Below, piece by piece: positions 1 through 36,597 of a stretch of DNA of 36,597 nt. The stretch covers positions 1 to 36,597 of the IMG/VR virus record IMGVR_UViG_3300033155_001917. The stretch is one strand, 5' to 3'. The DNA is from a virus. The position numbers were made by a program, and so were the translations under genes. Below the pieces are notes generated by a model that was not told where the DNA came from, made no database searches, and was given only the letters and a program-made list of their open reading frames with translations. Position 1 is the stretch's first letter; each line of letters starts with the position of its first letter.

Positions 1-906
1 TTTGCTGGTTCGCATACATACTGGTCAAGGCGGTGCAGCTTTGATCCTGTCGGCTTTATAAATGAGCTGGACGTATTGCAGAGCAAGGGCGTTAAACCCG
101 TCCTGTATTTGCATAGAGACACGCCTGTAACAACTCCTTACGACAAAGTGGCTAACTCCCTGAGTGTCGAGGATGCTATTCACGGTACCTGTGGTGTCGG
201 CGTGGGTAAAACCTTTCAACGCGAGGAAGATTGGTACTCGTTAAAAGCAATGGATTTACAATACCCGCAAGTGGTTGATATAAAAATGAAGCTGATTTCA
301 AAGTATTACGGTAATGAAGTTGCGTATTCGTACAAGAATGTGATTGAAGCAACGATGGACAGCGGTGCTATTCGTCTCGTTGATGAGCTTCCTCGCAATG
401 ATCATTATATTTTCGAGGGCGCGCAGGGGTTGTTACTTGATCAGCATAATGGCTTTTTCCCGCATGTTACTCGATCAAACACGGGAACGGAGAATCTGAA
501 ACGGATAAAGAACCTTGAGTTGTATTGTGTTACCCGAGCGTATCAAACACGTCATGGTGCTGGCCCAATGACTAACTTGACTATCAGGCACCATATCAAA
601 AGTTACGATCTTGAAACCAACGTCACCAGCCAGTATCAGGGCGCGTTCAGGAAGTCGGCGCTTGATCTGACCCTGCTTAAGTACGGCATCATGCGAGACG
701 GTCGTATTAAGAGCAACCCAAGGCGGGTGCTAGTAATAACCTGTATTGATCAGATGAATGAGTACCTGTACACCATCGACGGCAAGTTGAGGTCTGAGGA
801 TTCGGTAGGCACTTTCGGTTTAGTTGTTGCAAGCTATCTTGGTTTTACGAAATTTATTTTAGTTAATTCGCCAGATCAGGTTGAGCTTCCAGAAATAAGG
901 TTATGA
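1..906 (+). CDS. adenylosuccinate synthetase-like protein (PurA/PurZ family), 5' truncated
   Basis: The frame is open from the first base of the window, so the gene starts upstream; 301 residues are visible. Family motifs are clear: HGTCGVGVGKT (about nt 181-213), the EGAQGLLLDQ nucleotide loop (about nt 415-444), HVTRSNTGTEN, and TRHGAGPMTN (about nt 550-579), which corresponds to the aspartate-binding loop of PurA. PurA joins IMP and aspartate using GTP. Phage PurZ homologues act on dGMP to start 2-aminoadenine (Z) DNA synthesis. The N-terminal residue that separates PurA from PurZ lies outside the window, so the substrate cannot be decided here. A phage-borne copy makes PurZ plausible. The next gene starts 1 bp after this stop, indicating co-transcription. 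Family membership is confident; the Z-base role is inferred. Confidence 0.85.
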   Translation, partial: FAGSHTYWSRRCSFDPVGFINELDVLQSKGVKPVLYLHRDTPVTTPYDKVANSLSVEDAIHGTCGVGVGKTFQREEDWYSLKAMDLQYPQVVDIKMKLISKYYGNEVAYSYKNVIEATMDSGAIRLVDELPRNDHYIFEGAQGLLLDQHNGFFPHVTRSNTGTENLKRIKNLELYCVTRAYQTRHGAGPMTNLTIRHHIKSYDLETNVTSQYQGAFRKSALDLTLLKYGIMRDGRIKSNPRRVLVITCIDQMNEYLYTIDGKLRSEDSVGTFGLVVASYLGFTKFILVNSPDQVELPEIRL

Positions 907-907
907 G

Positions 908-1243
908 ATGACTGATACAGAGAACCTGATCGATAGGTTAAATAAAATAATTACAAACTTGTTTACGGAGGCTCCTTCATTAGAACATTTGGACGAATGG
1001 AATTTAATTGGTCGTGGAATATCTGACTCAATAGCTGAAATCGAACAACTACAAGACTGGATAAAGGTTGCTGGTGGTATTAAGTGTCCTCAATGTGATG
1101 ACACGGGCGGATACTATAGTGGGCATGGTGAGGTTTGCCAGTGCCAATTTTGTTACGAGTGTCCTGACAGTAAATTCAACTGGGGGAAGGCCCGTGCCGA
1201 GAAAGACGCGAGTAAAAAAGACGAACCACCCTTCCGAGGTTGA
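908..1243 (+). CDS. hypothetical protein with C-terminal Cys cluster
   Basis: A 111-residue protein starting 1 bp after the purine gene stop. Residues 1-55 look helical and acidic. The C-terminal half carries CPQCDDTGGY, then CQCQFCYEC, a cluster of Cys pairs with a Gly-rich spacer that recalls the DnaJ-type zinc-binding repeat and similar phage zinc ribbons. It probably binds one or two zinc ions. No enzymatic motif is visible. The last 50 bp overlap the next small gene in another frame, suggesting translational coupling. Function unknown. Confidence 0.7.
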   Translation: MTDTENLIDRLNKIITNLFTEAPSLEHLDEWNLIGRGISDSIAEIEQLQDWIKVAGGIKCPQCDDTGGYYSGHGEVCQCQFCYECPDSKFNWGKARAEKDASKKDEPPFRG

Positions 1244-1385
1244 CCCGTCGTTATGCAAGCACGAGGTCTCTCCGCCGGACTGGGAAAGCTTTATTGTATT
1301 CTGGTGTAAGCGCCGGAACCCGAATTATTATCAGCAACTAACCTGCGCAAATTGTGGGTTGCAATATTGGGAGGAAATATTATGA
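1194..1385 (+). CDS. small zinc-ribbon-like protein, GTG start
   Basis: I place the start at a GTG preceded by GGGGGAAGG, giving about 63 residues; the frame is open further upstream, inside the previous gene, where I see no ribosome site. The protein has single Cys residues (LCKHE, FWCKR) and a CANCGLQYWE motif near the C-terminus, typical of a compact zinc ribbon. It ends in an ATGA overlap with the next gene, as expected in a tight phage operon. Function unknown. Confidence 0.5.
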   Translation: MPRKTRVKKTNHPSEVDPSLCKHEVSPPDWESFIVFWCKRRNPNYYQQLTCANCGLQYWEEIL

Positions 1386-1648
1386 TTTTCACTGCATACA
1401 CTAAAAATTGCGAGAGGCTGTCCGGTAAAAGGGCGTTAAGGCCTACTATGTATATAGGTAAATCCTGCAAGAACGGACACGGGGAAAACGGCAAAACCGT
1501 AAGATATAAGAATGATCATGGCTGTGTTCTTTGTAGAAATAATAACAGTAAAAAATCACATCTACGAGATACGGAAAATAGACCGTTAGATGCACTACGT
1601 GCCTACGAAGAAAAACAGGGGCAGGAAGAGTACGACCCATTATTTTAA
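1382..1648 (+). CDS. small Cys/His-rich protein
   Basis: An 88-residue protein starting at an ATG with GGGAGGAA just upstream; the ATG overlaps the TGA of the previous gene. The core shows CKNGH, a VRYKN stretch, then CVLCRN. This C-x3-H...C-x2-C pattern resembles the small zinc modules found beside phage HNH proteins, but no HNH catalytic His-Asn pair is evident. It is the last gene before a strong terminator-like hairpin and closes the first operon. Function unknown. Confidence 0.65.
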   Translation: MIFTAYTKNCERLSGKRALRPTMYIGKSCKNGHGENGKTVRYKNDHGCVLCRNNNSKKSHLRDTENRPLDALRAYEEKQGQEEYDPLF

Positions 1649-1654
1649 ATAAAA

Positions 1655-1700
1655 AAGCCGATCAGTATTGACGTTGAGTCACTGACCGGCTTATTATTAA
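1655..1700 (+). terminator. intrinsic terminator (possibly bidirectional)
   Basis: An 11-bp stem (AAGCCGATCAG 1655-1665 with CTGACCGGCTT 1682-1692, one G-U pair) is followed by TTATTATTAA and preceded by an A-run. It lies 6 bp after the stop at 1648. Confidence 0.75.
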
Positions 1701-2080
1701 CACATCGGCGTTGACAGCGCCTTGAAGTTCGACAGGACTAGGGAAGTGCCAAAGCTTCTATTTGGTATTATACCCATCCCATAACGTCCATTCAAGGCTA
1801 ATGTTACTTTGTAACACTTCGCGCCGGTCGGTGTTTAACGAGCTTGACCGCAAAACAAAGACGCAGAGCAGACTGATCAAAGCTAAGTTGCCGTGTTAAT
1901 AAGTCCATACCACGCACTGACTGACGGTTTATGTGGAACCCTACTGGGATTAAAAGGATATTAAACTGGGGAAGCTGAGTACCTGTATGTGTTCTGACCA
2001 TACTGGGAAAGGGTGGTAGCTTTGGCCTTCTATATAAAGTTCTCATTGATTAACAACAGGCGGCATGTTATGGTTTACAG
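1693..2080 (+). other. intergenic region, about 390 bp, no supported gene
   Basis: I see no convincing coding frame on either strand. A leftward frame (1804-2046) is open but lacks a ribosome site. Visible structure: a perfect inverted repeat TGTTAC-TTT-GTAACA at 1802-1816 that could be an operator, a TTGACA box near 1711 without a good partner, and CTATATAAAG near 2031 before the next operon. A promoter for the genes from 2081 onward, or a small RNA, could be here. Neither is demonstrated. Confidence 0.4.
1802..1816. promoter_or_regulatory. operator-like inverted repeat
   Basis: TGTTAC and GTAACA flank a TTT spacer, a perfect 6-bp dyad in a gene-free region upstream of the replication operon. 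The size fits a site for a small HTH regulator such as the one at 7465-7725, but nothing in the sequence links them. Confidence 0.3.
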
Positions 2081-2380
2081 ATGAAATCAGCAACCGATCA
2101 AGTTCACCGACCCGTTCTGGAGATGCAGGCGCAAATTAACCTGCTTTATTCTGAAAACCGTGAGATGTACGACATGTTGCTGCATCAGGCGCAGACCATC
2201 AAGGATATGATCACGGTAAAGACGCCAGCCAAAGGCAAGGCAATGCCGCAAAACACGGATTACTGGATTAAGCGGGCCAATATGGACATGGATATTATTT
2301 TGCGCCAGAAAAAAGAACTGGGTGGTTGTCGTGCGGCCATTAACCGCCTTACCCAGAAGCTGGAAAAGCATCGGAAATGA
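2081..2380 (+). CDS. hypothetical coiled-coil protein
   Basis: A 99-residue protein rich in Glu, Gln, Lys and Met with heptad-like spacing at both ends (LEMQAQINLLYSENREM; ILRQKKELGG...LTQKLEKHRK), so two short coiled coils are likely. It has no catalytic motif. The start lacks a clear Shine-Dalgarno. It overlaps the following replication-protein gene by ATGA, so it may be a partner of that protein. Function unknown. Confidence 0.6.
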   Translation: MKSATDQVHRPVLEMQAQINLLYSENREMYDMLLHQAQTIKDMITVKTPAKGKAMPQNTDYWIKRANMDMDIILRQKKELGGCRAAINRLTQKLEKHRK

Positions 2381-2982
2381 ATACTGATATAATCCCCATT
2401 TTAGGGAAGATCACTTTCGATGCGTTCTGGACTGCTTACCCTCGCAAGGCGGGCGGTAAGGCAAGGGCTGAGAAGTCATTCCTCAAGCTGTCCGAAGCCG
2501 ACCAGTACAACGCGATCATGGGTGCGAAACACCACCTTAAAAACAACCCCCAGTGGCGTGACCCCTCGCTAATCCCGCATGCCGCCACGTTCTTGAATCA
2601 AGCGCGCTGGTTGGATGAAATAGCCGAGGTGAAAGACGCCAAGGAGCGTGTTACCGAAGCGAGCAATGAAAGCCCTGCTCATACAGTCTGGTATGCGATG
2701 ACTCAAATGTACGGCGAGCAATGGATTAAACGCTATGGCGAGCATCCAACCGAGCTATGGCGCAAGATGTTGAAGGATATGCCGGTTGAGCGGCTGAAGC
2801 GGGGTCTCAGGGGCGCGCTGGAGGCACATGGCGACTTCCCGCCCTCGTTACCAAAGTTTATAGAGTATTGCTCAATACGGTTCGATGAGCAGCACCCGAC
2901 AGCACTACCCAAACCGAGACCAGACCCAGCCAAGGCGCTTGAAAGTCTGAAAAAAATAAAACATATTTTAGGAGTTGACTAA
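2377..2982 (+). CDS. phage replication protein (lambda O / DnaD-like)
   Basis: 201 residues. Residues 13-70 match a pattern common in phage and plasmid replication initiators: FDAFWTAYPRKAGGKARAEKSFLKL, then helices, then IPHAATFLNQARWLDE. A second helical domain (about 95-165) is followed by a basic Pro-rich tail. Such proteins bind origin DNA or recruit the helicase; the role here is inferred from the pattern and from the neighbouring recombination genes. The ATG overlaps the previous stop, and TAATG couples it to the next gene. Confidence 0.7.
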   Translation: MNTDIIPILGKITFDAFWTAYPRKAGGKARAEKSFLKLSEADQYNAIMGAKHHLKNNPQWRDPSLIPHAATFLNQARWLDEIAEVKDAKERVTEASNESPAHTVWYAMTQMYGEQWIKRYGEHPTELWRKMLKDMPVERLKRGLRGALEAHGDFPPSLPKFIEYCSIRFDEQHPTALPKPRPDPAKALESLKKIKHILGVD

Positions 2983-3320
2983 TGATGATACGAACCAGAA
3001 TTTTAATTAATCACGTAATGGAGCCGCTATTTGCTTTTCTGGCGTTACAGCGAGAGAAGAAGCGGATCAAGGCGCTGCCGGTTCCCTGTCTGGTGATTCA
3101 CTATCGTTTTCACGAGAGCCACCCGATTAGTAAATATACTTATACCGCCAAAGAAGAGAAAACATTGCTCAGTAACAGTGTGGGCAGATCATTTATTAAG
3201 TGGTACTTCGGTCGTGAGCAGTCACGCTCCAAAATGATTACTGGCGGGGATGGTGACAGGCGCGAGTGGCAGCGCAAGCATATTTTATTCATCGAAATTA
3301 ACAAGGAGGTTAGAAGCTAA
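2982..3320 (+). CDS. hypothetical protein
   Basis: 112 residues, started at the ATG overlapping the previous TAA, with AGGAGTT 6 bp upstream. The N-terminus is mildly hydrophobic (residues 7-22), followed by basic residues (REKKRIK) and a mixed C-terminal domain rich in Lys, Arg and aromatic residues. I recognise no family. It lies between the replication protein and Cys-rich small proteins in one operon. Confidence 0.6.
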   Translation: MMIRTRILINHVMEPLFAFLALQREKKRIKALPVPCLVIHYRFHESHPISKYTYTAKEEKTLLSNSVGRSFIKWYFGREQSRSKMITGGDGDRREWQRKHILFIEINKEVRS

Positions 3321-3541
3321 TGACGCATGAATGCCTAGAGTGTGGCGAGCCAGCCAAAAACATGCACCCCGAATATAGTGTAGGTGATAACGGTGACAGG
3401 CTGTGTGACGGGTGTTTTATTGCTTACTGGGAAGACAAGCTGGACGAGGTTATTGAGTCCCTGCGTGACGCGGTTGAAACGACCGGTGAAGGGAGCGTTC
3501 AGATTGCCTTTCTCGATGCAGTGGAGGCGAGACGTGGGTGA
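3320..3541 (+). CDS. small zinc-ribbon protein
   Basis: 73 residues. HECLECGEPA near the N-terminus and LCDGCF at residues 29-34 form a C-x2-C...C-x2-C zinc site, followed by an acidic helix (EDKLDEVIESLRDAVE). GGAGG lies upstream and the ATG overlaps the preceding stop. Compact treble-clef or ribbon proteins like this are frequent in phage middle operons. The target is unknown. Confidence 0.65.
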   Translation: MTHECLECGEPAKNMHPEYSVGDNGDRLCDGCFIAYWEDKLDEVIESLRDAVETTGEGSVQIAFLDAVEARRG

Positions 3542-3770
3542 CATAGCAGACCTGATAATCGACGGCGGTATGTGTGAGACCTGCGGTGAAATTTTTGACG
3601 AATCTAGTGGTTTTCCGCGCCAGTGCAAGGACTGTAAGACCGAGATAGTCAAAAGCAAGCACAAGACCAAGCCCCGTGTTGCCTGTGGTAAATGCGGAAA
3701 AATGATAGCGGTCACCGGAATGGTTCAACACTATAATGCAAAACACCCAGAAGCCAGCGACAGCAAGTAA
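3534..3770 (+). CDS. small two-zinc-motif protein, GTG start
   Basis: I choose the GTG with GGAGG 6 bp upstream, giving 78 residues; the frame is open upstream but that part lies inside the previous gene. The protein has CETCG...CKDC and then CGKCGKMIAVTGMVQHYNAKH, a C-x2-C...H-x4-H pattern like a C2H2 finger. Two metal sites are therefore likely, with possible nucleic-acid binding. It overlaps both neighbours, in keeping with coupled translation. Confidence 0.6.
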   Translation: MGDIADLIIDGGMCETCGEIFDESSGFPRQCKDCKTEIVKSKHKTKPRVACGKCGKMIAVTGMVQHYNAKHPEASDSK

Positions 3771-3984
3771 AGCTGATCTGAACGACGCGGTTGACGACCT
3801 GAGAAAGCTTCACGGTCTCCCCCCGTACAATCATCACAGCAATATTTACGCGCATGACCTTCATTTCCAGAGTTATCTGAAGGGTAAGCATTCGCCAGAG
3901 GTGTATAAACTGGCTCTTGAGAGCGTTAAGCGGCTGAGTAAAAAGTATGCCAAAAACAACAAAGAACTACCGGAGATGAAATAA
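3736..3984 (+). CDS. hypothetical protein
   Basis: 82 residues, mostly helical and basic, with a central His-rich segment (YNHHSNIYAHDLHF). The start overlaps the previous gene by 35 bp and the Shine-Dalgarno is weak, so the exact start is uncertain. It ends one base into the DUF1367 gene (TAATG). Function unknown. Confidence 0.55.
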   Translation: MQNTQKPATASKADLNDAVDDLRKLHGLPPYNHHSNIYAHDLHFQSYLKGKHSPEVYKLALESVKRLSKKYAKNNKELPEMK

Positions 3985-4448
3985 TGAAAATATATTTAAT
4001 ACGCGAGGGTGACAGGTTCAAACCGCTGTCCGAGGATGACTTCGAGAAAACCAAGCGGGTGAAGGAGGGCAAGATTATTGAGGTTGAATATAAAATGCCT
4101 CGCAACCCGCAATTCCATAATAAGTTTATGTCGATGGTTCGCAAGGTGTTTGAGAATCAGGAAGAGTTCGATAATATCGAGCGCCTGCTGGACAAAATAA
4201 AGATCGACCTCGGTCACTATGACTCTTATTTTATCGGAAAGCCCGAGGTAGTTGTTCCCCGCTCAATGTTACTCGGAAAGGCCGAGGTAGTTGTTCCCCG
4301 CTCAATTTCATTTGGTAAAATGGATGAGCTTGAATTCAATGCCCTGTACGATAGGGCGGTAACCTTGCTGCTGGCTCGCTATCTACCCACGGTAACCAAG
4401 GCGGAGCTTGAGGAGTATGTTTTGGAGATTCTACGCTATGGAGGGTAA
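3984..4448 (+). CDS. DUF1367 family protein (NinB-position recombination gene)
   Basis: 154 residues with the DUF1367 layout: an N-terminal strand (MKIYLIREGDRFKPLSEDD), then MPRNPQFHNKFMSMVRKVFENQ, a short helical linker, GHYDSY, and the motif VVPRSISFGKMDELEFNALY. The family is found in phage recombination regions, often near RusA and NinB, as here; its biochemical role is not settled. Residues 85-97 and 98-110 are a direct 13-residue duplication that doubles the PRSISF segment (nt 4236-4274 and 4275-4313). GGAGA precedes the ATG. Confidence 0.8.
   Translation: MKIYLIREGDRFKPLSEDDFEKTKRVKEGKIIEVEYKMPRNPQFHNKFMSMVRKVFENQEEFDNIERLLDKIKIDLGHYDSYFIGKPEVVVPRSMLLGKAEVVVPRSISFGKMDELEFNALYDRAVTLLLARYLPTVTKAELEEYVLEILRYGG
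4236..4313 (+). repeat. tandem 39-bp duplication inside the DUF1367 gene
   Basis: Two adjacent 39-bp units (4236-4274, 4275-4313) differ at five positions and share an identical 25-base core. They encode GKPEVVVPRSMLL and GKAEVVVPRSISF. The reading frame is kept. Confidence 0.9.
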
Positions 4449-4707
4449 AACTACAGGGCGGGATAAGGTGCTGTTCAGCGCGGTGATGCTGGGTGTTGCT
4501 GGCCTGATGGCTGGCTGGTGGGTGATCCTTGCAGGCTGGGAGCTGCCCCAGATTCATAATATTGAAATCATTAAAGAGGTTCAATATCCAGTAAGCGGCT
4601 ATAGGTCTCACCTGATCAAGGATTTAGATAGTGGGCTTTGTTATTACTATCATGGGAACGCATACCAGAGAGATGCCAGACTCGAAAAAACAGCCTGCCC
4701 ACAATAA
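4438..4707 (+). CDS. single-pass membrane protein, unknown
   Basis: I start at the ATG with GGAG about 10 bp upstream, giving 89 residues. A short basic N-terminus precedes a hydrophobic segment of about 25 residues (LFSAVMLGVAGLMAGWWVIL), then a polar tail of about 55 residues with a single Cys pair. This suggests an N-in inner-membrane protein. It overlaps the DUF1367 stop by 11 bp. No family recognised. Confidence 0.6.
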   Translation: MEGKTTGRDKVLFSAVMLGVAGLMAGWWVILAGWELPQIHNIEIIKEVQYPVSGYRSHLIKDLDSGLCYYYHGNAYQRDARLEKTACPQ

Positions 4708-4924
4708 AGGGTCGGGTAAGCCGCTTCGTGTAAGAGAGGTGCGATTACTGATCGACCTGCTAACCGACGGGGCTTGCGCGCTTGACAGTGCGGACATTCC
4801 GGTGGAGGCAAAATACCAAGCGCTGCGTCGACAGATGGCCTGCCTTCAGCTAATTGCCATTGCGCCAGATGTTGTTAGGCAGCAAATACAGTTTGCCGTT
4901 AACCTGCGGGAGGCGCAGAAATAA
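4673..4924 (+). CDS. hypothetical helical protein
   Basis: About 83 residues from the ATG at 4673; an earlier in-frame ATG at 4652 is equally possible because neither has a strong ribosome site. The protein is basic at the N-terminus, then mainly helical (VREVRLLIDLLTDGA, AKYQALRRQMACLQL). It overlaps the membrane-protein gene and ends by TAATG at the Ref-like nuclease. Function unknown. Confidence 0.55.
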   Translation: MPDSKKQPAHNKGSGKPLRVREVRLLIDLLTDGACALDSADIPVEAKYQALRRQMACLQLIAIAPDVVRQQIQFAVNLREAQK

Positions 4925-5223
4925 TGACACGAGAAGAGTCTGAGTACATCAATAAAATATTGACCCTTGGGTGTATAATATGCAGGTTGGAGCACGAGTG
5001 CTTCACACCACCCGAGGTTCACCACATCATTGAAGGCGGAAAGCGAAAAGGTCACCTGTTTTCTATCCCGTTGTGTGTACCACATCACAGGGGTAATAGT
5101 GATGGCAGCCGCCATCCTTATATTTCAAGACACCCCTACAAGGCCAGATTTGAGGGCAGCTACGGAACAGAGGCCGAGCTGCTCGACCACGTTAGAGGAT
5201 TATTACAAGATGATCGACATTAA
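4924..5223 (+). CDS. Ref-like / DUF968 HNH-type nuclease
   Basis: 99 residues with the compact Ref (recombination enhancement function) signature of phage P1 and lambdoid DUF968 proteins: C17-x2-C20, EVHHIIEGGKRKGH with H33/H34, SIPLCVPHH with C51 and H54/H55, then a conserved HPY segment. Ref of P1 is a RecA-dependent HNH nuclease that cuts D-loops. Members in this size range usually keep only the catalytic half, as here. Its place beside DUF1367 and rusA supports a recombination role. The ATG overlaps the previous stop. Confidence 0.8.
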   Translation: MTREESEYINKILTLGCIICRLEHECFTPPEVHHIIEGGKRKGHLFSIPLCVPHHRGNSDGSRHPYISRHPYKARFEGSYGTEAELLDHVRGLLQDDRH

Positions 5224-5515
5224 TGTAGGGTTTATCGGTGAGGACGTTGTAGCTCTGTGCGATGACACCGAGGCGCACTATGCGCTCCATGCTAAGAAAA
5301 CAAAGGACGGGTATGAGGTTACAGTATCGTCTTCGCACGGGGTTCTTTCGACCGGCATGTTCGAGGCGAAGATAGGCACCCGCCAGATGATTTATTATGC
5401 GATGGCTAAGCACCTTGAGTCGGTCGAAGAAGCGCATAAAATACTAGCGGATGGTGAGGAAGATAAGGAGTCGAACAAAGGGGGCGGTCATAGCAGCCAG
5501 CCCACGACCCATTAA
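5210..5515 (+). CDS. hypothetical protein
   Basis: I use the ATG at 5210 (MIDINVGFIGED), with AGAGGA upstream, giving 101 residues; the frame is open farther left but that part lies inside the Ref-like gene. The middle looks like a beta-rich domain (DVVALCDDTEAHYALHAKK...YEVTVSSSHGVLS), followed by an acidic helix and a His/Ser/Thr tail that overlaps rusA. No family recognised. Confidence 0.6.
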   Translation: MIDINVGFIGEDVVALCDDTEAHYALHAKKTKDGYEVTVSSSHGVLSTGMFEAKIGTRQMIYYAMAKHLESVEEAHKILADGEEDKESNKGGGHSSQPTTH

Positions 5516-5891
5516 GAACATAGCGCTCAGTTTACCGTTCCCGCCGTCGATGAACCATTATCTGAAGACATCGACCAGACGCAACAAGCAGGGTCGGTCG
5601 GTCGTGCATAAGCGAATGAGTGATGCTGGCCGTGCATTCCAGCTTGAGATTCTAGCCGTTGCCTTTGGTAAGAAAATTACTGGCAGGGTAGCGGTTAAGG
5701 TCACGCTGTACCCACCTAACAGACAGAAGCGTGACATTGATAACTATACAAAAGTGTTGCTGGACGGCATTACAAAGGCGAGAGTATGGGAGGATGATGA
5801 GTGCGTCGACCTGCTGACTATTGCTCGCGGTCAGATATCACGACCGAATGGGTATTGCACTGTTGAGATTGTATCGCTGGAAGGGGATTAA
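5451..5891 (+). CDS. rusA: RusA-like Holliday junction resolvase
   Basis: 146 residues. The RusA core is clear: LPFPPSMNHY at about residue 28, a basic segment, VKVTLYPPNRQKRDIDNYTK with D95 and D97, K101, D105, and VWEDDECVD with D116, matching the catalytic Asp set of E. coli RusA (D70, D72, D91). RusA dimers resolve four-way junctions during phage recombination and before packaging. The N-terminus has an extra 25 residues overlapping the upstream gene, so the true start may be later. The 3' end meets the leftward operon by a 4-bp overlap. Confidence 0.88.
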   Translation: MVRKIRSRTKGAVIAASPRPIKNIALSLPFPPSMNHYLKTSTRRNKQGRSVVHKRMSDAGRAFQLEILAVAFGKKITGRVAVKVTLYPPNRQKRDIDNYTKVLLDGITKARVWEDDECVDLLTIARGQISRPNGYCTVEIVSLEGD

Positions 5892-6163
5892 TCGAGACTA
5901 GATGAGCTGCCGAGATTTATTAGCCCAACGTTATCGACTACCCGTACCTGCAACATCGGATACTTAAATGTGCTGCCCTCGATGATTACATCATCACCAA
6001 AATTCGTTAATAGCTCTCGCAGTTCACCGACAGTTTGAAATACAGGCATGTCGCGCTCCATTTTCCTGATAGCCTGCTTATTGCTTTTCGGTTTACGTTT
6101 GAAATACGGGCGTATCTTCTCGATCAGAAAGGTTGAAAGTACGGTAACAATGACCTCAATCAT
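5888..6163 (-). CDS. hypothetical protein with N-terminal hydrophobic segment
   Basis: 91 residues. The first 16 residues are hydrophobic (MIEVIVTVLSTFLIEK), then basic (KRKPKSNKQ), then a mixed domain ending in a Ser run. AGGAG sits upstream of the ATG. It is the last leftward gene and its stop overlaps that of rusA, with no terminator visible between the converging genes. Function unknown. Confidence 0.6.
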   Translation of the reverse strand: MIEVIVTVLSTFLIEKIRPYFKRKPKSNKQAIRKMERDMPVFQTVGELRELLTNFGDDVIIEGSTFKYPMLQVRVVDNVGLINLGSSSSLD

Positions 6164-6342
6164 AGCTTGAACTCCTTTGTTTTGACGATTTCTGTCAGGG
6201 CTGTTTTCAGGGCCGCCCCAATAAGGGCCTGTATTTTATCGCTCTCACACACGCTTAATTTATATTTACAGCGAGGCAGCATTTCTATCTGCTCAAGTAT
6301 TTTATTGATCTTGTTCTCGACTCGCTTTTTAGGCGTGTTCAT
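6160..6342 (-). CDS. hypothetical small basic protein
   Basis: 60 residues, helical and Lys-rich, with two single Cys (CKYKLSVCES). It overlaps the neighbours on both sides by ATGA-type junctions, so it is part of one translated unit. No motif identifies it. Confidence 0.55.
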   Translation of the reverse strand: MNTPKKRVENKINKILEQIEMLPRCKYKLSVCESDKIQALIGAALKTALTEIVKTKEFKL

Positions 6343-6731
6343 CAGTCCATCCGAGTAACAAAGTGACCGCCCTCGGGCAGTGGGATAGCGACTATCGAGC
6401 TTTGGTACTGGTAAAGGATGCCAAAGCCCTTGGTATCGACAGAGACTAGCGGGTAAAGAGCAGGGTCTTCCGCGAAGGCCGACAGGTATTTGCCGGTGCT
6501 CTCAATTTTTGAGCCAGTGAATTCAGACAGGCCGAAACCGTAACGCTGATCAAGAAAGTCTTTCAGGGTTGGCAGGTCGTCGCGCTTCGGGTCTTTTTTG
6601 TGGTAGCACCACTCTATAACCCACGTAGGAATGACCCCGCAAGCCTCTGCCACCCTTTCGACAGGGACGTTTTTAAAGTGACTGGTGGGGTCAATAGCGA
6701 CGTTGTACAGGTTTGATTTAATTTCTATCAT
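6342..6731 (-). CDS. hypothetical protein
   Basis: 129 residues with GAGGC upstream of the ATG. Residues 22-40 (VPVERVAEACGVIPTWVIEWC) resemble a helix-turn-helix, followed by a beta-rich half (YPLVSVDTKGFGILYQYQSSIVAIPLPEGGHFV). A DNA-binding role is possible but not shown. It lies directly downstream of the tRNA gene on the same strand. Confidence 0.55.
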   Translation of the reverse strand: MIEIKSNLYNVAIDPTSHFKNVPVERVAEACGVIPTWVIEWCYHKKDPKRDDLPTLKDFLDQRYGFGLSEFTGSKIESTGKYLSAFAEDPALYPLVSVDTKGFGILYQYQSSIVAIPLPEGGHFVTRMD

Positions 6732-6750
6732 TGGTTGCCTCGGTAAAAAT

Positions 6751-6827
6751 TGGCGTCGACAGTGGGATTCGAACCCGCGTTGCCACCGTGAAAGGGTGGA
6801 GTCCTGACCAGACTAGACGATGACGAC
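6751..6827 (-). tRNA. tRNA-Glu (anticodon UUC), CCA encoded
   Basis: Folded by eye on the minus strand: the acceptor 5' GTCGTCA pairs with TGTCGAC except for a T-T mismatch at 5:68; the anticodon stem CCACC/GGTGG closes loop CTTTCAC (TTC at 6792-6790); the T arm has loop TTCGAAT with one C-A mismatch at 50:64. The 3' end reads GCCA. The sequence closely parallels bacterial tRNA-Glu. The two stem mismatches may weaken it. Confidence 0.9.
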
Positions 6828-6846
6828 TGTAATTTTATTGCTCCGC

Positions 6847-7059
6847 TTAGTTTATAGACAGCAAGGCTTTAGTGCTTTGCAGGTCGTTGGGCTGGCGGTT
6901 GAGGTGCGACTTCAACCGTCTAATTTTATTCCTGATATGCCGATTCTCAGCGGTGTAGCGCTTGGCTGATGCGCTGTTGCGGCCATACTTGCGGTTTTTA
7001 TTGGTCTTCTGTGAAGACGTTTGTTTTGGCGCGCTCGGCGAGGTGGTTTGATCGTTCAT
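6847..7059 (-). CDS. small basic protein, unknown
   Basis: 70 residues with an unstructured Ser/Thr/Pro/Gln N-terminus and a strongly basic second half (RHIRNKIRRLKSHLNRQ). AGGATT lies upstream of the ATG. Basic peptides of this kind often bind nucleic acid, but no family is recognised. It precedes the tRNA on the leftward transcript. Confidence 0.55.
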   Translation of the reverse strand: MNDQTTSPSAPKQTSSQKTNKNRKYGRNSASAKRYTAENRHIRNKIRRLKSHLNRQPNDLQSTKALLSIN

Positions 7060-7068
7060 TTTATAATC

Positions 7069-7272
7069 CTATTTTTGAATCAGCGGAGGAACAGCCATTA
7101 GTTTTTTGGCTGCCGAGACGGTGGCACACAACCGGCTAAATACTGTTGCGCAGCTATTTGCCATGGGGTGTGTAATCCAGAACGACTTGCCGTCACGATG
7201 GGCGGTGTATCTTATTGTTTTGCCCAGCTTGTCGGGCTGTTTAAAGTCTCGGTGTTGTGATGCAAATCTCAT
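7069..7272 (-). CDS. hypothetical protein, start uncertain
   Basis: 67 residues from the ATG at 7272 (MRFASQHRDFK...GKTIRYTAHRDGKSFWITHP). The frame stays open for another 30 codons upstream with protein-like content, up to a TGA at 7365-7363, and just beyond that TGA an in-frame ATG lies at 7380-7378. The gene may be a shortened form of a longer protein, or may simply start at 7272. Function unknown. Confidence 0.5.
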   Translation of the reverse strand: MRFASQHRDFKQPDKLGKTIRYTAHRDGKSFWITHPMANSCATVFSRLCATVSAAKKLMAVPPLIQK

Positions 7273-7464
7273 TTCAGGCGATCCGCTTAATTTATTATTT
7301 AGCTCGTGATCGGCACGAGCACCGGTTTCTCTGGGTTTCTTACCAGCCTTTCTCGATAAAGGTCATGGGTCGCGCTCCATTCACTAATGAGCCGTTTATC
7401 GAGTCGGCGCTGGCGGCCAGATTTATTTCAGCGGAGTCTACCCCTCGCCTAGTTAAATGTAAAG
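7273..7464 (-). other. 190-bp gap without a supported gene
   Basis: Leftward frames here are open but have no start with a ribosome site. One reads protein-like to a TAA near 7339; another continues into the 7069-7272 gene. It may be decayed coding sequence or a leader. Confidence 0.35.
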
Positions 7465-7725
7465 CTAATCTTTAGGGTGAATAATTTGTTTTAACGTCTC
7501 GGGTGAATAGATATCAAGCATGGCTTTTAATTGTTCGGGTGTTCGGGTTGGGCATGGCTTCCGGCTGTTGAGCCAGCGGGACACTGTCATCCCTGACACC
7601 CCCAGCAGTCTTGCGGCGGATTGCCTTGAAATACCATAGTTAAGCAGTATTTTTTCGAATCTGGCTATTGTGGCGGCGTTTTGATCAAAACCGACTGCCT
7701 GAGATGTCCTGTGCCGAACGTTCAT
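7465..7725 (-). CDS. small HTH transcriptional regulator (Cro/CI-like)
   Basis: 86 residues. Residues about 18-55 form a helix-turn-helix: an ILLNYGISRQSAARLLGVS scaffold helix and turn, then MTVSRWLNSRK as recognition helix. This is typical of Xre/Cro family DNA-binding proteins. The short C-terminal tail has no ligand domain, so it is likely a simple dimeric repressor or activator. It sits alone behind a terminator, so it probably has its own promoter. The operators are unknown; the dyads at 1802 and 12412 are candidates only. Confidence 0.75.
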   Translation of the reverse strand: MNVRHRTSQAVGFDQNAATIARFEKILLNYGISRQSAARLLGVSGMTVSRWLNSRKPCPTRTPEQLKAMLDIYSPETLKQIIHPKD

Positions 7726-7750
7726 GGGTAAAGCATACCTTTATATAGGG

Positions 7751-7777
7751 TCAAAAAGAAGGGCGCGAGAAGCGCCC
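7751..7777 (-). terminator. intrinsic terminator of the peptidase operon
   Basis: On the minus strand GGGCGC-TTCTC-GCGCCC (7777-7761) is followed by TTCTTTTTGA. The position is 30 bp after the peptidase stop and upstream of the HTH gene. Confidence 0.8.
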
Positions 7778-7806
7778 ATAAAAGGGGAGGTACTGCGAAG
7801 AATAAA

Positions 7807-8841
7807 CTATTGGCCGTTGTATTGTTCTATAAAGTCAGCATCAATACCCCAGTCAAACAGGATGGAGGCGATTAGCTCGGGCGGGTTGTTCTCTATCGCC
7901 TCAACCAGCAATTCCCACTTGCTGCCGACGGGCATGCAAGAGGCCATATCACTATCAAGCATGAAGTCGTCATCAGTGGCAGGCCATTGGATTTCTGTTG
8001 CTCTGCCTTGCGTCGCTGCCGAACTATTTTGATAGTGGGTGCTGTATCGTTTACTGCGTCTTGTGTGTCCATGGTAACCACCACTCACGATACCGCCGCT
8101 GTACCAGTCTAGCGGGTATATATCTACGGTTGGCTCGCGCTGCACGGGGAGCGTCTTCCAGTCGAGGGCTATCAGCTTATCCCTTAGTTCAAGCACAAAG
8201 TCTACGCGCTGCGATTCTTTGGCTGTGTGCTGGTGCTCATAGCCGACAGACAGGTTGGTGCATTCTGATATCAAGTGAGTATAGTTGGCGGTATCGGTGA
8301 ACGTGCCGCGTGCTCGCCGCCACTTCTTACCAAGTCGTCGACCCAGCTCTTTAGCAAAGCGGTCAGAGCAGCATACGCCCATCTGATCACCCACCACGTC
8401 ACCGGTTCCCATTCTATCGAATGCAACAGCGTGGTCGATGTTGGTCAGAACCTCGGGTGTCGTCATTGCAATATAGGTAGAGCCGCCGCCGCCGCATTCC
8501 TCCTCGCGGTGAAATATGTACAGGCCTTCAACCTTGGCCTCAATCATTGCCAGCATTAACCAGTTACCGGTGGTGTCATCGGCCCCTAAGCAGTCGTGAC
8601 CCTTCGACGTTATAACGTCCTTTTTCTTGTCATACTTAAGCTTTTGCTTGCCGCCTGAAACATGAACCGTGTCTGTATGCGAGGAAAACAGGGTGCGGGG
8701 GCTGTCCCCAATGGTTAAGATATAATTATGAAAGCCATCGGGTTTAGCACCGCAAGGAACAATAAACCGGTCGATATATTCCAACTCTGTCCGGCTTCCC
8801 GCTGGTCGCTTGTACTTCAACATTTTAAGTAGCTGGTTCAT
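7807..8841 (-). CDS. M20/M28-like zinc metallopeptidase
   Basis: 344 residues with the co-catalytic zinc peptidase layout: H55-x-D57 in SSHTDTVH, bridging Asp in LGADDTTG (D88/D89), the catalytic Glu pair in HREEECGGGGS (E113-E115), a metal-binding Asp in VAFDRMGTGDVV (D142) and a terminal His in GYEHQHTAKE (H203 or H205). All metal ligands seem present, so it is likely active on a peptide or an acylated amino acid. The substrate cannot be read. It overlaps the upstream 563-aa gene by ATGA and so is co-translated with it. Residues after about 215 are a non-conserved extension. Confidence 0.8.
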   Translation of the reverse strand: MNQLLKMLKYKRPAGSRTELEYIDRFIVPCGAKPDGFHNYILTIGDSPRTLFSSHTDTVHVSGGKQKLKYDKKKDVITSKGHDCLGADDTTGNWLMLAMIEAKVEGLYIFHREEECGGGGSTYIAMTTPEVLTNIDHAVAFDRMGTGDVVGDQMGVCCSDRFAKELGRRLGKKWRRARGTFTDTANYTHLISECTNLSVGYEHQHTAKESQRVDFVLELRDKLIALDWKTLPVQREPTVDIYPLDWYSGGIVSGGYHGHTRRSKRYSTHYQNSSAATQGRATEIQWPATDDDFMLDSDMASCMPVGSKWELLVEAIENNPPELIASILFDWGIDADFIEQYNGQ

Positions 8842-10529
8842 AGTGTTAATTCTCGCTCAAAGTGTTCAGAAACCAGAACCGCAACATTGGTTGACGGCTT
8901 GCGGTCGAACCGAAAGCTTTTTGTGAACATGTCAGGCCCGTGAAGGGTGATGTATGAGGCATTCGCTGCCAATCCAGCAGAGGCCTGCACTAACGACTCG
9001 GGGGCGGGGTTGTTCATAAAGAGCTGATCGTATGACAGCCAGTTGTCGTTATATCGACGAAACCCTAAGCCAATTAGGCTATGCCTTAAGGGGTTGTTTA
9101 ATGACGGCCTCAAGCCAGTTTTAAAGAACATTACTTTAAGCTGAGTTACTGGGATATTAGCCAGATCATATTTACCAAATACCTGACCCTGTACTATGCC
9201 GTCTTTTATCCACTCCTTGAGATAGGTCACCCCATTGACTACTGTAACGTCATCCACCAGTGCCGACACTCCGCCAGAGGTGGTGGCGCAATCATTAAAG
9301 TGCTCGATCTTATTATCGTAAGTTTTGACCGCCTTGGAATGGTGGATTAGCTCCCCCTTGCTGCTTGTTATTAAATTTGGATGGCCATTAAATAGCCACG
9401 TTTGCTCTCTGGAGCTAAAAACGCTATCCGCTTCGATCATTACTATCCCGTCTATTGAGCAGGTAACGCACGCCTCATCATAGCAGCGGCGGCAAGCTAT
9501 CTTATCGCCTGTTCCGCTGTAAATCGAAAGGTTGTCTTCCTCATTCCACTCCTTACAAACTACGCATTGACAGGAATTGTCATGCCTTGCCAGTCCGCCC
9601 GTGTCATAGGCAGCTTGAGCGCCGCCACAAAGCACGCCTTTGCTTTCGTCACCGATCCACAGTGATTCCCCGTCGTCATACAGGTTGTCGGCGTCACCAT
9701 CAATGTAGGGGGCTATAAAGGTTGCCCTAAATGGAAGGCGGCGCAGGCGCATGCCGTAACCAATCGTACTGTCCTGTCTATAGCCCATATTTGTCAGGGT
9801 TTCGCGCAGTACGTCGGCGTCATGATGGTTGTCATAATAAAGGCCGTACCACTTGCCATTCTGGGTTACCATTGAGCGCGCGGTGCATTCCCCGTCTGGG
9901 TCGTCGTCGGAAGTGGTGTAGGCAAGAGACCAGTCATCAGGGTGATAGGCCGCACAGGGATGAACGGGATTGCTTTGGAAGTTGTCGGCGCTTTTCCCCA
10001 TGCAAGAGGAAGGCACGCCGCTGTCATAGATTGAGGCGATGGTGTTAACATTGTTGGTGATAAAGACGCGGTGACCCTCGCCATTACCTTTGTTGACCAT
10101 ATTGTAAACCTCAGCGATGGCTTTAATTTTGTGCGGGTCTCTGATCCCCAGCGGCCCCCTTAAGTAGCGGCCCAGCTTCATAGTGGTCTGTATGTCGCGC
10201 CCGCCTTTCTCCGGCGATGATGTGAAGGCCACCAATTTGCCACAGGATGATGAGTGGGCATAGTGAAGACTCAGCGCGAGTTCAACTTGATCAGCAGACA
10301 GCTCGTCACGCATGCGGATGATTAGCGCCTCTGGCAGAGCCTTGTAGATCCCCGTCTGAATTCTGGCCGCCTCTCTAAAGCGCCACGAGCTGGTGGGCAT
10401 TTGGTCGTAGGCTTCATAAACCTGAGATGGCTTACTAGCCAGCGCGGTACCGGCCTGATCCAGCCCGACTATAAAGCTTGTTTGCCAGCCGGTTGCATTC
10501 CTAACGTATTCTGATAATGATTTGTTCAT
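8838..10529 (-). CDS. large conserved-looking phage protein with Cys-rich centre, unknown
   Basis: 563 residues from the ATG at 10529, preceded by GGGAGA; the frame is open to a GTG at 10706 that would give 622. The middle has SCMGK...HPCAAY and ARSMV...WYGLYY, a pattern I have seen in uncharacterised phage proteins, then a Cys cluster (CQCVVC...CRRC...CVTC) that looks like a zinc site of six or more Cys. No enzyme motif is visible. Its immediate coupling to the metallopeptidase suggests a joint role, for example substrate or regulator of that peptidase; this is an inference. Confidence 0.7.
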   Translation of the reverse strand: MNKSLSEYVRNATGWQTSFIVGLDQAGTALASKPSQVYEAYDQMPTSSWRFREAARIQTGIYKALPEALIIRMRDELSADQVELALSLHYAHSSSCGKLVAFTSSPEKGGRDIQTTMKLGRYLRGPLGIRDPHKIKAIAEVYNMVNKGNGEGHRVFITNNVNTIASIYDSGVPSSCMGKSADNFQSNPVHPCAAYHPDDWSLAYTTSDDDPDGECTARSMVTQNGKWYGLYYDNHHDADVLRETLTNMGYRQDSTIGYGMRLRRLPFRATFIAPYIDGDADNLYDDGESLWIGDESKGVLCGGAQAAYDTGGLARHDNSCQCVVCKEWNEEDNLSIYSGTGDKIACRRCYDEACVTCSIDGIVMIEADSVFSSREQTWLFNGHPNLITSSKGELIHHSKAVKTYDNKIEHFNDCATTSGGVSALVDDVTVVNGVTYLKEWIKDGIVQGQVFGKYDLANIPVTQLKVMFFKTGLRPSLNNPLRHSLIGLGFRRYNDNWLSYDQLFMNNPAPESLVQASAGLAANASYITLHGPDMFTKSFRFDRKPSTNVAVLVSEHFERELTL

Positions 10530-10534
10530 CGTGG

Positions 10535-10624
10535 TTATCTCCCAATTAAATAAATAACGAAATTGATCAGCAGCACTAAGGTTAATATTAATATTGTGAT
10601 GTCTGGTCGGTTGTGGTGCTTCAT
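10535..10624 (-). CDS. tiny single-pass membrane peptide
   Basis: 29 residues, starting at an ATG with GAGGG 5 bp upstream. A polar N-terminus (MKHHNRPD) is followed by an unbroken hydrophobic stretch of about 18 residues (ITILILTLVLLINFVIYL) and GR. Its stop overlaps the ribosome site of the 563-aa gene, so the two may be coupled. It lies in a different frame from the possible N-terminal extension of that gene, and only one of the two readings may be real. Confidence 0.5.
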   Translation of the reverse strand: MKHHNRPDITILILTLVLLINFVIYLIGR

Positions 10625-10702
10625 AATTACCCTCTATGTTGTTGCACCAGATAGCGCCGCGAAAGGCGCTAACGGTTGCATTGACCGGTTGGTCGGTTGG
10701 TT

Positions 10703-10984
10703 TCACTTGCTGCTTTCATCCTTTCTGGTTGTTATATAGATGGAGCATCCGCGATCCTTCATCACCCTCCTGCATTGCCATAAAGCCCAGCGGCAGCGCA
10801 GTCTCAACCAGCGCATTGCAAGGTAATGTTTAACTGATTGTGCTATAATAACCGGACTCATAAACAGCAGTATTCCCGCGACAGATAGGCAGAAAATGGC
10901 GGTGAATGCGCGTCTCTCTCCGACGGTATCAAAGGGGTTGTGGCTATCGTGAAACAGTTTCATCTCATCAATAAAGGCTTTCAT
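10703..10984 (-). CDS. small membrane protein with basic tail
   Basis: 93 residues from the ATG at 10984. Residues about 25-48 are hydrophobic (FTAIFCLSVAGILLFMSPVII), followed by a strongly basic segment (RWLRLRCRW...CRRVMKDR). An N-out or N-in single-pass membrane topology is likely. The start overlaps the stop of the gene upstream, and its own stop overlaps a GTG (GTGA) at 10706. Function unknown. Confidence 0.55.
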   Translation of the reverse strand: MKAFIDEMKLFHDSHNPFDTVGERRAFTAIFCLSVAGILLFMSPVIIAQSVKHYLAMRWLRLRCRWALWQCRRVMKDRGCSIYITTRKDESSK

Positions 10985-11175
10985 AGTGACAGGTTTCCGC
11001 TCTTGCGAGTCTTCAGTGCGTGACCGACAGCCACTTGCAGTGCTCTGGTGCGCGGCGTGGGTCGATGCCCGTCCAGTATTCTCTCGATTTGAACCAACAG
11101 GACACATACATTGGCGGCCCAGACATCTTGATCGGTTGGTAGTGGTTGGGTGATGACTGGCTCAACTCTATTCAT
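10981..11175 (-). CDS. hypothetical small protein
   Basis: 64 residues from the ATG at 11175, which has GGGGG about 6 bp upstream; the open frame extends to 11328 but overlaps the previous gene. It contains a helix DVWAANVCVLLVQIERILDG and a basic C-terminus. It overlaps both neighbours, typical of this leftward operon. No family recognised. Confidence 0.5.
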   Translation of the reverse strand: MNRVEPVITQPLPTDQDVWAANVCVLLVQIERILDGHRPTPRTRALQVAVGHALKTRKSGNLSL

Positions 11176-11428
11176 GACTGCCCCCACTGAGGTGATGTTC
11201 AAGCGCGGCGGCCCCAAAGGCGAGGCTGGTATCGTCATTAGTGGGCCTGTCTTCAATAGTGATGTCATGCTTGTCGGCGTACTTTTGCGCGGCGGTTCTC
11301 GACTTAAAGCCGCCTTGAACTTCAGCAAACAGCAGGTTAATCCTAACGATAGACCAGCGCCCAGCCATTGGCATAATCACAACCCGACCGGCGTCGGAGC
11401 TGACAGCTTGTTGAATAGCTTCAATCAT
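11168..11428 (-). CDS. hypothetical protein
   Basis: 86 residues. The middle looks like a small alpha-beta domain (VVIMPMAGRWSIVRINLLFAEVQGGFKSRTAAQKYADKH). The aromatic-to-AAQKYAD helix pattern resembles short SPOR-like or DUF2188-like folds, but the match is too weak to name. It overlaps upstream and downstream genes by 4-8 bp. Confidence 0.55.
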   Translation of the reverse strand: MIEAIQQAVSSDAGRVVIMPMAGRWSIVRINLLFAEVQGGFKSRTAAQKYADKHDITIEDRPTNDDTSLAFGAAALEHHLSGGSHE

Positions 11429-11718
11429 GGCTTGATCCTCATCTTGAACGCGGGTTTAACCATGGGCGGTAGACAGTCTGCACAGTGCGGACGGCCTCCC
11501 CAGTGTTTGACCGACTTCTTATTGCAGTCAGTACAGGCGCAGGTCTCATTCATGAATGGCGGGAACGTCGGTGCGTCTCGCGGGTGGTTAAAGCATTGTC
11601 GTGGTGTAATTTCAATGGCGGGGATATGAGTGGCGGCGATGCCATCAACGGTGTATCCAGCATCAACCCAGTGTGCGGCCGTCAGGGTGCGGCCTTTCAT
11701 TGTAATATTCTTATTCAT
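11425..11718 (-). CDS. small zinc-binding protein
   Basis: 97 residues from the ATG at 11718; the open frame to 11832 lies inside the next gene. The C-terminal half holds CFNH...CACTDCNKKSVKHWGGRPHCADC, with two C-x2-C pairs plus His and Cys, consistent with a zinc ribbon. N-terminal residues 8-20 (LTAAHWVDAGYTVDG) look globular. Function unknown. Confidence 0.6.
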   Translation of the reverse strand: MNKNITMKGRTLTAAHWVDAGYTVDGIAATHIPAIEITPRQCFNHPRDAPTFPPFMNETCACTDCNKKSVKHWGGRPHCADCLPPMVKPAFKMRIKP

Positions 11719-12004
11719 GTTCGGCCTCGTAGTCTTCAAGTAGTGCTTGCAGTGCTCCCAGCGGTGACCAAGGATATAGATATTGCGGCCCGTCCTTTGG
11801 GTGAAGTATCTTAATAGCAATGATATTGTCATGCGGTGCGATATGGGATGGAGCGATAGTGGTAACCGGCCAGCGGGTAAAGAGCCTGCTAATCATGTTG
11901 GTAATGCTTGGCTGGAATGATGACAGGTGAGCCGGTGGTGTAAGTTTAGGAATAGGTAGTGACCGGTTGTCGTCGTGTTGATAGCGTGATGTATGGTTGT
12001 TCAT
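11711..12004 (-). CDS. hypothetical protein
   Basis: 97 residues, starting at an ATG with GAGGG 8 bp upstream. The N-terminus is polar and Pro-rich (PIPKLTPPAHLS); the C-terminal half has TTIAPSHIAPHDNIIAIKILHPKDGPQYLYPWS followed by an acidic helix. Its stop overlaps the next gene by 8 bp. No family recognised. Confidence 0.5.
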   Translation of the reverse strand: MNNHTSRYQHDDNRSLPIPKLTPPAHLSSFQPSITNMISRLFTRWPVTTIAPSHIAPHDNIIAIKILHPKDGPQYLYPWSPLGALQALLEDYEAEHE

Positions 12005-12101
12005 TTGCTTAACCCTCTTTGTAGTGGTGGTGCGGCGGCGGCCACTCTTATATAACAAGCCAGAATAGCGCGCCGTAAGTCAGTACAGGATAGTGTCCTC
12101 A

Positions 12102-12248
12102 TTACATTACCTTATTATAAGTAAGTAATACGCCTGCTATGAAACCCATCGGGAAGGCTATTATTGCCAGCAGTAGTTCAGTGTAGAGCCGGTGGGAACG
12201 GTCGTAAATACCATCAGTTGTTAAGTACGTCTCTGGATATAATCTCAT
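12102..12248 (-). CDS. small membrane protein
   Basis: 48 residues, starting at an ATG with GGGGAAG just upstream. A polar N-terminal 27 residues precede one hydrophobic segment (LLLAIIAFPMGFIAGVLL) and a short YNKVM tail. It overlaps the end of the 12214-12408 gene in another frame. Ribosome site, clean membrane segment and position all favour a real gene. Function unknown. Confidence 0.6.
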   Translation of the reverse strand: MRLYPETYLTTDGIYDRSHRLYTELLLAIIAFPMGFIAGVLLTYNKVM

Positions 12249-12408
12249 TAGTCTTCCCCGTGTTGTTTGTGACAAGCCAGCAATCGTGTAACGTGACCGT
12301 GATGAGCAGTTTAAGTGTTCCTCGTGGTGAGCCAGAATTAGCCCAGTGTTGAGGTGTCATACGCGCACGACTGCCGACTTCTTCAAAGAATAGACCATAA
12401 ACTCTCAC
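12214..12408 (-). CDS. first gene of the leftward operon, hypothetical
   Basis: 64 residues from a GTG at 12408 or 48 from the ATG at 12360; neither has a strong ribosome site, so the start is open. The C-terminal part (GTLKLLITVTLHDCWLVTNNTGKTNEI) looks like a small beta-rich domain. It is the gene nearest the strand switch, behind the 12412-12426 palindrome. Confidence 0.4.
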   Translation of the reverse strand: MRVYGLFFEEVGSRARMTPQHWANSGSPRGTLKLLITVTLHDCWLVTNNTGKTNEIISRDVLNN

Positions 12409-12411
12409 TTG

Positions 12412-12426
12412 TAAAGCCAGGCTTTA
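12412..12426. promoter_or_regulatory. operator-like palindrome
   Basis: TAAAGCC-A-GGCTTTA, a perfect 7-bp dyad, lies 4 bp upstream of the first leftward gene and next to TATA-like sequence (TATAGT on the minus strand). The placement fits a repressor site over a leftward promoter. Confidence 0.45.
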
Positions 12427-12746
12427 TACTATAAGTAGCGAAATGAGGCTATATATGGCTATGCTATGGCCTTGCTGCCTACCTGATCGTCGCGTAGACG
12501 GCCACACAGAGAGGCGATATCAGACCCAACCAGCATAAACCCAGTGTTCCGCCAGTCCGACAGCCGACAGGCCTGCCAGCATCCAACAACGCGGGGCGGA
12601 TGGAACCAACGACCAAACAGAAAGCCAATCCGACAATCTAAAAGCCGACCCCCACAACCCGAAATCAGCCAGCGGAAGGCGGGGGGTCTATATACCTCCC
12701 CGACACGCACACTTTCTCGTTCACAATTTTTTTCTGCTTTTGGGAC

Positions 12747-12833
12747 GGCAGGGGCAACGGCAGGGGTTTGGCAGGGGTTTGGCAGGGGTTTGGCAGGGGT
12801 TTGGCAGGGGTTTGGCAGGGGTAACGGCAGGGG
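12747..12833 (+). repeat. array of eight GGCAGGGG units, 11-12 bp period
   Basis: Units start at 12747, 12759, 12770, 12781, 12792, 12803, 12814 and 12826. The five central units are exact TTTGGCAGGGG copies; the edge units carry AAC in place of TTT. The spacing is close to one helical turn, and each unit has a run of four G separated by 7-8 bases, so both protein-bound iterons and G-quadruplex folding are possible. Confidence 0.9.
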
Positions 12834-12966
12834 TAAAAGTATCGTTATGTAATACTTTCTGCTGGATGGGTGACAAATTTTACGGGGGTTATACCGACAG
12901 GATGACCATTTGGTATCGTATTATGCTACTTTCGGCGTTTTTATAATGTGTGGCTTTATAGATTGC

Positions 12967-12994
12967 TTGATTTATATTAGCAGAGGCTTATACT
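12967..12994 (+). promoter_or_regulatory. sigma70-like promoter for the rightward operon
   Basis: TTGATT (12967-12972), 16-bp spacer, TATACT (12989-12994), 28 bp before the first rightward gene at 13022. Confidence 0.45.
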
Positions 12995-13021
12995 CGGAAT
13001 TATTGATTGATGGAGAAGAAG

Positions 13022-13204
13022 ATGTCTTTATGTAGTGAGTGTAGATTTTTTCGATCTGGTTCTGACGCTAGTCATGGGACATGTCGAAGATATCCGCCGA
13101 TTAGCCGGTTAGCCCCTGAAGGGCCTGAGAAGTGGCTTGAGGGTTTTTTGCGGGTTGATCCGCATCAGGAGTCGTGTGGTGAATTTAAGGGAGGAGGAAG
13201 TTAA
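13022..13204 (+). CDS. small Cys-rich phage protein
   Basis: 60 residues, starting at an ATG behind GGAGAAGA. It has CSECRFF near the N-terminus, GTCRRYPP in the middle and SCGEFKGG at the end: a C-x2-C...C...C zinc site common in short uncharacterised phage and bacterial proteins. It is the first rightward gene after the control region. Function unknown. Confidence 0.7.
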   Translation: MSLCSECRFFRSGSDASHGTCRRYPPISRLAPEGPEKWLEGFLRVDPHQESCGEFKGGGS

Positions 13205-13213
13205 GGGTGATGT

Positions 13214-13402
13214 ATGAACAAAGCAGAAGCATTGGCGGAAGCGGGTCGGATGCTGGACGAAAATCCAGTTCCGCAAACTGACCGCATTCTTTTACATGAT
13301 GGGCGCATGATTGCGTATCGCCCGTCGCGGGAAACTATTGCTTCACTCCAGCGGCAGAACCAGAAGTATGATATCGTGATGAAGCGATTGGCTAACGGGT
13401 AA
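13214..13402 (+). CDS. hypothetical small protein
   Basis: 62 residues, mostly helical, with a short beta hairpin in the middle (TDRILLHDGRMIAYRPS). It follows the Cys-rich gene by 9 bp and precedes the next gene by 5 bp, so it is co-transcribed. No family recognised. Confidence 0.6.
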   Translation: MNKAEALAEAGRMLDENPVPQTDRILLHDGRMIAYRPSRETIASLQRQNQKYDIVMKRLANG

Positions 13403-13407
13403 AAATA

Positions 13408-13713
13408 GTGAGCGGAACAACGACCGATAGATTTAATCTCGATCTGGGATACGGTGTGGATACAGAAGTGTCGCCGCAGAACAGAAACTATTTGGTGCTG
13501 AGTGAAGCTGAGCGAGCGAAAGGATTTGTCCGGCCGGTGCGGTCAAGGTATGTGCATGACGTCTGTGGAAAAGCGACATTAATGGGGCGGGCCTTAAGCG
13601 AGACCTATGCGCGCGACCCTAAATTTTACGGGGCTACTTATTGCGTTGGTTGCCATAAGCATCGACCGGTGAGTGAATTCAAATGGGATGACGGCGAAGT
13701 TGTCGGCTCCTGA
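13408..13713 (+). CDS. conserved-looking phage zinc protein, GTG start
   Basis: 101 residues from a GTG. The second half has RYVHDVCGKATLM, a YARDPKFYGATYC strand and CVGCHKHRPVSEFKW, a pattern I have seen in short phage proteins of unknown role; the two Cys pairs and His suggest one zinc site. It ends in DDGEVVGS. Function unknown. Confidence 0.65.
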   Translation: MSGTTTDRFNLDLGYGVDTEVSPQNRNYLVLSEAERAKGFVRPVRSRYVHDVCGKATLMGRALSETYARDPKFYGATYCVGCHKHRPVSEFKWDDGEVVGS

Positions 13714-13733
13714 TTCCACCCAATATTAAAAAG

Positions 13734-14060
13734 GTGAAAAGTGTGAAAAAAATTTTTTATATTCTGCTACTGTTACCACTGACGGTCTCCGCCGGACATT
13801 GGCATGAATCGAATCCTGTTGTTAATTCTCTTTCTAGTGATTGTAGAGCTGGTGCTATGGCTTTAGCTGGTGGCATGCACAGTTTTTCTCTGAACACCAA
13901 AGCCCTGCAAGGCTCTGTCGCTGGAGCGACGATTGGTGGGTGTGACGCTTTATCAGGCGCTGTTGCGATGGTGATTAATGAACGAATTTTACTTCAGGGT
14001 TCGATGTGTGTGTCTGCTGGTGATAGTTGTTTTGGTTTTTCTGCTGGAATGCGATTCTAA
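13734..14060 (+). CDS. exported YadA-anchor-like mini protein
   Basis: 108 residues. A signal peptide is clear: K-K, a hydrophobic core (FYILLLLPLT), then a VSA-G cleavage site at about residue 20. The mature part resembles the C-terminal membrane anchor of trimeric autotransporters (YadA): AMALAGGMHSF, alternating Gly-rich strands (GSVAGATIGG, FGFSAGMRF) and a terminal Phe. Four Cys residues could form disulfides. If correct, it would sit in the host outer membrane as a small trimeric barrel. A superinfection or surface role is inference. The next gene follows by TAATG. Confidence 0.55.
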   Translation: MKSVKKIFYILLLLPLTVSAGHWHESNPVVNSLSSDCRAGAMALAGGMHSFSLNTKALQGSVAGATIGGCDALSGAVAMVINERILLQGSMCVSAGDSCFGFSAGMRF

Positions 14061-14269
14061 TGAAAGAAAAGTGGATTAAGGTTTACCAGATATCGATACC
14101 GATTATTCTGCTCCTGCTGAGCGGCTCTGTCGGTTATAACCAGTATACTAAAACCGGTGTCCTGCAACACGACCACCCAGTCAGTGAAGCCATTATTCAA
14201 CGCATTATCGCGATTGATGCCGAGTTGCGGGAAATCAACCGACTACAGAATACTTGGCACGGTCAATAG
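14060..14269 (+). CDS. small single-pass membrane protein
   Basis: 69 residues from the ATG overlapping the previous stop. A basic N-terminus (KEKWIKVYQ) precedes a hydrophobic segment (ISIPIILLLLSGSVGY), then a polar helical tail facing the periplasm. The topology resembles an inner-membrane spanin or a small accessory membrane protein, but the tail is short for a spanin and it is not beside a recognised endolysin. Its pairing with the exported upstream protein is notable. Confidence 0.6.
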   Translation: MKEKWIKVYQISIPIILLLLSGSVGYNQYTKTGVLQHDHPVSEAIIQRIIAIDAELREINRLQNTWHGQ

Positions 14270-14270
14270 G

Positions 14271-14298
14271 TTGTAAACAAACGCCGTATAGATATACT
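14271..14298 (+). promoter_or_regulatory. sigma70-like promoter
   Basis: TTGTAA (14271-14276), 16-bp spacer, TATACT (14293-14298), just after the stop at 14269. A CTGGC/GCCAG hairpin follows at 14307-14321, ahead of the small gene at 14343. It shares spacer length and -10 box with the promoter at 12967. Confidence 0.45.
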
Positions 14299-14342
14299 CT
14301 GATCATCTGGCATCCCGCCAGTGACTACACAAGGTGATCCCC

Positions 14343-14465
14343 ATGAAGGACAGCAAATCTTCAGGTAATAAAAAAATTGGTACTCCAACCAAACCCGTGC
14401 TTGCCACTCCTGTTTCGACCAAAGGCGGAAAAAGCCCGAAGTCAGTTACTAAATACAAGTGCTAA
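14343..14465 (+). CDS. tiny basic protein
   Basis: 40 residues with AAGGTG upstream of the ATG. Lys, Ser, Thr and Pro make up most of it (KDSKSSGNKKIGTPTKP...), ending KYKC. It is likely disordered. Such Lys-rich peptides may bind DNA or sit in the virion, but nothing identifies it. Confidence 0.55.
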   Translation: MKDSKSSGNKKIGTPTKPVLATPVSTKGGKSPKSVTKYKC

Positions 14466-14578
14466 GCAAGAAGCAACAGAAAACGACTCAGAAAATTAAC
14501 AAGGCTCGAAAGGCTGACGCAAAAGAACGCCGACGAGCCTTTGTTGAGCGGGAGAGCAAGAATGAAAGCAAAAAGTAA
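14459..14578 (+). CDS. tiny Lys/Arg-rich helical protein, GTG start
   Basis: 39 residues from a GTG overlapping the previous gene. It is highly charged (KKQQKTTQKINKARKADAKE...RRRAF) and probably one long helix. The start has little Shine-Dalgarno, so translation may depend on coupling. A similar basic mini-gene lies at 21276-21392. Confidence 0.4.
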   Translation: MLSKKQQKTTQKINKARKADAKERRRAFVERESKNESKK

Positions 14579-14720
14579 AAAGTCTGTTGGATTTCTCGAC
14601 GACCCCGTTAACTGGATCAAGAAAAAGGCGTCCGATTTTATCGACGAGGGATCAGCATTGGATAAGCTGAAAAATCGGAAAAAATATCAAGACGAGGCTC
14701 TCAAGCAGGCGGATCAGTAA
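14562..14720 (+). CDS. small amphipathic protein
   Basis: 52 residues with GGGAG upstream of the ATG. After a basic start comes FLDDPVNWIKKKASDFIDEG, an amphipathic helix, then a charged tail. It overlaps the neighbours on each side (TAATG at the 3' end). Function unknown. Confidence 0.6.
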   Translation: MKAKSKKSVGFLDDPVNWIKKKASDFIDEGSALDKLKNRKKYQDEALKQADQ

Positions 14721-14902
14721 TGGCGACCGGCAACCTACCACCAGCACCAGCCCATAAAGGCAAAATGCACAAACCCAAAAACATTAAGGCTATCGGCCAG
14801 TCCCGCAAGCGCGGATATCTGCGAATGCGACTGAGAACCGACGACTCGAATAAGGTTAATATGTCCGACCGGAAACTCGGCTCTGGCATTTCCAGCGAGT
14901 AA
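14720..14902 (+). CDS. small basic protein
   Basis: 60 residues, Lys/Arg-rich and probably disordered at the N-terminus (PPAPAHKGKMHKPKN), with RGYLRMRLRTDD and SDRKLGSGISSE after it. Overlaps both neighbours by one base (TAATG). No family recognised. Confidence 0.55.
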   Translation: MATGNLPPAPAHKGKMHKPKNIKAIGQSRKRGYLRMRLRTDDSNKVNMSDRKLGSGISSE

Positions 14903-15294
14903 TGAATGCGTTTCTGATCCGCACCAGTAAGACGAAAACACATACTCGCGGAATACTGGTTGTCGAAGGAGAGCTTTTTGCCACACTGGAACCACCATGG
15001 CTGTTCAATCGCCGAAACTGTTCCAGTATTCCTGCGGGAACCTATCAGTGCCACTTCTTGTCACGCTCGAATAGTGGACGATATCGGAATATTTATCATG
15101 TGCGAGATGTCGAACGGCGAAGCGGCATTCTTATTCATAATGGGAATATTGTACGACATACCCTCGGGTGTATTCTGATAGGCCTTAAACAAGGCAAATT
15201 AAATGGCAAGCCCGCTGTGCTGAACAGTAAATCAGCCCTGCGAAAGCTGCTACGAATAACCAAACGAAAAGAGCTGAAACTGGTAGTAGTATGA
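14902..15294 (+). CDS. DUF5675 family protein
   Basis: 130 residues. The DUF5675 pattern is present: an N-terminal RGILVVEGELFATLEPPW strand pair, IPAGTY, a basic strand region, and GILIHNGNIVRHTLGCILIG, where HNGN...TLGC recalls the catalytic His and Cys of YkuD-type L,D-transpeptidases. The family is common in phages near lysis or packaging genes; activity is not established. Here it precedes the holin-like gene, so a cell-wall role is worth considering. Confidence 0.7.
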   Translation: MNAFLIRTSKTKTHTRGILVVEGELFATLEPPWLFNRRNCSSIPAGTYQCHFLSRSNSGRYRNIYHVRDVERRSGILIHNGNIVRHTLGCILIGLKQGKLNGKPAVLNSKSALRKLLRITKRKELKLVVV

Positions 15295-15575
15295 GCAATA
15301 TAGTTAAAATGTCAGACTACAGTCCTCACATGGAAGGCCCTGCCAAATGCCTAGTGTGTAAACACGAGTGGCATGCCGTTGCCCCGCTCGGAACAGTCGC
15401 CCTTGATTGCCCTGAATGCCATACATCAAAAGGGGTTTTTGTTTACATGGTCGTTCCTGAAATTTGCTTTCAGTGTCGTTGCGGGGAATACCTGTTTCAC
15501 TTACACCCGAACGGTGCGCAATGCTGCAATTGCGGAATAGCCCATACCTTAGCGGAGCTTTACGAAAATGATTAG
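15291..15575 (+). CDS. zinc-ribbon protein
   Basis: 94 residues with at least three metal-type motifs: CLVCKHEW, CPECH, and CRCG...CCNCG. It is beta-rich and compact, with no catalytic motif. It overlaps DUF5675 upstream and the holin-like gene downstream by a few bases. Such proteins are frequent in late phage operons, with unknown partners. Confidence 0.65.
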   Translation: MSNIVKMSDYSPHMEGPAKCLVCKHEWHAVAPLGTVALDCPECHTSKGVFVYMVVPEICFQCRCGEYLFHLHPNGAQCCNCGIAHTLAELYEND

Positions 15576-16086
15576 TTCAATATTATCAATAATGACTTCC
15601 GGCGGTTTTGGTGCCGTCACAGGCCTGATCGGCGGATACCTGACCAAGGTAGAAAACCGCAAAATGAAGGCTCTCGATCACGCGCATGAGCAGTCCATGG
15701 GCGAACTCAGCATCAGGGAACTCACCCTCGAGCACACGCAAGCCCTCGAGCTGAAAGATAAGGAAGCCATGCTGGCCGAGGTCGAAGGCGATATTATCGT
15801 TGAAGGCAAAGAAGCGGACGCTTTTGTCGAGTCCATCAAAGGACAGGGCAAGGCTACCGGAATCGGGTTTGTTGATGCTATTCGCGGCCTGATGCGTCCA
15901 TTGATTACTGTCTTTTTACTCTGGGTTGTCTGGCAAATCTACGCCGATGTGGATGCTCTGGTTGGCGGGCTTGAAGCCATGCCGATGATCGCGCTGGCCG
16001 CTCTTTATGCAGAAATTGTCTCCTCAATTATCTTTCTGACTACCACCGCTGTTGCATGGTGGTTTGCCAGCCGAGGCGCGAAGTGA
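15568..16086 (+). CDS. holin-like membrane protein (3-TM holin type)
   Basis: 172 residues. A Gly-rich hydrophobic N-terminus (residues 3-26) is followed by a long charged helix (27-95), GFVDAIRGLMRPLITVFLLWVVWQIY (99-125) and a final membrane segment MIALAALYAEIVSSIIFLTTTAVAWW (140-165). The FxDAxRGLxRP motif and topology match phage holins of the three-membrane-segment type, which set lysis timing by permeabilising the inner membrane. No endolysin is recognisable nearby. It overlaps terS. Confidence 0.65.
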   Translation: MISSILSIMTSGGFGAVTGLIGGYLTKVENRKMKALDHAHEQSMGELSIRELTLEHTQALELKDKEAMLAEVEGDIIVEGKEADAFVESIKGQGKATGIGFVDAIRGLMRPLITVFLLWVVWQIYADVDALVGGLEAMPMIALAALYAEIVSSIIFLTTTAVAWWFASRGAK

Positions 16087-16616
16087 CAGAACTCTCCATC
16101 ATAAAAACCAGCGGACTCGCTCCAGATAGACATAATTTCTGTCATTTTCTGGCGGCTGACCCCCAGATGAACGGGGTGACGGCCTACCTGAAGATCAAGC
16201 CTGAAGCGAAACACGCTACCGCTGCGAACATGGCAAACCGCTGGATTAAAGAGCCAGAGGTGCGCCTGTATGTTGGCGTTCTGCTTGAGGCCCGTCAAAA
16301 GCGACTGGAAATGGACGAGGATTGGGTTATTCACCGCTTGCGGGAAATTTGTGACCGGTGTATGCAGGCCGTCCCATATTTTGGAGCAGGCAATGTGGTT
16401 ACTGTTGATGATGACGGAGAGGTCATCCCGAGAGAGCCGCTTTACTACAAGTTTGACTCAACCGGCGCTATCAAATCTCTGGAGCTGATTGGTAAGCATA
16501 TGCGCATGTTCTCTGACAAGGTTGATATAGCCCAGATGAACGTGGTTATGAATATGAATTTTGGCGGCGAAAGACCCGCAATTGAAGGAGAATTCAAGCG
16601 TGTCGGTAAATCTTAA
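16083..16616 (+). CDS. terS: terminase small subunit
   Basis: 177 residues from the GTG overlapping the previous TGA (GAGGCG upstream). An N-terminal HTH-type segment (GVTAYLKIKPEAKHATAANMA...KEPEVRLYV) is typical of Terminase_2 small subunits, followed by MDEDWVIHRLREICDRCM and a helical oligomerisation region. The protein binds the packaging site and recruits the large subunit, which is encoded next and overlaps by 17 bp. Confidence 0.8.
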   Translation: MTELSIIKTSGLAPDRHNFCHFLAADPQMNGVTAYLKIKPEAKHATAANMANRWIKEPEVRLYVGVLLEARQKRLEMDEDWVIHRLREICDRCMQAVPYFGAGNVVTVDDDGEVIPREPLYYKFDSTGAIKSLELIGKHMRMFSDKVDIAQMNVVMNMNFGGERPAIEGEFKRVGKS

Positions 16617-18051
16617 ATATGTCGCAGAACGTACTGTTGCCAGATTCCACGCCTCCGTTAAATTTGTTCGAGGCATTATGGGGCCGATTGGCTCCGGCAA
16701 GTCGGTTGGATGCACACTTGAAATGTTTGCGAAAGCAGTTGAGCAAGAGGCTTACTTTGCCGACGAAACCTCGAAAGGCATCCGAAAAACACGATGGGCG
16801 GCCATCAGAAACACCTACCCCGAATTAAAATCCACCACCATTAAAACCTTCGAAGACTGGTTCCCGTCAGAAATCTGCTCGATCAACTGGTCTCCGCCCA
16901 TCACAGCGCTGCTAAAACTACCCTTGCCCGACGGCACGATAGTTGAGATGGAAGTCTTGTTCATGGCCCTAGACAAGCCCAATGATGTAAAAAAGTTACT
17001 TTCTCTCGAACTAACCGGAGTATGGCTTAATGAGGTACGTGAAATCCCAAAACAGATTTTGGATGGCGCTACAGGACGCGTGGGAAGATATCCGGCAAAG
17101 CGGCATGGTGGGCCAACATGGTCTGGTATTATCATGGACACAAATCCCCCAGACGATGACCACTGGTATTACACACTCGCGGAGGAACTTAAGCCGGAAG
17201 GGTTCGATTTCTTCCATCAGCCCCCCGCTCTTATTGAGCTGGCCGACAACACATATGTCCCCAACCCCGAAGCAGAGAACGTTATTAATCAGCCCCTCGG
17301 TTATGATTATTGGCTGAGACAGGTCTTCGGTAAAGACAAGGACTGGATCAATGTTTACGTTCTGGGCCTGTACGGATCGATTTTCGAGGGTAAGCCGGTT
17401 TATTCCGAATATAATGACGCGGTTCATTGTTCTGAAACCGAGCTTGAGGTTTATCGAGGCCTTCCAGTCTTTCTGGGGTGGGATTACGGCCTTACCCCTG
17501 CCTGCATTGCTGTACAGCTTTCTCCGCACGGCCAACTGCGCGTTTTGCGCGAATGGTGTACCGAAGACATGGCTATCCGTGAATTTGCGCAGGATGTGGT
17601 CAAACCCGCCCTTGCCAACGAATTCAACGACGTGATAATCATCTCAGTAGGTGACCCCGCTGGTAGTCACAGGGGCGAAACCGAGAAGAAGTCCTGTATG
17701 GATATTTTGCTTGAAGAGCAGATTCCGACCGAGGAAGCACCGACCAATGAGCCGATTGCCCGAACCGACTCGGTAAGATTTTATCTAAAAGGGATGGATA
17801 GAGAAGGAAATCCTTCGTTTTTAATGTCACCATCCTGCAAAATCCTGAGACGAGGTTTCAACGGCGGTTACAAATATGACCGCGTACAAATCGTCGGGGA
17901 AGAGCGTTACAAAGACGAGGCCTGTAAAAACAAGTTCTCGCATCCGCATGACGGGTTGCAATATGCCTGTAGCAAGTTAAGGTATGGCACTAAGATGGTC
18001 AAGGCGCAACCAAAACGAATTCGCCAACGAACAGCCGCAGGATGGACTTAA
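16600..18051 (+). CDS. terL: terminase large subunit
   Basis: 483 residues from a GTG with GAAGGAG 9 bp upstream. Walker A is GPIGSGKS (28-35); the Walker B-like segment is LTGVWLNEVRE; the RNase H-like nuclease domain has FLGWDYGLTP, VGDPAGSHRGE and FSHPHDGLQYA with the expected acidic residues. It powers DNA packaging into the prohead and cuts concatemers. Position between terS and portal is standard. Confidence 0.93.
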   Translation: MSVNLKYVAERTVARFHASVKFVRGIMGPIGSGKSVGCTLEMFAKAVEQEAYFADETSKGIRKTRWAAIRNTYPELKSTTIKTFEDWFPSEICSINWSPPITALLKLPLPDGTIVEMEVLFMALDKPNDVKKLLSLELTGVWLNEVREIPKQILDGATGRVGRYPAKRHGGPTWSGIIMDTNPPDDDHWYYTLAEELKPEGFDFFHQPPALIELADNTYVPNPEAENVINQPLGYDYWLRQVFGKDKDWINVYVLGLYGSIFEGKPVYSEYNDAVHCSETELEVYRGLPVFLGWDYGLTPACIAVQLSPHGQLRVLREWCTEDMAIREFAQDVVKPALANEFNDVIIISVGDPAGSHRGETEKKSCMDILLEEQIPTEEAPTNEPIARTDSVRFYLKGMDREGNPSFLMSPSCKILRRGFNGGYKYDRVQIVGEERYKDEACKNKFSHPHDGLQYACSKLRYGTKMVKAQPKRIRQRTAAGWT

Positions 18052-18329
18052 TGAGTAAAACCGAAATCAACGTTCAGCCAATAATTGATGGCATCAAGTC
18101 GAACTGCAACGGCATTCTCAAGGTTGTTGCGCTGAAAGGCAAAAACAAGAAGGTGGGCCACTTTCTGTTGATGCTTTTTACCGATGACAAATTCAGAATC
18201 AATATCGACATAGACGTCGCTGAAATGCTGCAAAACAAACATTACATGGATAATCTTTTTAAAAATATAGCCGAAGCAATGGAATACTCCCGTAAAGCGA
18301 GGTATGAAGCATGTCGTATGGGCTTTTAA
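18051..18329 (+). CDS. hypothetical protein between terminase and portal
   Basis: 92 residues from the ATG overlapping the terL stop (TAATG). The N-terminal half is a small alpha-beta fold (ILKVVALKGKNKKVGHFLLMLFTDDKF), the C-terminal half helical and basic. It overlaps the portal gene by 19 bp, so is co-translated. No family recognised. Confidence 0.6.
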   Translation: MSKTEINVQPIIDGIKSNCNGILKVVALKGKNKKVGHFLLMLFTDDKFRINIDIDVAEMLQNKHYMDNLFKNIAEAMEYSRKARYEACRMGF

Positions 18330-20713
18330 AAAACGCCTCCGTTGGACAGTTAATGTCGCAGGAGGAGAGCACCGATCTTGAACCGGTCGTTCAGACCCAG
18401 TTGACGGCACATATCCGCAAGCACTGGGAGGTCAATAAATCGGCAAAACTTCTGATTGAGGAGGGTATGCTCGAAGACCTTCGTGCGAAAAAGGGCCAGT
18501 ATTCTCCCCAGAAGCTCGCCCAGATACGCGCGCAAGGCGGTTCAGAAATCTACATGATGCTGACAGCCACCAAACAAAGGGCTGCCGCCAACTGGATCAA
18601 AGATATCGTACTCCCTGCCGACGAAAAGGCGTGGGGAATCTCACCGACTACTATTCCATCTCTACCAAAGTGGGCCGAAGAAGCGGTTATGCAGCGCTTT
18701 CAAGAGTCTGGAATTACCGACCAGCTTGAGCAACAAGTGCTCAGAGAGATGGTCAGCACCGAATTAAACAAACAGGCCAAAATCTCGGCCGAAAACATGG
18801 AAAATAAGATTGCCGACCAGCTTGAAGAGTGCGACTGGGGCAAAACCATGGATGATCTGATTGATGATTTTACTACTTTTTCGGTCTGTATCCTGAAGGG
18901 GCCAGTTCTGAAAAAAAGGACAACCCTGAAATGGGAGTCGACTTTCGGCAATGTCAAACCCATTGTTGCTGAGGAACTGCGGTTGGAGTTTGAGCGGATC
19001 AGTCCGTTTGATATCTATCCCAGCCCCGAGTCTGGCGGCATCAATGACGGCAACCTGATTGAACGAATCCGCTTTGATCGCGGACAACTATATTCAATGA
19101 TCGGAGTGAAGGGCTACAAGGAAGACGCTATTCGCCAGACCTTGAAAGATTACCGCAACGGCCTGCGAAACTGGCTGTGGAACGACACTGAGCGCCTTGA
19201 AAACGAAAATAAGCATCGCTGGTGGATGTCCGGTAGCGACACCCTGATTGACGGAATTCATTTCTGGGGTTCTGTACAGGGCAGCATGCTCAAAGAATGG
19301 GGCATGAGCGGCGTTAAGGACGAGCAGGCCGAGTATCAGGTTGATGCTATCCTGATCGGCAACAATGTTATTCGCTGCCAGATCAACAATGATCCGCTGG
19401 CCCGCCGTCCGTATCACAAGGCCTGCTATGACCCAATCCCCAGTGCGTTTTACGGAAACTCTATCAGATACCTGATGAACGACATTCAGGAGTTTTGTAA
19501 CGCTTCTGCCCGTTCATTGGTGAACAACATGGCAATGGCTTCCGGCCCTATGGTTGAGATCAATTATGAACGACTGTCACCGCTTGAAGACGAGCTTGAT
19601 ATTCGACCGTGGAAGGTCATTCAGACCCGAGGCGCAGAGGTTGGCGGAGGCAAAGCCGTGCAATTCTTCCAGCCCGAGTCAAACGCTGCTGAACTAATGG
19701 CAGTCTACGAGAAGTTTGAATCAAAGGCCGACGACGCAACAGCCATCCCTCGATACACTTACGGTAATGAAGACGTGGGCGGAGCTGGCACTACGGCGTC
19801 TGGATTAAGCATGCTGATGAATTCAGCGGCAAAAGGCATTAAAGCCGCGATTGGCAACCTTGATAATGGGGTTGTTCGCCCGTCGATTGAAATGGTTTAC
19901 TTTTACAACATGCTGACCAGTGATGATCCGGCCATTAAGGGCGATGCCAAGCCAGTTGCCAGAGGCGCGAACGCGCTACTGCTACGTGATATGGCCCAGC
20001 AAAAGCGTCACGAGTTCCTTCAGGTCACCACCAACGATATTGATATTGGTATTATCGGCCAAGAGGGGCGCGCGAAGGTGTTGCGCGGGCTTGCGAAAGA
20101 CATCGACATGCCGGACATCGTGCCGTCAACCGACGCTCTTGCCGCACAACTCGAAGAGCAGGCCAAAAATCAACAGCCCGATCCGTCAGTCATCAAGGCC
20201 CAGACCGATCTGGAAATTGCTTCTATCGAGAAAGAGACTGATGTTGCCAAGGCCGAGATCGAGCAAAGGGATCGTGAAGATTCCCGTCAGGTCGGATTGC
20301 AGGAAATCTCACTCAAAAACGAAGCGAAGCGTGAAGAAATACAGAAGAAATTCGATAAGGACATGGCACTAATCAAGTCGAAGGAAGACGCTGAGCTTCG
20401 CTTAATGCAGGAAGAAACCGCCAGAATCATCGAGCGGGCTGAAATTAATGCTGAAACAGAGCTTGAAAAACATGATCGCGAAATGGAGAAGAAGGATCAA
20501 CAGCACAAGGAATTAATGGATAAACAGGACAAGGCGGTCGAAAAAACAGCAACTGGGGCAAAGGAACCGGCCGCAGCGGTTGAAAAACAAGAGCCTATGG
20601 TTCTTAATGTGATAATCGATAGCAAGTCTGGCAAGGTTAGGAAAACCATTGAGATTAGCCGTGACAGTGAAAAGCTTGCTAAAACTTTAGAGGTCGAAGA
20701 GACCGAGGAATAA
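18311..20713 (+). CDS. portal protein
   Basis: 800 residues, a size seen in podovirus portals with C-terminal extensions. The start at 18311 has GAGG upstream; a second ATG at 18353 is possible. The core has the mixed alpha/beta portal layout, with PYHKACYDPIPSAFYGNSIRYLMNDIQ and later NEDVGGAGTTASGLSMLMNSAAKGIK, typical of portals around the central channel. Residues about 620-760 form a long charged coiled coil (EKETDVAKAEIEQRDREDS...). It forms the dodecameric head-tail vertex. Assigned by position and motifs. Confidence 0.85.
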   Translation: MSYGLLKNASVGQLMSQEESTDLEPVVQTQLTAHIRKHWEVNKSAKLLIEEGMLEDLRAKKGQYSPQKLAQIRAQGGSEIYMMLTATKQRAAANWIKDIVLPADEKAWGISPTTIPSLPKWAEEAVMQRFQESGITDQLEQQVLREMVSTELNKQAKISAENMENKIADQLEECDWGKTMDDLIDDFTTFSVCILKGPVLKKRTTLKWESTFGNVKPIVAEELRLEFERISPFDIYPSPESGGINDGNLIERIRFDRGQLYSMIGVKGYKEDAIRQTLKDYRNGLRNWLWNDTERLENENKHRWWMSGSDTLIDGIHFWGSVQGSMLKEWGMSGVKDEQAEYQVDAILIGNNVIRCQINNDPLARRPYHKACYDPIPSAFYGNSIRYLMNDIQEFCNASARSLVNNMAMASGPMVEINYERLSPLEDELDIRPWKVIQTRGAEVGGGKAVQFFQPESNAAELMAVYEKFESKADDATAIPRYTYGNEDVGGAGTTASGLSMLMNSAAKGIKAAIGNLDNGVVRPSIEMVYFYNMLTSDDPAIKGDAKPVARGANALLLRDMAQQKRHEFLQVTTNDIDIGIIGQEGRAKVLRGLAKDIDMPDIVPSTDALAAQLEEQAKNQQPDPSVIKAQTDLEIASIEKETDVAKAEIEQRDREDSRQVGLQEISLKNEAKREEIQKKFDKDMALIKSKEDAELRLMQEETARIIERAEINAETELEKHDREMEKKDQQHKELMDKQDKAVEKTATGAKEPAAAVEKQEPMVLNVIIDSKSGKVRKTIEISRDSEKLAKTLEVEETEE

Positions 20714-20717
20714 AATA

Positions 20718-20933
20718 ATGGCTTGGCGTGAACTGTTACATGTACGAAAAATTCTACCGAAAACTGGAGAACCGGCACCGCTTCAAGTGCCTACATTTAC
20801 CTTGGCGACTGTGCCTGCTGCTGCGGCTTGGCCTCGGCACTTAATCTGGATCAGTGATGCGACACCGGCCTGTCTTGCGATTAGCAATGGCACCGCATGG
20901 ATCGCGACTGATGACGGTACTGCGGCTGCCTAA
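20718..20933 (+). CDS. small virion-type protein
   Basis: 71 residues. The pattern FTLATVPAAAAWPRHLIWISDATPACLAISNGTAWIATDDG is a short beta motif often found in phage tail or fibre proteins (a LP...vyvsD...DGtxW theme). It starts 4 bp after the portal stop. Probably a minor structural protein or a detached fibre module. Confidence 0.6.
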   Translation: MAWRELLHVRKILPKTGEPAPLQVPTFTLATVPAAAAWPRHLIWISDATPACLAISNGTAWIATDDGTAAA

Positions 20934-20935
20934 TT

Positions 20936-21283
20936 GTGGGCAGCGAAGATCGCAACCCAGAGGCACCACGGAGTGGCTCGCACTGGCATTTAGATAAGCG
21001 GGTGCCACTGACACTAATTCTGTCGGTGGCCGCTATTCTGGGGCATCAGATTTATCAAAACGCTAAATTCGAGACAAAGTTCGAGGGTATGGCTAAGGAC
21101 ATCACTCATCTAACCTCTGACCGAATACACAAGCAAACCGTGGTCGAGATGTTTCGTTCTCGAGACCTTGAGACCAGTATTTTACGGGGCAGTATTAACG
21201 AGGTTCATGCCGAGCTTCGAGAGCTGAGTTCTCTGATGCGAGAGGCTATTGTTATTAAGGCAATCGAGCGGCGAAATGAGTAG
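20936..21283 (+). CDS. single-pass membrane protein with coiled coil, GTG start
   Basis: 115 residues from a GTG. A polar N-terminus is followed by one hydrophobic segment (VPLTLILSVAAILGHQIY) and a charged helical domain (FEGMAKDITHLTSD...EVHAELRELSSLMRE). This resembles an inner-membrane spanin or similar late-gene membrane protein, but no outer-membrane partner is visible. Function uncertain. Confidence 0.55.
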   Translation: MGSEDRNPEAPRSGSHWHLDKRVPLTLILSVAAILGHQIYQNAKFETKFEGMAKDITHLTSDRIHKQTVVEMFRSRDLETSILRGSINEVHAELRELSSLMREAIVIKAIERRNE

Positions 21284-21392
21284 AAAGAAAAAGCAGAAAA
21301 AAACGTCGTCTCGACAACGACTTTATGAGCGCGCCAAAAGGCGTGAAGAACAATCTTTGAAAGAGGGTAAGAAAAATGCCACAAGCGAATGA
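21276..21392 (+). CDS. tiny basic protein
   Basis: 38 residues, Lys/Arg-rich (MSRKKKQKKTSSRQRLYERAKRRE), with GAGCGG ahead of the ATG. It overlaps the gene before and after it by 8 and 17 bp. Probably disordered and nucleic-acid binding or virion-associated; nothing more can be said. Confidence 0.5.
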   Translation: MSRKKKQKKTSSRQRLYERAKRREEQSLKEGKKNATSE

Positions 21393-24087
21393 CCCGTCAG
21401 GGCTGTCTCAGGGCAACCTGTTAATTGTTTCTGATGCTGTCTGGGGTACGCCAACCGGTAATCAGGTAACCGTCTCCAGTGCAGGCACTAATCTGCCCCT
21501 TATGGATGACAATGAATTTATTGAGGTTAGAGGCCACCCTGATGCCGTGAACAACGGTCTCTATCAGGTGAACGATGCCGGAGGCACAACAACTGGTGCC
21601 GCTATCTTGGACAAGGTGTCAGGCTCGGCTCCGATTGCAGATGTGGTTGGTCGGTCGATTAACCTGTTTTCAGCCCTAGATACCGCTGTTTCTAACATGG
21701 TATTTGCCAATACCACCCCAGCGACCGCTACCGTGGCGAATCGGGTTGATATTACCTCTGCCACTTCCCAGCTACCGATCTTGGCTGTTGGTGAACGATT
21801 TGAAGTCGAGGATTTCAGTGACGCCGATAACAACGGTGCTTATGAGGTCATCACCATCAATACGGTTCAGGACGACTACACATGTACCAAACTACTTGGT
21901 GTAGCGGGTGGTAACAGCAACGAGCCAAATAATGGTACGACTGAACCTGCTGTCACTATCACCGAACGAAAAACTGTCATGTGGGATACCGCTGCACTGC
22001 GCTGGTATGTCGTTGAACAGGGCGGAATCGACGCCACTGGCGCATCAGGTCAGGCCGTCTATTCCAAGGCCATGATTGACTGGCTTGATGACTCCTTTCT
22101 CCGCGCAAATGCACCATTTCCAATGCGAGCAATCGATAAGGACGCGGGTAAGTATCTGTTCGGACAGGACGCTAACGGTAACAACTCTGGCTGGCTGCCG
22201 ACTGACGACGTGGATATTACTCTCGGAACCTTTTCCATCAGAACCCGAAAGCTTCTGCGCAACGCCGGTTGGAATGAAATCGACTCCAGCGGTAATATTA
22301 CAGCTCGGCTCTTCGGCTGCCTGACAGTTGACGCCGTGGAAAACTCACTGACCGACACCGCCTTTGGCATGTTCGGCACCGACACCACTGTCGATAATAC
22401 TTTCGATCTGACCTTCGCTGGCCCGACCAACGAGGCGGTTAACTTCTTTCAGGAACAAACCCTGACATCTCTGGCGATTACCACCACCACAATTACCCGT
22501 GTAGGTGGATCATTCATCACTGAAGGTTATGTTGTCGGTGGTCAGGTGACTATCAGAAATGCTAATACACCAGCGAATGACGGCACGTTTGTTTTGACCG
22601 CCGTTTCCGCCTTGGTTCTGACAACTACAGGTCTGACCATAGACGCCGCTGATGTTACTGCTGTACTGGCAAGTGATAACGGCAACATCTTCAGGCTGGG
22701 TATGAGAGAGCGTGATGCGTCTGATCCACAAGGCTCAACCTTCGCGCAGGCCGACCTGAACACCATCAACAAGTCAGAGCTTGGTAACTTTGTGTTCCAG
22801 TTCCCGCTGGCAACCGGTACTGATCTCAAGATCACAACCACTGATGCTGGCATGTCTGGCGCACCATACGCAAGTATGACTCTGACCATGTACGCTACCC
22901 CACAGGCAAGAGGGGCATCAGGTGTTCTGGTAGGCGGCCCGTACAACTTCGGCTTCATTATGGAAGGCAACAACGGCACTAAGGAAGAGTGTTTCGAGTG
23001 GCTGCAATGGCAGTTGCGTAAATTGACTGACATTGATAATGACGGTGATACCAACATTGGTCGAGCGCTCGGTCTTCTGGCCCGTTTTGTGGGTGATACA
23101 CTTGAAGTCGGTACTGCTGACGGTGGACTGACCCAGACGGTTAGCCCAGACGGCGGTGGAGCGGGTCTCTACATTGATAATCTGAACTCTGCTGACGCCA
23201 ACAACGTTACGTTCTTCGACAGTCTCGGCCAAGGTCGAGTCAAGCCGACAGCCGTATCTGTTACGCTGGACGCCAACGCCGCTCTGAACAACGATGCGGT
23301 GTCTGATGGAACACTGTTCTTCAAAAACACTATCAGCAATGCTGTTGATGCGACCTTCGTGATTACTGCGGGGACTCTTGCAGACGGAACTTTTGTTTCG
23401 ACAGCCCAGTTCCCAGCCTCGCTTTTCCGAGGGGTGGGCGCGTATGTTGAGATTACCGGACTGACCGGTGCTGATGAGCCTATGAATGGCATTTATCAGG
23501 TAACCGCCCTGACATCTACATCACTGTGGAGCGTCACCCGATACGACGGCAAAACCATTACTACTACCGCTGGTGAGGCAGCGAGCATTGATGAAAATCC
23601 GGTGGATTCACCAGACAGCATCATTGTTCATACCAACGTTTCAGCAAACGGTACGGACGTTTCATTTACTGCTGCTGATACCCTCGGCCAGACTGGTATC
23701 GGTGCCGTATTTGCGGTCGGTGATTTTGTTGAGGTTGAAGGTTCTACCTCTGGATTGAACGACGGTATCTGGGAGGTTACGGGCGAGACAGCCAATACAT
23801 TGACGCTGGTTAGCGAGACTGGTGTGCTGATTACGACTCAGGGTGCAGGCCCATCCGTGACGATCACCAAGGTTGTTCAGGTGCCAATGCAGATTGACTT
23901 TGCGTTCTCATTTGACTATTCAAACAACACTCAGGGTGGCCGAGCTGGTGGAATCAACGCTTTGGTTCAAGCAAAGGCGGTTGGCCGACTGACAGCTCAG
24001 TACACCGAGTCAACAGTTCAGACGATCACCACAGCAGCACTGATTATACCGCTTGTTGCGCAGGGTGAACTTAACGTAACGGTCTAA
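21376..24087 (+). CDS. large virion protein with five repeated beta motifs
   Basis: 903 residues, almost all beta-rich and low in charge. A motif of the form hydrophobic-V-x-G...NNG-x-Y-x-V recurs at about residues 48, 141, 384, 689 and 783 (EVRGHPDAVNNGLYQV, EVEDFSDADNNGAYEV, TIRNANTPANDGTFVL, EITGLTGADEPMNGIYQV, EVEGSTSGLNDGIWEV). No family name is certain. It is the first of three large beta-rich genes between portal and scaffold; head decoration or tail appendage are both possible. Its stop overlaps the next ATG. Confidence 0.7.
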   Translation: MPQANDPSGLSQGNLLIVSDAVWGTPTGNQVTVSSAGTNLPLMDDNEFIEVRGHPDAVNNGLYQVNDAGGTTTGAAILDKVSGSAPIADVVGRSINLFSALDTAVSNMVFANTTPATATVANRVDITSATSQLPILAVGERFEVEDFSDADNNGAYEVITINTVQDDYTCTKLLGVAGGNSNEPNNGTTEPAVTITERKTVMWDTAALRWYVVEQGGIDATGASGQAVYSKAMIDWLDDSFLRANAPFPMRAIDKDAGKYLFGQDANGNNSGWLPTDDVDITLGTFSIRTRKLLRNAGWNEIDSSGNITARLFGCLTVDAVENSLTDTAFGMFGTDTTVDNTFDLTFAGPTNEAVNFFQEQTLTSLAITTTTITRVGGSFITEGYVVGGQVTIRNANTPANDGTFVLTAVSALVLTTTGLTIDAADVTAVLASDNGNIFRLGMRERDASDPQGSTFAQADLNTINKSELGNFVFQFPLATGTDLKITTTDAGMSGAPYASMTLTMYATPQARGASGVLVGGPYNFGFIMEGNNGTKEECFEWLQWQLRKLTDIDNDGDTNIGRALGLLARFVGDTLEVGTADGGLTQTVSPDGGGAGLYIDNLNSADANNVTFFDSLGQGRVKPTAVSVTLDANAALNNDAVSDGTLFFKNTISNAVDATFVITAGTLADGTFVSTAQFPASLFRGVGAYVEITGLTGADEPMNGIYQVTALTSTSLWSVTRYDGKTITTTAGEAASIDENPVDSPDSIIVHTNVSANGTDVSFTAADTLGQTGIGAVFAVGDFVEVEGSTSGLNDGIWEVTGETANTLTLVSETGVLITTQGAGPSVTITKVVQVPMQIDFAFSFDYSNNTQGGRAGGINALVQAKAVGRLTAQYTESTVQTITTAALIIPLVAQGELNVTV

Positions 24088-26147
24088 TGGCGATCACCCT
24101 TGATCCATTAACGGACGGAGACTTCACTCGCCTTAACCGTGCTGATGCTGTGGGAAGCTGGACAGTAGACGGAACCAACTGGTCGTCGCTTGGGCTGAAC
24201 ACTGCTTCAGAGGTTGAGAACACTGGCTGTATTGAGGCGCGTGTCGATCCGGGAATTGGGTCTCTGGTTTCCAGCTTTGGTTCTGAAAATCTCGAAAATG
24301 TACATCTACGCATGTGGGCCAAGCTGGGCCAGTCAATCAGCGCAGGGGCTACCTACGGCGCTCGCCTGATTATCGGTACAGAAGGTACTCATGGTTCATG
24401 GCTTGTTTATGATGAGATCAAGCAGGTCGTGGTCTACAACGGCTGGATGATGCTCGTTGCTGATCCTCGCAAACCTTATGATGGAACTTCTGGTAATCCG
24501 CCTTCAATTCTTACTGCCACCAGTGCTGGCATACGCATTGATTTTGTGGATGGAAACGGCAAAGTGCTGGCCGTGGGCGACATGCTCTGGATAGGCAACG
24601 AAATCTCAATTGAGGGTGGTACCACGGGGGCAAGAGCAACGTTTGCAGAGTGGGTCACGGATGATGAATCAAACGGTTACGGAATTCTCCGGTCGGTAGG
24701 TGGCGTTTACTACATGAACGCTGGGGCAGTATTTCAGGGCGTCAGTACAGCCAACAGTTATTTTGAAGATTCTAACCAGATTCTGATATTTGAAGACCTT
24801 CCGGTATCCGGTTCACTGTACAGTCTCCGGCATGTTGGTAATGCTACAGGCACCAATCACTTCCAGCTTGGCACGTCGACAGGCTCCGGCGCTTCTAAAG
24901 AGGGCGCAAATGGAGGCGTTATACGCGCTGGCGGTGCAGCCCCATTCAGGATTGAGGCAATCGACACCAATATCGACGTAGCAGCATACTTCGGCGTTAC
25001 CATGCTGGGGCCGTCTGCTCTATACGCAGATCAGCTTCGGAATGTTAAAACGCTTGATTCCCCTTCTACCTTTGCCGACATTACAGAGGCGGCTACAGGG
25101 CCAGAGCTGGCTACTGCTGGCCTCATGCCAGCCACGGAAGCATTAGATGATGCTACCTATTTCGGACATGATGAGAAGTTTTACGGGCTGAACCTGAACC
25201 TGTCTACCGCAAAAGCAGGGACATGGACAGGTACTTGGGAATATTACAACGGTTCATCATGGGCGAGCCTGACCGATATCACTGATGGCACGTCAAATTA
25301 TGCAACCACGGGCGCACAGTCCGTTACTTGGGCAATGCCCGACGACTGGGCCACATTGGCTGCTGATGGTGATACTCGATACTGGATTCGGTTCCGTATT
25401 AGCGCATTTACCAGTTCTGGTGGTGGGCCAACCCATAGCGCCAATGGATGTACCTGTGATATGGCCGGTGATATCCGACTGGAAGACCCTGCTGCTGAAA
25501 TAGTCGGTGGATCATCTACCAATATGGGCAGCATTCGAGTCAGGAACGGCGCTTTTCTGAAAAAGCACACAATTAATGCCAGTCTTGCCCCAGCAAAACA
25601 CGGCGCTCTTGATCTGGGCGGAGCCAACCCAGCCACTGATACGGTTCGAGAAGTCGTCATCCAGAACTGTAACAAGGGCGTGTTGCTAAAAGGCTCCGGC
25701 AATGTGACCTATCAGATCAGAGGCTTTACGTTTTCGGGCAACACCAATGACTTCAGGGTTGATTTTGGTGGCGGTGATACTGTCACTATTCAGATTCTGG
25801 AAGGCACCACCTCTGATACTGCATTCACTGCTGGTAATCAGGACAATGTAAATGGGTCGACCATCACTTTTGTTGATAACAAATCAATCACCCTGTCGCC
25901 TTTGGTTGTCGGATCAACTGTCAGCGTTTATCTGGCAGGCACATCCACTCTGGTCGACGAAACCACCAATTCTACGACCTCGTTCAACTTTACGGTTGGC
26001 TCGGGCGTTGGAGTTGACGTTGTTATTCTGGAAGGCACGGAAGATGATCCGAGTGCGTCTATACCTATTCGCATTCCTAACGTATCATTCACCGTTGACC
26101 AGACTGTCACAATCAACCAGTTGACAGAACCAAACTTTATAGGATAA
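24087..26147 (+). CDS. large beta-rich virion protein
   Basis: 686 residues, low in Cys, rich in Gly, Thr, Ser and Asn. It has no signal peptide. Segments such as TWTGTWEYYNGSSWASLTD and WIRFRISAFTS look like jelly-roll or carbohydrate-binding strands found in phage adhesins and decoration proteins. It overlaps the previous gene (TAATG) and precedes the next by 3 bp. A structural role is inferred from composition and position. Confidence 0.65.
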   Translation: MAITLDPLTDGDFTRLNRADAVGSWTVDGTNWSSLGLNTASEVENTGCIEARVDPGIGSLVSSFGSENLENVHLRMWAKLGQSISAGATYGARLIIGTEGTHGSWLVYDEIKQVVVYNGWMMLVADPRKPYDGTSGNPPSILTATSAGIRIDFVDGNGKVLAVGDMLWIGNEISIEGGTTGARATFAEWVTDDESNGYGILRSVGGVYYMNAGAVFQGVSTANSYFEDSNQILIFEDLPVSGSLYSLRHVGNATGTNHFQLGTSTGSGASKEGANGGVIRAGGAAPFRIEAIDTNIDVAAYFGVTMLGPSALYADQLRNVKTLDSPSTFADITEAATGPELATAGLMPATEALDDATYFGHDEKFYGLNLNLSTAKAGTWTGTWEYYNGSSWASLTDITDGTSNYATTGAQSVTWAMPDDWATLAADGDTRYWIRFRISAFTSSGGGPTHSANGCTCDMAGDIRLEDPAAEIVGGSSTNMGSIRVRNGAFLKKHTINASLAPAKHGALDLGGANPATDTVREVVIQNCNKGVLLKGSGNVTYQIRGFTFSGNTNDFRVDFGGGDTVTIQILEGTTSDTAFTAGNQDNVNGSTITFVDNKSITLSPLVVGSTVSVYLAGTSTLVDETTNSTTSFNFTVGSGVGVDVVILEGTEDDPSASIPIRIPNVSFTVDQTVTINQLTEPNFIG

Positions 26148-26150
26148 ATC

Positions 26151-27443
26151 ATGCCCATCGATTTCAACGGGTCAACACTAACGATTACCCTGTCGTCAGG
26201 AGTAACCGAAGTCGACGTTCGCGAAGACCTCTACGAAAGTTGGAAAGACTGGCTGCTGGGCAACAACTCCAACCTTGGCTTCCCGCGCGCGTTCAGGCCT
26301 GTAGGCGGTGACCCGCTGTCGTCAGTTATTAATGCTGGCTCGTATTTCTTCCTGAATAATGTTGCCGGATGGCGAATCAAGCCGCCAGAGGAAGACATCA
26401 CCATTGTTTTGACCGGAAACCTTGCTCTGGAAGACGTGTCGGTTCCCTCGGTTCTCCCGACTGATGGTGCATTTACCGCTGCAATTTTTGGTTTACAGCC
26501 GGTTACTCAGGGTGTTACACCGCAGATGGGTGCGCAGCTTGAATTCGCATCATTTGAAGGCATGGTTCATTATTCAAGCACGTCATCTAATCAGCTTAAC
26601 GGGGCCGACCCGCTGAGCCTACCGTTACCACTGGGTAACATGCAGTACCCACTTAACAACATCCCAGACTGCATAATCGTCAGGACAGCACGGGGATTGA
26701 CAAAAAGTATCCACTGCATGACGAATGTGACGCTGGGTGTTGGTGACAATGTTGATAACTTCACGCTGGTAGGAACCAACCCAACCCAGACCATAATCAC
26801 AATCGGAACATCCGCTTCGACCATCAATACGATGGTGGAAAACGCCAGTGTGAACGGAACGCTGGACGGGGGAACAGAAATTCGGAACTGCGATATCACG
26901 ACGCTGGACTTCATTAATGGCAGGGTGCTGGGATGCAGTCTTGACGCAGGCCCTCACTCATTGGGTGGCGGCTCATCAGCAGAAGCGCATTTCATTAACT
27001 GTGACGATGACGTGGCAGGCGAGGGGGCCGCTGTTATTGATTGTGGTGGCGATGGGCCTGCGCTGATTCTTTCTCGATATTCCGGCGACGTCAAGCTGAC
27101 TAACAAAATCGGATCGGTGGCATTTACAATAGGTCTGGCCGGAGGCCATTGCATCATAGATGCCACCTGTACAACAGGAATTATTGTGGTGAACGGAAAC
27201 GGCAAGGTGATTGACTCTACTGGGGCGCACATGTTGTCTGGCACCTATAATGGCGGACTGACGCTGATTAATGAATGTACCTTCGGCGGACATCTCCACG
27301 ACCTGTGGCAGCGTAAAGGGCTTGATCCTGTTAATCCGCTTGTTCTGCATGAAAATGGTAATATTGAAGTCGGCAACGTTGATATTGATGCCGTGACAAC
27401 AGGAGTCACCCCGAACAGACAAACCACTCAAACGAGACAGTAA
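26151..27443 (+). CDS. virion protein, probable beta-helix
   Basis: 430 residues. The N-terminus (TLTITLSSGVTEVDVREDLYESWKDWLL...FPRAFRPVGGDPL) matches a motif of phage structural proteins of unknown function. From about residue 190 short repeats (TIIT-type strands, NASVNGTLDGGTEIRNCDI) suggest a right-handed beta-helix, common in appendages. It is the third large gene before the scaffold and overlaps the next gene by TAATG. Confidence 0.65.
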   Translation: MPIDFNGSTLTITLSSGVTEVDVREDLYESWKDWLLGNNSNLGFPRAFRPVGGDPLSSVINAGSYFFLNNVAGWRIKPPEEDITIVLTGNLALEDVSVPSVLPTDGAFTAAIFGLQPVTQGVTPQMGAQLEFASFEGMVHYSSTSSNQLNGADPLSLPLPLGNMQYPLNNIPDCIIVRTARGLTKSIHCMTNVTLGVGDNVDNFTLVGTNPTQTIITIGTSASTINTMVENASVNGTLDGGTEIRNCDITTLDFINGRVLGCSLDAGPHSLGGGSSAEAHFINCDDDVAGEGAAVIDCGGDGPALILSRYSGDVKLTNKIGSVAFTIGLAGGHCIIDATCTTGIIVVNGNGKVIDSTGAHMLSGTYNGGLTLINECTFGGHLHDLWQRKGLDPVNPLVLHENGNIEVGNVDIDAVTTGVTPNRQTTQTRQ

Positions 27444-27922
27444 TGGTTGCGGCTATTGGTCTTGCCGGTGACGGGGTGTTTTGCAGCTTTCCAGTAGGGG
27501 CGGCTATCCCGCTTTCCACGGACGGAATATTCTGTTCCGGCATTGTTATCGAAGAAGAGAATCTTGGTGGCAGCCAGTTTCTTGCTTTCAAGCCGATCCT
27601 TGCCCCGCTATCTACACAGATACAGGTTGACCAGCGAGTTGCCTCGATGGTGCAGGAGTCAGAGACAGATTTTGTTATTGATGGTAAAAAATACGAGCTG
27701 GTAACCACCAGAACGCCGTCAGAGATCATAAAAGCCGCTCCAAATATTGAACGAATATTGGACGAAGCGGCCGAAAAAATGGGTGTAACACGGCGTCAGG
27801 CCAAGAAAGAACTATACAAACAGGTCATAAAAGAGCTTCAAGCGGTTGAAACCGTCAAGCAATCAGTGTTCAATGACGATGAAGAAATTATTATGATCTT
27901 GGTAGCGACAGATGATATCTAA
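27443..27922 (+). CDS. hypothetical virion-associated protein
   Basis: 159 residues. A Gly-rich N-terminus with an internal pseudo-repeat (GLAGDGVFCSF / PLSTDGIFCSG) is followed by a helical, charged C-terminal half (IERILDEAAEKMGVTRRQAKKELYKQVIKELQ). Overlaps the previous stop and the next start. Location suggests a head or neck role, but no family is recognised. Confidence 0.55.
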   Translation: MVAAIGLAGDGVFCSFPVGAAIPLSTDGIFCSGIVIEEENLGGSQFLAFKPILAPLSTQIQVDQRVASMVQESETDFVIDGKKYELVTTRTPSEIIKAAPNIERILDEAAEKMGVTRRQAKKELYKQVIKELQAVETVKQSVFNDDEEIIMILVATDDI

Positions 27923-28130
27923 ACCAAGTCAGAAAGTGATGCGAGCGGTTGCAAATTTACGCTCGAATGAGAATTTCGGGGTAGTCATTGGTTTTTTAGA
28001 AGACTGCCTCTACGCGACAGATGCGGAAACGCGTTCTGCTCACGACGAAGTTAAGACGCGATGGTTGCAGGGTCAGGCACAGGACTTAGCTGGTCTATTG
28101 TCCCTGATTGAGCAAGCAAAGCGCATGTAA
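27912..28130 (+). CDS. small helical protein
   Basis: 72 residues, all-helical in appearance (KVMRAVANLRSNENFGVVIGFLEDC...DLAGLLSLIEQAKRM). It overlaps the preceding gene by 11 bp and is followed by a 120-bp gap before the scaffold. Similar short genes sit before the scaffold in several podophages; function unknown. Confidence 0.55.
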   Translation: MISKPSQKVMRAVANLRSNENFGVVIGFLEDCLYATDAETRSAHDEVKTRWLQGQAQDLAGLLSLIEQAKRM

Positions 28131-28250
28131 GCTGACCACCCGAATGAAGGCCGCCAAGGCGATCCCGTCAATCAGGCTCAGCAAGTTATCCCCTCGAGGG
28201 ATTTCACAGCCTTTAGTCCGACATATTGTCGATCATTAGTGGAGTAAGTG
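28131..28250 (+). promoter_or_regulatory. 120-bp leader before the head genes, with dyads
   Basis: Non-coding. It contains ATCCC-CTCGA-GGGAT (28188-28202) and CGACA-TAT-TGTCG (28219-28231), then GGAG at 28241. No clear promoter boxes, but the spacing and dyads suggest control of the scaffold-coat pair. Confidence 0.35.
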
Positions 28251-29120
28251 ATGAAAAACCCAAGCGGAGTTCAAAGACAAATTGACCTTGCGAAAAAAAT
28301 TCAGACCCAAATAGTTGAGGGAGAGCCAGCGAAAGTTGTCAACCTCAACAGTGGCGATTCTTCCGGTAAGCCGGATCAGGACGTCAACTGGGAACACCGG
28401 TTCAAAACTCAGAAACAGAAGTATGACGAGGTTGTGCCGGAGTTGAGACAGAAAAACGAGTCTCTTGAAGCCCGAGTTGCGGAGCTTGAAGACTTAGTTA
28501 AAAACGCTAAACCAGTAGTCAGTTCTGCGACGCAGGATGGGCCGATGTTCTCACCAGAGGAGATCGAGGAATACGGGGCAGACTTTTTAGCTGTAGTTGA
28601 ACGAGTTGTCGGAGGTCGTGGGAATCAGGACACCGGAGTATCTGATCAGTTAAGTGAACTTAAGACCAAGTTTGATTCGATTGCCTTGAATCAGGCCAAG
28701 TCTGCCGAAGGTCGTTTTTACGAAGACCTTCAGGAACTTGTGCCAGACTGGCAGGCAATTAATGACAACGACGGATTTAAAAAGTGGTTATCTGAAGAGA
28801 TGCCGCTTACTGGCAAAGAACGCCAGAACTTCTTAATTGCCGCTCAGCAAGCACTGGATGCTCGCAAAGTCGCCAGTTTTTTTACCGCTTGGAAAGGTGA
28901 ATCTGGACAGCAGTCTTACATGATTGATACGGTTAATGGCGGTCAAGGCGACGGTAGTACCCTCCCCGAAGGCCAGATTGAAACCGAGATAATTAGCAAA
29001 GCTGACATTAAGGCGTTTTACGACGACAAGAAGCTTGGCCGATATCGCAAAAATCCTGAAGAGGCTCGCCAGATTGAAATGAGAATCTTTCGAGCGCAAA
29101 GAGAGGGCCGAGTACGGTAA
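28251..29120 (+). CDS. scaffolding protein
   Basis: 289 residues from the ATG with GGAG 6 bp upstream. Features of phage scaffolds: acidic, helical, low in Cys, a coiled coil (RFKTQKQKYDEVVPELRQKNESLEARVAELEDLV), and a basic C-terminal helix (KKLGRYRKNPEEARQIEMRIFRAQREGRVR) that would contact the coat. Placed directly before the coat gene. Scaffolds guide prohead assembly and are then removed. Confidence 0.75.
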   Translation: MKNPSGVQRQIDLAKKIQTQIVEGEPAKVVNLNSGDSSGKPDQDVNWEHRFKTQKQKYDEVVPELRQKNESLEARVAELEDLVKNAKPVVSSATQDGPMFSPEEIEEYGADFLAVVERVVGGRGNQDTGVSDQLSELKTKFDSIALNQAKSAEGRFYEDLQELVPDWQAINDNDGFKKWLSEEMPLTGKERQNFLIAAQQALDARKVASFFTAWKGESGQQSYMIDTVNGGQGDGSTLPEGQIETEIISKADIKAFYDDKKLGRYRKNPEEARQIEMRIFRAQREGRVR

Positions 29121-29129
29121 CCCCCTTTG

Positions 29130-29149
29130 TGGCTCTTTAATGGGAGCCA
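29130..29149 (+). promoter_or_regulatory. hairpin covering the coat ribosome site
   Basis: TGGCTC-TTTAATGG-GAGCCA forms a perfect 6-bp stem. The coat Shine-Dalgarno GGGAG (29142-29146) lies partly in its 3' arm, 6 bp before the ATG. It lacks a T-run, so is not a terminator. Confidence 0.5.
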
Positions 29150-29152
29150 GAC

Positions 29153-30127
29153 ATGGTTAACGGTTTAACGCGCGCCAATGCGGGAAATTGGCAGGGTGCT
29201 GGAGCTTATGCAGACATTGCATCAGATTCGGCATCAAAATTCATCCCTCAAATCTGGAGCGGAAAGCTTGTTGAAAAGTTTTACGCGGCCACTGTATTTG
29301 GGGCTATTGCAAACACTGACTACGAAGGTGAGATTTCCGATAAAGGCGATCAAGTAATCATCCGTACCACTCCTACCATGACCATTCAGGATTATGAAGT
29401 AGGTTTGGGGCTGACTTACGAGACACCGATCTCAGCGAATACCACTCTGGATATCAATCAGGGTAAGTATTTTGCCTTCGCCATCGACGATGTGGACTCC
29501 TTCCAGTCCGATATCGACCTGATGGACGATTGGTCAGAAGACGCTTCCGAGCAAATGAAGATCGCTGTGGACTCACAAGTTTTGGCAAACCTTTATGCCG
29601 GAGTTAACGCGTCCAACAAGGGTATCGCTGCTGGCGCTATCTCTGCTGGCGTAAACCTTGGTGCTGCTGGCACTAATGGTGACGCTGCCATCCTGATCGA
29701 CAAAACAACTATCCTCGACTACATCGTCGATATGGGTCTTGTTTTGGACGAGCAGAATGTTCCAGAGACCGGCCGTTGGTTGGTAATGCCAGCTTGGATG
29801 ATTTCTACCATCAAGAAGTCTGATCTGAAGGACGCATCACTCGCGGGTGACGCAACCTCCATTATCAGGAACGGGCTGATCGGGATGATCGACCGCTTCA
29901 ACATCTATCTATCCAACAACATTGTTGGTATCACAGAAGGAACGGCTACGCTTTATGAGCCAATCTGTGGTCACCCAACTGGGCTGACGTTTGCGGCTCA
30001 AATGACGAAGATGGAGAACCTACCCAATCCAGACACTTTCGGGCAACTGATTCGTGGTCTGAATGTGTACGGGTACAAGGTTATTGAAGGTAAGTACCTT
30101 GCTGGTGGTAAAGTTAAGCGAGTATAA
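29153..30127 (+). CDS. major capsid protein
   Basis: 324 residues, acidic and Gly/Ala/Thr-rich, with motifs expected of an HK97-fold coat: FIPQIWSGKLVEKFYAATVFGAIANTDYEGEISDKGDQVIIRTTP, then a spine-helix region (SEDASEQMKIAVDSQVLANLY), and GRWLVMPAWMISTIKKSDLKD. It follows the scaffold and is flanked by a ribosome-site hairpin and a strong terminator, matching a highly expressed gene. Confidence 0.88.
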   Translation: MVNGLTRANAGNWQGAGAYADIASDSASKFIPQIWSGKLVEKFYAATVFGAIANTDYEGEISDKGDQVIIRTTPTMTIQDYEVGLGLTYETPISANTTLDINQGKYFAFAIDDVDSFQSDIDLMDDWSEDASEQMKIAVDSQVLANLYAGVNASNKGIAAGAISAGVNLGAAGTNGDAAILIDKTTILDYIVDMGLVLDEQNVPETGRWLVMPAWMISTIKKSDLKDASLAGDATSIIRNGLIGMIDRFNIYLSNNIVGITEGTATLYEPICGHPTGLTFAAQMTKMENLPNPDTFGQLIRGLNVYGYKVIEGKYLAGGKVKRV

Positions 30128-30134
30128 TAGGCAC

Positions 30135-30160
30135 GCCCCTCTTCGGAGGGGCCTTCCTTT
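30135..30160 (+). terminator. strong intrinsic terminator after the coat gene
   Basis: GCCCCTC-TTCG-GAGGGGC (30135-30152), a 7-bp GC stem with a stable UUCG loop, followed by CTTCCTTT. It may allow partial read-through to the connector genes. Confidence 0.85.
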
Positions 30161-30177
30161 AACCATCGGAGAAGCCA

Positions 30178-30465
30178 ATGAGAAACCGACCTGCCAATTT
30201 TTACGTTCGTGATCGAAGTAGCGGAAAGAAAGTATTAGTCACCGCAGATGTAGCACACGAGTTTCGTGATTCCTGTAAATTTATCCGCCTTGATGACCCT
30301 GCCCCGCAGGACGTTAACGCAGATGTTCCAATGCCTGACCTGCGGAAGCGCACTAGCATCGTAATTAATGCGAATGAGGCGGCCGAAGAGGTACCAGAGG
30401 CACCAGAAGCCGAACCTAAACCAAAGGCCGCCCCTAAAAAGAAGGCCTCTGCGAAAAATCAATAA
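30178..30465 (+). CDS. small protein with basic, Ala/Pro/Lys-rich tail
   Basis: 95 residues. The N-terminal half (RPANFYVRDRSSGKKVLVTADVAHEFRD) looks folded; the C-terminal third is a repetitive tail (AEPKPKAAPKKKASAKNQ). Located between coat and connector genes, it could be a head-associated linker protein. Function not known. Confidence 0.55.
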   Translation: MRNRPANFYVRDRSSGKKVLVTADVAHEFRDSCKFIRLDDPAPQDVNADVPMPDLRKRTSIVINANEAAEEVPEAPEAEPKPKAAPKKKASAKNQ

Positions 30466-30476
30466 ACTGGAGATAA

Positions 30477-31139
30477 ATGGACGCTCAATCAATCGTCGAT
30501 GAGGTTTCCAAACAGCTTAACGACGTTAGTCAAATAACATGGACTTTGCCGTCCCTGTTTGAATACATTGACTCTGCTCAGCAGATGATTGTATCAATTC
30601 GCCCTGACGCGAACTCTGTTATCGAAACTATGCAAATGGTGGTCGGAACGAAACAAAGCATTCCGGCCGCTGCTCTCCGTCTTCTCGAGATAAAGCGAAA
30701 CATGGGAACCAACGGACTTGTTGCCGGTTCCTCAGTTGTTGCCTGTGATCACGAGTCTCTGGACTTGTTCAGCAGTAATTGGCATGCCGCCGCTGGCGTT
30801 GAAGCCGTTGACAACTTCGCTTATGACGAAAAAACACCCAAAACCTTTTATGTTGACCCGCCGTCTGACGGAACAGGGTATCTCGAAATAGCCACCAGTC
30901 AGGTACCAACATTGATTACGGCCGTTGGAAATACTCTCGATCTTGATGATATTTACAAAAACGCCGTTATTCAGTGGTGTATGTTCAGGGCTTATTCGAT
31001 TGAGGTTGATTCCAGATCAAGCGCCCAGAGAGCGGCCGGACACGAACAGTCCTTTTATCAGATGATGGGTAAAAAGTTCAGCCGTGACGTTCAGTTTTCC
31101 CCTAGCGAGGAAGTAAAAAATGCCGACAACGTGGGATAA
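30477..31139 (+). CDS. head-tail adaptor-like protein (DUF6682-like)
   Basis: 220 residues. The pattern ITWTLPSLFEYIDSAQQMIVSIRPDANSV...GTKQSIPAAALRLLEIKRNM matches the DUF6682 adaptor family of phages, with a helical C-terminal part. Such proteins sit under the portal and join the tail. It overlaps the next gene by 20 bp. Confidence 0.65.
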   Translation: MDAQSIVDEVSKQLNDVSQITWTLPSLFEYIDSAQQMIVSIRPDANSVIETMQMVVGTKQSIPAAALRLLEIKRNMGTNGLVAGSSVVACDHESLDLFSSNWHAAAGVEAVDNFAYDEKTPKTFYVDPPSDGTGYLEIATSQVPTLITAVGNTLDLDDIYKNAVIQWCMFRAYSIEVDSRSSAQRAAGHEQSFYQMMGKKFSRDVQFSPSEEVKNADNVG

Positions 31140-31773
31140 CTACATGCCAGAGGTTGCCCCTGATGTGGCGGGGTGTCCTAAAAGCGTAATCAGGAATGCT
31201 ATTCGGAACTCGGCCATTGAGCTTTGTTACGAGGGAAGAGCATGGAGAACACAGATTACCGACGTCACCATGGTTATTGGCACGCCGGTCTATACCTTGG
31301 GTGTTCCGGTAGATTCTGAGGTGATTGCCACCACCCGACTGCTTGTTGTTGGTGATGTGCGACCGCTATCCACCTTGCCCCCAGCACATCAGAACCGGTT
31401 CAAGATAAGCGCCGACAACGGTAGACCGAAATTTTATAACGCGGAGACTCCGGCAACAGTTACCCTGTATCCGCCGCCTGATACCGCTTATGTGGCAGAG
31501 GTTTTTGCCCTGCTGAAGCCAACCAAGGTGTCTCTTGGCGGGCCAGATTTTTTGTACAACGACTGGCTGGAAGTTATTGCCAGTGGAGCCAAGGCCCGAC
31601 TAATGGCAATGGCAGGCCGTCCGTGGAGTAATCCGAAGATGGTGAATATTCATCGCAAGGCTTTTGTTAAAGGTTATGTAGAAGCCCGTATCCGTGACGC
31701 CAAGGGGAATGTTGAAAGCTCATCTTACGCTCGACCTGCGACGTTTGGTCATTATAGAGGTAGGAAGGTCTAA
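31120..31773 (+). CDS. head-tail connector / tail-completion-like protein
   Basis: 217 residues. The N-terminus (WDNYMPEVAPDVAGCPKSVIRNAIRNSAIELCYEGRAW) and the strand-rich centre resemble phage connector proteins that act after the adaptor, as its position suggests. It overlaps both neighbours. Assignment is by order and pattern, so moderate. Confidence 0.55.
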   Translation: MPTTWDNYMPEVAPDVAGCPKSVIRNAIRNSAIELCYEGRAWRTQITDVTMVIGTPVYTLGVPVDSEVIATTRLLVVGDVRPLSTLPPAHQNRFKISADNGRPKFYNAETPATVTLYPPPDTAYVAEVFALLKPTKVSLGGPDFLYNDWLEVIASGAKARLMAMAGRPWSNPKMVNIHRKAFVKGYVEARIRDAKGNVESSSYARPATFGHYRGRKV

Positions 31774-33308
31774 TGTTTTTATTTAAAAATAACGCTGCCG
31801 GAACCTTACTGGCTGGCATCACTAACATTGCAACCTCGATGACATTACAGGCTGGTGAGGGAGCAGAGTTTCCGTCTCCAACAGGCGTGGACTCGTTTAG
31901 GGCTACGCTCGAAGATTCTGGCGGTCTAATTGAGATTGTTGATGTTACCAACGTGACTGGCGACGTGCTTACCATAGTGCGTGGACGGGAAGGCACGACT
32001 GGCAAGGTATACATTGCTGGAGATGTTGTTGAACTAAGGGTTACTCAGGAAACGCTCGAAGCGTTTATCCAGTCGATTGACCGTCCGGTGTCGGACAAAG
32101 GTTCAAATTATACAATGGTGGAGGCAGACAGAGGCTCCATTATTAACATGACAGGGGCGTTTACTGTCAGCCTGCCAGACGCGGGAACTATTCCTTCAAA
32201 TTTCTGGGCTGTTGTAAAAAACTCACACTCGACCGCTATTACAGTTGACCTGACTACAGGCGCAGACACGCTGGACGGAGTGGCCGCTGGCTCAGCGATT
32301 ATTCCGCCATTCAACGCAATGACCTTTGTTGTTAACGCTAGTATCGACGGGTTTCATATATCATCAACCGCTAATATTCCATCCAAGGATGCAGACATAG
32401 CGTCTACGGCTGCCCTGCCATTTCAGAGTTCTGGTTATGCCGATGTAACAGGAACGGCCACAATAACCTCGTTGCTTACCTCTGGAAAGGTGGGAACAAT
32501 TGTTCGTCGTCATTTTGATGACATTCTGATTATTACCCATCACGATACAAACCTGATTCTGAAGGACAGGGCCAATATAATAACCTTTGCGGGTTACGAG
32601 GCTGAATTTATTGAATATGCTTCTGGTCAGTGGCGCTTGTTATCAGACAATGTTTCAGCTTACCTCGGGGCTATCTCCGCCTTTGCACAGGCCGCTGCTC
32701 CTAATGGCTGGCTTGAATGCGATGGTGCGGCCGTATCGAGAACGCTTTATGCAGCGCTGTTTAATTCACTTAGCACAATCTACGGAGTGGGTAATGGGTC
32801 TACCACCTTCAACCTCCCTGATATAAGGGGTGAGTTTATTCGTGGTTTTGACAACGGGGCTGGGATTGACGTTGGTGCAAATATTACCGACACCTGTTCT
32901 ACCACCATATCTAATCCGATTGTAACGGCCCTGACCTCGACAACAAACATGGAAGTTGGAATGTCTATTGTTGGTAGCGGAATTCCTGTCGGAGCCTTGA
33001 TCTTAACCGTTGATAGTGCGACGCAAATCACAATGGACGTCAACGCTACTGTCACGGCTACCGGCGTATCGGTAACACTTTCTAACCGTACTGATCGTGG
33101 TGACGGAACGATTGGTGACGTGGTTGGCTCAAAGCAGATCGACGTTTTCAAAACGCATACTCATACTTATGATAAGCGAGACACAGACATAAACACTGGG
33201 TCTGGCGGGTCTTCACCAACAAGCAATTCCCAGAATTCGACTGGAGCCACTGGCGGTAATGAAACTCGTGGTCGGAACATCCAGTTAATGCACTGTATTA
33301 AATACTAA
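31773..33308 (+). CDS. tail protein with phage collar domain
   Basis: 511 residues. The N-terminal 100 residues form a small beta module found in tail proteins (EDSGGLIEIVDVTNVTGDVLTIVRGREGTTG). Residues about 300-365 match the phage tail collar domain (FAQAAAPNGWLECDGAAVSRTLYAALF...TTFNLPDIRGEFIRGFDNG), closing with HTHTYDKRD and RGRNIQLMHCIKY at the C-terminus. A beta module of about 70 residues (370-440) is inserted into the collar domain. Likely a tail fibre or attachment protein. Confidence 0.8.
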   Translation: MFLFKNNAAGTLLAGITNIATSMTLQAGEGAEFPSPTGVDSFRATLEDSGGLIEIVDVTNVTGDVLTIVRGREGTTGKVYIAGDVVELRVTQETLEAFIQSIDRPVSDKGSNYTMVEADRGSIINMTGAFTVSLPDAGTIPSNFWAVVKNSHSTAITVDLTTGADTLDGVAAGSAIIPPFNAMTFVVNASIDGFHISSTANIPSKDADIASTAALPFQSSGYADVTGTATITSLLTSGKVGTIVRRHFDDILIITHHDTNLILKDRANIITFAGYEAEFIEYASGQWRLLSDNVSAYLGAISAFAQAAAPNGWLECDGAAVSRTLYAALFNSLSTIYGVGNGSTTFNLPDIRGEFIRGFDNGAGIDVGANITDTCSTTISNPIVTALTSTTNMEVGMSIVGSGIPVGALILTVDSATQITMDVNATVTATGVSVTLSNRTDRGDGTIGDVVGSKQIDVFKTHTHTYDKRDTDINTGSGGSSPTSNSQNSTGATGGNETRGRNIQLMHCIKY

Positions 33309-33323
33309 GGGTTTTGTTAACAA

Positions 33324-35129
33324 ATGCCCGTAATCAAGATAAAAAACTTTTCAGGGCTGGCTCCGAAAATAGATGCGAGGCTGCTTAATAACGCCTATGG
33401 ACAAATTGCGGAAAATTTAAAGCTGATTTCTGGCTCGCTACAATCGTGGCGTAATACATTGCTTCAAAACCTGCCAGCGAAGGCCGGAATTCTGCAAAGC
33501 ATCTTCCTGTATCAAGACACCGGTACTGACCGATGGCTTGCGTGGACAACCGATGTTGACGTGGTAAAGGCACCAATCAGCGAAGACACTACTCATCGAA
33601 TCTATTTTACCGGCGATGGTGTGCCAAAGGCGTCTGACAACGCAAATGACACCGTAACCGGAGTTGATGGCCCTGCTGGAAACTCGGAATATCCCGAAAA
33701 TTCTGTAACGCTGGGCGCTCCCGCTCCTACTGCTGCCCCGACGGTTGCCGTTGGAACTGCTGGGTCGAATCCCACCGATCATATTTACGTGTACACTTTC
33801 GTGTCACAGTGGGGAGAAGAAAGTAAGCCCAGCCCATCCTCGGCTATTATTTCGGTTGATTTGCTTGATGGACAGGCGAACCTGTCTGCCATGGAAACAA
33901 CGTGGGCTGCTGGATATAACACCCTTGATAAAATCAGAATCTATCGCTCGAAGTCAGGTACCACTACCGCGAAACTTCAATTTGTTGCCGAAATCACTCT
34001 GTCGGCGACCTATAACGACACCATAGATGAAACAGCCCTTGGTGAAATTTTACCGACAGAAGACTACGATCTTCCGCCTACCAGCCTGTTCGGAATTATG
34101 GATGTTGGCAACGGTGTTTTCGTAGGCTTTACCGAGTATGAGGTATGTTTTACCGAGCCTTACCAGCCGCATGCTTGGCCGATTAAATACAGGCTTGCGG
34201 TTGTTGATAAGATTATTGGCGGCGGACATTTCGGAAATAGCGTGGTTGTCTGCACCGATGGGAAGCCAGCAGTAATTACCGGAAATCATCCCTCATCAAT
34301 GACCATGGCGGTTAGTCCTGATCATCAGGCGTGTCTTAGCAAGCGCGGGATTGTTTCAATTAAAGGGCTTGTGATTTTCCCAACTCCGGCTGGTCTGTAT
34401 TCAATTGGCTATGGCGGCGGGAAGCTGTTAACCGAGTCTCTGTATGATGGAGAAACGTGGCAGTCTCGCAACCCAGAGCAGCTCAAAGCGACTGCATGGG
34501 ATACTCGATATATTGGCTTTACTGATACGCTGGGGATTATGGTGGAAACCTCCGACGGAAAAATCTCGGCCAGTGATATGAACCTTGTGGTTGATGCTAT
34601 TTACCTGCACAAGCCAACCGACCTGTTGTACGTCTGTCAAACCATTGACGGCACAAGCAATATTGTTCAGTTTAATGCTGCCGGTGACCGAATAGCTTAT
34701 AAATGGAGATCGAAAAAATTCTCACTAGGTTCTCAGGCGACAATGACTGCGGCGAAAATTCTGGCAAATTATGGTGAGTTGCTGTCTCCAGCCGAAGTGG
34801 CTGCCTTAGATGCGGCTATTGCTGCGATTATAGCCAGCAACGGCACGTTAATGACAGGCAATGTAAAGGGGGCCATAAACAGCAGGGCCGTCAATTCTTT
34901 TGCCATTAACCAGAGTCTTATAGTTACCCCGCCGACCACGCCATTAGCACAAAACGTCGTAATGCGAGTATATGGTGACGGAAGTCTTATATCGACATCA
35001 ACCACGTTATCCGACAAGCCGTTCAGGCTTCCTGCTGGAAAAAGCTATCGTCAGTATGAGATCGAAATTGAGGGGTTTACGGATGTTAACGAGGTTACTG
35101 TTGCGTCGTCTATAACAGAGCTTGTCTAA
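33324..35129 (+). CDS. large virion protein, podophage tail type
   Basis: 601 residues. The N-terminus (MPVIKIKNFSGLAPKIDARLLNNAYGQIAENLKLISGSLQSWR) matches a group of uncharacterised short-tailed phage structural proteins whose N-terminus begins this way. The centre has beta-rich repeats and a fibronectin-like PTAAPTVAVGTAG...YVYTFVSQWGEESKPSP segment. Probably a tail or tube-associated protein. A palindrome TTTGTTAACAAA lies at its start, and the ribosome site is weak. Confidence 0.6.
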   Translation: MPVIKIKNFSGLAPKIDARLLNNAYGQIAENLKLISGSLQSWRNTLLQNLPAKAGILQSIFLYQDTGTDRWLAWTTDVDVVKAPISEDTTHRIYFTGDGVPKASDNANDTVTGVDGPAGNSEYPENSVTLGAPAPTAAPTVAVGTAGSNPTDHIYVYTFVSQWGEESKPSPSSAIISVDLLDGQANLSAMETTWAAGYNTLDKIRIYRSKSGTTTAKLQFVAEITLSATYNDTIDETALGEILPTEDYDLPPTSLFGIMDVGNGVFVGFTEYEVCFTEPYQPHAWPIKYRLAVVDKIIGGGHFGNSVVVCTDGKPAVITGNHPSSMTMAVSPDHQACLSKRGIVSIKGLVIFPTPAGLYSIGYGGGKLLTESLYDGETWQSRNPEQLKATAWDTRYIGFTDTLGIMVETSDGKISASDMNLVVDAIYLHKPTDLLYVCQTIDGTSNIVQFNAAGDRIAYKWRSKKFSLGSQATMTAAKILANYGELLSPAEVAALDAAIAAIIASNGTLMTGNVKGAINSRAVNSFAINQSLIVTPPTTPLAQNVVMRVYGDGSLISTSTTLSDKPFRLPAGKSYRQYEIEIEGFTDVNEVTVASSITELV

Positions 35130-36597
35130 TGCAAGCGCCTGCAATTCCCGACATCCCGCTTAATCTGGATGAGACGCTGTACGGCATCTTGTCTGCGATC
35201 AAAACCGGCGTTGATCTTCGCGAGGGGCGAGCGAACGACCCTGCCGAAGCGTTTCTTAGGGCTGGTGATTTAGCTTCAGCGCTTGGCGATCTAACCGAGT
35301 ATGTCCAGTTTCCAGAACTTAAAGAACTCCCGCTGACTGCAACGGGCGGGTTCGGATTTCTCTATGTAAAAGCCACGTCTCCTGCCGAACTCCATTATGT
35401 TGATGACACCAATACTGACTTCCTGCTAAACACCAGCGGAGCTGCAACAGCCGGTGGTGCAAACACTCAGATTCAATACAACAACTCTACTGTTCTGGGC
35501 GGTATTTCAACGTTTGTCTATAACAACGTCTCGGGCGACCTTACTATTTCAAGCGCGCTGGACATTCAGGCGGCCTTTAATACCAGAGGTATTCTGGACA
35601 ACGCCACTCTGACAACCCTGACGGTCGAGAACAATCAATTGCTTATCGGGGCAACCGGTGCAGATGCCCTGCTTTCCAATTCAGACCGGACAACCACGTT
35701 GAGGGTTGGCGGTGCTAACGCGTCTGCCGGTGGTGAGGCCCTGTTTTATGGCGACCTACATGGGTCAAAAGCCAGAGATGTAGAGTTTGTCTCCAACAAT
35801 GTCGCACGGGCGCAATATGACTTCAGCCTTGATTCGTGGCTGTTTCATAGCCCAATGGTTACTGACGCATCCAGTACCGGCGCAGCGGGTTTTAATGTTC
35901 CGACAGGTATTGCTCCGACAGCCCCCGTTCAGGGAGACATCTGGGCAACTGCTACAGACGCGTTTATCAGAATTAACGGGGTGACCCTGTCGTTGGTGAA
36001 CCAGATACTTACCGAGGCAAACATCCCTAATCTCAGCGACCAGCTTGATGTTGTCCGAAGCTCGTTCCTTGACAGTCCAGACATTGTTGTAACCAGCAAC
36101 GGCACGACTATCACCCTGTCGTTAGAGCAGCAGGGTGGCGGAGATTTGAATATTCGGTGGTCAGATGGGGTAACCCTGCTGGATACCACTCCGGCAGCTA
36201 CCATTGCGCTGACCGCTGGTACAGACATTGCGCCAACCCTGAACTACGTTTACCTACTTCAGTCGACCAAAGCGCTGACCGTTTCAACTGTGGACTGGCC
36301 CGCCGCTGAATATACGGCTGTGGCAACCGTGTTGTGTCAAAGCGCGGCATCTGCCCAGACCTTCGGCCTGTACAAAGTTCACGCTTGGACAGACCATCTG
36401 TCTAACGCGATGAAGGGCCATGTTTCAATGTTGAACTACTGGATTCGGCAGCAGAACGCAACGTGGGCTGACGGGGTACTGGCTTCCGTGACAGCGGGGG
36501 TTACGACCTTCACCCTGTCAACGATTGCAGGCAGTGTTTGGCAGCTGCACCCCCACGCGTACACAGCATTTAACACCGCAACCGGCAGCCATGTTCA
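35129..36597 (+). CDS. tail-fibre-like protein, 3' truncated
   Basis: The ATG at 35129 overlaps the previous stop (TAATG); the frame stays open for 489 codons to the window end. The protein is beta-rich and low in Cys. The N-terminal 60 residues are helical, then repeated strands with Asn/Gly turns (TQIQYNNSTVLGGISTFVYNN) as in fibre proteins, and later PTGIAPTAPVQGDIWATATDAFIRINGV, a common fibre repeat. The end and any receptor-binding tip lie outside. Confidence 0.7.
   Translation, partial: MQAPAIPDIPLNLDETLYGILSAIKTGVDLREGRANDPAEAFLRAGDLASALGDLTEYVQFPELKELPLTATGGFGFLYVKATSPAELHYVDDTNTDFLLNTSGAATAGGANTQIQYNNSTVLGGISTFVYNNVSGDLTISSALDIQAAFNTRGILDNATLTTLTVENNQLLIGATGADALLSNSDRTTTLRVGGANASAGGEALFYGDLHGSKARDVEFVSNNVARAQYDFSLDSWLFHSPMVTDASSTGAAGFNVPTGIAPTAPVQGDIWATATDAFIRINGVTLSLVNQILTEANIPNLSDQLDVVRSSFLDSPDIVVTSNGTTITLSLEQQGGGDLNIRWSDGVTLLDTTPAATIALTAGTDIAPTLNYVYLLQSTKALTVSTVDWPAAEYTAVATVLCQSAASAQTFGLYKVHAWTDHLSNAMKGHVSMLNYWIRQQNATWADGVLASVTAGVTTFTLSTIAGSVWQLHPHAYTAFNTATGSHV

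Follow-up and report, generated by a model that had tools for sequence, protein, structure and literature searches.

An eight-unit tandem array beside a conserved non-coding element at the divergent junction of an uncultured tailed phage

What role, if any, is played by a tight array of G-rich repeats lying between the two oppositely transcribed arms of a phage genome? The array studied here belongs to an IMG/VR virus record of 36,597 bases from an uncultured tailed phage (the window, meaning the whole stretch analyzed). Both ends of the window fall inside coding sequence, so the record is probably a fragment. A first-pass annotation had described eight units with a period of 11-12 bp and AAC-marked edges at the switch between divergent arms, and had suggested cooperative protein binding, an origin or master switch, and G-quadruplex formation. 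The question is which of these suggestions the locus and its relatives bear out.

The description of the array itself proved correct. All eight units are exact copies of GGCAGGGG arranged head-to-tail, with starts at 12747, 12759, 12770, 12781, 12792, 12803, 12814 and 12826 and a final base at 12833, giving spacings of 12,11,11,11,11,11,12 bp. The linkers CAAC on the left and TAAC on the right flank five TTT linkers and account for the marked edges. The whole window contains nine copies of GGCAGGGG against an expectation of 1.09 +/- 0.96, and only one of them lies outside the array. Among 200 dinucleotide-shuffled versions of the window, none had an 8-mer more than three times within ~90 bp, compared with the eight copies observed, and the array is the top tandem repeat of the window (TRF score 129-148). 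This confirms that the eight-unit array is real and beyond chance, with tandem copies in the excess that characterizes minisatellites and VNTRs.

The array is placed in a 950-bp gap between the leftward genes, which start at about 12058, and the rightward genes (Table 1). Its position between divergent arms was thus rightly annotated, and most relatives have the same type of junction. A/T tracts like AATTTTTTT follow element A in many relatives, not all. Sites of the form TTGNNN-16-TATAAT, resembling the predicted rightward promoter, are present in the relatives L076, L078, L080, L083 and L085, and in many loci a predicted rightward promoter lies further downstream of element A. Counted on both strands of six loci (251 kb), the GGGGTTATACC pattern of element B occurs twice, once in the window and once in L076, each time downstream of element A.

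Table 1. Features of the divergent junction and neighboring genes in the window
Feature	Position	Strand	Remarks
Leftward arm	5888..12058	-	HTH regulator 7465-7725, peptidase-like and unknown genes
Element A, conserved non-coding element CCGACCCC...GGCGGGGGGTCTATATACC..CCCGACACGCAC	12639..12725	+	Immediately left of array
A/T tract AATTTTTTT	12725..12733	+	Between element A and array
Tandem array, 8 x GGCAGGGG	12747..12833	+	Linkers CAAC, TTT, TTT, TTT, TTT, TTT, TAAC
Element B, GGGTGACAAATTTTACGGGGGTTATACC	12868..12895	+	Operator-like; similar GGGGTTATACC at matching place in L076
Predicted sigma-70 promoter, TTGATT-16-TATACT	12967..12994	+	Rightward arm
Small rightward genes	13007..16086	+	Between array and terminase genes in this lineage
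Small terminase subunit (TerS)	16056..16616	+	Terminase_2, PF03592; profile relative of TerS 3zqp
Large terminase subunit (TerL)	16561..18051	+	PBSX-type by TIGR01547, below cut-off

The nearest relative, L008 (IMGVR_UViG_3300033144_005768), matches window positions 10741-27621 at 99.8% identity (16.9 kb) and carries a second allele of the array. Outside the array the two contigs show 10 differences in ~16.8 kb, a rate at which ~0.05 would be expected per 88 bp; inside it, 22 alignment columns differ. The L008 array consists of seven units, one of them GGCATGGG, joined by the linkers TTT, TTT, TAAC, TAAC, TAAC, TAAC and spaced by 11,11,12,12,12,12 bp. The block order TTT to TAAC is kept in both alleles and the block sizes change from 5+1 in the window to 2+4 in L008, a picture suggestive of slippage or unequal recombination. 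In this single comparison, copy number and composition vary between near-identical genomes, as they do in VNTRs. Of the 15 units in the two alleles, 14 keep the GGCAGGGG core unchanged while the linkers differ, and by a rough count four of the five changes fall in linkers (P ~0.045), a weak hint that the core may be constrained.

A scan with the large terminase recovered 217 relatives, of which 80 were kept. Besides L008, the 13 loci L076-L088 share 72-76% terminase identity with the window in the best segment, and those with a sequenced junction have no GGCAGGGG array. When the 300 bp downstream of element A were compared in 38 loci, clear tandem repetition was found only in the window, in L008 and in L125, where an unrelated 11-bp repeat, AACCCAGTGGG, directly follows the element; an array beside element A is thus not a retained feature of these 38 loci. 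Across IMG/VR a loose version of the array pattern matched 69 stretches, and a pure 11-bp step was confined to L006/L008, which are the same phage, and to L007, whose match is an unrelated high-GC repeat. Searching cultured-phage DNA with the region or with element A gave no real match. A host-derived repeat was also considered and rejected: a loose genome scan returned more than 100 matches, almost exclusively 32-nt stretches with a 12-bp step in high-GC genomes, which showed no evident link to the window phage.

Neither the copy number nor the phase of the array, which the first-pass annotation had proposed to compare in related phages, is conserved. Seven units and mostly 12-bp steps are found at 99.8% identity, and at 72-76% terminase identity the array is missing. 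The shift from a mostly 11-bp to a mostly 12-bp step leaves cooperative binding in strict helical phase unsupported, and absence from relatives together with slippage-type copy-number variation are the very findings that the first-pass annotation had named as telling against its proposal.

Our best explanation, to which we give about even credence, is that the array is a lineage-specific minisatellite generated by slippage in a permissive spacer adjoining a conserved control element, with no strict role that depends on its sequence or phase. A short G-rich unit would have been duplicated, and its copies would then have been repeatedly expanded, contracted and homogenized through replication slippage or unequal recombination. 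The non-coding spacer between element A and the rightward promoter would tolerate such changes of length, and any function of the array would be at most auxiliary, as a loosely specific binding or wrapping segment. This reading draws on the concentration of differences inside the array, on its absence after element A in relatives that keep both the element and the terminase genes (L125 excepted), on the restriction of pure 11-bp arrays in IMG/VR to this phage and the unrelated L007, and on the fact that GGCAGGGG lacks the scatter across the window expected of an operator. The array, its variability and its location are observed directly, as is the conservation of element A, whereas slippage as the mechanism, the lack of a strict function and the role of element A are inferred. 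Against it stand the bias of changes toward the linkers, the availability of only two alleles, both probably from short-read assemblies, and the unrelated 11-bp array that L125 has at the corresponding place, which could mean that arrays are useful here. The array resembles minisatellites and VNTRs in its head-to-tail copies, its blocks of two unit types and its change of copy number between near-identical genomes, and differs from typical ones in lying in a phage intergenic region and in being known from two alleles.

Element A, in contrast to the array, is common to relatives of the window phage. It comprises CCGACCCC, followed by a G run, a CTATA-like stretch and CACACGCAC. A profile seeded with 21 loci, including the cultured Vibrio phage VA-RY-3 and Cronobacter phage Ss1, matched 16 further non-seed loci, some of them weakly (E up to 0.5). 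All matches have the same orientation and lie upstream of TerL, and at most loci the left gene runs leftward and the right gene rightward. In VA-RY-3 and Ss1 the A-like element is flanked by divergent genes and closely precedes the TerS gene; it was recognized only once these genomes had been fetched by terminase similarity, and its scores are marginal even though both are seeds (E 0.05 and 0.6). No contig end falls exactly at element A, and the assemblies of some relatives are circular. A conserved element near the terminase genes and oriented with them is what a pac or cos site calls for, and element A has these properties. Element A probably marks where packaging is initiated or serves the divergent junction as a control site of another kind, and it deserves more attention than the array. 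A looser A pattern near unrelated terminases was not used as evidence, as it has the opposite orientation and is partly expected by chance; GGGGGG..CTATA..CACGC-like intergenic elements of this kind occur near unrelated terminase-like genes in L301, L303, L310 and L312.

The conservation of element A brings in the main rival to the minisatellite reading, an auxiliary role of the array in terminase binding. Element A would be the cleavage or recognition core of a pac or cos site, the A/T tract would bend the DNA, and the small terminase ring would dock on the array and wrap it before the large subunit cuts; the repeats could drift rapidly because recognition would rely on shape and multivalency. 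The invariant orientation of element A upstream of TerL agrees with such a model, as do its adjacency to TerS in several relatives, VA-RY-3 and Ss1 among them, and the 11-bp array immediately after it in L125. The small terminase matches PF03592 (Terminase_2) above the curated cut-off, and a profile built from seven relatives matches 3zqp (E=7e-5), a terminase small subunit that we take to be the SF6 protein. The small terminase thus appears to belong to the SPP1/SF6 family. The AlphaFold prediction for TerS was of low confidence (mean pLDDT 67), and a Foldseek search with it gave nothing useful.

The pac sites of SPP1 and SF6 have direct repeats close to the terminase promoter, and these are poorly conserved between relatives (PMC4737164). 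The SPP1 site spans the TerS promoters and contains boxA repeats that SF6 lacks; SF6 has another pair (PMC4737164). A related packaging system thus offers a precedent for a conserved core beside drifting repeats and, since repeats are poorly retained even there, the missing array in relatives is compatible with a pac site. The window shares with these systems the small-terminase family, direct repeats near the promoter of a terminase operon, and poor conservation of the repeats. It differs in that element A and the array lie 3.3 kb from TerS, and in that element A is followed by no tandem array in most of the relatives that carry it; moreover, the DNA-binding domain of SF6 TerS shows little preference for the repeats (PMC4737164). 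In lambda, cosN lies beside the cosB sites, where IHF induces a bend in the DNA (PMC2366019), and the order of core, A/T tract and repeats in the window resembles cosN followed by the bent cosB R sites (PMC2366019). Eight tight tandem units, however, contrast with three spaced R sites, and TerL is PBSX-like. On balance we regard a terminase-binding array as a tentative alternative and a rather unlikely one.

A broader version, which we find more doubtful still, would make element A an undescribed packaging motif of a large, mostly uncultured podovirus-like family, in which each lineage attaches its own fast-evolving repeats that coevolve with TerS (GGCAGGGG here, AACCCAGTGGG in L125). Arrays recur around the junction region, and neither their sequence nor their place persists. 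If element A marks the start of packaging, genome ends and packaging direction can be read from a simple sequence signature in a family sampled almost entirely through metagenomics, with the array as an illustration of how fast repeat slippage can rebuild the DNA beside such a site. If element A acts merely as a switch, the array still separates strains sharply, the two 99.8% identical contigs differing mainly there.

The proposal that origins often sit at such a place can be stated as an iteron replication origin bound by the replication protein encoded at 2377-2982. As in iteron-type origins, direct repeats follow one another in an intergenic region with a period close to a helical turn. Cumulative GC skew, however, rises almost monotonically through the site on this incomplete contig and has no minimum at the array, which likewise goes against the proposal by the skew comparison that the first-pass annotation had set, the number and spacing of the units are not conserved, relatives have no array, and the replication gene is ~10 kb away. 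An origin at the array is thus very improbable. A search for an alternative origin in repeats near the replication gene found nothing convincing.

The array precedes the predicted rightward promoter by 130-220 bp, and most relatives too have divergent genes at this junction. Such a location would also suit an operator array for divergent promoters, at which a regulator such as the HTH protein of the leftward arm would bind and set the balance between early and late transcription. The units, however, are not palindromic and occur at no other promoter in the window, they are absent from relatives that keep an HTH homologue, and their phase shifts between the two alleles. We consider such an operator unlikely.

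The suggested G-quadruplex potential on one strand was borne out by sequence-based prediction. The array is the only region of the window with |G4Hunter| of at least 1.5 (mean 1.71), its + strand fits the G3+N1-7 quadruplex pattern, and RNA folding with G-quadruplexes allowed yields two of them at -39.7 kcal/mol. The GGGG tracts of the + strand might accordingly fold and stall a polymerase or modulate transcription. At 7-8 nt the loops are nevertheless long for a quadruplex to be stable, the pattern matches once in L008 compared with several times in the window, and the spacers of the close relatives tested contain none. A quadruplex element as the function of the array is in our view quite improbable, more so than an operator.

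The array could finally be part of a small protein, read through by a + strand ORF of 102 codons (12544-12852). This frame is open in both alleles, and the 9-bp length change in L008 preserves it. It runs across element A, however, whose conservation is at the DNA level; in relatives the element is not covered by an ORF on any consistent strand, and the 11-bp step causes successive units to be read differently. Such a protein is the least credible of the alternatives. A search for known RNA families found none, the best match being noise. The FtsK-orienting KOPS motif (GGGNAGGG) was also rejected, with two exact matches in the window and none in the array.

Repeats of other kinds were seen in the relatives. 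In the distant relatives L114 (7808-7999), L119 (9064-9311), L121 (1015-1105) and L144 (4058-4220), arrays with units of 14-17 bp, often palindromic (for example ACGGTTATCCGTAGT), lie upstream of the terminase genes and closer to the small terminase gene. L085 has three copies of CAGGGTAAAC around element A, at about 4818, 5084 and 5143, which are loosely like the CAGGGGTAAC form of the window unit. L129 starts with a long poly-G run (6-78) that is probably a sequencing artefact.

Two observations concern the surrounding genes. Homologues of window genes 14902-15294 and 15568-16086 are found downstream of the terminase/portal region in L080, L082 and L088; in the window they sit between the array and the terminase genes, which suggests that a small module has moved. 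Near the left end of the window, positions 76-906 encode an adenylosuccinate synthetase-like protein whose best PHROG is phrog_1211 (2-aminooxy adenylosuccinate synthetase) and whose match to the PurZ model is marginal (15 bits, cut-off 300), so that a genome containing 2-aminoadenine is possible.
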